Below are positions 1-64,000 of a stretch of 64,000 nucleotides of DNA, one piece after another. The stretch spans positions 3,361,001 to 3,425,000 of the forward strand of contig NZ_CP064356.1 in the NCBI RefSeq assembly GCF_018141545.1, written 5' to 3'. Within the stretch, counting starts at the first letter, position 1. Each line of letters starts with the position of its first letter. This DNA comes from Miltoncostaea oceani (GTDB taxonomy: Bacteria; Actinomycetota; Thermoleophilia; Miltoncostaeales; Miltoncostaeaceae). The translations under genes and the position numbers were made by a program. The notes below the pieces were generated by a model. The model saw only the letters and a list, made by a program, of their open reading frames with translations. It was not told the origin of the DNA and searched no databases.

Positions 1-1
1 C

Positions 2-1154
2 ACGCTGTCGAACAACATCGGCGGCATCGCGACGATCAAGGCGTTCACGGCGGAGGATCGGGAGATCGCCCGGGTCGCCGGCGAGTCCGACGGCTACCGC
101 CTGGCGAACGCCGACGCCATCCGCCTCTCCAGTGCCTTCGTCCCCCCTGATCCGGATGGCGATCCTCGCGGGCTTCACCCTGACCCTGCTCGTGGGCGGC
201 AACGCCGTCCTCGAGGGTGACCTCGCCGTCGGCTTCTTCTCGGTCCTGGTCTTCATGACGCAGCGCCTGTTGTGGCCGCTCACCCGCCTGGGCGAGACCT
301 TCGACCTCTACCAGCGGGCGATGGCCAGCACCCGCAGGATCCTCGACCTCCTGGCCGTGAAGCCGCAGATCGTGGAGGGCTCGGGCCTCCTCCCGAGGCC
401 CGTCACCGGCGCCGTCCGCTTCGATGACGTCCGCTTCTCGTACAACGCCGGCCCCGAGGTGCTGCGCGGCCTGGACATCGACGTCCCCGCCGGCGAGACC
501 CACGCCGTCGTCGGCCTGACCGGTGCGGGCAAGAGCACGATCGTGAAGCTCCTGCTGCGGCTCTACGAGCCGAGCAGCGGCCACGTCACGGTGGACGGGG
601 TGGACGTCCGCGAGCTCACCTTCGGCGATCTGCGGGGCGCGATCGGCCTGGTGAGCCAGGACGTCTTCCTCTTCGACGGTACCGTCCGGGAGAACATCGC
701 CTACGGCGACCCGGACGCCCCGGACGAGGCGATCGAGGAGGCCGCACGCCTGGCGGAGGCCCACGACTTCATCACGGCGCTACCGGAGGGCTACGACACC
801 CTCGTCGGCGAACGCGGCCAGAAGCTCAGCGGAGGCCAGCGGCAACGGCTGAGCATCGCGAGGGCCATCGTGAGGAACCCGGCGATCCTCGTCCTGGACG
901 AGGCGACGAGCTCAGTGGACAACGAGACGGAAGCGGCGATCCAGCGCAGCCTGGAGACGGTGTCGAGGAACCGGACCACCCTCGTCATCGCCCACCGCCT
1001 GAGCACGATCCGCCACGCCGACCGGATCCATGTCCTCGAAGCCGGTCAGGTCAAGGAAGCCGGGACCCACGACGAGCTGATCGGGGTCGGCGGCCTCTAC
1101 GCGGCCCTGTGGAGGGTGCAGACGGGTGAGGGAGCCGGCATCAGCTCGTCGTGA
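2..1154 (+). pseudogene. ABC exporter (permease-ATPase), 5' partial, frameshifted
   Basis: This is the C-terminal part of an MsbA/multidrug-type ABC half-transporter that couples ATP hydrolysis to export of lipids or drugs across the inner membrane. The window opens inside the transmembrane domain. Frame 2 reads membrane-domain sequence ([15 protein letters not shown]...) to about base 142, and the protein then continues in frame 3 ([18 protein letters not shown]) to the stop at 1154. The switch falls in a run of six C at 142-147; removing one C restores a single reading frame ([10 protein letters not shown]). The ATPase domain is intact: Walker [10 protein letters not shown], signature [14 protein letters not shown], Walker [11 protein letters not shown] and the H-loop in VIAHRLS. 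The one-base insertion may be a homopolymer sequencing error, in which case the gene is functional. The true start lies left of the window. Confidence 0.85.
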
Positions 1155-1193
1155 GCGAGCACTGACAGGGGCGCCGTCAGCGATAGCCTTGCG

Positions 1194-3536
1194 ATGATGA
1201 AGCCAGCGACCCACACCGTGAACGAGCTATTCGAACGCGATGTCCGGTACGTCGTCCCACTGTTTCAGCGGCCGTACGTATGGGACCGTGAGGATCAGTG
1301 GGAGCCTTTGTGGGAGGACATCTGCGTCCTCCTCGACCACCAGGCCGAGGCGGCGACCAGCCCCGTGCCATCGCACTTCCTCGGAGCGATCGTCCTTGAG
1401 CAGGACGACGTGTTCGTGCCGGGCGCGATCCCGGTCTTCACCGTCATCGACGGCCAGCAGCGCCTTACCACGCTTCAGCTCCTCCTTGCCGCCGCAGCAG
1501 CGGCTCTGCGCGAGGCTGGCGCCGAAGACGACGCGGAGCTGCTCGACGACTTGGTTCGCAACAACCCGAAGAAGGCCAAGGGGGACGAGCTCTTCAAGGT
1601 CTGGCCGACGAATGCCAACCGCGCAGCCTTCGCCGCGGTCATGGCGCCGAACGGGCCGGCCCCGGATCGGGAGGACGATCCCGATAACCGCATCGATGAG
1701 GCCTACGCGTACTTCCGGGAGCGCATCGCCGAATGGTTGAGTGCACAGGGCGATCTCGATGAGGGGGGCTCGTCCGGCGCGCGAGCCCTGCTCCTTCGGA
1801 TCACTTTGGTGGATCTCCTGCGGCTCGTATCGATAACCCTCGAAGCGGGCGACAACGCCCAGGTGATCTTCGAGACCTTAAACGCCCGGGGCACTCCTCT
1901 TCTAGCCCTCGACCTGGTGAAGAACGCGGTCTTCCACGCGGCGGCCCGCCACGGCGAGGAGGTCGAGACCCTCTACGAGCAGCGCTGGCGACCCGAACTC
2001 GACGCCGACTATTGGCGCCAAGAGCGCGTCCAGGGGCGGCTGCGCCGGCCCCGTGGCGAGCTCTTTCTCATGCACTGGCTCGCGATGAAGCTCGAGCGGG
2101 TGATCCCCGCAACAGAACTCTTCGCTGTGTTCCGAAAGGACGTCCTGGGGGATGGCGCTGCGATCGCCGTCCGGTCCCTCATCGACGAGCTGTGCCGGGA
2201 CGCACGAATCATGCGCGGCTTCGATGACTTCGCTCCAGCGAGTCCCGAGGGTCGATTCTTCGGTCGTCTAGAGCTGCTCGACACGAGCACCCTCATGCCC
2301 CTCGCGTTGCTCCTCTTTCGGCAGCGCGATATCGATCCGTCGCGACGCCGGCGTGCCCTCGCAGCGCTTGAGAGCTGGCTGGTCCGCCGTGGGCTCATGC
2401 GCCTCACCTCGCAGACGTACAACCGCGAGATCCCTCGGCTGCTCGCCAAGGTCGCCGCTGCACCTGAACGGGCTGACGAGGTCATCGTTGCGCACCTGCG
2501 AGCAGCGGCGGGACAGGCATCGCGGTGGCCGAGCGACGACGAACTCGTCGCCTTCTTGGTCTCGCAGAATCTCTACGGCTTGGTGGCTCAGAAGCGGCTC
2601 GTGATGGCGCTGAGCGCCGTCGAGGAGGCAATGCACGGCGACAAGACGGAGCTGCTCGGCGTCGGCGCCCTCTCGCTGGAGCATGTAATGCCGCAGAGCT
2701 GGCAGGCGCATTGGCCCCTTCCCCAGGGCGTTGATGAGACCGAGGCGATCGCGGCGCGCTCAGCGCGGATTCATCGACTTGGCAACCTCACCCTGACGAG
2801 CATGCCACTGAACGCGGCGCTCTCGAACAGCGCTTGGGAGCGCAAACAGCGCGAGCTGAACGCCCACACTCGGCTCTTCCTCAACGTCGATCTGGTCGAT
2901 CGCTACGGAGGAGGCTTCGGGGAGGCCGAGATCGACGAGCGGTCGGTGTGGCTCGCCGACGCGATTCGGCGCACCTGGCCTGGCCCTGACGATCTGCTCT
3001 GGCTGACGGACAAGGAGCCAGTGCAGCCTGTCATCGCTCGACATGGCGCGCGGGTCCCGACGGATGGCATGGCCTTGGCCGAAGCGGACCTTCGCGCGGA
3101 GTCCGCGACAGACGCGCCAGCCGACTTCCTTGCCGCGCCACGTTCTTCCGCATCTGCCGTTTCCCCAGCGACGGCAGAGCGGATGGTCCGCCTGCACCAC
3201 GAAGGGCCCCGGCTGCGAGGTCGAGCCCTCAGCGATGCCGTCGGCCTCCCATCTGGCTGGACGCCGTTCCTGGCAATGCTGTCAGCGGAGCCCCGCGTCT
3301 ATCCCCACATCCGTCTGGAGCCGACCGGTCAAGACGTGGTAGCAGCACGAGAAGGGCGCTTGCCGGCGAGCCGACTGATCTCAGGCGAGGAGGCGACGCT
3401 CCGGTGGGAGCGAATCGCGGCCAGGGCGGGGATCACTGCCGCCCAGGCACGCGAACTTTACGACTCCGTTCGCGGGCCTGGCGCTGCGCGTCGCAACTAC
3501 ACGGGGCGGGGTCGCCGGTTTCCGACGATGGATTGA
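1194..3536 (+). CDS. GmrSD-type modification-dependent endonuclease (DUF262-DUF1524)
   Basis: This is a single-chain Type IV restriction protein of the GmrSD/BrxU kind, which uses NTP hydrolysis to cut DNA carrying modified (for example glucosylated hydroxymethyl) cytosines. The N-terminal DUF262 (GmrS) domain shows FQRPYVW near residues 24-30 and the hallmark DGQQR at 86-90, which forms the nucleotide site. The DUF1524 (GmrD) HNH-like domain lies at about 490-560, with LEHVMPQSW and the later HRLGNLTL/N motif. About 220 further residues follow and are not recognised. At 780 aa it is longer than minimal GmrSD fusions. Two in-frame ATG codons (1194 and 1197) sit together with no clear Shine-Dalgarno, so leaderless translation is possible. 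It converges on the minus-strand BREX operon, a setting known for BrxU, which suggests a partner role against phages with modified bases. Its G+C is visibly lower than the right half of the window. Confidence 0.88.
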   Translation: MMKPATHTVNELFERDVRYVVPLFQRPYVWDREDQWEPLWEDICVLLDHQAEAATSPVPSHFLGAIVLEQDDVFVPGAIPVFTVIDGQQRLTTLQLLLAAAAAALREAGAEDDAELLDDLVRNNPKKAKGDELFKVWPTNANRAAFAAVMAPNGPAPDREDDPDNRIDEAYAYFRERIAEWLSAQGDLDEGGSSGARALLLRITLVDLLRLVSITLEAGDNAQVIFETLNARGTPLLALDLVKNAVFHAAARHGEEVETLYEQRWRPELDADYWRQERVQGRLRRPRGELFLMHWLAMKLERVIPATELFAVFRKDVLGDGAAIAVRSLIDELCRDARIMRGFDDFAPASPEGRFFGRLELLDTSTLMPLALLLFRQRDIDPSRRRRALAALESWLVRRGLMRLTSQTYNREIPRLLAKVAAAPERADEVIVAHLRAAAGQASRWPSDDELVAFLVSQNLYGLVAQKRLVMALSAVEEAMHGDKTELLGVGALSLEHVMPQSWQAHWPLPQGVDETEAIAARSARIHRLGNLTLTSMPLNAALSNSAWERKQRELNAHTRLFLNVDLVDRYGGGFGEAEIDERSVWLADAIRRTWPGPDDLLWLTDKEPVQPVIARHGARVPTDGMALAEADLRAESATDAPADFLAAPRSSASAVSPATAERMVRLHHEGPRLRGRALSDAVGLPSGWTPFLAMLSAEPRVYPHIRLEPTGQDVVAAREGRLPASRLISGEEATLRWERIAARAGITAAQARELYDSVRGPGAARRNYTGRGRRFPTMD

Positions 3537-3587
3537 CGTCAGAACCCAACCGGCCGGAAGTCGAAGTAATTCGAACAGCCCGGTCGC

Positions 3588-4038
3588 TCAGGCGCGCGGG
3601 TGCGCTGCCGAGTAGCGAATCCGGGCACGTCGCAGCGCCGTTTCGGCGGCCTCGAACTCTGCCTTCTCCATGTCGTGGTGCGAGGTCTCTCGCAGCTCGA
3701 TCTCGGCAAGCCTAAACGAGATCTCCATGAGCTTCGGGGCGTAGGACAAGTCGGCCACGACCGTCAACGGCTCCAGGCGCACTTCGCAGACGTGAGGCCA
3801 GCGCTCCCCGGACCGCGCGTCCTTCTTCGGGTCACCGGTGATGCGAGCGACCGCGAAGATGGTCTTGGTTCCGCCGACGGCGTAGTAGACGAGCCAGTCC
3901 CCGATCCAGTATCTGTGACGGGAACCGGTGCTTCGGGAACCAGCACTCGTCGCGCTCGACCTTCAGATCCTCGAAGACGTCGCAGTGGGCCATGAGGGGA
4001 TAGTCGCTCGCGCCGACGAGTTTGAGGTAGTAGGCCAC
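3588..4038 (-). pseudogene. EVE (PUA-like) domain protein, one-base frameshift
   Basis: This is a small protein of about 150 aa whose two halves lie in different frames. The first half (GTG start at 4038) begins MAYYLKLVGASDYPL and runs to KHRF. The second half continues HRYWIGDWLVYYAVGG, then TIFAVARITGDPKKD and WPHVCEVRLEPL, to the stop at 3588. The total of 451 bases equals 150 codons plus one. Deleting one G in the run at 3920-3922 gives a continuous protein. The WIGD...YYAVGG...IFAVARI pattern is the EVE/PUA fold, a reader of modified bases that is common beside modification-dependent nucleases and BREX. The GTG follows an in-frame TAG, so it is the first possible start, but a GGAG motif almost abuts it, which is unusual. 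The gene is last in the minus-strand BREX operon. It may be a sequence error rather than a dead gene. Confidence 0.68.
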
Positions 4039-4085
4039 CTCCGGCTAGCGCTTTCTCAGGACTGGCTTGGGCAAGGTATGCGCGC

Positions 4086-5651
4086 TCACTCCGGACATCG
4101 CTCGTCGTCATGGACTCCGACGTGTGCAAACTCGATGGTCCCATCAGCGAGGACCCACCAGTGGAGCCGGCGCGCCGACGGCGTCTCCCTTTGCAGGGCG
4201 CAGCGCCAGGCCTTCGCCCCATCCAAGCTCCGAACGCGCTGCGGGGCTCCCGCGCCCCTCGACACGCGCAGCTGATGAAGATCACGACCGGGGATCTCCT
4301 TCGCTCGTCCGGACGCCACCTGCGCACAGACCTCGATGACCTTCGGGCGGGCTATCCCCTCGAGGCGGTCGAGCGCCTGGAGAAACTCGGGATGCAGACG
4401 CATTGGCTGCAGTGGGAAGCGAGTCCGATCATCGACGAGCCACATCGCATGGACATCACGGATCTCGTCAAGGAAGGCAGCCGCGGGCTCCGCGCCGACT
4501 TCGGTGTCTATCTCCGCGAGGCCTGCGCCCCGTAGCCGCTCCTTCAGGCTGAGGACGTCCCATTCCAGGCGCTTGACCTCGGCGTCCCGTTGGGACAGCT
4601 CCGCCTCGAGTTCGACGAGGTCGACCAGCGCAGCCTCGCGATCGTTGGTAACCGCCCGCAGACTCCTCTCGAGGTCTTCGATAAGCGAGGCGTCAACGAT
4701 CGACTCTGTCATTTGGCCCGCTGCGGCTTTCGCCCTCAACTCGCCCAGCTCCGCCAGGACCCTGTCCGACTCGCGGCGACGGAGCTCGATCCTCAATCTG
4801 TCGAGGCCGCCGAGCGGGCGATGGCCCGCGCGCGCCGCTGCGGTGACCGTCTCGACGATCTCCTCGACTGGCCGCTCACTCGAACCCGGGAGGAGGAGAG
4901 CGTGCTGGCGAGGTGTGTCGCCGGAACGGAAGCCCGGCCACCAGATGCGCACCGCCCCGTTGTAGACGCCCAGCCTCTCGGGTAGCAGTGCGCTGAGCGC
5001 CCAGGTCGTCTCTGGGGGAATGAGCCACACGTGCGCCATGCCCGCGAGGGCGCGCGCGAGTCGCTCCGCCGAAAGGAACGGTTCACCCGAAGGTCGGTGG
5101 CTTATCCCGATCACCGGCAAACGGCGATCCCGCGCGAACAGCAGCTGTGACGCGAAGTCGTCGACGCCCGACCGCGCCAGAGTGGACGGACTGCCAGAGA
5201 GGGGCGTCTCGCCGTCGAGGCATTCCAGCCCGCTGGCTTCGACAATCGCCCTGGTCACCCCGGGTGGCATCGGAGTGTCGGTCCTGAAGAGTCGGACGCG
5301 CTGGTCGCGTCGCTCTCGGCCGAGCGTGACCGATACGGCAGTGTCGGCGGCGTTCGGGTCCTCCAGGGCCTCTATTTCGACAACCCAGAGGACACTCGGG
5401 TCCTTCCCGTCGGCGTGCGCGAACTGCATCCGCCACGCCCACGCGTCGTCGCCGCCCAGATCGATCTTCTCGGCAACGATCTGCGCTCGTTTGCGGCCTA
5501 CCTCCGACCAGTTGCCTCCATGAACGAGCTCCTCGGGAGAGATCTCGAGCTCCGCCCATTGCCCAGCGGCGCCCGCTATATCGACCAACGAGGCGGGGTT
5601 GTCCGTGCTGTGATCGCGAACGGAGAGGGTGACGGCGATGTCGATTGCCAT
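4086..5651 (-). CDS. Unknown protein, central coiled coil, in BREX operon
   Basis: I do not recognise this 521-aa protein. ATG 5651 is chosen because it lies one base after the TGA of the AAA+/kinase gene (TGAaATG), which implies translational coupling. Residues 1 to about 280 look like a mixed alpha/beta globular region (MAIDIAVTLSVRD at the start). About residues 290-400 are charged and heptad-like (LRIELRRRESDRVLAELGEL, later LVELEAELSQRDAEVKRLEWD), indicating a coiled coil. The last 50 or so residues (GAKAWRCALQRE, RLHWWVLADGTIEF, VGVHDD) resemble the ending of RelE/ParE-like folds, with a basic strand pair followed by a terminal H-D. This is a weak visual resemblance and not an assignment. 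Its place directly behind the kinase fusion suggests a substrate, adaptor or effector of that protein. Confidence 0.7.
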   Translation of the reverse strand: MAIDIAVTLSVRDHSTDNPASLVDIAGAAGQWAELEISPEELVHGGNWSEVGRKRAQIVAEKIDLGGDDAWAWRMQFAHADGKDPSVLWVVEIEALEDPNAADTAVSVTLGRERRDQRVRLFRTDTPMPPGVTRAIVEASGLECLDGETPLSGSPSTLARSGVDDFASQLLFARDRRLPVIGISHRPSGEPFLSAERLARALAGMAHVWLIPPETTWALSALLPERLGVYNGAVRIWWPGFRSGDTPRQHALLLPGSSERPVEEIVETVTAAARAGHRPLGGLDRLRIELRRRESDRVLAELGELRAKAAAGQMTESIVDASLIEDLERSLRAVTNDREAALVDLVELEAELSQRDAEVKRLEWDVLSLKERLRGAGLAEIDTEVGAEPAAAFLDEIRDVHAMWLVDDRTRFPLQPMRLHPEFLQALDRLEGIARPKVIEVCAQVASGRAKEIPGRDLHQLRVSRGAGAPQRVRSLDGAKAWRCALQRETPSARRLHWWVLADGTIEFAHVGVHDDERCPE

Positions 5652-5652
5652 T

Positions 5653-8115
5653 TCAGCCCCCCCGGCTCCCGCGTGCGGCGACCAGCGCCTCTCGCATCTC
5701 CGCCGCCGTCTGGAAGCGCTCATCGCGCTCGGGCGCGCACGCCTTCATCAGGAAGGCGGCGAGGTCAGACGGTAGATCGGTCCGAATGGTGCGCGGGTCG
5801 ATCAGCGAGTGGCCGGCGGGCCGCCCGTTGGGATACGGGTGGGTGCCGTTGCAGAGCAGCTCGTAGAGCATCACGCCCACCGCGAAGAGGTCGGTCGAGA
5901 CGTCCCATCGCGTGAGGTCGGCGTCGGGCGCCTGGTAGGGCGGCGTGCCCGACTGGGTGTGGACGGGGTCGCCCACCCGTGATGCGATGTTGAAGTCGAG
6001 GAGCTTGGCGCCGGTGCGCGTGAGGATGACGTTGAGGGGCTTGATGTCGCGGTGAACGAGCCCCTTGTCCTGCAGATCCATCCACTCGTCGTACTCGGCT
6101 TCGCTCAGCTCGCTTTCTCGGTTCTTGCGGTCGAGCTGCTCCAGGCGGACCGAGTCGGGATGGATTGCGACAAGGGCATCGAGCACATCGAGGGCGACGT
6201 CGATCGCCTCGCGATCGCGCAGGTGCTTCCCGCCTCCCGCGTAGTCGGCGAGCGACTCGCCTTCGATGTACTCGGTGATCAGATACCAGTCGCCGGTGTC
6301 GCTCCTTCCAGCCCAGAACACCTCGACGACGTTGGGGTGGCGGACCTTCCGCAGAGCCGCGATCTCGCGTCTCACCGCCTCGTAGCCGTATGCGTTGTCG
6401 AAGAGCTTGAGAGCCCGCTCTTCCATCTCGACATCGTCGAGCACACGGTAGACCTTGGAGAAGCCGCCTTCCCCAAGCACGCTGAGGATCTCGAACCTGC
6501 CGGCGATCTTGTCGCCGACCGAGTACCTGGTCGCTTTCGTTCCGCGCGACGACTCGACCTCAGCGGGGTCGGGTTCGGGAATGCGCTCACCACTCGTTGT
6601 TTGCCCTCGCTTGCCGCCGACGCTGTCGCGATCCCGGTGATGCTTGACCGACTCGTCGCAGTAGACGATCCGCTCCGGCGCATCGCCCACCCGGTAGCTC
6701 AGGTCGACGTTCCCGAACTCGCCCGCGCCGATGAAGGCCTGCTGCTCCTTCACCCGCCGCCGCATCTCGAGCGCCAGCTCAGCCGACCACGCGATCGCCT
6801 CGTCGGGGATCTCCTGCTCAGGATTCGGCCAGAGGAGCTTGAGGAGTCCGTTGACGGTGTTGTTCGCGGCCTTTCGATCGCGCCCGCTGAGTTGTCTTCC
6901 CCACTCCAGACGACCTTGCACGGCGTCGAGGCGCGACGTCCGTCGCATCTGGCTCCAACACTCGGCGAGGAAGTCGCTGACGAAACCGAAGTGGGTGCTG
7001 AAGTAGGACGGGTCGAGCTTTGGGACGTCCCATCCCGGCAGGTATGCATGGATGCGATCGTGGAAGGCGGTGTCGTCGCGCATCTCTTTCGGCATCGGCC
7101 CGAAGAGGTGGCCGCGCCGCAACTGCTCCGCGACGTCCACATCGAAGTTGCCGACCATGACGACCCCGCCGTCGGCGCGGATGCTCTCCTTGCCGCGGCT
7201 GAACTCGCCCGACTCCATGTAGCCCTTCAGGATGTTGACGCCCTCCTTCGTGTCGAAGGAGACGCCGGAGACCTCGTCGAAGCAGACGACGTCGTACTGG
7301 GCAACCAGACCTCGCCGGCCCGTCGCGTTGTTGACGAACATGTTGGCGATGGTCGCCTTGCCGCCCGACACGAGGTGGGCGTACGGCGAGACCTGCTGGA
7401 AGAGATGCGACTTGCCGGTCCCGCGAGGCCCCAGCTCAACCGCGTTGTAGTTCGGCACGACGAACGGGAGCATCCGGGCGATCAGCACGTCCTGCTCTCG
7501 CCGCGAGAAGCGGGAGGGCTCGAAGCCGACACTGCGAAGCAGGAGCCCGCGCCACCGCTCGAGCGTGAAGCGCTCGCGTCCCGCGATCAGTGTGTCGAGC
7601 GCATCGCGCGTCGACATCTGGATCGGCCGCACCGAGTCGACCCGGAATGGCTGGCCCCCCGAGTCGCGCCCGAGTGCGGCGATGTACTCGAGCGTCACCT
7701 CGGCGTAGAAGCCACCGGTGAGCATTCGATCGTGCTCGTTGACGAGGTCGTCGCCGATGTGGATGTCGCTGAGCTGCAGACTCGGCAGCTCGGCCTTGTA
7801 GGCGTCCGACTTGGCGTCGAGCCGCGCGCGGAGCAGGTCGATGATCTTGACCCGCCCCTTCTCGCGCGCCCGCGACTTGAAGAGCTCCTCCTCGCCGGGC
7901 CGCACAGTCCGTTCCTTCATCGACCGCTCGACGATGGCGAGGCCCTCGGCGATCTCGTCGGGATCCGTCGTCGCGCAGTAGCGACCGAGGAGGAACTCTC
8001 CGACGTACGTGGGGACCGGGTACTGGCCGCGGAACTGCTGCGCGAGGTCCTTTCGCACGAGGTAGCCCTCGAAGGCCTCCGCCGCCAGGCGATCGAGGTC
8101 GTCGAGCGCGCTCAC
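5653..8115 (-). CDS. BrxL AAA+ core fused to a Ser/Thr protein kinase
   Basis: This is an 820-aa two-part protein. Residues 1 to about 475 match the BrxL (BREX Lon-like) AAA+ region: NAVELGPRGTGKS with Walker A at 229-236, VVCFDE (Walker B) at 276-281, HLFGPMPKEM with DDTAFHDR, and HAYLPGWDVPK at 356-366. BrxL normally continues into a Lon-like protease domain. Here a linker (about 480-530) leads into a Hanks-type kinase: G-loop GEGGFSKV 548-555, lysine K570, E584, HRDIKPLN 688-695, DFN (in place of DFG) 707-709, APD (in place of APE) 729-731, and an F-helix aspartate near 742. The N-lobe lysine, the HRD aspartate and the Mg-binding N and D are present, so it may be active. No transmembrane segment is seen. 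GTG 8115 overlaps the pglZ stop (GTGA). In Pgl (type 2 BREX) the kinase PglW is a separate protein; this fusion is not one I know. Confidence 0.87.
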   Translation of the reverse strand: MSALDDLDRLAAEAFEGYLVRKDLAQQFRGQYPVPTYVGEFLLGRYCATTDPDEIAEGLAIVERSMKERTVRPGEEELFKSRAREKGRVKIIDLLRARLDAKSDAYKAELPSLQLSDIHIGDDLVNEHDRMLTGGFYAEVTLEYIAALGRDSGGQPFRVDSVRPIQMSTRDALDTLIAGRERFTLERWRGLLLRSVGFEPSRFSRREQDVLIARMLPFVVPNYNAVELGPRGTGKSHLFQQVSPYAHLVSGGKATIANMFVNNATGRRGLVAQYDVVCFDEVSGVSFDTKEGVNILKGYMESGEFSRGKESIRADGGVVMVGNFDVDVAEQLRRGHLFGPMPKEMRDDTAFHDRIHAYLPGWDVPKLDPSYFSTHFGFVSDFLAECWSQMRRTSRLDAVQGRLEWGRQLSGRDRKAANNTVNGLLKLLWPNPEQEIPDEAIAWSAELALEMRRRVKEQQAFIGAGEFGNVDLSYRVGDAPERIVYCDESVKHHRDRDSVGGKRGQTTSGERIPEPDPAEVESSRGTKATRYSVGDKIAGRFEILSVLGEGGFSKVYRVLDDVEMEERALKLFDNAYGYEAVRREIAALRKVRHPNVVEVFWAGRSDTGDWYLITEYIEGESLADYAGGGKHLRDREAIDVALDVLDALVAIHPDSVRLEQLDRKNRESELSEAEYDEWMDLQDKGLVHRDIKPLNVILTRTGAKLLDFNIASRVGDPVHTQSGTPPYQAPDADLTRWDVSTDLFAVGVMLYELLCNGTHPYPNGRPAGHSLIDPRTIRTDLPSDLAAFLMKACAPERDERFQTAAEMREALVAARGSRGG

Positions 8116-10457
8116 CGGTTCCTCCCCACGACGACCTCGCGCTGCACCAGGATCTGGCCGTCCGGAGCTACGAGGACTAGGTACGCCTTCTCGCCCTCGA
8201 GGTCCTCATCCGGGACCACGAGCGACACCTTGCCGGCACCGAGGGTCTCTTTCGCCTCTTCGGCGATGCTCGTCCCGGGGTCGCCCGGCAGCGCGCGGAG
8301 ATCGGCGAGGATCTGGCCCTGCGGTCCCGCGAACTCGATCCGGCAGAGCAAGCCGAGCCACTTGAGCGTCGTGATGGTGGGCGCCGCGTCCGCCGCCAGC
8401 GCCCCACCGCTCCTGACCAACAGGCGAGGCACTATGCACTCCTGCGGGCTGACGCCACCGTGCTCGTACTCCTTGCTGGCCTCGAAGCAGGTGACGCCGG
8501 GCGCGATCGCGATGCGAACATCCCGGTCCCAGTACCACGGCACGGTAGGGACATTGACCGAAGCGCCGTCCTTGAGACGTGCGCACCTCCCCTTCTTCTT
8601 CGTCGCCGTCGCGACGGGGACGTCCACCTTCTCCATTCCTCCCGGCAGGAGTATCCACCCGTGATCGGTGATGACCTCGACCTGCTGCCAGCCTGCGTCG
8701 AGTAGTTGCGCGACCCGCCGAGCGATCTTGGCGACTTCGTCGTCGACGTCATCGATCAACGGCGCGCCGGCTTCGTGGCCGAGATGGTCGATCTGCCCGG
8801 CCTCCGTCCAGCCTGCCCCCGACGGATCGCCGGTTTCGATGGCAGACATCCATTGCACGCCGCTCTCCCGCGCCAGCGATTCGAGTACAGCCTTCGACGC
8901 CTTGGCGCCGCTCGACGCCCGCGCCGCCCCGAGGTCCTCGCCTGCGGCCAATGACCCCGCGGGCACCGGGACGAGGGCTGCTTTTGCCGTCTCGGTGACG
9001 GTCGGGAGCGCGGCAAGGGACGTCGTCAGCTCGACGTCACGACCGCCGTCGGCGAGTTGCTCCACCAGGCGCTGGGCGATATCGAGTCGCAGACCATCGA
9101 CGAACACGCTGACGGTGCCGGCTGCCGTGGAGGCCTGCGCCCCCAACCGGTAGCTGTCGGAGTCCGCCATCGGACCGACGATCGTCTGCAGGGCTCTCGC
9201 GCCGGCGTCGAGCCACCAGCGGTAGATGGCGCTGACGGCAGCCGCGACGGCGGCGCGATCGGGCCCCGACTCGACGAGGCCAAGGGCGCGCAGGGCTGCG
9301 TCATCGGCACGCCAGCCGCGCTCCACATAGTCGGCAACCAAGGAGTCGAGGGTGGTTTCGGCCAGCGGCCGAGCAGTGACCTCCGCCAGAGCGACGAGCT
9401 GCTCCAGCGCGAAGGCGAGCGGCGCCTCGTCCAGTTCAGCCCAGACGGTCCGGCGGCGCCACGAATGCTCGGCGTCGAGGCGTTCGGCCTCCTTGCGTGC
9501 CCCCTCGGGGGTCAACGACGCAAAGTCGAGCAAGAGGTTCCGGAGCTGCGCTTCCCCGACCTCGTTGTCCTGCGGCCAGACCTCCGACCGGTCCACGGGC
9601 CCGAGTTCCAGCTGCTCCTCGGGGCGCGCCCTTCGCAGTTGGCCCGGGATGCCTGGGTATCGTTCAGGCGCGTCGGCGAACGCCTGCCAGACGGCAGCCC
9701 ACTTCCCCTGGCGAGCTGCGAGCTTCCGCGCCCCGGTGATCTCGCCATCCACCCTCGGGTCGAAGCCGAAGTCGGTCTTGCTCTGCTGAACGAACGCTAT
9801 CCAGCGGTTGTCGTCGAACTCGTCGCGCGTGCGTGTGGGGTCGTCGAGCCACGCCAGGAGGCTCCGGATCGGGTCCGGATTGACCAGCTCCCGAAAGAAG
9901 TCCGCGTCGAGGAGCGCGAACTTCTCCAACCTTTCCATGTCTCGGTCCAGCAACGGTCGAAGCGCCGCAAGAAGCGCCCTCTCCGACTCGCTGTCCTCCG
10001 CGATTGGCAGACCGAGGCCACGGTCGTGATTCGCGAGCAGACCGCGAGCCGACCAGTCGCGAGTATTCGGATGGGAGAACCACTGGCTGCGGTACTGCAG
10101 CTCAGCGATCGGGGCGAGCTCGGCGGGGCACTCGTCGATGGCTCGCAGAGCACTGCGCGCGACCCCTGGGAGATAGACGACCGGAACCTCCTCCGCGTGC
10201 AGTCCGACCTCGAGGGTGCGAGCCACCGCGCAGCGCACCCAGTACGCCGGCCCGCGCGGCGGTGCCTCGTTCCCGTCCGGCGAGTACTCGCCCAGAGCCA
10301 CGATCGGAAGACGTTCGGCCAGAAGGTCGATGACCGGCTCCCACTGCCGGGCCTCGTCCGGCCAGAGCAGGGCAACGGGCGCGACGCGTACGTTCTTGTC
10401 GTAGTCGAGGGCCGAGCGGATCCTCATCTCGAGGCGGTCGAGCACGGTCTCGCTCAC
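8112..10457 (-). CDS. pglZ: BREX phosphatase-like protein PglZ
   Basis: PglZ belongs to the alkaline-phosphatase superfamily and is one of the two core proteins of all BREX systems. It contacts the PglX methyltransferase and is needed for phage exclusion. In this 781-aa protein the metal-site motifs are visible: VFVDGLRLD near 451-459, with the conserved Asp and Arg, and ITDHGW at 596-601. The N-terminal half is the usual variable helical region. GTG 10457 is chosen because it overlaps the upstream pglX stop as GTGA; a longer reading back to 10562 would only add low-complexity residues inside pglX. The gene lies between pglX and the AAA+/kinase gene and overlaps the latter by four bases, so the three are almost certainly one transcript. 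Confidence 0.9.
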   Translation of the reverse strand: MSETVLDRLEMRIRSALDYDKNVRVAPVALLWPDEARQWEPVIDLLAERLPIVALGEYSPDGNEAPPRGPAYWVRCAVARTLEVGLHAEEVPVVYLPGVARSALRAIDECPAELAPIAELQYRSQWFSHPNTRDWSARGLLANHDRGLGLPIAEDSESERALLAALRPLLDRDMERLEKFALLDADFFRELVNPDPIRSLLAWLDDPTRTRDEFDDNRWIAFVQQSKTDFGFDPRVDGEITGARKLAARQGKWAAVWQAFADAPERYPGIPGQLRRARPEEQLELGPVDRSEVWPQDNEVGEAQLRNLLLDFASLTPEGARKEAERLDAEHSWRRRTVWAELDEAPLAFALEQLVALAEVTARPLAETTLDSLVADYVERGWRADDAALRALGLVESGPDRAAVAAAVSAIYRWWLDAGARALQTIVGPMADSDSYRLGAQASTAAGTVSVFVDGLRLDIAQRLVEQLADGGRDVELTTSLAALPTVTETAKAALVPVPAGSLAAGEDLGAARASSGAKASKAVLESLARESGVQWMSAIETGDPSGAGWTEAGQIDHLGHEAGAPLIDDVDDEVAKIARRVAQLLDAGWQQVEVITDHGWILLPGGMEKVDVPVATATKKKGRCARLKDGASVNVPTVPWYWDRDVRIAIAPGVTCFEASKEYEHGGVSPQECIVPRLLVRSGGALAADAAPTITTLKWLGLLCRIEFAGPQGQILADLRALPGDPGTSIAEEAKETLGAGKVSLVVPDEDLEGEKAYLVLVAPDGQILVQREVVVGRNR

Positions 10458-13400
10458 AACGTCCCCACCCGGTGTCGGGCCTCGCGCTTGTCCGCCAAGC
10501 TCAAGTGCAGGTCGTTGTGGCGCTCCGAGCCATCGGGGTTCTTGCCGCGGTCCTTGCCCCACTTGACGTTGAAGGGGGCGCGCAGCACGCCGGCCGTCAC
10601 GAACGGCCGAACGTTGAGGCGCACACCGTCGTTGAGGTCAGGCTCCCACCCGACCGGCTGCTCATGGAGGTCCTTCCAGCGCACGTAGATGTCGTAGGGA
10701 TCCTCGCCTTCGAGGATCAGCTCGAGGCGACGTTGCAGGCCCTGAGCGGCGGCCAGGCGCTCGTCCGCGCCGGCAACTTCCTCCCGCACCTCGGCGCGCA
10801 CCCGCTCCATCCAATCCTGACCCAAGTAGGTGTAGGTGAGGCGCTCGAGCATCCGCCGGTCGAGACGGTGGTAGTTCACCAGCGCCGAGAAGCCGTCCGG
10901 TCGGCCATCCCAGATGTGCCAGACAAAGGGACGACTGCCGAACAAGGCGCAGTGCTGCTTGAAGAACTCATCGCGAAGCCAATCGACAAGGCTCTTCTTC
11001 TTGGAGCCGGCCTGCTCCAACAGCTCACGCGCCTTCGCCGCCGACCAATCCTCGCCGAAGGCCGCCCCCAAAAGCTGCTGGAGACGGTCCGCCGCCGGCG
11101 CCTCACCGGCCACCGCCGGCAGACAGACGATCCCGTCGCTATCGGCGAGGGGATCGAGGTCGTCGGATTCCGGCTGCTCAGGCCAGCGATACCCGACCAA
11201 GCGGCCGACCCCGACCTGCAGCGGCGAAGTCGAGACCTCCGGGCGCCCCTGGAAGAGCCACTGGGTGGGGTCGTCGGAGAAAGGCTCAGGTAGAGGACCC
11301 GCCTCCTCAGCGACCTTGCGCCAATGGTCAACGTCGAAGGGCACCTTCGCCAGAGTATTCGCCGTAACGCCGATCTTATGGTCAATCTCCCGCACTCGAG
11401 CCGAGTACTCCCTAGATGAGCAGAAGTGCCATATGGCCGGAACGATCGCGGAGTCCCGAGGGACAATGACCGCGATGACGTTTTCGAAGAGTTGCCCCTC
11501 GTATAGCGTCACCGGAAGGTCGCCGGTGTATCGGACGGCGACGCCGGACCGGTTCCAGGCGCCCCGGCCGGCGATCGTCGCCCCCGCCAGGGCTGCTTTC
11601 GACAAGGCTCCAGTGCCCAACTCCCATCGCAGGACATGTTCGCGTCCTCGGTACGCGCCCGTGCGGTCGGGCGGCCCCTGCTGAGGTACCCAGGAGCCAT
11701 TTGGCACAAGAATCTCCCAGAAGAAGGCGCGGAACCGGGGTGAGTCGCCCGTGGTGATGCCGCCGAGGGCGTCCGCGTGCTCGGACAGCAGCGATCCGCC
11801 TCCCGAAAAGGTGAGCAGCATTCGCGCATCTGGGTTGTTAAGTATGTCGCCCACGGAGCACTCCAGCTGCTCGATGATCCTCAGCCCGACGGCCTTTTCG
11901 GCTGGCGAATGTAGTGAACTGACGTCGTAACCCCGAACCCGACCAGCAAGGGTGGTTTTGGCCTCTTGGACGACGGCGAGGCCAACGTTAACCACCTCAC
12001 CGCCTACCCCCTCAAAAGCTCGTGCGCCAAGGTGAGTGCAGTTGAGAAGTGAGTGACTGCGTAGGAGTTCTTCGCGGAATTCGCGGTAGCGTCCGAGCAG
12101 AAACCAAGATCGGGGACAGACAACGACATGGACGCCGTTCTTGGTCAACAGACTAAGGCTTCGGTCAATAAAGGCTGTCGCTAGGTCTTCGCGCGCAGTC
12201 CAGTGGTTGTTCTCAATGAAGCGGCGAAGGGACGTTGCTTGGCGGGCCTTCTGCAGGTACGGCACGTTCGTAGCGACCAGCGTATAGCGGCGCGCCAAGT
12301 ACACAGCAGCCCTGGCCAATGCGGTCGCGTCTCCACCTATCACTGCAGTGCCAGGATCAAGCTCCTCCTGGCTTGCCGCGGTCGCCAATAGCTGAGGCAC
12401 CACATCCCATTGCACGTCATAGAACGAGTCTTGGTGAGCGTCCGTGCAGATGGTTCGCTGTGGATCGATCAGGCTCCCGAGCGTGTCGGCATCGCGAAAA
12501 AGTCCATGGAGGCGTACGAGAGCGTCTTCCAGCCGCTGGTCCCCTTCGGCCAGAGCTTTCCACTCCTCCACGGGCGCTTTGACGGGGATCCCCGAGCAGG
12601 CGATGTTCGGGACCGGCAGCTGGCGCCAGCCGCCGCCGTCCTTCCAGGCCTTGAGGGCGACGGCGAACATGGCGATCTCGACACACCGCGGGTCGATCTC
12701 GAGGCCGAACAGGTTGTCGCGAAGGACCGCGTCCTGGGCCTCGACCGGGTCGAGGCCCTCCTCCTCGACGCGCATCTGCCAGAGCATCGAAAAGGCCTCG
12801 ACCAGGAAGTGCCCTGAGCCACAGCACGGGTCCATCACCGTGACCTCGGCGACCCGTTTGGGCCAGCCGTCGAACGAGCCGGCCGCCGGAGCGCCATCGT
12901 CGTCGAAACGCAGATACTCGAAGCCGGCGATTAAGGGACTGTCGGGGTGGCGGGCCGCCCACCAGGCCCCGAGTGAGTTCTCCAACAGGAACCGGACCAT
13001 GTAGTTCTCGGTGAATAACTGGGTGACCGGCCCCAGATCGGCGCCGCCGATCTTGCGCTCAGAAGCGTTGATCTCGTCCTTTTTGTCCTTCTGCCAGAAC
13101 TGGTAGACCCAGCCGAGGGAGTCATCAGCGCCAAAGACCTCCGATGGCAGACCCTCGAGGATCTGCTCGAGGGCAAACCGGCCCTCAGGCGCCAAGCGAA
13201 GGCGTACACACGGGTCATCGAGGCGAAAGATGCCCGGCAGAATCTCCGCGGCAAAGCGGGCCGCAACCGCCCAGCCATCGGGCTCACCGAGGCTAGGTGC
13301 GAGCTCCTCGCACTCGGCGAGGGTCAGCCGAGCCTTGTACTCAGGGTGCAGCAGCAGGCCATTCTCAGCCAGGAAGCGCGCGAACAGGAGGCGATGCCAC

Positions 13401-13642
13401 TGCTCGTAGGCGCATTCTGCGACGAGCAACGGCCGGCCCTCATCCCCGCCGCCCAACTGACGCCACTTCTGGCGCAGGCCGATCCGAAGGGCAGCCTGCT
13501 CTTCGCTCAGGTGAGCCGGGCGATCGCGCTCGAAGACGCTCAGGCCATCAAGGGCAGCCCGCGACCCGGCCTCAGCGGCGCGGCGCGCCGCCAACACCGC
13601 CGACTCGAGCTGCCGACGCAACGGTGACGAGAGAGCCCTCAC
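10454..13642 (-). CDS. pglX: BREX adenine-specific methyltransferase PglX, second copy
   Basis: This is a 1062-aa Eco57I-like N6-adenine methyltransferase that marks host DNA in BREX systems. The SAM-binding motif I is DPCCGSGHF at 271-279. The catalytic motif reads NVPY at 459-462 instead of the usual NPPY, as in the neighbouring copy. The first 372 residues are identical in protein, and by eye in DNA, to the upstream copy. Residues from about 373 to 790, which should hold target recognition, are unrelated or distant, and the C-terminal 250 residues are again close (RLVGYRWPEQPESDDLD is shared). Bases near 11.8-12.5 kb are clearly AT-richer than the rest (31/60 G+C at 12121), suggesting an imported specificity module. 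GTG 13642 overlaps the first pglX stop (GTGA), and pglZ overlaps its own stop in the same way. Confidence 0.9.
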   Translation of the reverse strand: MRALSSPLRRQLESAVLAARRAAEAGSRAALDGLSVFERDRPAHLSEEQAALRIGLRQKWRQLGGGDEGRPLLVAECAYEQWHRLLFARFLAENGLLLHPEYKARLTLAECEELAPSLGEPDGWAVAARFAAEILPGIFRLDDPCVRLRLAPEGRFALEQILEGLPSEVFGADDSLGWVYQFWQKDKKDEINASERKIGGADLGPVTQLFTENYMVRFLLENSLGAWWAARHPDSPLIAGFEYLRFDDDGAPAAGSFDGWPKRVAEVTVMDPCCGSGHFLVEAFSMLWQMRVEEEGLDPVEAQDAVLRDNLFGLEIDPRCVEIAMFAVALKAWKDGGGWRQLPVPNIACSGIPVKAPVEEWKALAEGDQRLEDALVRLHGLFRDADTLGSLIDPQRTICTDAHQDSFYDVQWDVVPQLLATAASQEELDPGTAVIGGDATALARAAVYLARRYTLVATNVPYLQKARQATSLRRFIENNHWTAREDLATAFIDRSLSLLTKNGVHVVVCPRSWFLLGRYREFREELLRSHSLLNCTHLGARAFEGVGGEVVNVGLAVVQEAKTTLAGRVRGYDVSSLHSPAEKAVGLRIIEQLECSVGDILNNPDARMLLTFSGGGSLLSEHADALGGITTGDSPRFRAFFWEILVPNGSWVPQQGPPDRTGAYRGREHVLRWELGTGALSKAALAGATIAGRGAWNRSGVAVRYTGDLPVTLYEGQLFENVIAVIVPRDSAIVPAIWHFCSSREYSARVREIDHKIGVTANTLAKVPFDVDHWRKVAEEAGPLPEPFSDDPTQWLFQGRPEVSTSPLQVGVGRLVGYRWPEQPESDDLDPLADSDGIVCLPAVAGEAPAADRLQQLLGAAFGEDWSAAKARELLEQAGSKKKSLVDWLRDEFFKQHCALFGSRPFVWHIWDGRPDGFSALVNYHRLDRRMLERLTYTYLGQDWMERVRAEVREEVAGADERLAAAQGLQRRLELILEGEDPYDIYVRWKDLHEQPVGWEPDLNDGVRLNVRPFVTAGVLRAPFNVKWGKDRGKNPDGSERHNDLHLSLADKREARHRVGTL

Positions 13643-13645
13643 GGC
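12528..13645 (-). repeat. Long direct repeat, copy 2 (5' part of second pglX)
   Basis: This segment of about 1118 bp matches 15695-16812 at a constant offset of 3167 bases, and I saw no difference by eye. It covers the start codon and the first 372 codons of pglX. The identity stops abruptly at both ends. Such identity in a high-GC genome points to a recent duplication or ongoing gene conversion. Confidence 0.9.
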
Positions 13646-16600
13646 TCCTCCGCCCGCTGTCGCGCGTCGCGCTTCTCCGCCAGGCTCAGGTGTAGGTCGT
13701 TGTGGCGCTCTGAGCCGTCGGGGTTCTTGCCGCGGTCCTTGCGCCAGTGGATGTTGGGTCGGGTGCGCAGGACGTCAGCCCTCATGAACGGCCGGATGTT
13801 GAGGCGGACGCCGTCGTTGAGGTCGGGTTCCCACCCGATCGGCTGCTCGTGCAGGGACTTCCAGCGCACGTAGACGTCATAGGGGTCCTCGCCCTCGAGG
13901 ATCAACTCGAGTCGACGCTGCAGGCCCTGGGCGGCGGCCAGACGCTCATCGGCGCCGGCGACCTCCTCGCGCACCTCAGCGTGCACCCGCTCCATCCAGT
14001 CCTGGCCGAGGTAGGTGTAGGCGAGACGCTCCAGCATCCGCCGATCGAGACGGTGATAGTTCACGAGCGCCGAGAAGCCGTCCGGTCGGCCATCCCAGAT
14101 GTGCCAGACGAAAGGACGGTTGCCGAACAACGCGCAGTGTTGCTTGAAGAAATCATCCCGCAGCCAATCTGCGAGGTTCTTCCTCTTCGAGCCGGCTTGC
14201 TCCAACAGCGCACGCGCCTTCGCCGCCAACCAGTCCGCGCCGAAGGCCGCCGCCAGCAGCTGTTGGAGGCGGTCCGCCGCCGGCGCCTCACCGGCCACCG
14301 CCGGCAGACAGACGATCCCATCGCTGTCGGCGAAGCGATCGAGGTCGTCCGATTCCGGCTGCTCAGGCCAGCGGTAGCCGACCAAGCGGCCGACGGCCAC
14401 CTGCAGCGGCGAGGCCGATCCCTCGGGGCGGCCCTTGAAAAGCCACTGTGTGGGGTCGTCGGAGAGGGAGACCCGCACCGGCGCCTCCGACACACCCCGC
14501 CACCTCTCGCGATCGAAAGGCACTTTCGTCAGCGATGAGTTTGTCACCTTGAGACTTCGGTCGACGAGCCGAACCTTTGCGTTAAATTCTCCCGAACTGC
14601 AGTACGCCCAGAGCGCGCCCAAATCGGCCGCGTCGTTTGGGATCAGTGCGGCCGTGTTATTGTCGAACAACTCGCCGTCGTATATCGAGGCGCGCAGCTC
14701 GCCCATCAACGAAATCAGAACACCCTGCCTACCCCAGGCGGCGCGACCCTGGATGCGAGCGGCCGGGTTGGCGAGGTGATAAGCGCCGTCATCCGCCCAG
14801 TAAGCCACGCCGGAGCGCCCACCGTACCGGCTGTGCGTCTCGACTGTCGACTGGATATACCGCCAACGATCGCCGAGGCTGGAGCTTGAGACTTCCCAGA
14901 ACCCCCTGCGGAACCTGGCGTTGTCGGCCATATGAAGACCTATATACGCCTGGGCGAAGTCCGCGATCATCGACATTTGATCCCAGGAGGGGTCGAGTAC
15001 GATGATGCCGTTGGGATGCTTCTGTTGTGCCGATTGCTCGTACAGGTACGCCGGTTCTGACCGGATTCCACTGGCCTTCTCACTGGGAGAAGGGGCACGC
15101 GAAACGTCGATGCCTGCAAACCGACGTGGCGTCTCAGCGGAGTAAATCGTTAGAGCGACGTTGACGACCTCACCAGACACGGAGCCGAAGGCTCCGGGTC
15201 CAAGAATGACGACGGCCTTCAAGCCGAAGTTCTCTAGTAGGTGGCGTCGAAAGTCGGAGTAGTAGGCCTGGTACGTCCAACTTTGAGGCGTTACGGCCGC
15301 GACTGTATCGGCAAGTCGTCGAGCCATCCGATCCATAAAGACCGTGGCGAGATCGGCTCTGGCATATGAGTGCCAGACCTCGACAAACTCCTGAAGGAGG
15401 AGCCTCTGCGACCCCCTCTTTAGGTACGGCACGTTGGTCACAGCCAAGGTATAAGAGCGCGTCAGGAGGGCGTTGCATCGCACGAGGTCTGCTGCTTGAT
15501 AGCCGAGCGCCCGCGCCGAGGACTCTGGTGGCTCGCCAGCGGTAGCGTCTCTCAGCATCAGTTCAACCTGCTCGAACTCGATTCCAGTTAGTTCGAGTTG
15601 GCCATTGCCTGGTAATGCGACTCTTCGTGGATCGATCAGGCTCCCGAGGGTGTCGGCATTGAGGAACAGATGGTGCAAACGCTCAAGCGCCGCCTCCAGC
15701 CGCTGGTCCCCTTCGGCCAGAGCTTTCCACTCCTCCACGGGCGCTTTGACGGGGATCCCCGAGCAGGCGATGTTCGGGACCGGCAGCTGGCGCCAGCCGC
15801 CGCCGTCCTTCCAGGCCTTGAGGGCGACGGCGAACATGGCGATCTCGACACACCGCGGGTCGATCTCGAGGCCGAACAGGTTGTCGCGAAGGACCGCGTC
15901 CTGGGCCTCGACCGGGTCGAGGCCCTCCTCCTCGACGCGCATCTGCCAGAGCATCGAAAAGGCCTCGACCAGGAAGTGCCCTGAGCCACAGCACGGGTCC
16001 ATCACCGTGACCTCGGCGACCCGTTTGGGCCAGCCGTCGAACGAGCCGGCCGCCGGAGCGCCATCGTCGTCGAAACGCAGATACTCGAAGCCGGCGATTA
16101 AGGGACTGTCGGGGTGGCGGGCCGCCCACCAGGCCCCGAGTGAGTTCTCCAACAGGAACCGGACCATGTAGTTCTCGGTGAATAACTGGGTGACCGGCCC
16201 CAGATCGGCGCCGCCGATCTTGCGCTCAGAAGCGTTGATCTCGTCCTTTTTGTCCTTCTGCCAGAACTGGTAGACCCAGCCGAGGGAGTCATCAGCGCCA
16301 AAGACCTCCGATGGCAGACCCTCGAGGATCTGCTCGAGGGCAAACCGGCCCTCAGGCGCCAAGCGAAGGCGTACACACGGGTCATCGAGGCGAAAGATGC
16401 CCGGCAGAATCTCCGCGGCAAAGCGGGCCGCAACCGCCCAGCCATCGGGCTCACCGAGGCTAGGTGCGAGCTCCTCGCACTCGGCGAGGGTCAGCCGAGC
16501 CTTGTACTCAGGGTGCAGCAGCAGGCCATTCTCAGCCAGGAAGCGCGCGAACAGGAGGCGATGCCACTGCTCGTAGGCGCATTCTGCGACGAGCAACGGC

Positions 16601-16809
16601 CGGCCCTCATCCCCGCCGCCCAACTGACGCCACTTCTGGCGCAGGCCGATCCGAAGGGCAGCCTGCTCTTCGCTCAGGTGAGCCGGGCGATCGCGCTCGA
16701 AGACGCTCAGGCCATCAAGGGCAGCCCGCGACCCGGCCTCAGCGGCGCGGCGCGCCGCCAACACCGCCGACTCGAGCTGCCGACGCAACGGTGACGAGAG
16801 AGCCCTCAC
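13639..16809 (-). CDS. pglX: BREX adenine-specific methyltransferase PglX, first copy
   Basis: This 1056-aa PglX paralogue has the same layout as its downstream twin: an N-terminal helical region, SAM motif DPCCGSGHF at 271-279, catalytic NVPY at 459-462, a divergent central region that probably reads the target, and a C-terminal domain close to the other copy (SDDPTQWLF onwards). Two PglX proteins with different central regions would normally methylate two different asymmetric sequences. The gene starts seven bases after the brxC stop with GTG 16809. Its TGA overlaps the GTG of the next pglX. The segment about 14.5-15.6 kb, corresponding to the divergent part, is less GC-rich than the conserved ends. 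Confidence 0.9.
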   Translation of the reverse strand: MRALSSPLRRQLESAVLAARRAAEAGSRAALDGLSVFERDRPAHLSEEQAALRIGLRQKWRQLGGGDEGRPLLVAECAYEQWHRLLFARFLAENGLLLHPEYKARLTLAECEELAPSLGEPDGWAVAARFAAEILPGIFRLDDPCVRLRLAPEGRFALEQILEGLPSEVFGADDSLGWVYQFWQKDKKDEINASERKIGGADLGPVTQLFTENYMVRFLLENSLGAWWAARHPDSPLIAGFEYLRFDDDGAPAAGSFDGWPKRVAEVTVMDPCCGSGHFLVEAFSMLWQMRVEEEGLDPVEAQDAVLRDNLFGLEIDPRCVEIAMFAVALKAWKDGGGWRQLPVPNIACSGIPVKAPVEEWKALAEGDQRLEAALERLHHLFLNADTLGSLIDPRRVALPGNGQLELTGIEFEQVELMLRDATAGEPPESSARALGYQAADLVRCNALLTRSYTLAVTNVPYLKRGSQRLLLQEFVEVWHSYARADLATVFMDRMARRLADTVAAVTPQSWTYQAYYSDFRRHLLENFGLKAVVILGPGAFGSVSGEVVNVALTIYSAETPRRFAGIDVSRAPSPSEKASGIRSEPAYLYEQSAQQKHPNGIIVLDPSWDQMSMIADFAQAYIGLHMADNARFRRGFWEVSSSSLGDRWRYIQSTVETHSRYGGRSGVAYWADDGAYHLANPAARIQGRAAWGRQGVLISLMGELRASIYDGELFDNNTAALIPNDAADLGALWAYCSSGEFNAKVRLVDRSLKVTNSSLTKVPFDRERWRGVSEAPVRVSLSDDPTQWLFKGRPEGSASPLQVAVGRLVGYRWPEQPESDDLDRFADSDGIVCLPAVAGEAPAADRLQQLLAAAFGADWLAAKARALLEQAGSKRKNLADWLRDDFFKQHCALFGNRPFVWHIWDGRPDGFSALVNYHRLDRRMLERLAYTYLGQDWMERVHAEVREEVAGADERLAAAQGLQRRLELILEGEDPYDVYVRWKSLHEQPIGWEPDLNDGVRLNIRPFMRADVLRTRPNIHWRKDRGKNPDGSERHNDLHLSLAEKRDARQRAEEP

Positions 16810-16812
16810 GGC
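15695..16812 (-). repeat. Long direct repeat, copy 1 (5' part of first pglX)
   Basis: This is the partner of 12528-13645, in the same orientation and 3167 bases upstream in transcription order. Recombination between the two copies would delete one pglX and leave a hybrid gene; gene conversion would keep the ends identical. Confidence 0.9.
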
Positions 16813-16816
16813 GCGC

Positions 16817-19800
16817 TCAGATGTTCACCGTCTTGCCCGCATCGAGATGCGGCTGGATCTTGGCGCGCAACTGGTCGAGGTAGGCCTGGAGCTCGCCGTC
16901 GGCGGAGATCGTAGCCGGCGGCGGCGTGACGGTGACGCTCTCGGGTGCGAGGAGCTTGGCGGCAAGGTGCCTCGCGTGATCACGGCGGCCAGGCACCAAG
17001 CTGATCTTGTCCTTCCAGGCGCTGAGGGGCGTCGTGTCGAGTGCGGCAATCAGCTTCTCGCTGTTCCCGACGTCGGGCGCTTCGGCCGTGGTCAGCTGCG
17101 CCTCAGCGAGGATGCGCTCCCTCTCGATGGAGTCGATCTCTGACCACTCGCGCCAAGCTTCCAACTCCTTCAGTGCGTTGCCCTGGGCGGACGCGAGCTC
17201 CTGAGCGCGACGCGTCACTTCGTCGCGCAAGGCGTCGCCGAGTTCGCGAAGGAGCGGAGTGGTCGGATCGGGGGTATCGAGCAGTTGACGCCCCTCGCGA
17301 ATCGCCGTGGCCGCCGGCTGCACTCGGGCGGCAACATCGAGGGACTCGGCGTGACGCAGCAGGCGCTCGAGCTCGCGCCAGTGGCGTTCCCGGGCCTCGC
17401 GCTCCTGATCCTTGGCTCGCCACGTGCGGAAATCAGCGCTCAGGCGCTCGTGGTCATCGGCCAAAGCCCTGAACCGCTGGTTTCCTCCCAAGGTTAGAAG
17501 GGCGTCGAGGTGATCGGTGTCGGGCTCCTCAGGGAGGGGAGGCGGCCCCCCCGCGCGACTGGCGAGGTCCTTGAGTCGTTGGAGTAATGCGGGGATCTGG
17601 ACGCCTTCGTCGCCGGTCTCGTACTGCACCCCGGCCTCACCCAGAAGCCCCCGCACCTTGAGCCTCTGCTCCATCGTCGGCGGCTCGTCCTCCCTGTAGA
17701 AGGTCGTCTTGCCGATCTGCGTGGGGAGTAGCTCCTTCGGGCCGGCGAGGTCCGTGCCGTCCTGGGCTGCACGAACGTTCCCCGCCGCAACGAGGGTCAG
17801 GAGCGCTCCCACCACGGCATCCTTCGGCCACCCGAAGGGGGCGCCGGAGAACTCGCGCTGGAGGTCGCTGCCCTTCGTGCCGCCGGCGCTGATCGAGCCC
17901 AGCACCTCCTTGCACACCGGGTGGGCGGTCGGCTCGCCGTGGTACCCGATCGCGGAAAGGGGGTCTGGGGCCCCCTCGCGCGCCTTGACCACCACCTTGC
18001 CCCAGTTCGCGTCGTCACCCGAGGAGAACTTCGGGAACAATCGGATGAGCGCCTTCTCGGCCGCACTCTCGACACCCGCGCGTAACGAGGGAACCGTGAG
18101 CTCCCCCACGCCCCCCATGAAGACGCGCGCGCGGCCGACGATCTCCTGGAACAGTGCCTCGAGGCGCTCGCCCTCCGCGGCAAGGCGTGTCTTCATCGCC
18201 CGCTGTGCGGCCTTGCCCTCGTCAGTCTGCGGTAGCGGACGGCGCAACGTCTGCTCGGCTGCGGCGTAGCTTGCCAGCGTGATCTTCACCTGCTCCGCGT
18301 CGTGTCGGGGCAGCAGGACGAAGACCACTGGACTCTCGTCACCGGCGGCGGCTGCCGCGTCCCGCACAGAGGCTTCCGTCACGGACCATCCATCCCGGAT
18401 CCAGACCGGCACGTTTCCCGCGGCGACGTCCGGCGGGCCCGACTCCCAGTGGATCACCGGGGTGCGCGCCGTCTTGCTCTTGCCGTGCAAGACCTTGAGC
18501 CCGGAGAGCGCCTGCTCGGCGGATGCGACGATGCGCTCACTCCGCAACGCGCCGAGCCGAGCCGCGTCGTCACGGATGTCGGCGAAGGCAACCTGGTAGG
18601 CCTTCTCCCACTCGGCGCCTTCCTCGGTTTGCAGGCGGTACTCGTCATCGATCCGCATGAGGCAGCCGTCGGTGACGAGCGTCGCCAGAAGCTCCGGGAC
18701 CTTCCTCCGCAGCAGCGCACGGTCGTCGGCGAGGTCCTCCACCAGGAGGTCCTCGATGAACACGTCGGTCGCTCGCAGGCCCGTCTCGCCGGCGATGGTG
18801 CGTGCGGGGATCTCCGAGATGAGGAACACCAGTGCACAGATGCGGGACTTGAGCTCACCGTCGGGGCCCTCCGCGCGCAGGCCGCGGATGAGCTCGTCGA
18901 TCTCCTTGAGGAGCGCCCCGCTCTGGAGCATCCCCGGCGACTGCTCGTCGTAGAGGAAGTCCGCCCCGACCACATGGCCGGCCGGCCGACCGGCGACGTG
19001 CGCCGCGGCCCCGTGAACGATGCGTAACTGCGTGCGAAGGACGCCGGACTTGCCGCCCTGGTCGATCGCACGTAGCGCGTGCTCCCAGAAGCGCCGTCGT
19101 GTCGGCAGCAGCGGATAGTCAGGAACGAGGTCGGGCTTGTCCGCTGCCCGAGGAGCCAGCTGGGTGCCGCCGAGATGCTTGTTGATCTCGCCGCTCTCGG
19201 CATCGAGGATCGCCTCGAGGGCCGCGCGATGCTCAGGCTTCTTCTGCAGCACGACCTCGCGGACGACGCTCTCGACGTCGCGGTCGGATAGGGCGACCTG
19301 GACGGCGAACCGATCCGTGAGCTTCTGCAGGGTTGCGGTCGCTGTCAGGGCACTCTGACCGGTGGCGACGAACAGCAGCTGACTTTCGAACCGAGCGGTA
19401 CACCCTTCGACGATGTGCTGGACGGCGAGCGCCCGCTCGCCGTCGTCGTTGATGTACTGCTGCATCTCGTCGAGAACGATGAGCGTCAGGGGAAGCTTCC
19501 CGTCGTCGCTGGACTGCAGACGAAGGACATCGTCGATGACGCTGAACATCTCCTCGTCGGTGATGTCTGGGCGGTCGGGTGGGAACTGGGTCGCGAGGCG
19601 ATCCAGCACGTCGCTCGCGGAGGGACCGAGCCTGGGGTCAGCCTGCAGGAGCGCCTCGGCGATGATCGGCGAGACGTGCAGGTCGTTCATCTCCTTCGCA
19701 AGCGTCTGGCCCTCGGCCTCGACCGCGGTCCTGATCGCGTCGAGGTAGCCGTTCTTCTGAGCCCAGATCGTGAAGCGCGCGCGGCTGTACTCCTCGGGAA

Positions 19801-20281
19801 GATCCGCGTTCTCGAAGAGCACCGAAAGGAGCGCCAGACGTACCGACTCACCCTTGCCAGCGAGGCTGCCGGCAGCGGACCACAGACCGCCGCGACGCCT
19901 GCCTTCGGTCGTCAGCTCGACGAGGTGGTCCCGAATGTCGTCGGTGAGCCTCACCAGGTCGCGAGCGCGTTCCCCGCCCGGCAACTCGACGTCTCGCCAG
20001 AGATGCTCGAGCACCCGAACGAGATGGGACTTTCCGCTCCCGTAGAAGCCGCTCACCCAGACCGCGGGCTGCTGCGCCTGGGTGAGATTGATCAAGAAGC
20101 TCTCGAGGATGCGTTCGAGGCCGCGCGCGTACTGCCCCTCGCAGACGAAGCGGCTCAGCTCCCACCGCAGGACTTCGCGCTGCTGATGCGTCTCCGCGCG
20201 GAGGACCCGGGCGACGCCGTCGTTGGGGATCTTGTACTGGGTCGGATCCTCCGAGAAGAGCTCACGGTTGAGCAGCGTCAC
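16817..20281 (-). CDS. brxC: BREX ATPase BrxC
   Basis: BrxC (PglY in type 2) is the large P-loop ATPase of BREX, thought to assemble on DNA with the other factors. This 1154-aa protein begins NRELFSEDPTQYKIPNDG, the usual BrxC opening. It has Walker A GFYGSGKS at 78-85 within a WVSGFYGSGKSHL context, and Walker B LIVLDEMQQYI with D271/E272. The long C-terminal half is helical and charged (LRHAESLDVAARVQ and similar). GTG 20281 overlaps the brxB stop as GTGA. The length is in the normal range for the family. It sits between brxB and pglX, as in type 1-like operons. Confidence 0.93.
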   Translation of the reverse strand: MTLLNRELFSEDPTQYKIPNDGVARVLRAETHQQREVLRWELSRFVCEGQYARGLERILESFLINLTQAQQPAVWVSGFYGSGKSHLVRVLEHLWRDVELPGGERARDLVRLTDDIRDHLVELTTEGRRRGGLWSAAGSLAGKGESVRLALLSVLFENADLPEEYSRARFTIWAQKNGYLDAIRTAVEAEGQTLAKEMNDLHVSPIIAEALLQADPRLGPSASDVLDRLATQFPPDRPDITDEEMFSVIDDVLRLQSSDDGKLPLTLIVLDEMQQYINDDGERALAVQHIVEGCTARFESQLLFVATGQSALTATATLQKLTDRFAVQVALSDRDVESVVREVVLQKKPEHRAALEAILDAESGEINKHLGGTQLAPRAADKPDLVPDYPLLPTRRRFWEHALRAIDQGGKSGVLRTQLRIVHGAAAHVAGRPAGHVVGADFLYDEQSPGMLQSGALLKEIDELIRGLRAEGPDGELKSRICALVFLISEIPARTIAGETGLRATDVFIEDLLVEDLADDRALLRRKVPELLATLVTDGCLMRIDDEYRLQTEEGAEWEKAYQVAFADIRDDAARLGALRSERIVASAEQALSGLKVLHGKSKTARTPVIHWESGPPDVAAGNVPVWIRDGWSVTEASVRDAAAAAGDESPVVFVLLPRHDAEQVKITLASYAAAEQTLRRPLPQTDEGKAAQRAMKTRLAAEGERLEALFQEIVGRARVFMGGVGELTVPSLRAGVESAAEKALIRLFPKFSSGDDANWGKVVVKAREGAPDPLSAIGYHGEPTAHPVCKEVLGSISAGGTKGSDLQREFSGAPFGWPKDAVVGALLTLVAAGNVRAAQDGTDLAGPKELLPTQIGKTTFYREDEPPTMEQRLKVRGLLGEAGVQYETGDEGVQIPALLQRLKDLASRAGGPPPLPEEPDTDHLDALLTLGGNQRFRALADDHERLSADFRTWRAKDQEREARERHWRELERLLRHAESLDVAARVQPAATAIREGRQLLDTPDPTTPLLRELGDALRDEVTRRAQELASAQGNALKELEAWREWSEIDSIERERILAEAQLTTAEAPDVGNSEKLIAALDTTPLSAWKDKISLVPGRRDHARHLAAKLLAPESVTVTPPPATISADGELQAYLDQLRAKIQPHLDAGKTVNI

Positions 20282-20838
20282 TTCGCGCCTCCGGTCGGGA
20301 GTATCGGGGTCGCCAGGTAGTTCCAGCCATCACGGGCATCCAGGAGGCGATAGCTGTTGCCCTCGTGCTGACCCGGGAACAGAACGAGCAGCCTGCCGGC
20401 GATGGCGTCGCTGACTCGGTCGAGCAGAGCGGAGACCTTGACCGCGTCACCGAGGCCGAAGAGCGCGCCCACCCCCAGCAGCGCGACGACGCCGTCGGGC
20501 GTTCCCTTCGCCGACAGGTCCTCCCGTACGTCGCGAGCGAGATCGTCGAGAAACGAAGGGAGGGCCCCCGAGAGCATTCGGGGGTTCTTGAAGTAGGAGT
20601 CGCGGTATCTGTGCTGCGCCATCCAGCTCTCGAACGCTGTCGTGACATCGATCGACGCCCACTGGTGTCCGGCCTCGATCGTCGCGGTCTGGAACGCTTG
20701 GATGTGCAGCCGCACGCGGCGCTCGTTCTCGGGCGGGTAGATCGCCATCCACACGCGTTGGGGCCCGGCGAGGCTCGCTTGCCACGGCAGGGCGACGAAC
20801 CGGGCGTAGGCGGCGACGAGGTCGTCGACGTAGCTCAC
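20278..20838 (-). CDS. brxB: BREX protein BrxB (DUF1788)
   Basis: This 186-aa protein has the DUF1788 pattern: an N-terminal SYVDDLVAAYARFV helix, a central IDVTTAFESWMAQHRYRDSY segment, and the diagnostic ending LLVLFPGQHEGNSYRLLDARDGWNYLATPI. BrxB is an accessory BREX factor of unknown activity that is needed for defence in type 1 systems. GTG 20838 overlaps the stop of the upstream gene (GTGA), and its own TGA overlaps the GTG of brxC, so the three are translationally coupled. The longer reading frame running back to 21000 lies inside the upstream gene and was not used. Confidence 0.88.
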   Translation of the reverse strand: MSYVDDLVAAYARFVALPWQASLAGPQRVWMAIYPPENERRVRLHIQAFQTATIEAGHQWASIDVTTAFESWMAQHRYRDSYFKNPRMLSGALPSFLDDLARDVREDLSAKGTPDGVVALLGVGALFGLGDAVKVSALLDRVSDAIAGRLLVLFPGQHEGNSYRLLDARDGWNYLATPILPTGGAK

Positions 20839-21653
20839 ACCAGCGTCCCCTGCGCTTCGGTCTCGAACGGGCGGAGCAGGGCGTCGAAACCCACCTCGAC
20901 GACTCCACCCGCTCGGCGCATCTCGATAAGCCCCGCCTGAGAGGCCGCGGAGGCGAGCTCGTAAAGCTGTGCGGTGGGCCGGTCCAGAACCTTGGTCCAC
21001 GGCGTCTCAAAGAGGGTCTGCCCGCGGCCGCCGTCCACGTAGCCCAGAAGAAGCGCGTACGCGACGTCCGCAGGGCGACAATCGGCCCGGACTCTGGTCT
21101 TGGCTCGCTTCTCGCCGGCAACGAGGTGCCCGGTCTGCTCCCATGACGAGAACGTATTGCGCCCGATCTTCGCGAGGGTCGTCGCGCCGTACTTCCCCGG
21201 GTAGCGCTCCTCCACAGCCTCCGCCAGGGCAGCAGAGGTCACGAGCTCACCGGGCGCAGCACCGACGATCGCGGCCCCGCTCGCCCGGAAAACCGGATCG
21301 CGGGCGGTCGAACACAGACCGGCGAGTAGTGGTCGCGCCAGCGGATCGACCGGCCAGAGATCGCGCAAAGCCCGGAAGAGAAGGGCATCGGGGCGGAGCA
21401 GATAGAGCTCGCGCAGGTAGCGGAAGGTCCGCCGGCGCGAGCCTTCGGTGCCCTTTCCGAGCACGTTGTTCTCCAGGGCCTCATGCTCATACGCCTCGTG
21501 GCGAGCATCGGAGGGCACGTGTTCGAGGAGAACGGCGAGGGACGGGATCATGATCGTGTGGCTGGTGTTGGCGCCGCCCGGGACGTTCCCGGGGACGATC
21601 TCCGAATGCCAGGTGGACCCCACCTCGGTCACGGACAACGTCGTTGCGCACAT
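20835..21653 (-). CDS. BrxA-like protein (DUF1819-like), first BREX gene
   Basis: This 272-aa protein sits in the brxA position, directly before brxB. A segment at about residues 55-95 (NNVLGKGTEGSRRRTFRYLR, then ELYLLRPDALLFRALRDLW) resembles the opening of BrxA proteins, where a threonine/serine-rich turn precedes an arginine-rich helix. The rest (TLAKIGRNTFSSWEQTGHL, YALLLGYVDG, EVGFDALLRP) reads like a winged-helix or NusB-like helical fold. It is longer than the roughly 200-aa BrxA of E. coli. ATG 21653 is chosen because the frame upstream of it is arginine/proline-rich and not protein-like; a later start is possible. The identification rests on position plus weak similarity. Confidence 0.6.
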   Translation of the reverse strand: MCATTLSVTEVGSTWHSEIVPGNVPGGANTSHTIMIPSLAVLLEHVPSDARHEAYEHEALENNVLGKGTEGSRRRTFRYLRELYLLRPDALLFRALRDLWPVDPLARPLLAGLCSTARDPVFRASGAAIVGAAPGELVTSAALAEAVEERYPGKYGATTLAKIGRNTFSSWEQTGHLVAGEKRAKTRVRADCRPADVAYALLLGYVDGGRGQTLFETPWTKVLDRPTAQLYELASAASQAGLIEMRRAGGVVEVGFDALLRPFETEAQGTLV

Positions 21654-21938
21654 CCCGCGCAGGCGTAGGGGCGGCAGGAGCGGTCGCTGATCGAACTCAT
21701 CGCTCTCACCGTATCGTGCGCCTCGGACCGGGCCGGGTCCGTTCGCAGGCGCGGCGGGTTCTGGAACCGCCGGGACGCGGGATCGCCGCCGACGACATCC
21801 CGGCGTCCGACTTTCTCGCGACTCGCTCCTTGACCGCCTTCGATCGGAAGGTCGCGTGTGCGACTCAGCCTTCACGGCCTACCTGTGCGCGGGGCGCCGA
21901 TGCCGCAGCGAACGTCATCTGAGGGCGCAACGCGGCTG
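21654..21938. other. Intergenic region before the BREX operon
   Basis: These 285 bases separate the helicase stop from the BrxA-like start and are the only sizeable gap ahead of the BREX genes. They probably hold the operon promoter. On the minus strand I see no consensus -35/-10 pair that I would defend, and no RNA gene or terminator hairpin. Confidence 0.4.
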
Positions 21939-24674
21939 TCACCCCGCACTGAAGCGACGACGGAAGTCGTCCATGAAAGCGTCGAGCCGCGCGAAGTCGG
22001 GGAACGTGTGCTCGCGCTCGTAGAACGCCTGGCCGTGGGCGACGGAGTCGGGCTCCGTCCCTGTGTGCCCGAGGAAGAGCTTCTGCTCGTGGTGCAGGAG
22101 CTCGTGGAAGAGGAGAAACCGTACGAGCTCCGGTTCCTCGAGGTCGCGGCTATCGAAGAGAGAGTTGATGAAGATAGCTTCGTCGCGGAAGCGGTAAAAG
22201 GCCCAGTCGCGGATGGGCTTCGTCGTCCATCTCACGGACCCCGGTGGGCGGGGCAGCGGAATTGGGAACAGCTCCCGGTTGTTGACCAACTCGCCGAGGA
22301 GCACGTCGAGGTCGAGCGCCCCGTTCCCGTACGACCAGACCTCCTGAGCGGGTGCGACGGGAAGTCGCAGGCGTCGCTGCTCAAGCGCAACCGGGCGTCC
22401 TTCGAGAAGGCGGACCCACTCCTCCCGGACGTCGTGCGCGAACTGGTCGGGTCCACCCCAGACCCTGTCCACGACGCTGGGCTGGAGGTCGTACGCCTCC
22501 CTCGTGCCGCGGGAGAGGTCGTCGAAGCCGCGACCGCCCTTCTCGACGATTGCGGCAGCGACAGTCGCCGGATCGAGTGAGTCACGGAGATCGAGGGAGA
22601 CGAACATCGGCATCGTCTCCGTCTTGAGCACGAACTCCCGAAGACGCGACAGGCTCTCGTCAGGCGGGTGAGGGTGCGGAAGATCGTCGAAGAACCGGCC
22701 CCATGATCCCCGGCTCAAAGCATCGACCGAGCCTGCCTCGACCTCCGCGGCGACGCGCTGGTATCCGTCGAGCTCGTGATCGAACACGAGCAACGTCTCG
22801 CTCCTCGGTTCGGCCTCCGCCTCGCTGCTCGGCGGGTCGATGCCGATGAGGTAGTAGCCGACTGGGATCCGTTGGAACCGTCGTCCGATGGGCAAGGGAT
22901 GTGCCTCGCCGAGCGAGAGGGCGAGCGCGACCAGTGGCTCGAGGTCGTACGGCACCAACGGCGGCTGCGGTCCGGGAGTCACCGGCACCTCAGTCCCGTC
23001 CAGACCGAGCGATGCGAACGTCACGCGCCACGAGGCGAACTCGCCGAGCAGATCCTGGAAGTCCACGATGTGGGCCTGCTCGGTTCCGCCCATCCTCGGC
23101 CCGCGCAAGGCTCGTCCGACCATCTGGCTGAACAGCGTCAGACTCAACGTCGGGCGGGTCAGGAACACCGCGTCCGCCCCCGGGACGTCGATGCCCTCCG
23201 TCAGCATCTGGACGTTGACGAGGACACGCACCTCACCTTCCCGGAAGGCACGGATCGCCTCGCGGTTCTCGTCACGACTCCGCGCTGTGTGGACCGCCTC
23301 GCAGGCGATACCCCGGTCCTTGAAGAGGGTCGCAAGCACCGTGGCATGGGCGATGTTGACGGCGTACACGATCGTCCGACCGAAATCGGTGGACCGGTCG
23401 CCATCGGGACCGTCGAGGTAGGCCTGGAGGATCGACTGGTTCCTCGGCGCCTGCTTCACCAACTGCTTCAGCACGCGCTGCGGGAAGTCTCCGAATGTTT
23501 TCTCAATCTCCCCGCGCTCAGCCGCGGTCAGCAGGCCCTCGAGGTCGATCTCCGTCGAGATCGTGTGGGTGATGGGCCTCGCGAGCACCCGCTGCTCGAC
23601 AAGTTCATCGAATGACACCTCGCTGATGATCGCGTCGGCCATGGAACCACCTCGGGCGCCGAAGAGACGCCCAAGGGTCGCGGTCTGGCCGGCGCCCATC
23701 CGCACTGGAGTCGCGGTCAACCCGAGGACCGCGTCGCCTGTCTCGGCGGTCGCCATCTGCACCAGCCGGAACCAGGTCGGCGCGACAGCGCGGTGCGCCT
23801 CGTCGAAGACCACCACCACGTTGTTCGCCGTCATCCAGGAGCGGACATTGTCGAGCGTCGCCTTGCGTTGGAGGGACTGCACGGTGGCGATGACGACGTC
23901 GTGCATGTCGCTGCCGATGGTCTTGCCGACGCCGTGCCCACCGCCGATCAACCGGAGCCCGATCGGCTTTTCCCGGGCGGCCACCGGAGACCGATCGATA
24001 AAGACCCCCGCCGTCTGCTCGAGCAGGTAGACGCTGTGCGTGATCCAGAGAGTCTTGGCGCCCGACGAGATCGGACCGGCCAACAGCCAGTCCACCGCTG
24101 TCCGAGTCTTGCCGGACCCCGTCGGCATGACGACGAGCCCCTGCATCCTGAACCCATCGCGATGCCACCGGCGTTCCAGGTCGCTCGTCACGCGTCGCTG
24201 ATGCGCGAGCAACTGGCCACCGACGGGATCCTCATCGGTCGGCAGGCGCATGAATGACGACAAGGGGCGCGCGTGGCCGTCCGGAACAGAAGACATTCCA
24301 CTCTCGAGCAACACCTCGAGAAGCAGTGCTCGGAGCTGCGAGGTCACTCGACACCTGCCGAGCTGTTGTGCCTGGCCACGCGCACCGGGGCTCTTGCCGC
24401 GAGAGGGGACGAGCCCTGCGGACGCAGCCTTGCCGTATGCGCTCTCGAGGGCGTACGGACTGATTTGAGTCAGTGCGTCGCGCAGGGCGTGCGCGACCGT
24501 TTCCCCACGCTCACCCTCGCCGAGGAACTTGACAGAAGGAACGGACGCGAACCGGGTGAGCCACGTCCGCGCGGCTTCGTCGGTTTCTATCTCTCCCGGC
24601 ACTGCGGCCTCGACGAGGGCGAAGCACACGGCGTCAGGGATCCGGCTCCAACGAAAGCCACGCTCGTCAGTCAC
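21939..24674 (-). CDS. DEAD/DEAH helicase with C-terminal HExxH metalloprotease-like domain
   Basis: This 911-aa protein is a superfamily 2 helicase with an unusual tail. The first 150 residues are unrecognised. The motor shows Walker A MPTGSGKT 183-190, DEAH 291-294, LTATP 319-323, and the second RecA domain with TEGIDVPGAD and QMVGRALRG. From about residue 590 the sequence departs from helicases. It ends with RFLLFHELLHHEQKLF, where HELLH is at 857-861, followed by a third histidine at 880 in HGQAFYERE. HExxH-x18-H is the zinc signature of SprT/WLM-like proteases. GTG 24674 follows an AAGGGGG element at workable spacing. It is transcribed toward the BREX genes and could be their helicase, since several BREX types include one. 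The protease arrangement suggests processing of DNA-bound proteins. Confidence 0.85.
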   Translation of the reverse strand: MTDERGFRWSRIPDAVCFALVEAAVPGEIETDEAARTWLTRFASVPSVKFLGEGERGETVAHALRDALTQISPYALESAYGKAASAGLVPSRGKSPGARGQAQQLGRCRVTSQLRALLLEVLLESGMSSVPDGHARPLSSFMRLPTDEDPVGGQLLAHQRRVTSDLERRWHRDGFRMQGLVVMPTGSGKTRTAVDWLLAGPISSGAKTLWITHSVYLLEQTAGVFIDRSPVAAREKPIGLRLIGGGHGVGKTIGSDMHDVVIATVQSLQRKATLDNVRSWMTANNVVVVFDEAHRAVAPTWFRLVQMATAETGDAVLGLTATPVRMGAGQTATLGRLFGARGGSMADAIISEVSFDELVEQRVLARPITHTISTEIDLEGLLTAAERGEIEKTFGDFPQRVLKQLVKQAPRNQSILQAYLDGPDGDRSTDFGRTIVYAVNIAHATVLATLFKDRGIACEAVHTARSRDENREAIRAFREGEVRVLVNVQMLTEGIDVPGADAVFLTRPTLSLTLFSQMVGRALRGPRMGGTEQAHIVDFQDLLGEFASWRVTFASLGLDGTEVPVTPGPQPPLVPYDLEPLVALALSLGEAHPLPIGRRFQRIPVGYYLIGIDPPSSEAEAEPRSETLLVFDHELDGYQRVAAEVEAGSVDALSRGSWGRFFDDLPHPHPPDESLSRLREFVLKTETMPMFVSLDLRDSLDPATVAAAIVEKGGRGFDDLSRGTREAYDLQPSVVDRVWGGPDQFAHDVREEWVRLLEGRPVALEQRRLRLPVAPAQEVWSYGNGALDLDVLLGELVNNRELFPIPLPRPPGSVRWTTKPIRDWAFYRFRDEAIFINSLFDSRDLEEPELVRFLLFHELLHHEQKLFLGHTGTEPDSVAHGQAFYEREHTFPDFARLDAFMDDFRRRFSAG

Positions 24675-24769
24675 GTCTCAGCCCCCTTTGACATGAGAAG
24701 TCCGCTTTTGGGACAAACGTACATACAGGTTGCTTGCGGAACCCGGAACGTGTTTCACCTCACCCATGG

Positions 24770-26320
24770 TCAGCTCTCTGACTCGACGGAGAACCCCAGA
24801 TGTCTAAGGAGACGTGTGACTTCGGTCCACGCCGCAGCATCCTTCGCATGGTCCGGCGCCGTTCGGTACATCTCAGTGAGGAGGTGACGAAGCGCACGCT
24901 CCGCCGGGGTTAGTACGCCCTCGAAGCTCGGATCGAGCAAGTGCCCAGAGTTGGAGGATGAGCAGAAGAGCAGGTAGTCCAGGAAGATCTCCAACTCACG
25001 TGCGGGGTCGGAGTCAGAGCCATCGGGCGTTACGGCGATGCAGTTCACATCTCCTCGCCACAACTCCTCGAGAAGGGGCTCGTCCTTCAAGAGGAGCGTC
25101 GTCGCGAAGGTCGACTTCTCGGCGACGGAGCCGAGCGCCTGCCGAACGTCGTGGGCGATGCGGTGGAAGTTCTCGTCGGCCAGAGAGAAGCCGACGAACA
25201 GCATCCGGCGTGTTATGAGCAGGGCTTGGACGATCCCCGCGAGGGCGGCGCGGCGCTCGGCGTACCGCAGGTAGTCGTCGCGCGTCAGCACGATGTCCTT
25301 CGGCTCGGTGACCGTCCCGTGCATCTTCAGGAGCCAGGAGTCGTGGTCAGCCGTCGGCTCGTACGGAAGGACGGCGGGCTGCCTGCCCGCTGCCCTCCAG
25401 GCGTTCTCGAACAGCTCGTCGTAGTTCATCGTCGCCGCCTCGCGGACCGGGAGGCCGGCAAGGAGTTGGTGGGTCAACGAGCACCTTGTTCGTCCCAGCT
25501 CCACGGCGACTGCTTCGCCGAGCCTCTGGCCCTGCTCCTCCAGACGTCGCTCGATGATCAGCGCACGGTCTGTTGGCGTGAGGCGGCGACGCATCTCGTC
25601 GCGCTCGTCCGAAGTGATCCCTGCTCTCGCGGCGAGTCGGTCGAGCAGCTCTCCCCACAGGGGTAGGCCCGCCCCCAGACCCACGCCGGCGCCGAGGAAG
25701 AGGACGAGCCGCCCGGCGAGGGCGTCCGCGGCGAGTTCCCGAGCTGTGTCCGCAGAGACAGGGTCGATCCCTGACCAGGGTTCCCCTCCCGCGGCAACGA
25801 CCTGGCGGCGTGCCGACTGGGCGGCCGCGAAACCGCGTCCATCGCCGGTGACGAGCACGACGTCGATGTCGTTGCGGGCAGCAGCCGTGTCCAAGGTTTC
25901 GAGCAGGAGGCGGATCACGTCACCCTTAACCGCCCGCCCGCCACCCGCGCCGGTGCCTACAACGGGGACGGCGACGAGGTGCCGCTCGCGGCAATGAAGA
26001 GGCTCGGCCCCCTTAAGGGCCGCGGTCGCCTCCTCCGCGAACTGGCGGACGCCCTCCATGAACCACTCCGGCGGCGTTCGGGCGTGACCTCCGACGTTGA
26101 CGAGCAACGGACGTGGCGCGAAGGCATCGTGGCCCGGCCACGATGCCACCCTCCGTCCGTCGTTGGACCATCCCTCCGGCAGGGGCGGCACTCCCGCAGG
26201 GACGGCGTGCCGCCAGTGGCGCCGCACGACGCCCGTAACGTCGCTCGGGACGAGCCATGCGTCGCAGGCCAAGGCAGTGAGATCTCCGCGTGTGATGAAG
26301 ACGTGAGCGGAGGAGGTCAC
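24770..26320 (-). CDS. Macro-like domain fused to SIR2 NADase-type domain
   Basis: This 516-aa protein joins two NAD-linked folds. Residues 1 to about 175 look like a macro domain (FITRGDLTALACDAWLVPSD at 8-27, VPVVGTGAGGG 118-128, VVLVTGD 154-160), an ADP-ribose-binding fold. From about 203 a SIR2 domain follows: LVLFLGAGVGLGAGLPLW 205-222, TMNYD 297-301 and KMHG 332-335, which supply the nucleotide-binding glycines, the catalytic Asn-Asp region and the His. In phage defence (Thoeris ThsA, DSR, SIR2-AGO) such SIR2 domains destroy NAD. The C-terminal 150 residues are helical and may sense or multimerise. GTG 26320 overlaps the upstream HD gene stop (GTGA). The macro part may bind the cyclic or linear ADP-ribose signal or product. 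Confidence 0.78.
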   Translation of the reverse strand: MTSSAHVFITRGDLTALACDAWLVPSDVTGVVRRHWRHAVPAGVPPLPEGWSNDGRRVASWPGHDAFAPRPLLVNVGGHARTPPEWFMEGVRQFAEEATAALKGAEPLHCRERHLVAVPVVGTGAGGGRAVKGDVIRLLLETLDTAAARNDIDVVLVTGDGRGFAAAQSARRQVVAAGGEPWSGIDPVSADTARELAADALAGRLVLFLGAGVGLGAGLPLWGELLDRLAARAGITSDERDEMRRRLTPTDRALIIERRLEEQGQRLGEAVAVELGRTRCSLTHQLLAGLPVREAATMNYDELFENAWRAAGRQPAVLPYEPTADHDSWLLKMHGTVTEPKDIVLTRDDYLRYAERRAALAGIVQALLITRRMLFVGFSLADENFHRIAHDVRQALGSVAEKSTFATTLLLKDEPLLEELWRGDVNCIAVTPDGSDSDPARELEIFLDYLLFCSSSNSGHLLDPSFEGVLTPAERALRHLLTEMYRTAPDHAKDAAAWTEVTRLLRHLGFSVESES

Positions 26321-26841
26321 GAGACGGAAACCTTGGTCGCGAGGAGGTCCGGCCAGTCCGGAGCCGGAGACCGGTTGAGCCGTCGGGTCCCCGCGATCGT
26401 CTCGGGTCGGCGGGCGAGCGCCGTGGAGAGGAACCGGGGGTTCGGCGTGATCCCGACGCGCCACAGATTGAGCCGGTCTGCGTCAAGGCAGACGCCGATG
26501 GTCGAGTCAGTGCTCGGGCCCATTCGCGTGTGCCCGTCGATGACCTCCGTCAGGAGCTCGAGGCGGTCCGGCTCCAGGCCGAGGAGGTCGTCGTTGAGCG
26601 CCCGCGCGAGGAGGGCCGCGCGCGGCCCATGCTGTGGGTCGTGGTCGTCGTTCTCGCGGCGCATGTCGTGAATCAGCGCGAAGAGGACCACGAGTTCCTC
26701 ATCCGCTTCCGATTCGGAGGCGACGAGATGACGGCCGACGATCGCGACCTTGCGCCAATGATCCTCGCCGTGGATGTGCGACTCCCGCGCCTTGCCGCCG
26801 TGCGCGAGTACCGCCTCAACCCGCTCCAGGGGGATCGTCAT
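26317..26841 (-). CDS. HD-domain phosphohydrolase
   Basis: This 174-aa protein carries a metal-binding HD signature: ESHIHGEDHWRKVAIVGRHL supplies the first histidines, LFALIHDMRRENDDHD the HD pair, and DPQHGPRAA the later His. A lone Asp near ICLDADRLNLWRVG (CLDADRL in the sequence) may be the last ligand. Such proteins hydrolyse phosphate esters of nucleotides. The ATG at 26841 overlaps the TGA of the gene before it (TGATG), and its own stop overlaps the GTG of the macro/SIR2 gene. The tight coupling with a NAD-related effector suggests that it makes or removes a nucleotide signal; the substrate cannot be read from the sequence. Confidence 0.78.
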   Translation of the reverse strand: MTIPLERVEAVLAHGGKARESHIHGEDHWRKVAIVGRHLVASESEADEELVVLFALIHDMRRENDDHDPQHGPRAALLARALNDDLLGLEPDRLELLTEVIDGHTRMGPSTDSTIGVCLDADRLNLWRVGITPNPRFLSTALARRPETIAGTRRLNRSPAPDWPDLLATKVSVS

Positions 26842-27437
26842 CAGTCGCTCTCGGCCATCAGGCGGTCGAGCTCCGCGACCGTCCTCGCGAGCTCGCCGGC
26901 GAGGGGACCCGGCGCCCGCTCGGAGAAGACCGCGACCAGGCTCCGGTAGTACCAGGGGGTGTCGGCGTCGCGGTTGAAGCGGGGCCAGAGCTCGTCGCCG
27001 AGCACGCGGTAGTCGGCGAGCACCGCGCGGGCATTGTGGACCTTGTCGGCGAGCGAGACGCGCAGGACGCCGGTGTCGGTCGTCTCGGCCAGGTGGTCGA
27101 GGTAGGCCTGCTTGCGCTCGCGCCACGGAGGCTTCGGCGTCTCGAAGGTGTCGCTGCACGCCGCGACGATCTCGGCGACGCGCTTACCGAAGCGGTCGCG
27201 TATGTCGGCGAGGCGCTCCTTGCCGCCCTGGTCCTCCGGCGCGTCGTGGAGGAGGGCGGCGATGACCTCGTCCTCCGACAGTTGGCCGGCGGCCGCGCCG
27301 TCCTCGATCACCAGGGCCGCGACGGCGAGCAGGTGGCTGACGTACGGGGTGTCGGAACCCTTGCGCCTCTGGTCGGCGTGAACCTCTGCGGCGTAGACGA
27401 GGGCGTCGCGGAAGCGCGGTCCAAGGACGTCGTTCAC
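26841..27437 (-). CDS. SpoT/MESH1-like HD hydrolase
   Basis: This 198-aa single-domain protein is of the RelA/SpoT HD type. Visible motifs are VHADQRRKGSDTPYVSHLL (first His), ALLHDAPEDQ (HD plus ED, as in the HDxxED site of MESH1/SpoT) and SLADKVHNARAVL (the final Asp). No synthetase or TGS domain is present, so it would be a small hydrolase of (p)ppGpp-like or NADPH-like substrates. GTG 27437 overlaps the stop of the upstream gene (GTGA); a longer frame toward 27710 lies wholly within that gene. It is the second gene of a four-gene coupled operon ending in macro/SIR2. Confidence 0.82.
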   Translation of the reverse strand: MNDVLGPRFRDALVYAAEVHADQRRKGSDTPYVSHLLAVAALVIEDGAAAGQLSEDEVIAALLHDAPEDQGGKERLADIRDRFGKRVAEIVAACSDTFETPKPPWRERKQAYLDHLAETTDTGVLRVSLADKVHNARAVLADYRVLGDELWPRFNRDADTPWYYRSLVAVFSERAPGPLAGELARTVAELDRLMAESD

Positions 27438-28363
27438 GCATCGCCTTCCACGAAGGCGACCTGCCACGGGGGGATCGACACCGGGTCGCCGGTTTCGCCC
27501 TCCAAGAGGTCGACGCTGCGCACCGTGGCCAGGCGCTCCGAGGCCCCGAGGTCGCCGCGCTCGGAGTAGAGGTCGAACCAGGGAAGGCCGGCATCGGTGT
27601 AGGCCTGCGCGCTCACCGGGTTGGGGGGCGGGGCCTCGCCGGTCAGGGCCGCCCAGTCGGCGACGTGAACGAGGCGCACGTCGGCGCGGCCGCGCCGCGC
27701 CGGGTCCCACGTCTCCCAGCCGTAGTCATCCGGGAAGATGTCCTGCCGCATCCGGCCACCGACGCCGAGGCCCATGTCGGCGTGGGTGCTGAAGCACACG
27801 GCCTCAGATCCCAGGCGGACGTCCCGCTCGGGTGGGGTGTCGGGGAAGAGCCCTGCCTTCGGCTCGATGACGACGATCTGGATGCCGCCGGTCGCCTCAT
27901 GGCCCGTGAGCTGTCCCTCCACCGTCACGCCGTCGCCGAGGGGTACGCCGACGAACTGGCGGATCATCCCCTCGCCGGCCTTGACGCCGTCGAGCCAGGG
28001 CTGGTCGGGACACACGAGGTAATCCTGCCGACCGGGGCGGATCTCGCCGTCGAGGGGTTCCCCCGAGACGGCGTTGATCCCGCCGACGCCGATCTTCACC
28101 GCGCTCGGCCGCCACCACGCGCCCTCGAACGAGATCCAGAGCGCCTCGCGTCGGTACATCGGGAGGATCGTGCGCCCCTCGTGAGCGCGCAGCGGGAACC
28201 GGCCCAGGCCGGGCGGGAGCGGGTACAGCCCGTCGTCGTCGGGGATGCGGAGCGTGCGCTGGAACGAGACCCGTCGGTGGGGTCCGACCTGGATCTCATC
28301 GTCGGCGAGGCAGGTGGCGAGAATGGCGGACCTCCTGGGAGCGAGCTTCCGGGGAGGAGTCAC
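27434..28363 (-). CDS. Conserved protein of unknown function
   Basis: This 309-aa protein has no domain I can name. It has conspicuous blocks typical of a conserved family: YRREALWISFEG, PDQPWLDGVK, IRQFVGVPLGDG, TVEGQLTGHEATGGIQI. No signal peptide or membrane segment is seen, and it is rich in Gly, Pro and Trp, as in beta-rich proteins. GTG 28363 is the first start of the frame. It opens the operon that continues through two HD hydrolases to the macro/SIR2 gene, so a role in the same pathway is plausible but unproven. Confidence 0.7.
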   Translation of the reverse strand: MTPPRKLAPRRSAILATCLADDEIQVGPHRRVSFQRTLRIPDDDGLYPLPPGLGRFPLRAHEGRTILPMYRREALWISFEGAWWRPSAVKIGVGGINAVSGEPLDGEIRPGRQDYLVCPDQPWLDGVKAGEGMIRQFVGVPLGDGVTVEGQLTGHEATGGIQIVVIEPKAGLFPDTPPERDVRLGSEAVCFSTHADMGLGVGGRMRQDIFPDDYGWETWDPARRGRADVRLVHVADWAALTGEAPPPNPVSAQAYTDAGLPWFDLYSERGDLGASERLATVRSVDLLEGETGDPVSIPPWQVAFVEGDA

Positions 28364-28381
28364 CGCTGCGGGTGGTCCCTC

Positions 28382-29008
28382 TTACTCCCCGCGAGCCGAG
28401 GGGTGGATCTCGGGCTCGTAGCCGGCGGCGAGGGCGGCCACCGTCCCCGGCGGCGTCAGGAGGTCGACGTCGCCGGTCGCCCGCGGGCGTCGCTCGGCGT
28501 AGCCACCCGGCGTCCAGCGGTGGAGCCCGCCGCCCAGCACGAGGAACGGCTCGCCGTCGATAGCGACCATCGCGCCGTCGGGAAGGTCCTCGAGTAGGGC
28601 GCGGTGGCGCCGGGGATGCCCGTAGTTGCCCCACCCCTCCCAGCGATCGGCGTGCAGGTGCGCGTCCAGGTCCTTCAACGCGACCGGCTCTCCGCCGGCA
28701 TTGCCGGCCGACCACGCGTCGCGGAAGCGGGTGAAGGCCTCCCGGCGGCACTCGCCGCAGGGCCGGTGGCCGGCGGCGAGCGCGGTCGCCTCATCGAGGA
28801 AGAAGAGCTCGGTGTACTGGCCCGGCGACATCAGCTCGCGCCGACGACCGCCGAACTCGGTGCAGCAGATGATCCACTGCTTCACCCGGTACTGGCGCAC
28901 CGGCTCACGCTCGTGCTCGTGAAGCCGCCCCCGGTTGCCCATGAAGAGCCCGCGGTCCGGCACGGCGACGATCTCGTTGAACGGGGTGACGCGGTTGCGG
29001 AGGGGCAT
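28382..29008 (-). CDS. Conserved protein with HRPCGECR zinc-like motif
   Basis: This 208-aa protein begins MPLRNRVTPFNEIVAV and contains FFLDEATALAAGHRPCGECRREAF at about residues 70-93. The CxxC preceded by GHRP resembles the metal-binding module of Ada-like proteins (aGfrpCxxC). The rest appears to be a conserved hypothetical family often annotated without function. ATG 29008 is preferred over upstream alternatives because the family-like sequence starts there. It is 18 bases ahead of the next minus-strand gene and probably shares its promoter, facing the HNH gene across a 222-base divergent region. Confidence 0.7.
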   Translation of the reverse strand: MPLRNRVTPFNEIVAVPDRGLFMGNRGRLHEHEREPVRQYRVKQWIICCTEFGGRRRELMSPGQYTELFFLDEATALAAGHRPCGECRREAFTRFRDAWSAGNAGGEPVALKDLDAHLHADRWEGWGNYGHPRRHRALLEDLPDGAMVAIDGEPFLVLGGGLHRWTPGGYAERRPRATGDVDLLTPPGTVAALAAGYEPEIHPSARGE

Positions 29009-29074
29009 CGGGCACTCTCGGTCGGGAGGGGGCAGGTGAAACGAGCGGGAGCCGGACGTCGAGCGTCTTTGAGG

Positions 29075-29086
29075 CATCGATCGATG
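29075..29086. promoter_or_regulatory. Perfect 12-bp palindrome in divergent promoter region
   Basis: CATCGATCGATG reads the same on both strands and lies in the 222-base gap between two divergent genes (starts at 29008 and 29231). It could be an operator for both directions. The evidence is only symmetry and position. Confidence 0.25.
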
Positions 29087-29230
29087 GGATCGCCTTCACG
29101 AGGTCCTTCGTATGGTTTGGCGGCTAAGCCTTACCAGGAGCTCCGGTTCGTCAACGTTCCCGGGCGGATTCGCTCGCACGTACCGTGGCCGGAGGTTGCT
29201 CTCGATGTGCGTCGGTGGTGAGCTCCCCGC

Positions 29231-30121
29231 GTGCACCTCGACGACGAGCTCGCGCTGCGGCAGCGCATCATGCGCGGCCTCGACGATCGGCTCGCCGCAA
29301 CGGGTGGCACGATCAGTCGTACCGAGCTGGAGGACTTCGCGTTCGGGGACGGCGAGCGGCGACGGCTGCTCGACCGCTCACGCGGCATCTGGAACCCGCG
29401 TGACCTCCGGGCGACGCTCTCGGTGATCAGCAACCCGAAGGGCCCCTACGACGACCGCCCCCAGGAGGGCGGCCTGTTCCGCTACGCGTACCGCGCCGGG
29501 TCGACGGACGGCGACAACCGAAAGCTGCGCCAGGCATACGAGTTGGGGCTGCCCATCATCCTGATGCGGACGATCATCCCCGGCGTCTTCATGCCGGTCT
29601 ATCCGGTCTACGTGCTCGGCGACGACGTGCAGCGCCGCGAGTTCGTCCTCGCCCTCGACGAAGGCCTGCGGTTCGTGACCGACCCGGAGAACCCCCGCGA
29701 GGAGGAGCGCCGCTACGCGGAGCGGGTCGCCTGGCAGCGCCTCCACCAGCCGGAGTTCCGCGTCCGCGTGCTCCGCGCCTACGCGGGGCGGTGCACCATC
29801 TGCCACCTCGGGCACGCGGAACTGCTCGACGCCGCGCACATCATCGGCGACCGCCACGAGCGCGGCGAGCCCGTCATCCCGAACGGACTCAGCCTCTGCA
29901 AGATCCACCACGCGGCCTACGACCGGGACCTCCTCGGGATCACGGGAGACGGCGAAGTGCACATCAACCACCGCCTCCTGGACGAGGTCGATGGACCGAT
30001 GCTCGAACACGGCCTGAAGGGGATGCACGGCGCCGCCATCCGTCGGCCATCGCGGCGAACCGACCACCCGGACCCCCAGCGGCTCGACGAGCGGTACCAG
30101 CGGTTCCTCTTGGCCGCCTGA
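29231..30121 (+). CDS. HNH endonuclease with N-terminal SRA-like region
   Basis: This 296-aa putative restriction endonuclease has a C-terminal HNH fold: CTICHLGHAELLDAAHIIG, then PNGLSLCKIHHAAYDRDLLGI, where the CxxC, AH and N...C..HH..D residues make the zinc and metal sites. The central part (NPKGPYDDRPQEGGLFRYAYR, then YELGLPIILMRTIIPGVFMPVYPVYV) resembles SRA-like base-reading modules found in methylation-dependent nucleases. GTG 29231 is the first start of the frame and no strong ribosome site is seen. It marks the right edge of the defence island; composition becomes more GC-rich immediately to its right. Confidence 0.8.
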   Translation: MHLDDELALRQRIMRGLDDRLAATGGTISRTELEDFAFGDGERRRLLDRSRGIWNPRDLRATLSVISNPKGPYDDRPQEGGLFRYAYRAGSTDGDNRKLRQAYELGLPIILMRTIIPGVFMPVYPVYVLGDDVQRREFVLALDEGLRFVTDPENPREEERRYAERVAWQRLHQPEFRVRVLRAYAGRCTICHLGHAELLDAAHIIGDRHERGEPVIPNGLSLCKIHHAAYDRDLLGITGDGEVHINHRLLDEVDGPMLEHGLKGMHGAAIRRPSRRTDHPDPQRLDERYQRFLLAA

Positions 30122-30190
30122 GCGGCGGCTCCGCGAGGCGGCGCGGAGGGATCTGGACGGCGGAGACCTCGTCGCCATAGGGTCACGCGC

Positions 30191-32269
30191 GTGAGGCGGA
30201 GAGGACTCACCCCCCGGGGCGCGGTCGCGTTGGTCGCGATCGTCGGCGCCGGCGCGGTCGCCGCCCCCGCAGTCGCCGTGAAGGACGACCTCGAGATGGT
30301 CAGCCGCACCTCGACCGGGGTGGGGGCGAACGGCGACTCGACCACGGCCGACATCTCCAGTGACGGACGGATCGTGGTGTTCCAGTCGGTGGCCGCCAAC
30401 CTGTCCGACGCGGACGACGACACCGCCGTCGACGTCTACGCCCGCGACATGCGGACCGGCGTCACCACCCTCGTGAGCCGCGCGACGGGTGCCGCCGGGG
30501 CCGGCGGTGACGACGACTCAAGCGACCCCTCCATCTCCGCCGACGGCCGGTACGTCGTGTTCGAATCGACGGCGGACAACCTCTCGGCCGAGGACGACGA
30601 CACCGCCACCAACGTCTTCGTACGCGACCTCACCGCGAACACGACGACCCTCGTGAGCCGGGCGACCGGCCTGCTCAGCGCGGCGGCCGACGCGTCGTCG
30701 TTCGACGCCGCGATCTCCGCCAACGGGCGCGTCGTCGCGTTCACGTCCGCCGCCGACAACCTCGCCGGCGACGACGACGACACGGTCCAGAACGTCCATG
30801 TCCGGGACCTCGTCACCGGCACGACCACGTTCGTCAGCCGCGCCACCGGGGCCGGGGCGCCGGGCGACGGCGACTCGCGCACACCGGCGATCTCCGCCGA
30901 CGGCCGGTACGTCGCCTTCAACTCCGCCGCCGACAACCTCTCCACCGAGGACGACGACGCCGTCCAGGACGTCTTCGTCCGCGACGTCCTCACCAACACC
31001 ACCACCTACGTCAGCCGCGCCACCGGCGCCGCCGGGGCCCCCGCCGACGCCATCTCCCTCGCGCCCGACATCAGCGGCGACGGGCGCCTCGTCGCCTTCC
31101 AGTCCTCCGCCGACAACCTCTCGGCCGAGGACGACGACACCGTCGAGGACGTCTACCTCCGCGACCTCGCCGCCGGGACCACGACCCTGCTCAGCCGCGG
31201 CGCCGGGGCGGGACCGGCGGGGGACGGGCCGTCGGCCGCACCCGTGATCTCCAACGACGGCCGCCACGTCGCGTACTCGTCCGCGGCCGACAACCTCGGC
31301 GTGGGGGACGGTCCCGCCGACGACGTCTTCTCCCGCGACTTGCAGACCGGCGCCGTCAGCTACGTCAGCCGCGGCGGCGGGCCCGCCGGGCCGCCGGGGA
31401 ACGGCCCCTCCTCCGCCCCCGCCATCTCCTCCGACGGCCGCTACGTCGCGTTCCACACCGTCGCCGAGAACCTCGCCCCCGTCATGGGGATCGACCTCAA
31501 CGTCTTCCGCCGCGACGTCCTCGGACCGACCGCGGCGGCCACCACCCCCGCCAACCTGTGCGCCGCCGTCCCCGCACCGGCGCCGCCCGCTGCCCGCCCG
31601 CCCGGGCGTGTGCGGCTCACGCGCCAGCAGATGCGGATCGACCAGAGGATCGGCCAGGCGGCGATCCGACGGCTCGCCGCGATCCAGGCGTGGCTCGACG
31701 CGGGCATCGCCGCCCGCGACATCTGCGGGGGCGCGATCGGACCCGCCGACCTCGCGACCGGCATCGTCGCCGAACCCCGGGTCGGCCGCCTCGCGATCCT
31801 GTCGGCCGCAACCCCCCGCCCCATCACGCCCGCCACGCCCCGGCCCGGCGGGAGAGCCGTCTTCCGGCTCACCCAGGGCCAGCTCCTCACCAACCAGCGC
31901 ATCTACCAGGCGGCCGTCCGGAGGGCCAACGGCCTGCGGGCGCGCCTCGACGCCGGGCTCACCGGCGGCGACGTCATCGACGGCGCCGTCACCCAGGGAC
32001 GCCTGCACGACCGCCTCGCCATCGTGCTCGCCCCCGCCGGGACCCCCGTCCCGCCGTCCGTGACCGTCGTCGCGCCCCCGGGGACCGGCCGGCCCGGGGC
32101 GGTCGAGCTGAGCGCCAAGCAGCTGCGGATCAACCAGAAGGTCGCCCAGGCCGCCGTCCGCCGCGCCAACGCACTCACCGCCGAACTGTCGGCCGGCCTC
32201 GACGGCGCCGACTTCCGCGACGGCACCATCGGGGCGGCCGACCTGGCGCCCGGGATCGTCGCGCCGTAG
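30191..32269 (+). CDS. Secreted seven-bladed TolB-like propeller protein with triple C-terminal repeat
   Basis: This 692-aa exported protein starts with a signal peptide (basic MRRRGLTPRG, hydrophobic core, APAVA near residue 29). Residues about 35-450 hold seven repeats of a PD40/TolB-like blade: each has an ISxDGRxVxF strand, an ADNLS..DDD turn, a xVxxRDL strand and TTxVSRATG, closing a seven-bladed propeller. The final 220 residues carry three copies of a second repeat, each built around LTxxQxxxxQRIxQAAxRRxxxLxAxLDAGL and ending DGAIxxADLAxGI. I do not know that repeat. The function may be surface binding; there is no catalytic motif. The gene starts with GTG 30191. Confidence 0.82.
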   Translation: MRRRGLTPRGAVALVAIVGAGAVAAPAVAVKDDLEMVSRTSTGVGANGDSTTADISSDGRIVVFQSVAANLSDADDDTAVDVYARDMRTGVTTLVSRATGAAGAGGDDDSSDPSISADGRYVVFESTADNLSAEDDDTATNVFVRDLTANTTTLVSRATGLLSAAADASSFDAAISANGRVVAFTSAADNLAGDDDDTVQNVHVRDLVTGTTTFVSRATGAGAPGDGDSRTPAISADGRYVAFNSAADNLSTEDDDAVQDVFVRDVLTNTTTYVSRATGAAGAPADAISLAPDISGDGRLVAFQSSADNLSAEDDDTVEDVYLRDLAAGTTTLLSRGAGAGPAGDGPSAAPVISNDGRHVAYSSAADNLGVGDGPADDVFSRDLQTGAVSYVSRGGGPAGPPGNGPSSAPAISSDGRYVAFHTVAENLAPVMGIDLNVFRRDVLGPTAAATTPANLCAAVPAPAPPAARPPGRVRLTRQQMRIDQRIGQAAIRRLAAIQAWLDAGIAARDICGGAIGPADLATGIVAEPRVGRLAILSAATPRPITPATPRPGGRAVFRLTQGQLLTNQRIYQAAVRRANGLRARLDAGLTGGDVIDGAVTQGRLHDRLAIVLAPAGTPVPPSVTVVAPPGTGRPGAVELSAKQLRINQKVAQAAVRRANALTAELSAGLDGADFRDGTIGAADLAPGIVAP

Positions 32270-32280
32270 GAGCCGGGGAG

Positions 32281-32308
32281 GGCCCGGCGCCCCCGATGGC
32301 GCCGGGCC
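32281..32308. terminator. Bidirectional hairpin between convergent genes
   Basis: The arms GGCCCGGCGCC (32281-32291) and GGCGCCGGGCC (32298-32308) pair perfectly around a six-base loop, between the ends of two convergent genes. There is no T-run, as is common for high-GC actinobacteria. Confidence 0.7.
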
Positions 32309-32320
32309 GAACTCGTCGGG

Positions 32321-33892
32321 CTAGTTGAAGAACCTCAAGCTGCGGACGCCGAGGGTGGCGGGCTTCTCGCCACGCACGGGCCGCGCCCCCGGCTTCGTCG
32401 CGACGGCGATCCGGGTGGGGGTGCGGACGTCGAAGGTCTTCGCCCGGAGGGGGACCCTCACGCACACGACCTTCGACCCGGGGGCCGTGAACACGACGCG
32501 CGTCTGGCCGAAGAGGCGGATGCTCCTCGTCCCCGAGAAGATCGACACCTGCACGCGGCTCGCGGCCTTCGACGTGACGCGGACGTTCACGCACTTCGTC
32601 CTACTGGCCCGCAGCGCCTTGATGGACACGCGCTTCGGCGCCACGACGGTGGCGAGGCCGGAGCGGATCGTCTGCGGGTTCGGGATCAGGATGTCGGGGC
32701 TCATCGTCGCCCACAGCGCCGCCCGCGCCGCGCCCGTCTCCACCACGGCCGCGACGAGGAGGTTGTCGCCCTGGGGGAGGACCGTGATGGCGCGGCCGTC
32801 CACGGTCCGCGGCGGCTGGCCGAGGGGCACGACGGTCCCGCCGGCGCCCTTGGCGTTGCCGAGGGTCGCCGCGTAGCCGGCGGTCGTGCCGCCCGACGCG
32901 GTGGTGGTGCCGTTGTCGTACCAGGCGACCCACAGGCGCCCGTCGGCGTGGCGCGCCGCCGCGACGTAGGTGTTGAGGGATAGCTCCGCCGGCCGCGCCA
33001 CCGTGGTCGGGCCCTCACCCGGCGACCACGACACCAGCCGCAGCGGCGCCGTCGGCGTGTTCTGCGCCGCGTACACGACCCGCGCGCCGGCACCCGTCGT
33101 GTTCCCCACGAGGGCGACCCGCTGCGTCGCGTTGTTCGCCGGGCTCGCGCTGAGCGGCGCCGCCTGCGGTGAGCCGATCGGCGCGCCCGTGGCCGGGTCG
33201 ACGCCCTGCAGGTAGATCCCGGCGCCGGCGGGGCCGGCGTTGGAGTACCACGCCACCCAGATCCCCCCGGCGGCGTCCTGGGCGAGCGCCGGGTTGTAGG
33301 AGTTGCCGCCGAGCTGCGCCTGCACCGGGGAACCGGGGGCGTCGATGTCGGCCTGGGCTCCGCGCACGATCCGCAGCGCGCCGGCGCCGTCGTCGGCGAC
33401 GAGCGGCGTCCCATCGGCGAGCGCGAGGGCGTCGAGGACCCCGCCGCGCGTGCGGATCAGCTCGCCCGCCGGCACGACCGGGGCGACGCCCTCCGCCAAC
33501 GGGTCGCTCAGGAACAGGCGGGTCTGGCCGTCGGGCCGGGTGCCGACGTAGACGGCGCGGACCCCGGTCGGCGTCGCGACGAGGGCCGGACGGGAGGAGA
33601 TGCTCGTGTAGCCCGCATCCACCGCCGCGATGGCGCTCGCCCCCGCCCCGGGCCGCGCGAGCGTCGGCGCGAAGCCACGCGTCTCGATGGACGTCGCGAG
33701 GTCCGTGCCGTCGCCGCCGGGCCACGCCGCCAGCACCCGCGGGCCGTTCTGGATGAGGGCGCCCTGGTCGATCGAGGACACCCGGTCACCCGAGATCTTC
33801 GCCCACGGCGTCGCGGACGCGACGATGGGCAGCGCGGCCGCCACGGCGGACGCGACGGCGAGGGCGACGGCGAGGGGGCGCCAACGGGGCAA
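32321..33892 (-). CDS. Secreted protein of unknown function, propeller-like
   Basis: This 523-aa exported protein has a clear signal peptide (LAVALAVASAVAAALPIVASA). The body has recurring strands of the form RPALVATPTGVRAVYVG, DGTPLVADDGAGALRIV and NPALAQDAAGGIWVAWYSN, which suggest a beta-propeller. The last 120 residues are basic (RVSIKALRASRTKCVNVRV, VRVPLRAKTFDVRTPTRI) with two cysteines, like a cell-surface beta-sandwich. The start is TTG 33892, supported by GAGGAG five bases upstream. No enzyme motif is visible. It converges on the other secreted propeller protein. Confidence 0.7.
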   Translation of the reverse strand: MPRWRPLAVALAVASAVAAALPIVASATPWAKISGDRVSSIDQGALIQNGPRVLAAWPGGDGTDLATSIETRGFAPTLARPGAGASAIAAVDAGYTSISSRPALVATPTGVRAVYVGTRPDGQTRLFLSDPLAEGVAPVVPAGELIRTRGGVLDALALADGTPLVADDGAGALRIVRGAQADIDAPGSPVQAQLGGNSYNPALAQDAAGGIWVAWYSNAGPAGAGIYLQGVDPATGAPIGSPQAAPLSASPANNATQRVALVGNTTGAGARVVYAAQNTPTAPLRLVSWSPGEGPTTVARPAELSLNTYVAAARHADGRLWVAWYDNGTTTASGGTTAGYAATLGNAKGAGGTVVPLGQPPRTVDGRAITVLPQGDNLLVAAVVETGAARAALWATMSPDILIPNPQTIRSGLATVVAPKRVSIKALRASRTKCVNVRVTSKAASRVQVSIFSGTRSIRLFGQTRVVFTAPGSKVVCVRVPLRAKTFDVRTPTRIAVATKPGARPVRGEKPATLGVRSLRFFN

Positions 33893-34104
33893 CGGGACTC
33901 CTCCTGTGGGACGGACGGACGGCGGGTTCGATTGAACACCGGCGCCCGCCGCCCGCGCCAGACCCGCCCCGCGGCGGTCAGGGAGTCGTCAGCGGATGAG
34001 TGAGGCGCATCTCACGCATGACAGCGGTGTCGCCGCCGCCCGGGGACTCCGACGTGGAGATCAGCACCCGTCCTTCTCTCCTCGTCCCGTGCCCAGGAGT
34101 TCCC

Positions 34105-35466
34105 ATGTCCCGACCCCGCACACCCCGCTGGAGGGCCCCCGCCGCCCTCGCGCTCGGCGCCCTCGTGCTGAGCATGGCGTTCGCCGCCTCCGCCTCCGCC
34201 GCCGAGCGGGCCACGTTCCGCCTGCTCGGCTCGTCGCCGATCTACAACCAGGTCGACGTCCACAAGGCCGCCGGCGGCAGCGTCGCCGTGCGGCCCGCCC
34301 GCTACCACTACCGCATCACCGTCGGGACGGACACCACCGAGGAGTCCGGTCACTGCGTCGACCTCTCTCACTACATCGTCACCGGACGCGACTACCAGGT
34401 GGACCTCCAGACCGCCGCCGACGCGCCCGAGCTCGGCTCCCCCGAGTTCCTCGCCGCCGGCTGGCTCCTGTCGCAGGAGGACGACCTCATCGCCGCCGCC
34501 GCCGACCCGGCCCTCGAGGCCGGCGCGATCCAGGTGGCCGTCTGGCAGCTCTCCGGCCAGGCCCGCGGCCTCGACGCCCCCACCAGCAGCCCCGCCCTCA
34601 ACGCCCGCGTCACCGCCCTGCGCACCCTCGCGATGGGCCGGCAGGTCGCCTCCGCCCTCGACGTCGCCATCGAGGCGCCCGCCAGCGGCACCTGCGTCAA
34701 CCGGGACGCGCTCGTGCGCGTCACCGGCACCCCCGGGGCCGTCGTCGACCTGTCCGTGACCGAGGGGACCGGCACCGTCGCCCCCGCCCAGGTCGTCATC
34801 GAGGAGGACGGCAGCGCCGTCGCCGCGGTCCGCGGCACCACCATCGGCTCCGTCACCGTGTCCGCCACGACGTCCGCGCCGACCCTGCTGCGGGCCACCA
34901 AGCTCAGCGGCCAGACGACCCCCCAGGACCAGCTGCTGCTGCGTCCCGGCACGCTCACCGACACCGCCACCCAGGCGTTCGTGAACTGCGACGTCGGCTC
35001 GTTCTCGCCCCTCGCCCCCGCCGCGCCGTTCGTGCCGCCCGCCCCCGCCACCCCGGTGACCCCGGCGGGCCCCGCGGCGCCGGTGATCGCCCTCGACATG
35101 GACAGCCCGCGCATGGCGGCCCCCGGCGGCATCGCCGTCTACACCCTGCGTGTCACCAACAACGGCGCCCGCACCGCCACCGGCGTGCGCGTACGCCAGC
35201 GCCTCGGCTCCGGCGTCGCCGCCATCAGCGGGCGCGGCCCGAAGGGCTCGACCGTGAGGGTCGCGAAGGGCGCCGCCGCGTGGAAGCTCTCCGCCCTGAA
35301 GGCGGGTCGCTCGGCCACCCTCACCCTGCGGGTCCGCGTGGGCCGCAAGGTCACCGGCGGCATCGCCCGCAGCAGCGCCTCGCTGCACGCCGGCGCCCGG
35401 TCGGCGACGGCCTCCGGCACCACCGCGATCGTGCGGAAGGTGGGCAAGACCGAGCAGGGGTTCTGA
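34105..35466 (+). CDS. Secreted thioester-domain protein with DUF11 domain
   Basis: This 453-aa exported protein begins at ATG 34105, with AGGAG five bases upstream; the frame is open further left but not protein-like. A signal peptide is followed by a region resembling surface thioester (TQXA-type) domains: a Cys in GHCVDLSHYIV, then GWLLSQEDD, and IQVAVWQLSG, where the Gln would form the Cys-Gln thioester used for covalent attachment to host or neighbour surfaces. A bacterial Ig-like stretch and a Pro/Ala-rich linker lead to a DUF11 domain (VYTLRVTNNGARTATGVRV). The end is basic and has no LPXTG or membrane anchor. Confidence 0.68.
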   Translation: MSRPRTPRWRAPAALALGALVLSMAFAASASAAERATFRLLGSSPIYNQVDVHKAAGGSVAVRPARYHYRITVGTDTTEESGHCVDLSHYIVTGRDYQVDLQTAADAPELGSPEFLAAGWLLSQEDDLIAAAADPALEAGAIQVAVWQLSGQARGLDAPTSSPALNARVTALRTLAMGRQVASALDVAIEAPASGTCVNRDALVRVTGTPGAVVDLSVTEGTGTVAPAQVVIEEDGSAVAAVRGTTIGSVTVSATTSAPTLLRATKLSGQTTPQDQLLLRPGTLTDTATQAFVNCDVGSFSPLAPAAPFVPPAPATPVTPAGPAAPVIALDMDSPRMAAPGGIAVYTLRVTNNGARTATGVRVRQRLGSGVAAISGRGPKGSTVRVAKGAAAWKLSALKAGRSATLTLRVRVGRKVTGGIARSSASLHAGARSATASGTTAIVRKVGKTEQGF

Positions 35467-35477
35467 CGGATGCGGCG

Positions 35478-35504
35478 ACGGGCGGGCGCCAAACGCCCGC
35501 CCGT
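35478..35504 (+). terminator. GC-rich terminator hairpin
   Basis: ACGGGCGGGCG (35478-35488) pairs perfectly with CGCCCGCCCGT (35494-35504) across a CCAAA loop, eleven bases after the thioester-protein stop codon. No T-run follows. Confidence 0.7.
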
Positions 35505-35514
35505 TCGGCGAGCA

Positions 35515-35608
35515 CCCTTGGCCATCACTTAGCCGACGGGCCAAGGGCATTCCCCCCGGGGATCTGCCAACCTCGTTTCCCGGTCGGTCCGTGCCGATGT
35601 CGACCGGG
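35515..35608 (+). promoter_or_regulatory. Structured leader upstream of the 57-aa gene
   Basis: Two perfect inverted repeats lie here: CCCTTGGCC (35515-35523) with GGCCAAGGG (35539-35547), and CCCGGTCG (35579-35586) with CGACCGGG (35601-35608). They precede the small gene at 35635 and follow a separate terminator, so they may form a folded 5' untranslated region. I do not recognise a known riboswitch class. Confidence 0.35.
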
Positions 35609-35634
35609 CAACCCACGCACCCGAGGGGGAACCG

Positions 35635-35808
35635 ATGAGCAGTGTCATCCTCGATCCCGCCGCAGAGCTCGAGCGGGCGACCAGCGACTACCTCGCCGTC
35701 TCCCGCAACTCGCACCTCTACGCGACGACCGCCGACTACGAGCTCGCCGAGCGCAAGGCGTGGGAGCGCATGGCCGAGGCCGCGGCCGCGGTAGAGGCCG
35801 CCGGCTGA
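35635..35808 (+). CDS. Small protein of unknown function (57 aa)
   Basis: The ATG at 35635 has a strong GAGGGGGA ribosome site at good spacing and opens a 57-codon frame ending at TGA 35808. The product begins MSSVILDPAAELERATSDYL and is predicted to be helical and acidic, with no signal or membrane segment. The upstream hairpins and a downstream hairpin frame it as its own transcription unit. Function unknown. Confidence 0.65.
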   Translation: MSSVILDPAAELERATSDYLAVSRNSHLYATTADYELAERKAWERMAEAAAAVEAAG

Positions 35809-35841
35809 TCCCGGACCCGAACGCAGGCTGACACGGGGGGT

Positions 35842-35865
35842 CGGCGCCGCAGGAGCGCGGCGCCG
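35842..35865. terminator. Hairpin after the 57-aa gene
   Basis: CGGCGCCGC (35842-35850) pairs with GCGGCGCCG (35857-35865) around a six-base loop, between the small gene and the PAC2 gene. It may terminate the former. Confidence 0.5.
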
Positions 35866-35887
35866 CCCCACCTGTCAACATCACCCC

Positions 35888-36760
35888 ATGGCCGAGCTGA
35901 ACTGGGATGAGCGCCCCTCCGATCTGCGCGATCCCGTCATGGTCGCCGCCTTCGGGGGATGGAACGACGCCGCCGCCGCCGCTTCGAGCGCCGTCGTGTT
36001 CCTCGGCGAGAAGTTCGCCGCCACCCGGGTCGCCGCGATCGACCCCGAGGAGTTCTACGACTTCCAGGCGACCCGCCCGCTGATCGACCTGACGAGCGGC
36101 GACGGCAACGCCGCCGTGGTGTGGCCCGAGGTCGAGGTGCTCGTCGCCCGGCCCGCCGACTCGTCGCGCGACTTCATCCTCGTCGCCGGCGCGGAGCCGT
36201 CGATGCGGTGGCGCGCCTTCTGCGGGATCCTCCTCGACGCCGCCGGCACCCTCGGCGTGCGCCGCGTGGTCACGCTCGGCTCCCTCCTCGCCGACGTCGT
36301 CCACAACCACCCGATCCGCCTCACCGGCATGGCGTCCGACCCGGCGTTGATCTCCGGCATGAACTTCCGGCCGCCGAGCTACGCCGGCCCCACCGGGATC
36401 GTCGGCGTGCTGCACCATGCGGCCACCGAGGCCGGGTTCGAGAGCGTCTCGATGTGGGCGCCCGTCTCCCACTACGCCGCCGGGCTGACGAACGCGAAGG
36501 GCAGCCTCGCCCTCATCCGCGCGCTGGAGCGCGTCACGGGGATCGACGTGGAGGCCGGCGACCTCGAACGCGCCGCCGACTCCTTCGAGAACCAGGTCGC
36601 CCGCGCCGTCGAGGCCGAGCCGCGACTACGCCAGCTCGTCGAGCAGCTCGAGGACGCCGCCGAGCGTGCCGGCGACGGCCCCCAGGAGGACCTTCCCACC
36701 GGCGACGAGCTCGCCGCCGAGCTGGAGAAGTTCCTCCGCGAACGGGACGACCCGGCCTAG
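35888..36760 (+). CDS. PAC2 family protein
   Basis: This 290-aa protein is of the PAC2 (proteasome assembly chaperone 2-like) family found in proteasome-bearing actinobacteria. Typical features are the opening VMVAAFGGWNDAAAAAS, the middle RRVVTLGSLLADVVHNHPI, and PTGIVGVLHHAATEAGFESVSMWAPVSHY. The last 60 residues form an acidic helix (LRQLVEQLEDAAERAG, ELAAELEKFLRERD). No membrane segment is present. Its last four bases overlap the end of the convergent membrane-protein gene. The exact biochemical role of bacterial PAC2 proteins is unsettled. Confidence 0.88.
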   Translation: MAELNWDERPSDLRDPVMVAAFGGWNDAAAAASSAVVFLGEKFAATRVAAIDPEEFYDFQATRPLIDLTSGDGNAAVVWPEVEVLVARPADSSRDFILVAGAEPSMRWRAFCGILLDAAGTLGVRRVVTLGSLLADVVHNHPIRLTGMASDPALISGMNFRPPSYAGPTGIVGVLHHAATEAGFESVSMWAPVSHYAAGLTNAKGSLALIRALERVTGIDVEAGDLERAADSFENQVARAVEAEPRLRQLVEQLEDAAERAGDGPQEDLPTGDELAAELEKFLRERDDPA

Positions 36761-37431
36761 CCGGTCCCCTCCGCCGGCCGTCCGCGGCGGCGGTCCCACC
36801 GGGAGCCGGGGCGCGCGGGACGGATCGCCCCGACCAGGCCGACGGGCCACAGCAGGAACCCGACGACCCCCGTCACCCACTTGCCCTTCGCCAGGCAGAC
36901 CACCGCCGTGACCACCGAGAGGGCGTGGTAGGCGACGATCGCGACGCCCCCGGCGGGGTCGGCGCCCGAGATCACCCGCCCCCAGAACGGCGCGCCCAGC
37001 GCGACCATCGTGATCAGGACCGTCGCCACGATCACGGCGTCGATGGAGCGGCGGCCCTCCTCGGTCCAGTAGACGTCGCGGAGGTGCAGCCACAGGGCGT
37101 ACTCGTCGAGCACCAGGGCGGCGCCCACGCCGAACGCCGTCGGGATCAGCCACCACAGCCACCACGGCGGATCCGGGTCGAACGCGATCTCCGTGAACCC
37201 CGCCCCCAGCAGGAGGAAGATCCCCGGCACCAGGTGGTGGATGCGGGTGTCGCCGAGCGACAGGTTGCCGGGGCCGATGCCGCGGCGGGTCATGTGGGCG
37301 TACCCACGGACGCACCCGAACGTCACGAGGAACGCCAGCAGCACCATCTGCGCCGGCCGGAACCCGGCGCGGACGACCTCGTCGTCGAACGCCTGGACGA
37401 CGGGGAACGCATCCGACAGCCGGTCACCCAT
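36757..37431 (-). CDS. Integral membrane protein, unknown function
   Basis: This 224-aa protein has about five to six hydrophobic segments (MVLLAFLVTFGCVRGY, HHLVPGIFLLLGAGF, WWLWWLIPTAFGVGAALVL, DAVIVATVLITMVALGAPF, VAYHALSVVTAVVCLAKG). A conserved loop reads LDEYALWLHLRDVYWTEEGRRSIDAV, a pattern I know from unnamed actinobacterial membrane proteins. It starts at ATG 37431 and ends ten bases before the VanW gene, which lies downstream on the same strand. No transport or enzyme motif stands out. Confidence 0.7.
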   Translation of the reverse strand: MGDRLSDAFPVVQAFDDEVVRAGFRPAQMVLLAFLVTFGCVRGYAHMTRRGIGPGNLSLGDTRIHHLVPGIFLLLGAGFTEIAFDPDPPWWLWWLIPTAFGVGAALVLDEYALWLHLRDVYWTEEGRRSIDAVIVATVLITMVALGAPFWGRVISGADPAGGVAIVAYHALSVVTAVVCLAKGKWVTGVVGFLLWPVGLVGAIRPARPGSRWDRRRGRPAEGTG

Positions 37432-37441
37432 TGCGCGGACG

Positions 37442-39088
37442 CTACTCGCCGGCGGGGGGCGCCTTGTAGGACCACGTGTACCGCTCGTCGCGCTTCAGCT
37501 CGTCGCCCGCCCACACCTTGCGGGTGTACGCCACCGAGAACGCCGTCCCCTCCACCGGGTCGCCCGTCGTCTCCGTCGCGACGCGGCGCCCCAGCTTCGA
37601 CGAGTACATCCGCACCGTGATGCCCGAGTCGTCGGCCTCGGCGGTGATCAGGAGCCCCGCCGGCCAGTCGTTCTCGAAGACCATCTCCGGGCCGCCCCAC
37701 GACACCGTCGCCTCACGCCCCGGCGGGTACCGCGTGATCCAGAACTCGTGGGGGGTGTGGGTCACGATGCGCATGCCCGCGAAGAACGCCGCGTTGAACG
37801 TCGTCGTCGAGACCTGGCTGACCCCGCCGCCGACGGCGTCCTCCAGCTCCCCCGCGTTGATCTGCGGCGCCGGGACGAACCCGCGCGCGCGGGTCCGCTC
37901 GCCGAGCACCTCGTTGAGGGAGAACGTCCCGCCCGGCGCGATGACGGTCCCGTCGAGGATCTCGGCGGCCTTCCGGATGTTCGTCACCCGCGGTGCACAG
38001 CAGGTGTAGGGGGTGCGGAACTCGCTCACCTGCTCGCGGATCCGCAGCCGCTGCGCGTCGGCCGTGGAGCGGGCGGGGGCGACGGCGGTGATCGCGACGC
38101 GCACCGGGCGCGTCCCCGTCCGCGCCTCGATGCGGCGGGCGAGGGTCGCGGCGTCCAGCTCCCGGCCCTCGGTCGCCGCGAGCACCCGCACGCGGCCGCC
38201 GGACACTGCGAACGTCGCCGAGCGCGCCTCGCGCAGCACCCCGTCGTAGGCGGGCGCCACCGCCGCGGCGATCGTCGCGGGGTCGAGCTCCACCGCGATC
38301 CCCCCGCCGTCCGCCGCCGGGAACCGCAGCGCCGACAGGAGTGTCGGCCGGTCCACCGTCGTCGACCGCCCGCCGCCGGTGACGCGCACCTTCCGGGACA
38401 CCATCCGCAGCGCCGTGGCACGGGCCTCCTGCGCCTGGGCGTCGCTGACCGTCGGCTCCACCACCACGACGGGGAGCTCCACCCGGCGCGCCAGGGTGCC
38501 GAGGCGCCGCTCCAGCGCGGCGGGGTCCACCGCGCGGCCCGCCTTCGCCGGCGTCACGACGACCCGCCCGCCCCCGACGCCGACCCGCGCGGGACGCCCC
38601 GGGGTGTCGACGGCCGCCGTGACGCGGGCGACGAGCGCCCTCGCGCGTGCCGACGTGACCCGGTACCGCAGCGGCACGTCACGACCGGCCTCCCAGCCCA
38701 CCTCGGCGCGGATGCGGTTCCACAACGACGGGGTCTCGAGCGCGGTCTGCACCGCCAGGCGCGCCCGCGGCACCGGGCCGAGGTCGCCGACGGGGACGGA
38801 CATGGGGAAGCCGGGCTCCCCCTCGAACACGATCTCCACGTCGCCGGTGGGGTCGGGCGCGCCGGCGAGCACGGCGCGCTCGGCCTCCGACGCGCTCAAC
38901 CCCCCGACGTCGACGCCGGCGATCGTCACGCCGGCGGGCACGCGGTCGGAGGGGGCCGAGGCGACCCGCACGGCGACCAGCCCGACCGACCCGAGCAGGA
39001 CGACGAGACCGGCGATGACGGCGACGAGGGTCTCGGGGCGTCGTGGACGGGGGAGGCGCACGACGGCCCAGTGTGCCACCACCCGCAC
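37442..39088 (-). CDS. VanW family cell-wall protein with PG-binding-like repeats
   Basis: This 548-aa membrane-anchored exported protein has one N-terminal hydrophobic segment (ETLVAVIAGLVVLLGSVGLVAV). Two YoaR-like putative peptidoglycan-binding repeats follow (VPAGVTIAGVDVGGLSASEAERAV, DPATIAAAVAPAYDGVLREAR). The VanW domain is C-terminal, with YTCCAPRVTNIRKAAEILDG, ITPGGTFSLNEV-like PGGTFSLNEVLGERT, GGGVSQVSTTTFNAAFF and EATVSWGGPEMVFENDWP. VanW proteins occur beside vancomycin-resistance genes, but most are general wall proteins. There are two GTG starts (39088 and 39061), neither with a strong ribosome site. Confidence 0.85.
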   Translation of the reverse strand: MRVVAHWAVVRLPRPRRPETLVAVIAGLVVLLGSVGLVAVRVASAPSDRVPAGVTIAGVDVGGLSASEAERAVLAGAPDPTGDVEIVFEGEPGFPMSVPVGDLGPVPRARLAVQTALETPSLWNRIRAEVGWEAGRDVPLRYRVTSARARALVARVTAAVDTPGRPARVGVGGGRVVVTPAKAGRAVDPAALERRLGTLARRVELPVVVVEPTVSDAQAQEARATALRMVSRKVRVTGGGRSTTVDRPTLLSALRFPAADGGGIAVELDPATIAAAVAPAYDGVLREARSATFAVSGGRVRVLAATEGRELDAATLARRIEARTGTRPVRVAITAVAPARSTADAQRLRIREQVSEFRTPYTCCAPRVTNIRKAAEILDGTVIAPGGTFSLNEVLGERTRARGFVPAPQINAGELEDAVGGGVSQVSTTTFNAAFFAGMRIVTHTPHEFWITRYPPGREATVSWGGPEMVFENDWPAGLLITAEADDSGITVRMYSSKLGRRVATETTGDPVEGTAFSVAYTRKVWAGDELKRDERYTWSYKAPPAGE

Positions 39089-39123
39089 CCCGGCCCGAAC
39101 GGCCGGGTCCCGCCGGCCCGGCC

Positions 39124-39286
39124 TAGTGTCCCGATTCGGAGGTTCGTCTGCAGTTCCCGAGCGAATCGCAAGCGAGGCAAGGACGCAGGTCAGGCCCGGT
39201 ATCGGGAATACCGGGCCTGCCGAGGACGCAGCATCGCGCCGCGATGCAGCCGGGAAGTGCCACCGAACGTCCGCATCGGGGCACTA
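39124..39286. mobile_element. MITE-like element with imperfect terminal inverted repeats
   Basis: The left end TAGTGTCCCGATTCGGAGG (39124 onward) and the reverse complement of the right end (TAGTGCCCCGATGCGGACG, ending at 39286) match at 19 of 23 positions over 39124-39146/39264-39286. The similarity continues more loosely inward to about 41 bases. Inside are a perfect 12-bp stem (39191-39202 with 39208-39219, loop CGGGA) and a palindrome at 39231-39247 (GCATCGCG-C-CGCGATGC). There is no open frame of its own. The outer TA/TA could be a target duplication of a Tc1/IS630-type transposase acting in trans. The right end supplies the TAG stop of the adjacent minus-strand gene. Confidence 0.65.
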
Positions 39287-39643
39287 ACGGCGGGCCGGCA
39301 CGCCCTCCCGGAGGGCGTCGCGGACGCGCCGGAGGCCGTCGGCGGCCATCCGCTCCGCCGCCGTGCGCAAGCGGTGGCGGGCGACGAGCGCGTCCAGCTC
39401 GCGACGGCTCCGCGCCGCCGCGACCCGGGCCCCGGTGCGCTCGTACCGGGCGACGGCCCGGCCCGCGCGACGCGACGACGACGGGTCGCGCCCCGCCGCC
39501 AGGTGCGCGCACGCGGCGGCGGCGAGGTCGTCGAGCACCGCCTCGGCGGCGGCCCGGGAACGGCGCAGCGCGGTCCGGCGGGCGGACGCACCCGCCACCA
39601 CCAGCAGTCCGACCGCGAGGGCCACCACGATCAGCTCGACCAC
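39284..39643 (-). CDS. Small membrane-anchored helical protein, 3' end altered by element
   Basis: This 119-aa protein has an N-terminal membrane segment (VELIVVALAVGLLVVAGAS) followed by an arginine/alanine-rich helical body (RRTALRRSRAAAEAVLDDLAAAA and similar). No family is recognised. GTG 39643 starts the frame. Its TAG stop lies within the terminal bases of the MITE-like element, so the native C terminus was probably longer or different before insertion. Confidence 0.55.
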   Translation of the reverse strand: MVELIVVALAVGLLVVAGASARRTALRRSRAAAEAVLDDLAAAACAHLAAGRDPSSSRRAGRAVARYERTGARVAAARSRRELDALVARHRLRTAAERMAADGLRRVRDALREGVPARR

Positions 39644-39674
39644 GTACCGAGGGTAGCGCGGGACGGCCCGGCGG

Positions 39675-40814
39675 TCATGCGCAGGGGCCGGTGCCCACCG
39701 GGGTGAGCGGCCCCGCCAGCCCGCGGCGGATCGGTCCCGGCGGCACCGCCGCTCCCGAGTCGCCGTCGGGGCTGCCGCCGAAGATCATCGCCACCACCCG
39801 GCCCGACGGGTCGACGACCGGCCCGCCGCTGCTGCCCGGTCCGAGGCTCCCCGCCGTGACGACGACGCTCCGGGCACCGGCGCCGTCGCCGTAGGCGTCG
39901 GGCGCGAACACCGTGCGCGGCCCCGCCGCCGTGACGGTCTCGGCGGTGAGCGCACCGCCGCCGGGGTAGCCGAGCAGCACGACCGTCTGGCCGGTCCGCG
40001 GCGCGTCGCCGAGCGGCAGCGACGGCAGGCCGAGGCCGTCGATGCGCAACAGGGCGACGTCGTCGTCGCCGTCCACGTGGACCGCGCGGGCCGTCAGCGT
40101 GCGGCCGTCCGGGGTGATCGCCTCCGTCGTCGCCTGGCCGGCGACGACGTGGGCGTTGGTCGCCACGAGGTCGTCGGCGACCACCCAGGCGCTCCCCTGC
40201 TTCACCAGCCCGCAGGCACGGCCGCGCAGCTGCAGCACCGACCCCTGGGCGCGGGCCGCGGTGGCGCTCGCCGAGACCGACGCGTCGGGGGGCGGCAGCA
40301 CCGCCGCGGGCAGCGGCAGCAGCGGGAACGGGTCGACGCGGGCGAGGGCGCCCAGCACCCGGTCCGGCGGGAGGGCGCGCAGCGCCGCGCTCAGGATCGT
40401 GGAGCGCTGCACCTCGCCGCGCAGGGCCGCCACCCGGTCACCCGGCTGGTAGAGCGCGACGGCGGCGATCAGCCACGCCAGGGCGAGCCCGAGGAGCGCG
40501 CCGACCACCAGCCCCCCGGCGCGGTCGAACCGCCGGGCCGACCCGTGCATCGCGCGGCGGCGCAGCGGCGCGACGAGGGTCAGCAGCACCGCCTGGACCA
40601 GGGTCGCGCCGACGATCGCGCCCCCCAGGGAGACGAGCGGCAGCCACACCGACTCCCGCCCGTCCGGCAGGGCCAGCGGCGCGAGGCGCGAGCCGGCGAT
40701 CGCCCCCGCCGCGAGCCCGGTGAGGGAGACGACCTGCTCGATCAGCCCGCGCGACGTGCCGAACAGCGCCCAGATCACCATCCAGGCGATCACGATCCCG
40801 TCGACGGGCGTCAC
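39675..40814 (-). CDS. MarP-like membrane serine protease (CvpA domain plus trypsin-like domain)
   Basis: This 379-aa protein has the architecture of mycobacterial MarP (Rv3671c), a periplasmic protease for acid and oxidative stress. Four N-terminal membrane segments form a CvpA/colicin-V-like domain (PVDGIVIAWMVIWALFGTSRG first). An extracytoplasmic chymotrypsin-fold domain follows, with the catalytic His in VATNAHVV, Asp in DDDVALLRI and Ser in GPGSSGGPVV. Two cysteines (RACGLV and the C-terminal GPCA) could form the disulfide known in MarP. It starts at GTG 40814 and is divergent from the DsbA-like gene 65 bases away. Confidence 0.88.
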   Translation of the reverse strand: MTPVDGIVIAWMVIWALFGTSRGLIEQVVSLTGLAAGAIAGSRLAPLALPDGRESVWLPLVSLGGAIVGATLVQAVLLTLVAPLRRRAMHGSARRFDRAGGLVVGALLGLALAWLIAAVALYQPGDRVAALRGEVQRSTILSAALRALPPDRVLGALARVDPFPLLPLPAAVLPPPDASVSASATAARAQGSVLQLRGRACGLVKQGSAWVVADDLVATNAHVVAGQATTEAITPDGRTLTARAVHVDGDDDVALLRIDGLGLPSLPLGDAPRTGQTVVLLGYPGGGALTAETVTAAGPRTVFAPDAYGDGAGARSVVVTAGSLGPGSSGGPVVDPSGRVVAMIFGGSPDGDSGAAVPPGPIRRGLAGPLTPVGTGPCA

Positions 40815-40879
40815 CGGGGCGCCCGCCCGCGCGTCCGCCTACGCTGGGGTCGTCGTCCCCCCAGAGCACGGAGGAGCCG

Positions 40880-41518
40880 GTGGCCGAGGACCAGGAACCC
40901 GTCCACGTCACGATCTGGAGCGACGTGGTGTGCCCGTTCTGCAACGTCGCCCGCGAGCGCGCCGCATGGCTGCGCGACGCCGGGGCGCGGGTCGAGTGGC
41001 TCCCGTACGACCTCCACCCCGAGTACCCGCCGGAGGGCATCGCCCGCGCCGACCTGATGCGGCGCTTCCCGCCCGGCGCGGAGGACAACGTGCGGCGCAT
41101 GAACGAGGAGGCCGGGCTCGCGTACAACCCGCACCCCGAGCGCATCCCCAACACCCGCCGCGCCCTCGAGCTGATCGAGTGGGGCCGCGCCCAGGGGGTC
41201 GGCGACGCGCTCCACGAGCGGGTCATGGACGCCTACTGGACCGAGGGGCGCGACATCAGCGGCTGGGACGAGCTGGAGCCGATCGTCGCGGAGGTCGGGC
41301 TCGACCCGGCGCAGGCGCGCGAGGAGGTCGACGCCGGGCTCTTCCGCGACGCCGTCGACGCATCCACCCGCCACGCGCAGCAGGCGGGAATCTCGGCGGT
41401 CCCGGCGTTCGTGCTCGACGGCCGCCTGCTCGTGAGCGGGGCGCAGCCGCACGAGGTCTTCACGCGGGCGCTGGAGCAGGTGGCGGCCATGCGCGCCGAG
41501 GGTCCGGCGGGCGGCTGA
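40880..41518 (+). CDS. DsbA-family oxidoreductase, FrnE-like
   Basis: This 212-aa thioredoxin-fold protein has the active site CPFC (in IWSDVVCPFCNVARERA) near residues 20-23 and the helical insertion of DsbA/FrnE proteins. The cis-proline loop reads ISAVPAFVLDGRLLVSGAQP. There is no signal peptide, so it is probably a cytoplasmic disulfide or glutathione-like oxidoreductase of the FrnE type and not a periplasmic DsbA. GTG 40880 has a GGAGGAG site. Confidence 0.87.
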   Translation: MAEDQEPVHVTIWSDVVCPFCNVARERAAWLRDAGARVEWLPYDLHPEYPPEGIARADLMRRFPPGAEDNVRRMNEEAGLAYNPHPERIPNTRRALELIEWGRAQGVGDALHERVMDAYWTEGRDISGWDELEPIVAEVGLDPAQAREEVDAGLFRDAVDASTRHAQQAGISAVPAFVLDGRLLVSGAQPHEVFTRALEQVAAMRAEGPAGG

Positions 41519-41614
41519 CCGGGGCATCCGGGGAGTGTGGCACGCCCCGTGCCGGGCGCGGGAGCCCCCCGGCATGGGAGATTCCGGCGGGACGCCGTCG
41601 GAGGAGGACAGGTT

Positions 41615-42028
41615 GTGGAGGATCTACCCGCGCCCGAGGACATGCGGGGGATGACCGTGCGTGACCGGCACGGGCTGATCGCCGGCCGCGTCGTCGACCT
41701 GTACGTCGACGCCGCGACCGGGACGATCCGCTACATGGGCGTCGCCGTCGGGCGACGCGTGCGCGGCCAGGCGCTGGTGCCGCTGGACGACGTGGTCGCC
41801 ACGTCGGACCCGCTCGACGTGGAGCTGCAGGTGCCGTACACCCGCGCCGAGGTCCGCTCCGCGCCGGTCTGCCCCGACGCCGGCGCCCCCACCGTGGCGG
41901 TGGAGGTCGCGGTGCGCCGCCACTTCTCCCAGGCGGGTGCGCTGCGGGAGGGCCCGGACACGCCGCTCGCGGACGTCGGCGGCGAGCCGGATCCGACGCT
42001 GGTGCGGACGGTGCGCTGGGGGACGTGA
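41615..42028 (+). CDS. PRC-barrel domain protein
   Basis: This 137-aa protein contains the PRC-barrel pattern MTVRDRHGLIAGRVVDLYVDAATGTIRYMGVAV followed by LVPLDDVVATSD. These small beta-barrels bind RNA or protein and occur in photosynthetic reaction centres and RimM. GTG 41615 is chosen for the strong GGAGGAGG site seven bases upstream. The C-terminal 60 residues are not recognised. Confidence 0.8.
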   Translation: MEDLPAPEDMRGMTVRDRHGLIAGRVVDLYVDAATGTIRYMGVAVGRRVRGQALVPLDDVVATSDPLDVELQVPYTRAEVRSAPVCPDAGAPTVAVEVAVRRHFSQAGALREGPDTPLADVGGEPDPTLVRTVRWGT

Positions 42029-42145
42029 CGGCGGCCGGCACGCCCTCGGGGCGATGCCGGCACGGACGCGTGCGGAGGTGCGTCCGGCCCGGGGGTCAGG
42101 ATGGGTGGCGTTCGCAGCCGGCATCCGATGTGTGGAGGTGGCGAC

Positions 42146-42616
42146 ATGCCCGCCGACCTGAACCGCGTCACCCTGGTGGGGCGCCTGACGCGTGATCCGG
42201 AGCTGCGCCACACCGGTGGCGGGGACCCGATCTGCTCGATCCGCCTGGCGTGCTCGAGCCGTGGACGCGGCGACGACGGCCAGTGGACCGACAAGCCCAA
42301 CTACTTCGACGTGACGGTCTTCGGCCGTCAGGCCGAGACCGCCTCGACGTACCTCGCCAAGGGACGGCGGATCGGCGTCGACGGTCGCCTGTCGTGGCGT
42401 GAGTGGCAGGCCCAGGACGGCAGCAAGCGCCAGTCCGTCGAGGTGATCGCCAACGACGTCTTCTTCCTCGACAGCCGCGGCGACGGCGAGGGCGGCGGCG
42501 GCTGGCAGGAGCGGCGCAACGCCGACGACCTCGCCCCGGTGGGCGCCGCGGCGTCCGGCGGCGGCTCGTCGAACGGCGGCGGCGCGGCGGCCGGGGACAC
42601 CGACATCCCGTTCTGA
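42146..42616 (+). CDS. ssb: Single-stranded DNA-binding protein
   Basis: This 156-aa SSB has an OB fold starting DLNRVTLVGRLTRDPELRHT, the core strand NYFDVTVFGRQAETASTYLAKG and GRLSWREWQAQDGSKRQSVEV. A glycine-rich tail ends in DTDIPF, the acidic tip that recruits replication and repair partners. ATG 42146 is preceded by GGAGGTG. It stands alone without rpsF or rplI, so it may be a second SSB rather than the replication copy. Confidence 0.93.
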   Translation: MPADLNRVTLVGRLTRDPELRHTGGGDPICSIRLACSSRGRGDDGQWTDKPNYFDVTVFGRQAETASTYLAKGRRIGVDGRLSWREWQAQDGSKRQSVEVIANDVFFLDSRGDGEGGGGWQERRNADDLAPVGAAASGGGSSNGGGAAAGDTDIPF

Positions 42617-42625
42617 CCGACCCCC

Positions 42626-42651
42626 GCCGGGGCGCCCGCGGGCGCCCCGGC
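42626..42651. terminator. Perfect 26-bp palindromic terminator after ssb
   Basis: GCCGGGGCGCCCG is followed directly by its reverse complement, nine bases after the ssb stop codon. The fold needs a few central bases as its loop. No T-run is present. Confidence 0.65.
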
Positions 42652-42711
42652 GGACGGGCGGTGCCGGGCGGCGTCGTCAAGAACGCGGGGGGCGGTGCCG
42701 AAGCCCACTGT

Positions 42712-43926
42712 GTGCGTATCGTCGCCGTCTCCCGGCTACGGCCGGGCATGCGGCTCGGTCGGCCCGTCTACTCCTGCTCGGGCGGGGCGCGGCTGCCGCT
42801 CCTGCAACCCGACGCCCTCGTCACCGACCGGGTGCGTGCCGGGCTCGAGCGCGCCGGGGTCTTCGCCGTCTACGTCGACGACGCGGTGTCGGAGGGGATC
42901 ACCCCCACCGAGCCGATCTCGCCCGAGCTGCGGGACCGCGCGGTGCGCGAGCTGGGCAGCACCTTCACGTCGATCTCGGCGAACGGCCGCTCGACGCGCA
43001 TCCACGGCGAGCAGATCGAGCGCCTCGGCGGCGTCGTCTCCGCGCTCCTGCGGGAGCTGCGGCAGAGCGGCCACATGGTCTCCGCCCTCATGGACCTCCA
43101 GTCGTTCGACGCCCACACCCTCGGCCACTCGCTCAACGTCTGCGTGCTCGGCCTCATGCTCGGCGACGAGGCCCTCCGCCGGCACGGCTGGACCGACGGG
43201 CGCGGCAACGTCCGCCGCGACGGCATCGACAGCCGCCTCGAGAAGCTCGGCCTCGGCCTGCTGCTCCACGACGTCGGCAAGCTCCTCATCCCCGCCGAGA
43301 TCCTCCAGAAGCCCGGGCGCCTCACCGACGACGAGATGGACATCGTCCGGGAGCATCCCCAGGCGGGCCTCGACCTGATCGAGGAGGGGGCGTTCTCGTC
43401 GCTCTCGCGGGTCGCGGTCATCGGGCACCACGAACGGCTCGACGGCAAGGGCTACCCCCACGGCCGCGGCGAGGACCTCCACGTCCACGCCCAGATCGCG
43501 GGCATCGCGGACGTCTACGACGCCGTCTCGTCGATGCGCGTCTACCAGGCCCGCCGCCCCACCCACGAGGCGTGGGAGCTGGTGCTCAGCCTCGCCGGCA
43601 CGGCCTTCCCCCTCGACCTGGTCCGCATCTTCAAGCACACCGTCGCCCCCTACCCCGAGGGCGTCGCCGTGCAGCTGAGCGACGGCCGCCGCGGCCTCGT
43701 CTCCCGGGTGCGGCGCGAGCACATCAACCGGCCGACGATCCGCGTCACCCACGACCCCGACGGCGCGCCCGTCACCGCCTACGAGTTCGAGCTCGCCGAC
43801 GCGTGGGACGTCGTCATCTCCGACACCCTCCAGGACCTCGACGGCCCGCCGGACGCGCCACCCGATCGCACCGCCGCCGTCAGCGACGAGCGGCACGAGC
43901 AGCAGCTCGCGAGCATCACCGGCTGA
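42712..43926 (+). CDS. HD-GYP domain protein (c-di-GMP phosphodiesterase type)
   Basis: This protein of about 404 aa has an N-terminal region (VSRLRPGMRLGRPVY) common before HD-GYP domains. The HD-GYP core includes HTLGHSLNV, GLGLLLHDVGKLLIP and HHERLDGKGYPHG, followed by IAGIADVYDAVSS. The HD pair and the GYP motif are complete, so it could hydrolyse cyclic di-GMP. A C-terminal domain of 110 residues follows. GTG 42712 is favoured by the family-like start; an in-frame GTG at 42661 is the alternative. No membrane or sensor domain is seen. Confidence 0.87.
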   Translation: MRIVAVSRLRPGMRLGRPVYSCSGGARLPLLQPDALVTDRVRAGLERAGVFAVYVDDAVSEGITPTEPISPELRDRAVRELGSTFTSISANGRSTRIHGEQIERLGGVVSALLRELRQSGHMVSALMDLQSFDAHTLGHSLNVCVLGLMLGDEALRRHGWTDGRGNVRRDGIDSRLEKLGLGLLLHDVGKLLIPAEILQKPGRLTDDEMDIVREHPQAGLDLIEEGAFSSLSRVAVIGHHERLDGKGYPHGRGEDLHVHAQIAGIADVYDAVSSMRVYQARRPTHEAWELVLSLAGTAFPLDLVRIFKHTVAPYPEGVAVQLSDGRRGLVSRVRREHINRPTIRVTHDPDGAPVTAYEFELADAWDVVISDTLQDLDGPPDAPPDRTAAVSDERHEQQLASITG

Positions 43927-43944
43927 CGCCGGGCCCCCGCCCCC

Positions 43945-44745
43945 TCAGCGCCAGGCGCGCGAGACGACCTGGCCGCGCCCGCGGGTCGGCGCCCACCGGG
44001 TGACGTAGGCGCGCCGGTGGCCGAGCGCCGTGGTCCACAGGATCATGTTCGGGCTGTTCAACGTCGCGAGCGTCCGCACCCGGCCGCCCTCGATGGGACG
44101 CAGGCGCAGGTACGAGCTCGACGCCGCCTGCTCGACCCAGAGGATGCGGCCGTCGGAGAGCGACGGGTTGACCTGCAGCCCCGTCACCGACGACGCCACC
44201 ACCCTCCCCGCCCCGAGGCGCGCGACCGACGTGATGCGGATCTGCGACCGCCGCCCCGCCGCGACGTGCCAGGCGATCAGGCCGCCCCGCAGCGCCGGGC
44301 GGCCCAGGTCGATCCCCCGCCCCGCGGGCGCGACGAGGCGGGTCACGCCGGTCACCAGGTTCCGCAGCTCGAGGCGCTGCCCACCCGACGGGGTGAGCCG
44401 CACGTAGGCGATCCGCGGCCAGTCGATCGCCGGCTTGGAGAGGGGGCCGTCGACGCGCGCCAGCTCCTTGCCGGTGCGCCACGCCACCACCCGCAGGCCG
44501 GTGGCGTCGACGTAGGCGAGCCGGGGGCCGTCGAGGGCGGGGGCGCGGGCGCCCTCGTACCGCACCGGCCCGGCGCCGGGGGCGCGCACCACCACCGCCG
44601 GCCCGCCGGCGTCGAGCACCCCCACCGCGACGGCGGCGCCCGACGCCGCCGGGTCGTAGGCGCCGCTCAGACCCGCCTGCTGACCGGCGGCGGGCGCCGC
44701 GGCGGCGGCGAGGACGGCGGCGACCGCCAGGGCGGACCTCAGCAC
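43945..44745 (-). CDS. Secreted propeller-like protein in Mau-like cluster
   Basis: This 266-aa exported protein has the signal peptide LRSALAVAAVLAAAAAPAAG. The body has strand pairs such as PALDGPRLAYVDATGLRVV, KPAIDWPRIAYVRLTPSG, RPALRGGLIAWHVAAG and PSLSDGRILWVEQA, typical of a beta-propeller with about five blades. GTG 44745 overlaps the stop of the cysteine-rich Tat protein by seven bases. By position it could be the partner of that protein, since the methylamine dehydrogenase heavy chain is also a propeller, but the similarity is only in fold type. Confidence 0.7.
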   Translation of the reverse strand: MLRSALAVAAVLAAAAAPAAGQQAGLSGAYDPAASGAAVAVGVLDAGGPAVVVRAPGAGPVRYEGARAPALDGPRLAYVDATGLRVVAWRTGKELARVDGPLSKPAIDWPRIAYVRLTPSGGQRLELRNLVTGVTRLVAPAGRGIDLGRPALRGGLIAWHVAAGRRSQIRITSVARLGAGRVVASSVTGLQVNPSLSDGRILWVEQAASSSYLRLRPIEGGRVRTLATLNSPNMILWTTALGHRRAYVTRWAPTRGRGQVVSRAWR

Positions 44746-45365
44746 GGGACCCCGGTGTCGACGTACATCACGCAGTAGACGCGCCGGCCGGGGCGGCAGT
44801 AGCCCCGCAGCGAGGCGTCGCCGTTGATGCGCACCCGGCTCGTCGAGCAGCAGTCGGCGAGCTTGCGGATCTGGTTGTTGCAGCACCGGTACCAGGCCCC
44901 CTGGGTGCGCGTCTCGACGCCGTGCCGCGCGGGCACCCAGTCCTCGCAGATGCGCGTGCGCGGGGCGGGCGTCAGCGGGCTGCCGTCGGGGGCGAGCAGC
45001 AGGTTGCCGGCGGGGTCGACGGGGCGGCCGAGGGCGTCGATGGGGCGGCCGAGGTTGTCGATCGGCAGGCCGTCGTGGGGGCGCAGCGGGAAGCCGCGCG
45101 CGTCGATGCGCGGCAGCTCGTACGGGCTCGGGCAGGAGCCCGTCGTCCACGTGTGGCCGCAGAAGCCGTACCAGCCCTCGCGCGTCAGGCGGGTGCCGCG
45201 CACCACCCGGCGGCGGCGTCCCTGCGCCGCGGCGGGCGCCGCCCCGACCACCGCGAGCGCCGCGGCGGCGACGGTCGCGAGGAAGGAGCGGCGGGTCGCG
45301 GTGCCTGCCAGGCGGCGCGACAACCCCTCCGCCGCGCGGTTGACCTCGTCAGAGGGCCGCGGCAC
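44739..45365 (-). CDS. Tat-exported cysteine-rich protein, MauA-like
   Basis: This 208-aa protein starts with a twin-arginine leader (TRRSFLATVAAAALAVVGAAPAAAQG). The mature part has ten cysteines, including RCCNNQIRKLADCCS and YCRPGRRVYCVMYVDTGVPC, and four tryptophans. Between them lies a short repeat (GLPIDNLGRPIDALGRPVDP). The Tat leader, dense cysteines and MauE/thioredoxin gene directly upstream recall the methylamine dehydrogenase light chain, whose tryptophan tryptophylquinone cofactor is built inside six disulfides. The match is by organisation; whether a quinone forms cannot be told. GTG 45365 overlaps the end of the upstream gene by 17 bases. Confidence 0.6.
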   Translation of the reverse strand: MPRPSDEVNRAAEGLSRRLAGTATRRSFLATVAAAALAVVGAAPAAAQGRRRRVVRGTRLTREGWYGFCGHTWTTGSCPSPYELPRIDARGFPLRPHDGLPIDNLGRPIDALGRPVDPAGNLLLAPDGSPLTPAPRTRICEDWVPARHGVETRTQGAWYRCCNNQIRKLADCCSTSRVRINGDASLRGYCRPGRRVYCVMYVDTGVPC

Positions 45366-46224
45366 CGAGGCGCTCCTCTCCGAGCGCGATGAGCTCCTCG
45401 ATCTGCTCCAGCGTGTTCACGAGCCCCTTCGCGACGACGACGCCGTCGATGACGTGGACCACGAACGGCGTCCCCGGCACGGCGAAGCGGGCGAAGTCGG
45501 ACGGGCGCTCGTACTCGTCGACCCGGTGGACGTCGTGGCCCTCGCGCTCGATCGCCGCGAGCGCGGGGACGAGCTGGGCGCACAGGCGGCAGCCGGGCGA
45601 GGAGAACGCGACGAGCTCCGACCCGCGGCCCCGAAGCTCCTCGAGGGCGGGGACGGGGGCGCCGAGGGGCGGCCCCTCCTCCTCCAGCTCCAGCGCCGCG
45701 CGGGGGCCGAGGCGCGCCTCGAGCACCCCCACCTGCCGGTAGAGCGCGAGCACCAGCACGGTCAGCACACCCACCGCCAGCGCCAGCACGGCGAGGGCGG
45801 CCGCGACGAGCGCCTCCTGCGGCGGCCACGCCCGGTCGAGCGCCCCCGTCGCGACCAGGGCGCCGGCCGCGGCGAGGGCGAGGGCCCGCGCGACGAGCAG
45901 CGCCACCGGACGCTCGCGCGTCCCGCCGAAGCACCCGCACCCCGTGCGGCGGCGGCCCCGGAGGCGCATCGCCCCGAGGGAGCCCGCGAACACGAGGCCG
46001 AGCACGGCCACGCCGACACCCGCGGCGCGTGCGGTCGCCGGCACGAGCAGCAGCACCGCGAGGGCCGCCTCGACCACGACGAGCGCGACGGCGACGGCCG
46101 GCCGCAGGCGCGGTGGGACGCCGTGGTCGCCCACGGCGGCGACGAGCGCGCGGGGGTCGCGCACCTTGGCGAGCGCGGCGCCCGCGAGGACCGCGGCGAC
46201 GATGATGCGGAGCGTCAGGTCCAC
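45349..46224 (-). CDS. MauE-like membrane domain fused to thioredoxin-like (MauD-like) domain
   Basis: This 291-aa membrane protein begins with four helices of the MauE/DoxX type (IIVAAVLAGAALAKVRDPRALVAAV first, and a CGCF motif in RTGCGCFGG after the third). One more helix follows, then a cytoplasmic or exported thioredoxin-like domain: VAFSSPGCRLCAQLVPAL with CRLC active-site cysteines, and VPGTPFVVHVIDG for the cis-Pro loop. Separate MauE and MauD proteins deliver disulfides to methylamine dehydrogenase; this gene joins them. It overlaps the cysteine-rich Tat protein gene, its likely substrate. The start is GTG 46224. Confidence 0.8.
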   Translation of the reverse strand: MDLTLRIIVAAVLAGAALAKVRDPRALVAAVGDHGVPPRLRPAVAVALVVVEAALAVLLLVPATARAAGVGVAVLGLVFAGSLGAMRLRGRRRTGCGCFGGTRERPVALLVARALALAAAGALVATGALDRAWPPQEALVAAALAVLALAVGVLTVLVLALYRQVGVLEARLGPRAALELEEEGPPLGAPVPALEELRGRGSELVAFSSPGCRLCAQLVPALAAIEREGHDVHRVDEYERPSDFARFAVPGTPFVVHVIDGVVVAKGLVNTLEQIEELIALGEERLGAAAL

Positions 46225-46239
46225 CGGCGGCCGACGGTA

Positions 46240-47145
46240 TCAGTGGGTGCGGCCGGTGCCGTCCCCATCGGGCGGATCGTGGACGAACGCCACGACGAAC
46301 GCGCCGGGACCGGCGTGCGTGCCGACCGTCGGGCCCACCTCGCCGGTCAGCTCCGTCACCGCCCGGGGCCGGACGCGCGCCACCAGCTCCTGCAGCTCCG
46401 GGATCACGTCGGGCCGCCGCGAGTGGGCGTAGGCGACGTGCAGCACCCGGTCGGGGTCGGAGTGCGCCACCACGAACTCCTCGATCGCCGGCAGCACCCG
46501 GTGCGCGCCGCGCACGCGGGAGTGGGGGGCGACCTCCCCGTCGAGGATCTGCAGGATCGGGCGGACCCGCAGCAGCGATCCGGCGACGGCCTGGGCGCGG
46601 CCGATGCGCCCGCCGCGCTGGAGGTACTCGAGGGTCTCGAGGCTGAACACGGCGCGGTGGGCGGCGGACAGCGCCCCGACGAGCGCGACGGCCTCCCCGG
46701 CGGTGACGCCCCGCGCGAGCGCCGCCTGGAGGCGCAGGGCGATCAGCCCGAGGGCGACGGTCACCGATCCGCTCTCGACGACGGTGATGCGGGAGTCGTC
46801 GATGCGGGCGGCGACCTCCCGGACCCCGTCGACGGTCCCCGACAGGCGGCGCGACAACGGCAGGGCGATCACGGTCTCGTGGGTGGCGAGGGCGTCGCGG
46901 AGCACCTCCTCGACGACCACCGGCGACGGCTGGGCGGTCGTCGGCAGGCGGTCGGCGCGTTCGAGGCGCGCGTAGAACCCGGCGGCGTCGATGTCCACGC
47001 CGTCGGCGAGCGTCTCCGACCCGAACGTCACCGGGATCGGGATGACCCGCCACGACGGGGGGCGCACGTCGGCGGGGACGTCGCACGACGAGTCGACGAC
47101 GATCGCGGTGGTGGCGGCGTCGAGCCGCCGGCCGGGGTCGATCAC
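46240..47145 (-). CDS. DegV family fatty-acid binding protein (FakB-type)
   Basis: This 301-aa DegV protein binds a fatty acid and presents it to the kinase FakA for phosphorylation. Visible motifs are TTAIVVDSSCDVP, a TTAQPSP loop, ALPLSRRLSGTVDGV and VFSLETLEYLQRGGRIGRA. The GTG start (47145) overlaps the fakA-like stop as GTGA, so the two subunits of the fatty-acid kinase are coupled. The size is normal for the family. Confidence 0.88.
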   Translation of the reverse strand: MIDPGRRLDAATTAIVVDSSCDVPADVRPPSWRVIPIPVTFGSETLADGVDIDAAGFYARLERADRLPTTAQPSPVVVEEVLRDALATHETVIALPLSRRLSGTVDGVREVAARIDDSRITVVESGSVTVALGLIALRLQAALARGVTAGEAVALVGALSAAHRAVFSLETLEYLQRGGRIGRAQAVAGSLLRVRPILQILDGEVAPHSRVRGAHRVLPAIEEFVVAHSDPDRVLHVAYAHSRRPDVIPELQELVARVRPRAVTELTGEVGPTVGTHAGPGAFVVAFVHDPPDGDGTGRTH

Positions 47146-48644
47146 TCGACGCCCACCGCGAGGGCGGGGGCGGCCTGGCCGCCGTCGTGGGCCTCCACCT
47201 CGACGTCCCCGTCGCCGGCGGCGGCACGGACCCAGCCCTCGACGACGGCCGGGTCGACCCCGGCGTCGCGGCCGACGAGCACCGTCACCAGCGCCGGGCC
47301 GCGCCCGGCCAGCACCGGGGCGAGCGCGCCGGTGAGGGCGTCGCGCAGGGCGTCGCCGGCACCGTCCACGTCGATGGCCGCGACGCCCGCGGCGGCGTCG
47401 CGCATCGCGGCGGCGACCTCCCCCGCGTCCCCCGACGGGTCGAGCTCGACGAGGGCGGCGAGCAGCGCGGCGGCCGACCCCGCCTCGACGACCTCCGCGC
47501 CCCCGGTGGCGCGCGCGTCGGCGGCGTCGGCGCCGGTGGCGAGCACCACGACGCCCGCGGGGGCGAGCGCGGCGATCGCGGCGGCGACGGCGGCGGCCCC
47601 GCCGCCGGGGGCCAGGGCGTGGGCGCCGAGCCCCTCCGCCAGCTCGCGCACCCCGGCGCCGTCGGCCACCAGGACGGCCGCGCACGAGGACGGCGTGGCG
47701 TCGCGCGGGGCGAGGCGGGCCGTCCGGGCGGCCTCCTGGCGGCGCATGTCGTCCCAGCGCACCGCGTCCACGGCCCCGATCGCACCCGCCGCGGCGGCGG
47801 CGCGCTCGGGGGCGTCGGTGTGGATGTGCACCTTGGCCTGCCGCGCGTCGCCCATCACCAGCAGGCTGTCGCCGTGGGCGCGGAGGGTCGCCTCCAGCGC
47901 GTCGAGGTCCATGCCGGCCCCCTCCACGAGGAAGGTCGTGCAGTACCGGTGGCGCGACGGCGGGTGGTCCGCGGCGGGGGCGCGGGGCGCCGCGCCGCCG
48001 GGGGCGGCGGGCGGCTCGCGTCCGGTCAGGGCGGCGGCGACGCCCTCCAGCAGGATGGTGACGCCGAGGCCGCCGGAGTCGACGACGCCGGCGGCGGCGA
48101 GCACGGGCAGCAGCGACGTGGTCTCGGCCACCCCGTCGCGGCCCCCCGCGAGGGCGGCGTCGAGGACCGCCGCCAGGTCGGTGCCGGCGCCCTCGGCACG
48201 CTCGGCGATGCGCCGGGTGACGGTCAGCATGGTGCCCTCCACGGGCGCGCGGACCGCGCCGTACGCGGCGTCGCTCGCGCCGCGCAGGGCGCGGGCGAGC
48301 GCGGCGCCGTCGAGGGGTCCGTCCTCCGCCGCGAGGGACTCGGCGGCGCCCCGCACGAGCTGGGAGAGGATCATGCCGCTGTTGCCGCGCGCCCCGACGA
48401 GGGCGGCGCGGGAGAGGGCGGCGGCGCGCTCGGCGCGCGCCAGGCCGGTCGTGGCGGCCGCGGCGTCCTCGACCGCGGCGGCGGTGAGCAGCATGTTGGT
48501 GCCGGTGTCGCCGTCGGCGACCGGGAAGACGTTGAGGTCGTTGACCTCGTCCACCCGGGCCGCGAGCGCGGCGCGGGCACCCGCCAGGACGCGGGCGACG
48601 TCCTCCCCCGACGCGGGGGCGGTGGCGGTGCCGGGGCCGCTCAT
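47142..48644 (-). CDS. fakA: Fatty-acid kinase catalytic subunit (FakA/DAK2-like)
   Basis: This 500-aa protein is of the FakA (DhaL-like) family that phosphorylates fatty acids held by DegV/FakB, feeding exogenous lipid into phospholipids. The N-terminal ATP domain has LNVFPVADGDTGTNML, GARGNSGMILSQLVRG and VDSGGLGVT. A middle domain carries the conserved His in KVHIHTDAPE. The C-terminal domain is DegV-like and alanine-rich. ATG 48644 is the family-like start. The product is cytoplasmic and partners the next gene. Confidence 0.87.
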   Translation of the reverse strand: MSGPGTATAPASGEDVARVLAGARAALAARVDEVNDLNVFPVADGDTGTNMLLTAAAVEDAAAATTGLARAERAAALSRAALVGARGNSGMILSQLVRGAAESLAAEDGPLDGAALARALRGASDAAYGAVRAPVEGTMLTVTRRIAERAEGAGTDLAAVLDAALAGGRDGVAETTSLLPVLAAAGVVDSGGLGVTILLEGVAAALTGREPPAAPGGAAPRAPAADHPPSRHRYCTTFLVEGAGMDLDALEATLRAHGDSLLVMGDARQAKVHIHTDAPERAAAAAGAIGAVDAVRWDDMRRQEAARTARLAPRDATPSSCAAVLVADGAGVRELAEGLGAHALAPGGGAAAVAAAIAALAPAGVVVLATGADAADARATGGAEVVEAGSAAALLAALVELDPSGDAGEVAAAMRDAAAGVAAIDVDGAGDALRDALTGALAPVLAGRGPALVTVLVGRDAGVDPAVVEGWVRAAAGDGDVEVEAHDGGQAAPALAVGVE

Positions 48645-48667
48645 CGCATCCACCCTACCCGGGACGT

Positions 48668-49705
48668 TCAGAAGAGCGTCAGCTGGCGTTCGGAGCTGAG
48701 CCCCGACACGCCGACCCCCATCAGCCGCAGCGGCCCGGCGCGCTCGGCGAGGGCACGTCGCAGCAGCGCGCACGCCGTCTGCCGGATGGCGGCGGCGTCG
48801 TCGGTGGCGGCCCGCACCGTCCATCCGCGCGTGACGGTCGAGAAGTCGGCGTACCGGAGCTTGATCGTCACGGTGCGGGCGGCCCGCTCGCGCCGCTGCA
48901 GCACCCCGGCGACCTGCTCCGCCAGCTCGCAGGCGATCGCCTCGAGCTGCACCCCGTCGCGGACGTCGCGGGCGAACGTGCGCTCCGACGAGATCGAGAT
49001 GCGCTCCGCCGGCACCGACTCGACCCGCCGCGGGTCGATGCCGCGGGCCCGCCGCCGCAGGTCCTCGCCGTTGCGGCCCCCCGCCACGGCCCGCAGCCCC
49101 TCGTCGTCGAGGGCCGCGAGCTCCCCGATGCGGGTGATGCCGGCGGCGGCGAGGCGCTGCTCGGTGCGCGGCCCCACCCCCGGCAGGGCGCGGACGTGCA
49201 TGGGGGCGAGGAACGCGGCCTCGTCCCCGGGCGCGACGACGGTGACGCCGCCGGGCTTGTCGTGGTCGGAGGCGACCTTCGCGACGACCTTGCACGTCGC
49301 GACGCCGAGGGAGCACGACAGGCGCACCTCCCGGCCGACCGCGACGCGGATCGCGTCGGCGGCGGCGCCGGCGTCCTCGTCGGGGAGCTCGAGGTAGCCC
49401 TCGTCGAGCCCGAGCACCTCGACCGCTGTCGACATGCCGCGCACGAGGTCCCACACCCGCGCCGACCACTCGCGGTAGTGCGCGATGTCGGGACGCACGA
49501 ACACCACCTCGGGGCAGCGCCGGAGCGCCTCGGCGGCGCTCATCGCCGACCGGATCCCGAACTCGCGGGCCGCGTAGTTCGCCGTCGCGACCACCCCCCG
49601 CCCGTGGGGGTCGCCGCCCACGACGAGCGGGCGTCCGCGCAGCTCGGGGCGGCGGTGCATCTCCACGGCCGCGAAGAACGCGTCGATGTCGAGGTGGGCG
49701 ATCAC
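48668..49705 (-). CDS. dinB: DNA polymerase IV
   Basis: This 345-aa Y-family translesion polymerase starts IAHLDIDAFFAAVEMHRRPEL, with VATANYAAREFGIRSAMS and the catalytic acidic pair in VLGLDEGYLEL. The little-finger domain follows. It ends QLTLF, a beta-clamp binding motif. The catalytic block is slightly altered from the common SIDEAYLD but keeps Asp-Glu. It starts 24 bases upstream of the FakA gene on the same strand. Confidence 0.93.
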   Translation of the reverse strand: MIAHLDIDAFFAAVEMHRRPELRGRPLVVGGDPHGRGVVATANYAAREFGIRSAMSAAEALRRCPEVVFVRPDIAHYREWSARVWDLVRGMSTAVEVLGLDEGYLELPDEDAGAAADAIRVAVGREVRLSCSLGVATCKVVAKVASDHDKPGGVTVVAPGDEAAFLAPMHVRALPGVGPRTEQRLAAAGITRIGELAALDDEGLRAVAGGRNGEDLRRRARGIDPRRVESVPAERISISSERTFARDVRDGVQLEAIACELAEQVAGVLQRRERAARTVTIKLRYADFSTVTRGWTVRAATDDAAAIRQTACALLRRALAERAGPLRLMGVGVSGLSSERQLTLF

Positions 49706-49757
49706 GGCCGGGTGCGGTCGAGGCTATCGCGCCCGCCGGAGGTCGCCGCCCCTGCCG

Positions 49758-50082
49758 TCACCCCGCGCCGGTGGACACCCCCTCCGCCGCGCGCTGGTAC
49801 GCGGCCGCCCCCTGGAGCGACTCGATCCCGAAGCCGACCGTGCCGACGGGGACCCGACCGCCGACGGCGGCGATCACGCGCGCGGCGCCCTCCGGCCCGA
49901 ACCCTCCGCACAGCTCGATGAGCCCGACCCCCTCGTCGGCGAGGGTCGCGGCGACGCGCGCCGCCGACCCCTCGTCGGGGCACCGCCACGAGGGTCGTCC
50001 GTTCACCGGAACCGTCGCGCACGTACCGCTCGCCCCCGGGTGCCGCGCCCTCCGCCAGGTAGACGTACGCCCAGCTCACCAT
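49758..50082 (-). pseudogene. DUF6506-like small protein, one-base frameshift
   Basis: The protein starts at ATG 50082 as VSWAYVYLAEGAAPGGERYV...TTLVAVP and then continues in another frame as DEGSAARVAATLADEGVGLIELCGGFGPEGAARVI, GGRVPVGTVGFGIES, to the stop at 49758. The 325 bases equal 108 codons plus one. Removing one G from the run of four at 49977-49980 joins the halves in one 107-aa protein with the IELCGGFG block of DUF6506 proteins. The function of this family is unknown. A sequencing error in a homopolymer is as likely as true decay. Confidence 0.72.
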
Positions 50083-50120
50083 GCCGCTCTCCCCTCTCCG
50101 TGACCGTGAGGGGAGGGTGC

Positions 50121-50144
50121 ACCTTCGACCGTGGTCGAGGTCAA
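50121..50144 (-). promoter_or_regulatory. MerR-type promoter/operator for the DUF6506-like gene
   Basis: On the minus strand TTGACC (50144-50139) is followed by a dyad CGACC-AC-GGTCG flanked by ACCT/AGGT (50121-50141), as in promoters bent by MerR-family activators. A -10 position near 50115-50120 and about 30 further bases lead to the ATG at 50082. No MerR gene lies in the window. Confidence 0.4.
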
Positions 50145-50321
50145 GCGCCGCCGGCAGCAGCCCGGAGTGCCGCGTGGGGTGCCCCCCGGCCGCGCGGGAC
50201 CCGGCCCCGCATCGGTCACGTAGACGGTCGGACCCGCCCATCGCGGGCGACTCATCGGTCGTCCGCAGGTGCGGCGGAACGGCGGGCGGGCGGCGTCCGT
50301 CCGCGGGGGTACCGTGGACGG

Positions 50322-53297
50322 GTGAGCGCGCCCGCCCCGTCCCGGGAGGCCCTGCTCGACGCGATCGCCGCCGGACGCCGCGCGGACCCGCTCGCGCCGG
50401 TCACGGTCATCTCCCCCTCCCACGTCGCCGCGCTGCAGATGCGCCGGGCGCTGGCCGAGCGGGGGCCGTTCGCCGCGGTCCGCTTCGAGACGCTCCCCCG
50501 CCTGGCCGAGCTGCTCGGCGCCGGCCGCCTCGCCGCCGGGGGCCGACGGCCCCTGGCCCGGCCGATCGGCGACCACGTCGCGGAGCGCGTCGGGTACGGC
50601 GCGCGGCCGCCCCTCACCCCGATCGCCGACCTCCCCGGCTTCGGGCGGGCGCTGCGGCGGTTGTTCGCGCGCCTGCGCCGCGGGGGCCTCGTCGGCGGCG
50701 AGCCCCCGCCCGCCGGCGCGGGGCCGCACCTGGCGGAGGTCATGCGGCTCTACGGCCTGTGGCGAGGGGAGATCGCCGGCTTCTACGACGAGGACGACCT
50801 GCTCGACGCGGCGGCCGACGCGGTCGATGACGACCCGGCGGTCGCGGCGGAGCTCGGGACCGTCCACCTGGTGCCGCCGGGGCCGCCCTCCGCCGCGGGC
50901 CGGCGGCTGCTGGAGGCGCTCGGCCGGGCGCGCGGCGGCGTGGCGTGGGCGGCGGAACCCGTGCCGGGCGACGCGGTGCGGCTGGTGCTGGCCCCCGACC
51001 TGGCGAGCGAGGCCCGCGAGGCCGTCCGGGCGGTGCTCGTCGCCCTCGACAGGGGAGCCGCCGTCCACGAGGTCGCGATCCTCCACGGCGCCGACCCGGC
51101 GTACTCCCGTCCGCTGCGCGAGGCGATGGCCGCCGCCGGCGTCCCCGCCGCCGCGACGCCCGGACTGCCGCTCGTCGAGACACCCGCCGGCCGGGGGGTG
51201 CTCGCCCTGTTGGAGATCGCCCTGGAGGACCTCTCCCGCACGGCGTTCATCGACGCCCTCAGCGTCGCCCCGATGCGGCGCGAGCTGCCCGCGGGCGCGG
51301 GGACCGCCCGCCTGCGGCTCGGCCGGTGGGACCGCCACTCGCGCGCCGCGGGGGTGACCCACGGCATCACCCGCTGGCGGGAGGGCGTCCGCGCCCTCGC
51401 CGCCGACCGCGTGCAGCAGATGGACGACGCCGCCCGCGAGGGGTTCGACCGCGGATGGCTGCAGGAGGAGGTCGACGAGGCGACGGAGCTGCTCGCGGTG
51501 GTCGAGGCGCTCTGGACCCGCCTCGTGGAGCTGCGCGATGAACGGCCGGCCGCCGACTTCCTGCGCCGCCTCGGGGCGACGGTCGCGGCGTACCTCGAGC
51601 CGGACGCCGCCGGGATGGCGGAGGTGCAGGCCGAGATCGAGCGCCTCGGGACCATCGACGCGGTGGGCGGTACGTTCACGCTCGCGAGCTTCCACCGGGC
51701 CCTCCGGGTGAACCTGGAGGCCGCCGCGATTCGCGAGGGACGCTCCGGCGAGGGGGTGCTGATCGCCGACCACCGGGCCGCGGCGGGGCTGCGCTTCGGG
51801 CACGTCGTCGTGTGCGGCGCGGCGGAGGGGCTTCTGCCCGCCGGTCCCGGGGCGGACACGCTGGTGCCCGACGCCGCGTGGGCGGCCCTGCGCGCCGACG
51901 GCCACCCGCTGGTCGAGGACGCCGCCCTCCGCGTGGAGCGGCGTCGCGAGGCCGCCGAGCGCGCCGTCGCGTGCGGCGCGTCCGTGGTCATGACCTGCCC
52001 GCTCTACGAGGGCGCCGGGGCCCACGACCGCTACCCGTCCCCGCTCGCCCTGGAGGCGGCTCGGCGGCGGGACCCGTCGATCGCCACGGCCACCGCCCTG
52101 CGGGAGCACCCCGCGACCGACTGGCTCTCCACGCCGCCGTCGCCCCTCGCCGCCCACCTGCGCGGCCCCGCGGTCGACGCGTGGGAGGCGGGGCTGCGGG
52201 GCGCCGTGCTGCGGGTGCAGGCGGGCGGCCCCGCCCCGGCGGGGGACCCCCTCGCGCGGCCCCTGGCGATGCTGCGCGCACGGCGGGGGCGGACCCTGTC
52301 GGAGTGGGACGGCAACCTGTCGGGCCTCAACGCCGGCGACTGGATGCGCGTGCCGGGGGTCGTGTCGCCGACGCGGCTGGAGAACTACGGCGCCTGCGGC
52401 TTCCGGTTCCTGCTCTCGACGCTGCTCGGCCTGCGGGTGCCCGACGAGCCGTCCGACGACGAGACGATCGACCCGCTCACCCGCGGCAACCTGATGCACC
52501 GCACCCTCGAGGACTTCTTCACCGAGGCGCGCAGGGAGGGACGGCCGGCGGTGCGGGAGGCGTGGACCGCCGCCGACGAGGCGCGCGCCCAGGAGATCCT
52601 CACCGGCCACCTCGCGGACGCCCGGGTGCGGGGACGCGCGGGGCTCGCGGTGTTCACGCGCCAGGACGAGCGGGCGCTGCGCGCCGACCTGACGACGTTC
52701 CTGCTGGCCGACACCGAGTTCCGGCGGCAGACGGGCGCCGTGCCCGAGAGCTTCGAGCAGGTGATGGCGGCGGAGGGACCCCGGGGGCAGCGGTTCCGGG
52801 GCTACATCGACCGGATCGACCGCGACCCCGTCACGGGGCGCCTCGAGATCATCGACTACAAGACGGGCCGCAAGCCGGACGACGACCCGTCCGACCCGTT
52901 CGCCGGGGGCACCCGCCTCCAGCTGCCGGTGTACCTCCTCGCCGCGGGGGGCGCGCCCGCCCGCGCGAGCTACTGGTACATCTCGTCGCGCGGCGGATTC
53001 GAGCGGGTGGGCTGCGACTCCGGCCCGGACACCGACGCGCGCTTCGCCGCGACCGTCGGCGCCGTGGCCGACGGCGTCGCCGCCGGGTCGTTCCCGGCGG
53101 TGCCGGGCGAGTTCTCGGAGCACTGGGTCGAGTTCGCGAACTGCGGGCACTGCGACTTCACGCGGATCTGCACACGGGGACGCGGCGAGGACTTCGCGCG
53201 GAAGGCCGACGACGACGGGGTGCGGCCGTGGGCGGGGGTGGCCCGCGCGGCCGCGCCGGAGGCCCCGGGCGCGCCCGAAGGCGGGGGCGACGCGTGA
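50322..53297 (+). CDS. addB: AddB-like helicase/nuclease subunit
   Basis: This 991-aa protein is the AddB-type partner of the RecBCD-like AddAB enzyme for double-strand break resection. The N-terminal motor domain lacks a clear Walker A (it reads PVTVISPSHVAALQMRRAL), as expected for AddB. The C-terminal RecB-type nuclease has RGYIDRID and LEIIDYKTGRK with the catalytic D...DxK. An Fe-S cluster is suggested by Cys in NYGACGFRF and the C-terminal CGHCDFTRIC set. GTG 50322 is used; the frame is open further left over low-quality sequence. Its stop overlaps addA as GTGA. Confidence 0.85.
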   Translation: MSAPAPSREALLDAIAAGRRADPLAPVTVISPSHVAALQMRRALAERGPFAAVRFETLPRLAELLGAGRLAAGGRRPLARPIGDHVAERVGYGARPPLTPIADLPGFGRALRRLFARLRRGGLVGGEPPPAGAGPHLAEVMRLYGLWRGEIAGFYDEDDLLDAAADAVDDDPAVAAELGTVHLVPPGPPSAAGRRLLEALGRARGGVAWAAEPVPGDAVRLVLAPDLASEAREAVRAVLVALDRGAAVHEVAILHGADPAYSRPLREAMAAAGVPAAATPGLPLVETPAGRGVLALLEIALEDLSRTAFIDALSVAPMRRELPAGAGTARLRLGRWDRHSRAAGVTHGITRWREGVRALAADRVQQMDDAAREGFDRGWLQEEVDEATELLAVVEALWTRLVELRDERPAADFLRRLGATVAAYLEPDAAGMAEVQAEIERLGTIDAVGGTFTLASFHRALRVNLEAAAIREGRSGEGVLIADHRAAAGLRFGHVVVCGAAEGLLPAGPGADTLVPDAAWAALRADGHPLVEDAALRVERRREAAERAVACGASVVMTCPLYEGAGAHDRYPSPLALEAARRRDPSIATATALREHPATDWLSTPPSPLAAHLRGPAVDAWEAGLRGAVLRVQAGGPAPAGDPLARPLAMLRARRGRTLSEWDGNLSGLNAGDWMRVPGVVSPTRLENYGACGFRFLLSTLLGLRVPDEPSDDETIDPLTRGNLMHRTLEDFFTEARREGRPAVREAWTAADEARAQEILTGHLADARVRGRAGLAVFTRQDERALRADLTTFLLADTEFRRQTGAVPESFEQVMAAEGPRGQRFRGYIDRIDRDPVTGRLEIIDYKTGRKPDDDPSDPFAGGTRLQLPVYLLAAGGAPARASYWYISSRGGFERVGCDSGPDTDARFAATVGAVADGVAAGSFPAVPGEFSEHWVEFANCGHCDFTRICTRGRGEDFARKADDDGVRPWAGVARAAAPEAPGAPEGGGDA

Positions 53298-56200
53298 CGA
53301 CCGCCGCGGGACCCGACGACGCCGCCCGGCGGGCGATCCGGGAGCGGCTCGGCGCGACGATGCTCGTCGAGGCGGGCGCCGGCACCGGCAAGACGCGGGC
53401 GCTGGTGGACCGCGTGGTCGCCCTCGTCGCGAGCGGCGTCCCGATCGACCGCATCGCGGCGATCACCTTCACCGAGCGGGCCGCCGCCGAACTGCGCGAA
53501 CGGGTGCGCGGCGGGCTCGACGAGATCGTCGCGGACCCCGCGGCGGACCCGGCCGTCGCCCGGCGCTGCGCCGCCGCGCGCGACGGCCTCGACCGCGCCC
53601 AGCTCTCCACGATCCACGCGTTCGGGCAGGCACTGCTGCGCGCCCTCGCGGCGGAGGCCGCGATCGACCCGGACATGACGGTGCTCGACCAGCTCGCCGC
53701 GGAGCGGCGCTTCGAGGAGCGGTGGCGCGGCGACCTCGAGCGGGTCGACCCCGACGACGACGACGGCCGGGCGATCGACGTCGCGCTCGGCCGCGGCCTG
53801 TCGATCGGCGGGCTGCGCACCCTCGGGGCGGCGCTCGCCGAACGGGAGGACGTGGCGCGGGCGATCGTCGCGGCCCCCCCGACGGCCCCGGCCCCGCGGT
53901 GGGAGGTGATCGACGAGGTCGCCCGCGACCTGCTCGCCGTCGACTGCAGCACGGTGCCCGACGAGGACCTCTGCGCCGCCCACGTGCACGCCCTGCGGGC
54001 CGCCGTCGAGACGTTGCGGGGGGTGGAGCCGTGGCAGCGCGACGCCCGGCTCCCGGCGGTGACCGCCCTCGGCCTGACGAAGATGGGCAACCGCGGCCGG
54101 GCGGCCGCGTGGGGCGGGAGGGAGCGGATCACCCACGCCCGCGACACCACCCTCGCGGCGGGCGCGCGGCTGGAGGCGCTGCTGGAGGCCTCCCGCGCCG
54201 AGGCGCTCTGCGGCGTGCTGCCGTGGCTCGCCCGGGTGACGCTCCACGACGCCGGGGTCCGCCGGCGCGCCGGCACGCTCCTGTTCGGCGACCTGATCCT
54301 CTGGACCCGCGACGTGCTGCGATCCGACCCGGCGGCGCGGGCCGCCCTGCGCGCGCGGTACGACGCCCTGCTGATCGACGAGTTCCAGGACACCGACCCC
54401 TGGCAGGTCGACATCGCGGAGGCGTTCGCGTCGCTCGACGACGGGTCGCTCGAGCCGGGGCGGCTGTTCCTCGTCGGCGACCCGAAGCAGTCGATCTACC
54501 GCTTCCGGCGGGCGGACATGGCCGTCTACGCCGCGGTGCGGGCACGGGTGGGCGACCAGGGCGGCGACCTGCCGTCGCTCACCGGCAACCGCCGTTCCCG
54601 GGCGGTGGTCATCGACTGGGTCAACGGGGTGATGGAGCACCTCTTCGGGGAGATCGCCGACCCGGCCCTGCAGCCCCCCTACGTGCCGATCGGCGCCGAC
54701 CGCGACACGGCCCTCGCCGGCCCCGGGGTGGCCTGGATGGGTGGCCCGTCGGCGGAGCGCGCCTGGGATCTCCGCACCATCGAGGCCGCCGACGTCGCGG
54801 CGACGTGCCGTGCGGCGATCGACGAGGGCTGGGAGGTGCAGGACCGCGACGCCGCGCCCCGCCCCGTCCGGCTGCGGGACATCGCGGTGCTGATCCCGGC
54901 GCGCACGGGCCTGAGCGTGCTGGAGCGGGCGTTACGGGCCGCGGGGGTCCCGTTCCGGGTGGAGGGCGGGTCGCTGGTGTTCCGCACCCAGGAGCTGCGG
55001 GATCTCATCAACTGCCTCACCGCCATCGACGACCCCAGCGACGAGGTCGCCGTCGTCGGCGCCCTGCGGAGCGTCGCGTTCGCCTGCTCGGACGTCGAGC
55101 TGGCGCGGCACCGCCGTGACGGGTTCCGCTTCAACTACCTGGCGCCCGCCCTCGACGGCGCGCCGGGCCCGGTGGCGGAGGGGTTGCGCTGCCTGCGCGA
55201 CCACCACCTGCGGCGGCACGACGCGTCGCTCGCCACGGTGGTCGAGCGGTTCGTGGCGGAGCGGCGGCTGGTGGAGGTCGGCCTCGTCGACACCGGCAAC
55301 CGGGACGCCTACCGGCGGGCGCGGTTCGTGCTGGAGCAGGCGCGGGCGTTCGAGGCCGACCGGCCCCAGGGCCTCCGCGCGTTCACGGCGTGGCTGGAGG
55401 AGCGCACCCGGGGGCCGATGCTCGACCGGGACGGCTCCGGCCTGGACGACGACGAGGACGCCGTCCGGGTCCTCACGATCCACGCGTCGAAGGGGCTGGA
55501 GTTCCCCGTCGTGATCCTCGCGGGCATCGGGGCGAACCCCCCGTGGGCGCCGCCCCCCACGGTGTCGCTGGACGCCGGCCGCGTGGTCGCGACCGTCGGG
55601 TCGAAGACGTCGCTGCGCCGCCTCGCCGTCGGCGACGTGACGGCGGCGGAGGAGCGCGAGGCCGACCACCAGCGGGCCGAGGGCGCGCGGCTCCTCTACG
55701 TCGCCGCGACCCGGGCGCGGGACCACCTCGTCGTGTCGTTGCACCACCACGCCACGCGGAGCACCCGGAGCGGGGCGGCGCGCCTGATCCGGGCGGGGGC
55801 GACGGACCTCGCGCCGCGGTGGGAGCCGCCCCCCGTCGCGGCGGGCGACGCGCCGACGCCGCTCGGTGACCTGGAGGTGACCCCGCCCGCCGGCGACCAC
55901 GCCGCGGCCCGTGCGGAGCTCGTCGTCCGGGCGCGGCGGGTGCGGTACACGAGCGCGACGGGCATCGCCGCCGCGACCCGCGAGGAGGCGCTTCCGGCGC
56001 GGGGCGCGGAGGGCGGCGACGAGCCGTGGGCGCGCGGGCGGGGCGGGTCGCGGGTGGGCCGCGCGGTCCACGCCGCGATCCAGAGCCTGACGCTCGCCTC
56101 CGGGCCGGCCGAGGTCGACGCCGTCGCGGCGGCGCAGGCGGTGGCGGAGGCGGTCCCGGAGCGCGCCGGCGAGGTGGCCGACCTGGTGCGGTCGGCGCTG

Positions 56201-56557
56201 CTGTCGGAGGCCGCGATGCGGGCCCGGCAGGCGGCGGGGTCGCTGCGGGAGGTCCCGTTCGCCCTGCGGCGCGGCGACGTCGTGCTGGAGGGGTTCATCG
56301 ACCTCGTCATCCCCACCGCCGCCGGGCTCGAGATCGTCGACTGGAAGACCGACGACGTCGGCCCCGCCGACGTCCCCGCCCGGCTCGCCGACTACCGCCT
56401 CCAGGCGGGGCTCTACGCCATGGGACTGACGGAGGCGACGGGGATGCCGGTCGCGCGGATCACCTACGTCTTCCTGCGCGCCGGGGTCGAGGTGTCACCC
56501 GGCGACCCCGACGACCTCGCCCGCGCCGCGGCCGGTCAGGTGACCGCCACGGCGTAG
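53294..56557 (+). CDS. addA: AddA-like UvrD helicase with C-terminal nuclease
   Basis: This 1087-aa superfamily 1 helicase-nuclease has Walker A EAGAGTGKTRALVD, AAITFTERAAAELRERV (motif Ia), LLIDEFQDTDPWQ (motif II), DPKQSIYRFRRAD (motif III), VLTIHASKGLEFPVV (motif V) and LLYVAATRARD (motif VI). The C-terminal RecB-like nuclease shows EGFIDLVIP and LEIVDWKTDDV. It is coupled to addB by a four-base overlap, making a standard AddAB pair for recombination and defence-related DNA degradation. Confidence 0.9.
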   Translation: MTTAAGPDDAARRAIRERLGATMLVEAGAGTGKTRALVDRVVALVASGVPIDRIAAITFTERAAAELRERVRGGLDEIVADPAADPAVARRCAAARDGLDRAQLSTIHAFGQALLRALAAEAAIDPDMTVLDQLAAERRFEERWRGDLERVDPDDDDGRAIDVALGRGLSIGGLRTLGAALAEREDVARAIVAAPPTAPAPRWEVIDEVARDLLAVDCSTVPDEDLCAAHVHALRAAVETLRGVEPWQRDARLPAVTALGLTKMGNRGRAAAWGGRERITHARDTTLAAGARLEALLEASRAEALCGVLPWLARVTLHDAGVRRRAGTLLFGDLILWTRDVLRSDPAARAALRARYDALLIDEFQDTDPWQVDIAEAFASLDDGSLEPGRLFLVGDPKQSIYRFRRADMAVYAAVRARVGDQGGDLPSLTGNRRSRAVVIDWVNGVMEHLFGEIADPALQPPYVPIGADRDTALAGPGVAWMGGPSAERAWDLRTIEAADVAATCRAAIDEGWEVQDRDAAPRPVRLRDIAVLIPARTGLSVLERALRAAGVPFRVEGGSLVFRTQELRDLINCLTAIDDPSDEVAVVGALRSVAFACSDVELARHRRDGFRFNYLAPALDGAPGPVAEGLRCLRDHHLRRHDASLATVVERFVAERRLVEVGLVDTGNRDAYRRARFVLEQARAFEADRPQGLRAFTAWLEERTRGPMLDRDGSGLDDDEDAVRVLTIHASKGLEFPVVILAGIGANPPWAPPPTVSLDAGRVVATVGSKTSLRRLAVGDVTAAEEREADHQRAEGARLLYVAATRARDHLVVSLHHHATRSTRSGAARLIRAGATDLAPRWEPPPVAAGDAPTPLGDLEVTPPAGDHAAARAELVVRARRVRYTSATGIAAATREEALPARGAEGGDEPWARGRGGSRVGRAVHAAIQSLTLASGPAEVDAVAAAQAVAEAVPERAGEVADLVRSALLSEAAMRARQAAGSLREVPFALRRGDVVLEGFIDLVIPTAAGLEIVDWKTDDVGPADVPARLADYRLQAGLYAMGLTEATGMPVARITYVFLRAGVEVSPGDPDDLARAAAGQVTATA

Positions 56558-57435
56558 GCCGAGAGCTGGAGCACCTCGTCGTCGAGGGCGAGGCCGGAGC
56601 CCACCACCCCCGGGCCGGCGAGGCGCAGGTCCCGACCGAGCCCGACGGCGGGACCGGGCCGCACGTCGGCGGCGGTGACGGCGGCGAGGAACCCCTCGAG
56701 GGCGTCCGCGGTCGTCGCGGCACCGCCGAGGTGCTCGATCGCGTCCATGAGGTAGCCGCGCAGCAGGATGGGGTACAGCGCCGCGAACGCGTCGGGACGG
56801 GACAACAGATCGACGCAGACCGGGGCGCCCGCCAGCCCCAGCACCATCCCGCACTGGCCGGCCTGCGCCGGGAAGCGGGCGGCGAGGCGGTCGAGGTCGG
56901 GCGCGCGGTCCGCGAACACGTCGGACTGCGCCGCCGTCGGCGACCGCACCCCGAGCCGCTCGGACTTCTGGGCGACCGCCGCCCACACCTCGTGCTGCGC
57001 CGCACCCGGCGACATGCGCTCCGACAGCCGCTCCGCCTTGCGGCGCCGCAGCTCGGGGTGGCTCGTGTGGCCGGCGGCGGCGAAGGCCGGGGTGGAGTGG
57101 CGCCAGCGGCCCTGCTCGACGCACGAGACGGGGACGGTGACCGTCGACCCGGGCGCGACGAGGACGGTCACGTCGAGGATGCGGTCCTGCTTGGCGCCGA
57201 CGACCCCCTGGCCGTCGTAGAGCAGCACCGCCGCGGTGGTGGGGTTGGTCACGCGCAGGCGGCCGACGTCGCCGGCATCGTCGATCTCCGTGATGCGGAA
57301 CCCGTCGGCGAGGGCGGCGTCGAGGGTCGTGTAGCCCGCGACGGGGGCGCGGCGCGGGAACAGCGGCAGCACGCACACGCCGTCGTGGGCGACGACGTCA
57401 CCGGCCTGCGGTGGATCGGTCTGGTCGAGTCTCAT
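56536..57435 (-). CDS. ARPP-1-like domain protein
   Basis: This 299-aa protein opens with GDVVAHDGVCVLPLFPRRAP and includes ALADGFRITEIDDAGDVGRLRVTN, LYDGQGVVGAKQDRI and VPVSCVEQGRW, the core pattern of ARPP-1 (DUF6569) proteins. The family has no proven function. ATG 57435 has GGGAGG seven bases upstream. It ends 22 bases inside the convergent addA end. Confidence 0.7.
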   Translation of the reverse strand: MRLDQTDPPQAGDVVAHDGVCVLPLFPRRAPVAGYTTLDAALADGFRITEIDDAGDVGRLRVTNPTTAAVLLYDGQGVVGAKQDRILDVTVLVAPGSTVTVPVSCVEQGRWRHSTPAFAAAGHTSHPELRRRKAERLSERMSPGAAQHEVWAAVAQKSERLGVRSPTAAQSDVFADRAPDLDRLAARFPAQAGQCGMVLGLAGAPVCVDLLSRPDAFAALYPILLRGYLMDAIEHLGGAATTADALEGFLAAVTAADVRPGPAVGLGRDLRLAGPGVVGSGLALDDEVLQLSAYAVAVT

Positions 57436-57492
57436 GGCGGGCCTCCCGGTGGTGTGCGCGTGGGAGGTCGTCACCGGCGGTCGCGCCGGGTC

Positions 57493-58014
57493 TTACGCCG
57501 GGGGTGGGGGCCGGTCCACGAGGCCGAGGTTGTAGAGCCGCCAGCCCATCGCGGGTGGCGAGACGCCGAAGGCCGTCCCCAGCGCGTCCACGGCGGTCCC
57601 CGACGCGAACATCGCGCGGACGGCGTCCTCGGGCATCAACAGCTCGGCGGCGAAGACGTTGGCCTCGCGCTCCAGGGGGTCGGCGACCGGCGGCCCGCCG
57701 GGCTCGAGGCGGCAGTGGATCGGCGCGCCCCTGCCCTCGCGCACCTGGCAGACCCAGTGGCCGATCTCGTGGGCGAGCGTGAACCGTCGCCGGGCCGGGC
57801 TCTGGCGGGCCTCGTCGGCGTTCAGCCACACCTCCCGGCGGGCGGGCAGCAGCAGACCCGAGACCGGCAGCGGCGCCTCGTCGACGTGCAGGCCGAGGAG
57901 GTCCTCGGCGATCGACTCCACCGGCACCGGCGGACCGGCGGGCCCGAACACCTCGGCGTGCCGGTCGCGGAGCCGCACGGCGCGCGGATCGCCGGGGCGG
58001 CGCGGGTGACTCAC
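57493..58014 (-). CDS. ImmA/IrrE family metallopeptidase
   Basis: This 173-aa zinc peptidase has the HEIGHW (HExxH) active site in RFTLAHEIGHWVCQV and the third ligand Glu in EREANVFAAELLMP. ImmA/IrrE enzymes cut repressors or regulators to release a stress or mobile-element response (ImmA cuts ImmR, IrrE cuts DdrO). GTG 58014 overlaps the stop of the 191-aa protein (GTGA). Together with the sigma-factor gene two positions upstream it forms a regulatory operon. The likely target is the neighbouring 191-aa protein, but this is inference. Confidence 0.88.
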   Translation of the reverse strand: MSHPRRPGDPRAVRLRDRHAEVFGPAGPPVPVESIAEDLLGLHVDEAPLPVSGLLLPARREVWLNADEARQSPARRRFTLAHEIGHWVCQVREGRGAPIHCRLEPGGPPVADPLEREANVFAAELLMPEDAVRAMFASGTAVDALGTAFGVSPPAMGWRLYNLGLVDRPPPPA

Positions 58015-58586
58015 GCCAGGCCGAAGAGGCGGTCGATCTCGTCGGGCGCGTCGTCGGCGACCGGGGACCCCGGGGCCGTGGGCTCGAACCGGGAGGCGGG
58101 GTCGGCGACGCGGGCGAACCGCACCGTCGACGCGGGCGGGGTCCCCGCCCGGAGCGATCCCAACGCGACGTCGCGCGGCCGTATCCCGAGGGCGTCACCG
58201 ATCGCGGCGGTGAGGCGGGGGTCGAGGCGTCCCGTGTCGATCAGGCCGCCCTCCAGACGTTGGTAGAGCCGCTTCACCTTCGCCGCCCGGGAGGCGTCGA
58301 TGCCGAGCGTGCCGAGGAGCGCCGCGACGACCGCGTCGACCCCGAGCCGGCGGTGCAGCCGCGCCCCCAGCAGGGGGGGCTCACCGTCGACCAGGGCCTC
58401 CATCATCGCGACGACCTCGGGGAGGGGATCCGGCGGCGGGGACGACCCGACGTGCTCCATGATCAGCCCCGCCAGGTTGGCGGCGCCGTCGCCCGCCCGC
58501 TCCAGGTACGGGCCGGGGTCGGGTCGTTCACCGCGGGCACGTGCCGCCGCGAAGTCCTCGAACAGCGCGAGGACGTGGTCATCCAC
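58011..58586 (-). CDS. Putative regulator between sigma factor and ImmA/IrrE protease
   Basis: This 191-aa acidic, helical protein is not assigned to a family. The N-terminal part (LALFEDFAAARARGERPDPG, then YLERAGDGAANLAGLI) recurs in actinobacterial regulatory proteins. The middle (LGARLHRRLGVDAVVAALLG, ASRAAKVKRLYQRLEGGLID, AIGDALGIRPRDVALGSL) may hold a helix-turn-helix. It starts at ATG 58586, overlapping the sigma-factor stop by eight bases, and ends in a GTGA overlap with the protease gene. The arrangement suggests an anti-sigma-like or repressor role under proteolytic control. Confidence 0.6.
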   Translation of the reverse strand: MDDHVLALFEDFAAARARGERPDPGPYLERAGDGAANLAGLIMEHVGSSPPPDPLPEVVAMMEALVDGEPPLLGARLHRRLGVDAVVAALLGTLGIDASRAAKVKRLYQRLEGGLIDTGRLDPRLTAAIGDALGIRPRDVALGSLRAGTPPASTVRFARVADPASRFEPTAPGSPVADDAPDEIDRLFGLA

Positions 58587-59100
58587 CGGCCCACTCCCGT
58601 CCGATCGCCCGCCGGGCGCGCCAGAGCGCCTGGTCGACCGCGTTGCGGCTCATGTCGAGCGCCGCGGCGATCTGCTCCGGTCCGAGCCCCTCGATGACGC
58701 GGAGCGACATCACCCGGCGATCCCGCGGCGGCAGCGCCGCGAGGACGTCCTCGACCAGCAGTCGTGCGTCGACGGCCTCGTATGCGTCGGCGGCACGGGG
58801 GTCCGCGACGTCCCACCCGTCGGGCAGGGATCCCGGAGGCGTCTCCCCGAACGCGTCACCACATGCCCAGCGCACGTGCTGGTGCACGACCGCGCGGAAC
58901 GGGATCGTGTACCTCCTGCCGCCCCGCAGCTCGCGCAGGGTGCGCAGCAGCGCGGCCTGCACCACGTCCTCGGCCCCCGCGGCCCCCATGCGCATGCGGG
59001 CGTGGACGACGAGGTCGTCGTAGTGGCGCGCGAAGAGGGCGCCCAGGTCGTCCCGGGCGAGCAGGCGGTCATCCTCGGCGTCCGATTCGTCGGTGGTCAC
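58579..59100 (-). CDS. ECF-type RNA polymerase sigma factor
   Basis: This 173-aa sigma-70 family protein has region 2 at about residues 20-70 (LGALFARHYDDLVVHARMRMG, AEDVVQAALLRTL) and region 4 at about 115-165 (LPPRDRRVMSLRVIEGLGPEQIAAALDMSRNAVDQALWRARRAIG). The linker is longer than usual. No anti-sigma membrane protein follows; instead an unknown regulator and a metallopeptidase are in the same transcript. Which promoter it reads is unknown. Confidence 0.87.
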   Translation of the reverse strand: MTTDESDAEDDRLLARDDLGALFARHYDDLVVHARMRMGAAGAEDVVQAALLRTLRELRGGRRYTIPFRAVVHQHVRWACGDAFGETPPGSLPDGWDVADPRAADAYEAVDARLLVEDVLAALPPRDRRVMSLRVIEGLGPEQIAAALDMSRNAVDQALWRARRAIGREWAGG

Positions 59101-59109
59101 GTTCGGGAG

Positions 59110-59433
59110 TCACCCCCGGTCGCCGTCGATCTTATGGCCGGACCCGGCCCGCGCCGCGCCGGGTCCGGTGAGGTGGGCGACGACCGAGGACAGGAACCGC
59201 CGCTCGCCGGTCGCGCCGACCCGCATCCGCAGCGCCGCGTGGGCACGGGCGCATTCCTCGAGCAGCTCCCCGTCGTCGCCGCCGTCCTCGACGCGGGCCC
59301 ACGCGGCGCGCGCCACGGGCTGCAGGACGGAGGCGATCGCCCCGCGTCCGGCGTCGACGGCCAGGCGCACCCCGAGCGACGCCATCTCGGCCAGCTCGGT
59401 GTCGTCGGCGAACGCCCGCCCCTCCTCCTCCAT
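59110..59433 (-). CDS. Small protein of unknown function
   Basis: This 107-aa acidic helical protein (TELAEMASLGVRLAVDAGRGAI, LLEECARAHAALRMRVG) has ATG 59433 with GGGAGG upstream. It lies nine bases ahead of the sigma-factor gene on the same strand, so it may lead that operon. I see no domain, signal peptide or membrane segment. Confidence 0.6.
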   Translation of the reverse strand: MEEEGRAFADDTELAEMASLGVRLAVDAGRGAIASVLQPVARAAWARVEDGGDDGELLEECARAHAALRMRVGATGERRFLSSVVAHLTGPGAARAGSGHKIDGDRG

Positions 59434-59564
59434 CGCGCCTCCCGGTGGCCCGTCTCACATCCGTCGTCACCGCCGGGAAGCAGGGGGCTTACGGGCGAGT
59501 AGTCCGTAAGAGGCCGGGGCGGGTCAGGTGACCGCCCGTCGGGACACGCGACAGGGAGGGCACC

Positions 59565-59957
59565 GTGGCGACGACGGGGGTGATGGTGACGCCGCGCTGG
59601 GTCTGGAGCGACGAGGTGATGGGCGTCATCGAACGCGAGATGCGCCGCGACGGCCTCTCGCTCGGCGAGCTCGCACGCCGCGCGGCGGAGCGGTTCGGGA
59701 TGGACGCCGAGTCGGCGGAGCGGCGCCTGCGGGCGGCGCGGCGCGGCGGGATGGTGATGGACGTCCACACCGCCGACCGCTACCTGGTGCTGGTGAGCAT
59801 GCACCTCACCGACGTGCCGTCGTACCGGGCGGCCCTCGCCGGGGAGCTCGCGCCGTCCGAGTGGCCGCGCCGCGGCGGGCGGCGCGCCGCCGCTACCGCA
59901 ACGAGCCCGGCGCCAGCCCGATCGCTCCCACGACCGTCTCTCGCTGCCCCGGCGTGA
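59565..59957 (+). CDS. Small protein with possible DNA-binding region
   Basis: This 130-aa protein has GTG 59565 with AGGGAGGG close upstream. Residues 10-70 (WSDEVMGVIEREMRRDGLSLGELARRAAERFGM, ERRLRAARRGGMVMD) look like a helix-turn-helix of the kind that excludes or recruits polymerase. The last 30 residues are low-complexity Ala/Pro/Arg and lie over the convergent small gene. It is divergent from the sigma-factor operon and may regulate it. Confidence 0.55.
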   Translation: MATTGVMVTPRWVWSDEVMGVIEREMRRDGLSLGELARRAAERFGMDAESAERRLRAARRGGMVMDVHTADRYLVLVSMHLTDVPSYRAALAGELAPSEWPRRGGRRAAATATSPAPARSLPRPSLAAPA

Positions 59958-60105
59958 GCCGCGCCAGGCGCCGGCGGACCTCGTCGAGCGCCCCCGACAC
60001 GCCGCCGCCGGACAGCACCACGTCGCGCACGGCGAGCCGCAGGTCGTGGGCCTCGGCGGTCGCCACCTCGGCCGCCCACCGGTCGATGTCCAGTACGTCG
60101 ATCAC
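59893..60105 (-). CDS. Small protein of unknown function, convergent overlap
   Basis: This 70-aa frame begins with GTG 60105 (IDVLDIDRWAAEVATAEAHDLRLAV) and ends at 59893, overlapping the end of the plus-strand gene by 65 bases. The sequence is balanced and helical, with a plausible G-rich ribosome site, so it may be real. No family is recognised. Confidence 0.4.
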   Translation of the reverse strand: MIDVLDIDRWAAEVATAEAHDLRLAVRDVVLSGGGVSGALDEVRRRLARLTPGQRETVVGAIGLAPGSLR

Positions 60106-60181
60106 GTCGTCCCCCGCGTCCGGTACCCGGGGCGGTCCACCGCCGCCCGCGAGACCACGGTAGGACGCCCGCGCACGCCGA

Positions 60182-60228
60182 CCACCCCCCGTGGGGAGGG
60201 TTCGGATGCTCCCTCCCCGGGGGGGTGG
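60182..60228. terminator. Long stem-loop downstream of the GspE-type gene
   Basis: The left arm 60182-60200 (CCACCCCCC then GTGGGGAGGG) pairs almost perfectly with 60211-60228 (CCCTCCCC then GGGGGGTGG). It lies 38 bases after the GspE-type stop codon on the minus strand. Confidence 0.6.
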
Positions 60229-60241
60229 GACCCGCGTCGGT

Positions 60242-60263
60242 CGGGGCGGCGGGGGCCGCCCCG
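60242..60263 (-). terminator. Hairpin directly after the GspE-type stop codon
   Basis: CGGGGCGG (60242-60249) pairs with CCGCCCCG (60256-60263), two bases after the end of the gene. It probably acts together with the larger stem-loop beyond it. Confidence 0.5.
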
Positions 60264-60265
60264 GC

Positions 60266-61993
60266 TCAGGCGACGGTGCGGCTCAGCTCGTTCAGGGTGG
60301 TCTGGCCGGCGAGGACCTTCAGGACGCCGTCCTCGCGCATCGTCCGCATCCCCTCCCGGCGGGCCTGGCGGCGGATCTCCGACGACGGCGCCGACGCGGC
60401 CGTGAGGCGCTCGATGTCCTCGCTCATCGTCAGCATCTCGTAGATGCCGAGGCGCCCCTTGTAGCCGGTCTGGCGGCACGCGGCGCAGCCGACGGAGCGG
60501 TAGATGACGGCCGGGTCGGTCACCCCGTCCGGCAGGTTCGTGGTGCCGGCGAACTCCCGCAGCGTCTGGGCGGGGACCTCCACCGGGGCGCGGCACTCCA
60601 TGCACAGCCGCCGCGCGAGGCGCTGGGCCAGCACGCCGAGCACGCCGGAGGCCGACAGGAACGGCTCGACGCCCATCTCGGTGAGGCGCGTCAGGGCGCT
60701 CGCGGCGTCGTTGGTGTGGATCGTCGCCATCACGAGGTGACCGGTGAGGGCGGCCTGCATCATGATCTGGGCGGTCTCGCCGTCGCGGACCTCGCCGACC
60801 ATGATCACGTCGGGGTCGCTCCGCAGCAGGGCCCGCAGGCCCGTGGCGAACGTCAGCCCGGCCTTCGCGTTGACCTGCACCTGGTTGATGCCGGCGAGGC
60901 GGTACTCGACGGGGTCCTCGACGGTGATGATCTTCCGGTCACCGGTGTTCAGGGCGTGCAGGGCGCCGTACAGCGTCGTCGACTTGCCCGAGCCGGTCGG
61001 CCCGCTCACGAGGACGGCGCCGTAGGGGCGGCGGTAGCAGGACGAGAAGCGCTCGAGGGTCTCGGGGGAGAACCCGACCTCCGTCAGCTTCCGCATCGCG
61101 TTCGAGGTGTCGAGGATCCGGATGACGACGCCCTCGCCGTGCACGGTGGGGACGGTGACGACGCGGAGGTCGAGCCGGTGGCCGGCGGCGGTGAGGCTGA
61201 CGCGGCCGTCCTGCGGCACGCGGCGCTCCGCGATGTCCATGTCGGCCATGACCTTGATGCGGCTCGTGACCTCGCGGGACAGGTTCGACGGGATCGCCGC
61301 GACCGTCCGCAGCACGCCGTCGATGCGGTACCGCACCAGCATCTCGTCGGCCTGCGCCTCGAGGTGGATGTCGGAGGCGCCCTCCTCCACGGCGCGCGAG
61401 ACGACGGAGCCCACCATCCGCACGACGGGGGCGTCCTGGCCGCTGATCGCCGCGAGGTCGTTGCCGAAGTCCTCGGCGTTGCCCGTCGTGGGGCCGGCCT
61501 CGCGGACGAGCCCCGACAGGAAGTTGTCGGCGTGGACGCTGCCGGCGTTCAGGAACGCGTCGATCTCGCCGTCGAGGGCGAGCGCCGGGCGGACGTCGCG
61601 GCCGACCATCATGCGGAGGTCGTCGAGCGTGAGGACGTCGGCGGGGTCGGCCATCGCCAGAACCAGCGTGCCGTTGGCCTCGACGGCGATCGGGATGACG
61701 CGGTAGCGGTGGCGGCTGCGCTCGTCGAGCAGGTTCAGCACGGCGGGGTCGATGCCGGCGGAGAGGCGGGCCCGGGGCACGCTCAGGCGGCGGGCGAGCC
61801 CGTCGCCGAGCACCTCGGGGGAGATGCTGCCCTGGGCGACGAGGATCTCGCCGAGGCGTCCACCCTCCTCGCGCTGTCGCTGGAGGGCCCCCTCGAGGAC
61901 GGTGCGCGTGATCGCGCCCATCTCGATCAGGACCTCGCCGATGCCCCGCGGCGGAGCCTGGACGGTCCCGCCCGCTGCCTGCTGCTGCGCCAT
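60266..61993 (-). CDS. GspE/PilB-type secretion or pilus ATPase
   Basis: This 575-aa type II secretion/type IV pilus assembly ATPase has an N-terminal MshEN domain (IGEVLIEMGAITRTVLEGAL, RLGEILVAQGSIS), SDIHLEAQADEMLVRYRIDGVL, Walker A SGPTGSGKSTTLYGAL, the Asp-box region RSDPDVIMVGEVRDGETA, a His-box (GHLVMATIHTNDA), and a zinc-binding CMEC...CAAC pair near the C terminus. ATG 61993 has GAGGGA six bases upstream. It is alone; no other pilus genes are in the window. A divergent glycosyltransferase gene carries the same type of N-terminal domain. Confidence 0.92.
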   Translation of the reverse strand: MAQQQAAGGTVQAPPRGIGEVLIEMGAITRTVLEGALQRQREEGGRLGEILVAQGSISPEVLGDGLARRLSVPRARLSAGIDPAVLNLLDERSRHRYRVIPIAVEANGTLVLAMADPADVLTLDDLRMMVGRDVRPALALDGEIDAFLNAGSVHADNFLSGLVREAGPTTGNAEDFGNDLAAISGQDAPVVRMVGSVVSRAVEEGASDIHLEAQADEMLVRYRIDGVLRTVAAIPSNLSREVTSRIKVMADMDIAERRVPQDGRVSLTAAGHRLDLRVVTVPTVHGEGVVIRILDTSNAMRKLTEVGFSPETLERFSSCYRRPYGAVLVSGPTGSGKSTTLYGALHALNTGDRKIITVEDPVEYRLAGINQVQVNAKAGLTFATGLRALLRSDPDVIMVGEVRDGETAQIMMQAALTGHLVMATIHTNDAASALTRLTEMGVEPFLSASGVLGVLAQRLARRLCMECRAPVEVPAQTLREFAGTTNLPDGVTDPAVIYRSVGCAACRQTGYKGRLGIYEMLTMSEDIERLTAASAPSSEIRRQARREGMRTMREDGVLKVLAGQTTLNELSRTVA

Positions 61994-62111
61994 GGCGCTT
62001 CCCTCATGTCTCGACGACCTGCCGCCCCCCTCATCGGCCGGCGGGCCCCGTCCCTGAGCGGCGCGGACGCCCTGGTCCTCAGATGCGGGGGCGCACCGCC
62101 GATGACGGGGC

Positions 62112-64000
62112 GTGGGACGACTGCGCGACGCCATCGAACTGGCGCGGCTCGCCCGATGGCTGACCCCGTCGGCCGCCGCCGTGCTCCGCGCGCCCCGGAC
62201 CCCCGCGGGCGGCGACGCCGGCGACCCCGTCACCCGCGCCGGGGCCGAGGTCGCGGCGGCGCTCGCGCCGTCCCCCCTCACCGATCCCACCGCCCCCACC
62301 GGGACGGGTGAGCGCCTCGGCGACGCGCTGCTCCGCCACGGCCTGCTCGCGCCCGACGACCTCGACCGCGCCCTCGCGGCGCACCGCACCAGCGGGGAGC
62401 GCATCGGCCGGGTGCTGCTCTCCATGGGGCTCGTGCGCCGCCAGGACCTGCACCGCGTGCTCGGGGAGATGTGGGGCATCGGGTTCTGCGACCTGACCCG
62501 CACCGAGATCGACGAGCCGCTGCTGCGGTGCTTCTCGCCCGCGCGGATGGCCGCGGAGGGCTGGCTCCCCGTCGACCGCCGGGGCCGCGTCGTCTGGGTC
62601 GCCACCGCCGAGCCACCCGACGCCCGGGTCCACGAGGCGCTGCGGGATGAGCTCGGCCACGCCGTCGAGGTGGTGTTCCTCGCGACGACCGAGTGGGACG
62701 TCAACGCCGTCCTGCGGCGGGTGTTCGCGGAGAGCCTCGCCCACGAGGCGGCGAACGCCCTCTACGAGAGCGACCCGCTCGCGTCGGCCCGCCACCCGCT
62801 CACCGGCGGCCAGCGGGCGACGATCGCCGGCGTCCTCGCGGGCCTCGCGACCGCGGCGCTCCTCTGGCCCGTCCTCACCGCCATCGTCCTGTGCTGCGCC
62901 GCGAACCTCGGCTTCCTGGTCGCGGTCGGCTTCAAGCTCGTCACGGCCGTCGCCGGGTGGAGCACCGTGCGCCGCGGCGGGCCGGTCGCGGCGGCCCGCA
63001 TCCCCGACGACGAGCTGCCGATCTACACGGTGCTGGTGCCGGTCTTCGGGGAGGCCAACATCGTCGGCGGCCTCGTCGGCCACCTCCGCGCCCTCGACTA
63101 CCCGCAGGAGAAGCTCGAGATCCTGCTCCTGATGGAGGAGGAGGACACCGCCACCATCGAGGCGGCGCGCGCCGCCGACCCCCCGGACACCGTGAAGTTC
63201 GTGATCGTCCCGGCGGGGCGTCCCCAGACGAAGCCGCGCGCCTGCAACATGGGCCTCGTCTTCAGCCACGGCGAGTTCCTCGTCATCTACGACGCCGAGG
63301 ACCGCCCGGAGCCGGGCCAGCTGCGCGAGGCGGTCGCGGCGTTCCGCGCCGCGGGCGACGACCTCGTGTGCGTCCAGGCGCGCCTGAACTACTTCAACGC
63401 CAAGGAGAACCTCCTCACGCGGATGTTCACCCTGGAGTACTCGTGGTGGTTCGACTACATGCTCCCCGGCCTCGACCGGCTGCGGCTGCCGATCCCCCTC
63501 GGCGGCACCTCCAACCACTTCCGCACCGCGGTGCTGCGGCACCTCGGCGGCTGGGACGCGTGGAACGTCACCGAGGACGCCGACCTCGGCCTGCGCGCCG
63601 CGGCCGAGGGGTACCGCGTCGGGGTCATCCCCTCCACCACGTACGAGGAGGCCTGCGGCCGCTACTGGCCGTGGATCCGCCAGCGCACCCGGTGGATCAA
63701 GGGCTACATGCAGACCGGCCTCGTCCACACGCGACGGCCGATCCGCACGGCGCGCGCCGCCGGCGTGCGCGGCGTCGTCGGGCTGGTGCTGCTGATCCTC
63801 GGCACGCCGCTGACGTTCCTCGTCGCGCCCCTCATGTGGCTCGTGACGTTGATCTGGGCGACGCACCTCATCGGCGCCCCCGAGGTCCCCGACCTGCTGC
63901 CCGGCCCGATGGAGGTCGTCGGCGCGGTCAACCTCGTCGTCGGCAACGCCCTGATGGTGGCGTTGAACGCGATGGCCGTCGGCCGCCGCCGGATCCACCA
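62112..64000 (+). CDS. NfrB-like family 2 glycosyltransferase with N-terminal MshEN domain, 3' partial
   Basis: This frame stays open to the window edge (629 codons). The first 120 residues include an MshEN domain (ERLGDALLRHGLLAPDDLDR, GERIGRVLLSMGLVRRQDL). About residue 235 starts a membrane-spanning stretch (ATIAGVLAGLATAALLWPVL, CCAANLGFLVAVGFKLVTAV). A processive GT2 domain follows with YTVLVPVFGEANIVGGLV, a DAED metal motif, NVTEDADLGLR and QRTRWIKGY, then more membrane helices. This is the layout of NfrB, which binds cyclic di-GMP through MshEN. GTG 62112 follows an in-frame stop, so it is the first possible start. Confidence 0.85.
   Translation, partial: MGRLRDAIELARLARWLTPSAAAVLRAPRTPAGGDAGDPVTRAGAEVAAALAPSPLTDPTAPTGTGERLGDALLRHGLLAPDDLDRALAAHRTSGERIGRVLLSMGLVRRQDLHRVLGEMWGIGFCDLTRTEIDEPLLRCFSPARMAAEGWLPVDRRGRVVWVATAEPPDARVHEALRDELGHAVEVVFLATTEWDVNAVLRRVFAESLAHEAANALYESDPLASARHPLTGGQRATIAGVLAGLATAALLWPVLTAIVLCCAANLGFLVAVGFKLVTAVAGWSTVRRGGPVAAARIPDDELPIYTVLVPVFGEANIVGGLVGHLRALDYPQEKLEILLLMEEEDTATIEAARAADPPDTVKFVIVPAGRPQTKPRACNMGLVFSHGEFLVIYDAEDRPEPGQLREAVAAFRAAGDDLVCVQARLNYFNAKENLLTRMFTLEYSWWFDYMLPGLDRLRLPIPLGGTSNHFRTAVLRHLGGWDAWNVTEDADLGLRAAAEGYRVGVIPSTTYEEACGRYWPWIRQRTRWIKGYMQTGLVHTRRPIRTARAAGVRGVVGLVLLILGTPLTFLVAPLMWLVTLIWATHLIGAPEVPDLLPGPMEVVGAVNLVVGNALMVALNAMAVGRRRIH

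Follow-up and report, generated by a model that had tools for sequence, protein, structure and literature searches.

The window, a 64,000-nucleotide stretch of Miltoncostaea oceani DNA, contains a type 1 BREX operon whose BrxL ends in a Hanks-type Ser/Thr kinase domain, at the site usually taken by a Lon-like domain. The kinase is active-looking and PknB-like, judged from its residues and modelled fold. We consider it somewhat probable that this BrxL has taken it up in exchange for a Lon-like tail, and that ring assembly on DNA switches the kinase on as the output of BrxL.

The BrxL core and the kinase half

The fusion gene is a single ORF on the minus strand (5653-8115; all features below lie on this strand unless noted), encoding 820 aa from a GTG start with no internal stops, and its start overlaps the end of the upstream PglZ gene by 4 bp. 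A sequence-only reading had taken its N-terminal part for BrxL, and this is borne out: all of the motifs quoted there are present, and a BrxL_N domain (residues 13-144, 7684-8079; PF20442, E 7e-45) is followed by the AAA+ domain BrxL_ATPase (residues 157-472, 6700-7647; PF13337, E 5e-119, and the 8emc alignment). Residues 6-481 match the solved Acinetobacter BrxL (8emc/8emh) at E 1e-124, and the BrxL model TIGR02688 gives 436 bits against a cut-off of 329. The tree agrees with these domain matches; the AAA+ part groups firmly inside BrxL. The G-K-S of Walker A (GPRGTGKS, residues 229-236, 7408-7431) is invariant in the BrxL alignment, and E281 of Walker B (VVCFDE, residues 276-281, 7273-7290) aligns with E280 of Acinetobacter BrxL. 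From these kept residues and the predicted fold we infer that the core assembles on dsDNA as an ATP-dependent ring.

The Lon-like C-terminal domain is absent. TIGR02653, the model for long Lon-type BrxL, scores 499 bits where the cut-off is 628, and its match stops at profile position 471 of 675; a Pkinase match is found instead, from residue 542 (E 2.5e-30). In Acinetobacter BrxL the C-terminal domain starts at about residue 498, joins two rings tail to tail and has no protease site (PMC10164562). Since the core alignment stops at 481, the kinase domain (residues 533-815, 5671-6519) occupies the place of that domain. The intervening linker (residues 481-532, 6520-6675) is fast evolving, with low model confidence at 489-511, and the full-length model joins the BrxL fold of 8emh/8emc to a PknB fold through this disordered segment.

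The same reading had called the C-terminal part a complete Hanks-type kinase, and so it is by the Pkinase match and by its residues: Lys570 for ATP binding (6406-6408), the catalytic loop HRDIKPLN (residues 688-695, 6031-6054) and DFN, a variant of DFG (residues 707-709, 5989-5997). Across 35 aligned kinases there is no variation at the ATP-binding Lys, the helix C Glu, HRD, the Asn or the DFx Asp, and the window kinase keeps all of these catalytic residues. The third DFx residue is N in the four distinct actinobacterial fusion genomes, G in 80 frames and D in one. A helical insert of 30 residues between helix E and the catalytic loop (residues 655-684, 6064-6153), modelled as two helices, occurs among the 35 kinases in the actinobacterial fusions only. 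The model of the kinase half (pLDDT 85) is a complete kinase fold with PknB as the nearest solved fold. The kinase half scores higher with the MAD6, PD-T4-6 and PknB models than with the PglW model; the defence kinases of MADS (MAD6) and PD-T4-6, its best NCBIfam/PADLOC models, are not fused to a BrxL core, and the likeness is one of model scores.

Between pairs of fusions the kinase has NG86 dN/dS values of ~0.25 (window and L038), ~0.14 (window and L124) and ~0.20 (L038 and L124), with synonymous sites near saturation, while linker identity among the fusions in this comparison is 30-42%. Going by these values, the kinase is under purifying selection and the linker free of it; a domain kept by selection beside a free linker would be the pattern expected of an active module. 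This bears on the idea that the kinase fold is a structural stand-in for the Lon-like domain, making ring-to-ring contacts or docking peptides, with catalysis irrelevant. The idea draws on the change of DFG to DFN and on the replaced domain itself, which serves assembly without a conserved protease site (PMC10164562). Low dN/dS speaks against it, as does the full set of catalytic residues in all four fusions from actinobacteria, three of them clean and one read in pieces, and in an independent planctomycete fusion, which has DFG; we regard the idea as improbable.

The BREX operon and its neighbours

The BREX genes are ordinary, the oddity being the BrxL tail. All six components of type 1 lie in one locus in the standard order, with PglX doubled, and are transcribed as BrxA (20835-21875; PDLC02450, 237 bits), BrxB (20278-21000; PDLC02469, 212 bits), BrxC (16817-20281; NF033441, 711 bits, cut-off 400), PglX copy b (13639-16809; PDLC02528, 1241 bits), PglX copy a (10454-13642; PDLC02528, 1281 bits), PglZ of BREX-1 type B (8112-10562; NF033450, 794 bits, cut-off 400) and, as last core gene, BrxL-kinase. 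The type 1 BrxL of Acinetobacter shares with the window protein the BrxL_N and AAA+ core, both Walker motifs, the gene order and the place at the operon end; it has a Lon-like C-terminal domain where the window protein has the kinase.

A type 2 (Pgl) identity is rejected on the PglW score and the presence of BrxL. The PglW model reaches 79 bits, on the kinase part only, against a cut-off of 990, and type 2 BREX has PglW with BrxD and BrxHI and no BrxL. PglW is also a Hanks-type kinase of a BREX-family system, but it is a separate, large protein with a NERD nuclease, a pseudokinase and C-terminal sensor parts, and without a BrxL core. A search of the window for a second kinase found none. The suggestion that the fusion might define a new BREX subtype was not supported, since the remaining components are those of ordinary type 1 BREX and the kinase-bearing BrxLs make up a small clade within the Lon-type proteins; on gene content and phylogeny the fusion is best described as a variant of BrxL within type 1 BREX.

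The tandem PglX genes (10454-16809) are 98.4% identical over their last 1183 bases and 87% over the first 820, with a middle that has no long DNA match, as if specificity regions had been swapped between the copies. A second, partial PglX copy is also seen at L041, one of the related loci described below. Upstream of BrxA (21939-26464) are a helicase with ResIII and Helicase_C domains (21939-24674) and a SIR2-domain protein, which are consistent with a defence island. Downstream, a HEC-07-like gene (4086-5723) without a Pfam family overlaps the fusion end by 71 bases; it is unmatched in the L038 and L041 loci, so that no conserved downstream partner was found there. A GmrSD-type gene (1194-3536) is convergent with the BREX operon, and at L041 a DUF262-like start similar to that of this gene follows the fusion.

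Fusions and other tails among BrxLs

Relatives were sought with PF13337 in whole genomes of several phyla (1891 genome searches, some genomes repeated). BrxL-kinase fusions make up five of the 85 BrxLs surveyed, four from actinobacteria (the window included) and one from a planctomycete. The fusion of genome G327 (L031/L038), of 814 aa, is 71% identical overall to the window protein, clean and in frame, and ends a type 1 operon with BrxA, BrxB, BrxC, PglX and PglZ; genes for group II intron maturase and phage integrase follow it (L038, 15914-18601), consistent with a mobile element. That of G564 (L124/L197) is likewise clean and in frame, with 90% identity in the BrxL part and 67% in the kinase, and its frame starts 33 residues into the window protein. 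In G434, an Egibacteraceae bacterium MAG (JAUJMS010000010.1; L041/L042), BrxL is followed by the kinase, and the gene and its neighbours are broken by frameshifts that look like a matter of assembly quality; this copy was left unrepaired and its pieces read as they stand.

The planctomycete fusion (G737, a Gemmataceae MAG; L127/L196) is a frame of 770 aa that combines BrxL_N, BrxL_ATPase and Pkinase; its BrxL part is just 27% identical to that of the window. Its kinase keeps the catalytic residues and has DFG, without the DFN motif and the helix E insert of the actinobacterial fusions. Its neighbours, SspD/BrxP, SspB-like, SspC/BrxC-like and PglZ proteins, form a type 4-like (phosphorothioation) BREX locus (L196: SspD 372 bits, SspB 45, SspC 172, PglZ weak at 24, BrxL TIGR02688 373). 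Type 4 BrxL is described as short, without a C-terminal extension (PMC12839542).

A scan of genome contigs with the kinase half returned one true fusion (L042), the remainder being ordinary kinases. Plasmids, phages and viral contigs gave no match spanning both halves, and the order to which G564 belongs held no further fusions. The sequence-only reading had named recurrent fusions in other BREX loci as support; the fusion recurs at L038 and L124, in frameshifted form at L041/L042 and independently at L196. That assembly or sequencing error joined neighbouring genes has a negligible probability, even with several relatives from draft metagenome assemblies and the L041 copy frameshifted: the window sits in a 3.68 Mb contig, and the identical in-frame junction in three separate assemblies, with a separate fusion in another phylum, rules out two misjoined genes. 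The in-frame copies at L038 and L124 together with the independent L196 exclude chance as well.

A maximum-likelihood tree of the BrxL core groups the four kinase BrxLs of actinobacteria in a single clade (support 100/100) nested among Lon-type BrxLs. The kinase tail state needs two changes on this tree, and the planctomycete fusion, a long branch of unsure exact position, is placed far from the clade; a separate planctomycete fusion means that the BrxL-kinase fusion arose at least twice.

The tails of the 85 BrxLs, classed with profiles built in this analysis, are Lon-like in 60, unclassified by profile in 10, AlbA_2-like (Schlafen) in 7, kinase in 5 and short or absent in 3. Five of the 10 unclassified tails were scanned with Pfam, and all five carry a PLD-like MIT_C domain, which we equate with the published HKD nuclease-like tail; HKD-nuclease tails on BrxL are reported for about 1030 taxa (PMC12839542). 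AlbA_2 tails were confirmed by Pfam in two, and this state also needs two changes on the core tree. The Schlafen AlbA_2-tailed BrxLs at L032 (2452-3018), which is placed close to the kinase clade, and L122 (about 2614-3027) lie on two separate branches, and we found no mention of a BrxL-AlbA_2 fusion in the literature searched. The BrxLs nearest the planctomycete fusion, L034 and L149 (L198, 2594-4060; L199, 12381-14213), have the PLD-like (MIT_C) tail; the L198 and L199 loci match type 4 proteins weakly, and HKD tails had been described as specific to type 1. The earlier statement that BrxL ends in a Lon-like domain therefore stands for the commonest tail here and not as a rule, given the published HKD tails, the short type 4 form and the AlbA_2 tails.

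We tentatively view the BrxL C-terminus as an evolutionary socket in which output domains can be exchanged for one another, be they Lon-like, HKD nuclease-like, Schlafen AlbA_2 or kinase, an idea to which we give somewhat less than an even chance. The BrxL-HKD variant of type 1 BREX (PMC12839542) is a parallel in kind: its core is the same and its Lon-like domain is likewise exchanged for an enzyme domain, a nuclease-like HKD domain there and a kinase here.

Possible roles of the kinase

Rings of BrxL assemble on DNA with ATP (PMC10164562). In our preferred reading, in which ring assembly turns the kinase on, the core would still form its ATP-dependent ring on unmethylated phage DNA and so bring six or seven kinase domains together per ring, where Lon-like domains normally meet. 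Such crowding would activate them through trans-autophosphorylation, and the active kinase, as the output of BrxL, would phosphorylate host or phage proteins, stopping the infected cell, or BREX partners, starting restriction. Several points weigh against this reading: the Gly of DFG is Asn in the window kinase, the fusions are few (five of the 85 BrxLs), and without the Lon-like tail, which holds two rings together, the double ring may not form. In Salmonella BREX, BrxL is dispensable for defence (PMC12839542), so the loss of the tail might matter little.

Alternatively, the kinase may be an internal regulator that phosphorylates PglZ, PglX, BrxC or BrxL to switch between methylation and restriction, with no toxic output. 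A like role is proposed for PglW in type 2 BREX, on whose kinase activity Pgl phage resistance depends: the K677A mutant loses both, and PglZ isoforms were seen (PMC4365076). The fusion would also tether the kinase within the complex, and the rest of the operon makes up a complete restriction set, PglZ included. Yet the HKD/PLD and AlbA_2 domains that occupy this slot in other BrxLs are of nuclease type and not regulators, and the kinase fits MAD6, PD-T4-6 and PknB better than PglW; we take regulation of this kind to be possible but rather doubtful. By analogy with other BrxLs, in which a nuclease-like HKD domain or a Schlafen domain fills this place, an effector role for the kinase appears somewhat more likely than purely internal regulation. 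Phosphorylation inside the BREX complex by the predicted kinase, as proposed from sequence alone, is plausible.

The 2026 BREX survey (PMC12839542) gives Lon-like and HKD tails for BrxL and assigns the kinase to PglW, in type 2; a BrxL-kinase fusion is not named in its main text. None was found in the literature searched, and with supplementary tables and preprints outside the reach of that search, its unreported status is provisional. Judging by the same literature, the fusion would be the first case of a kinase linked to a BREX type other than type 2.

The fusion bears on how BREX stops phages and on the role of the BrxL tail. On the tree, the kinase and the Schlafen tail were each recruited twice; together with the published HKD tails, this suggests that BrxL does not act alone but delivers an effector. 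A kinase-bearing BrxL offers a directly measurable output, phosphate transfer, for asking when BrxL switches on, and kinase-fused BREX systems may use phosphorylation against phages.
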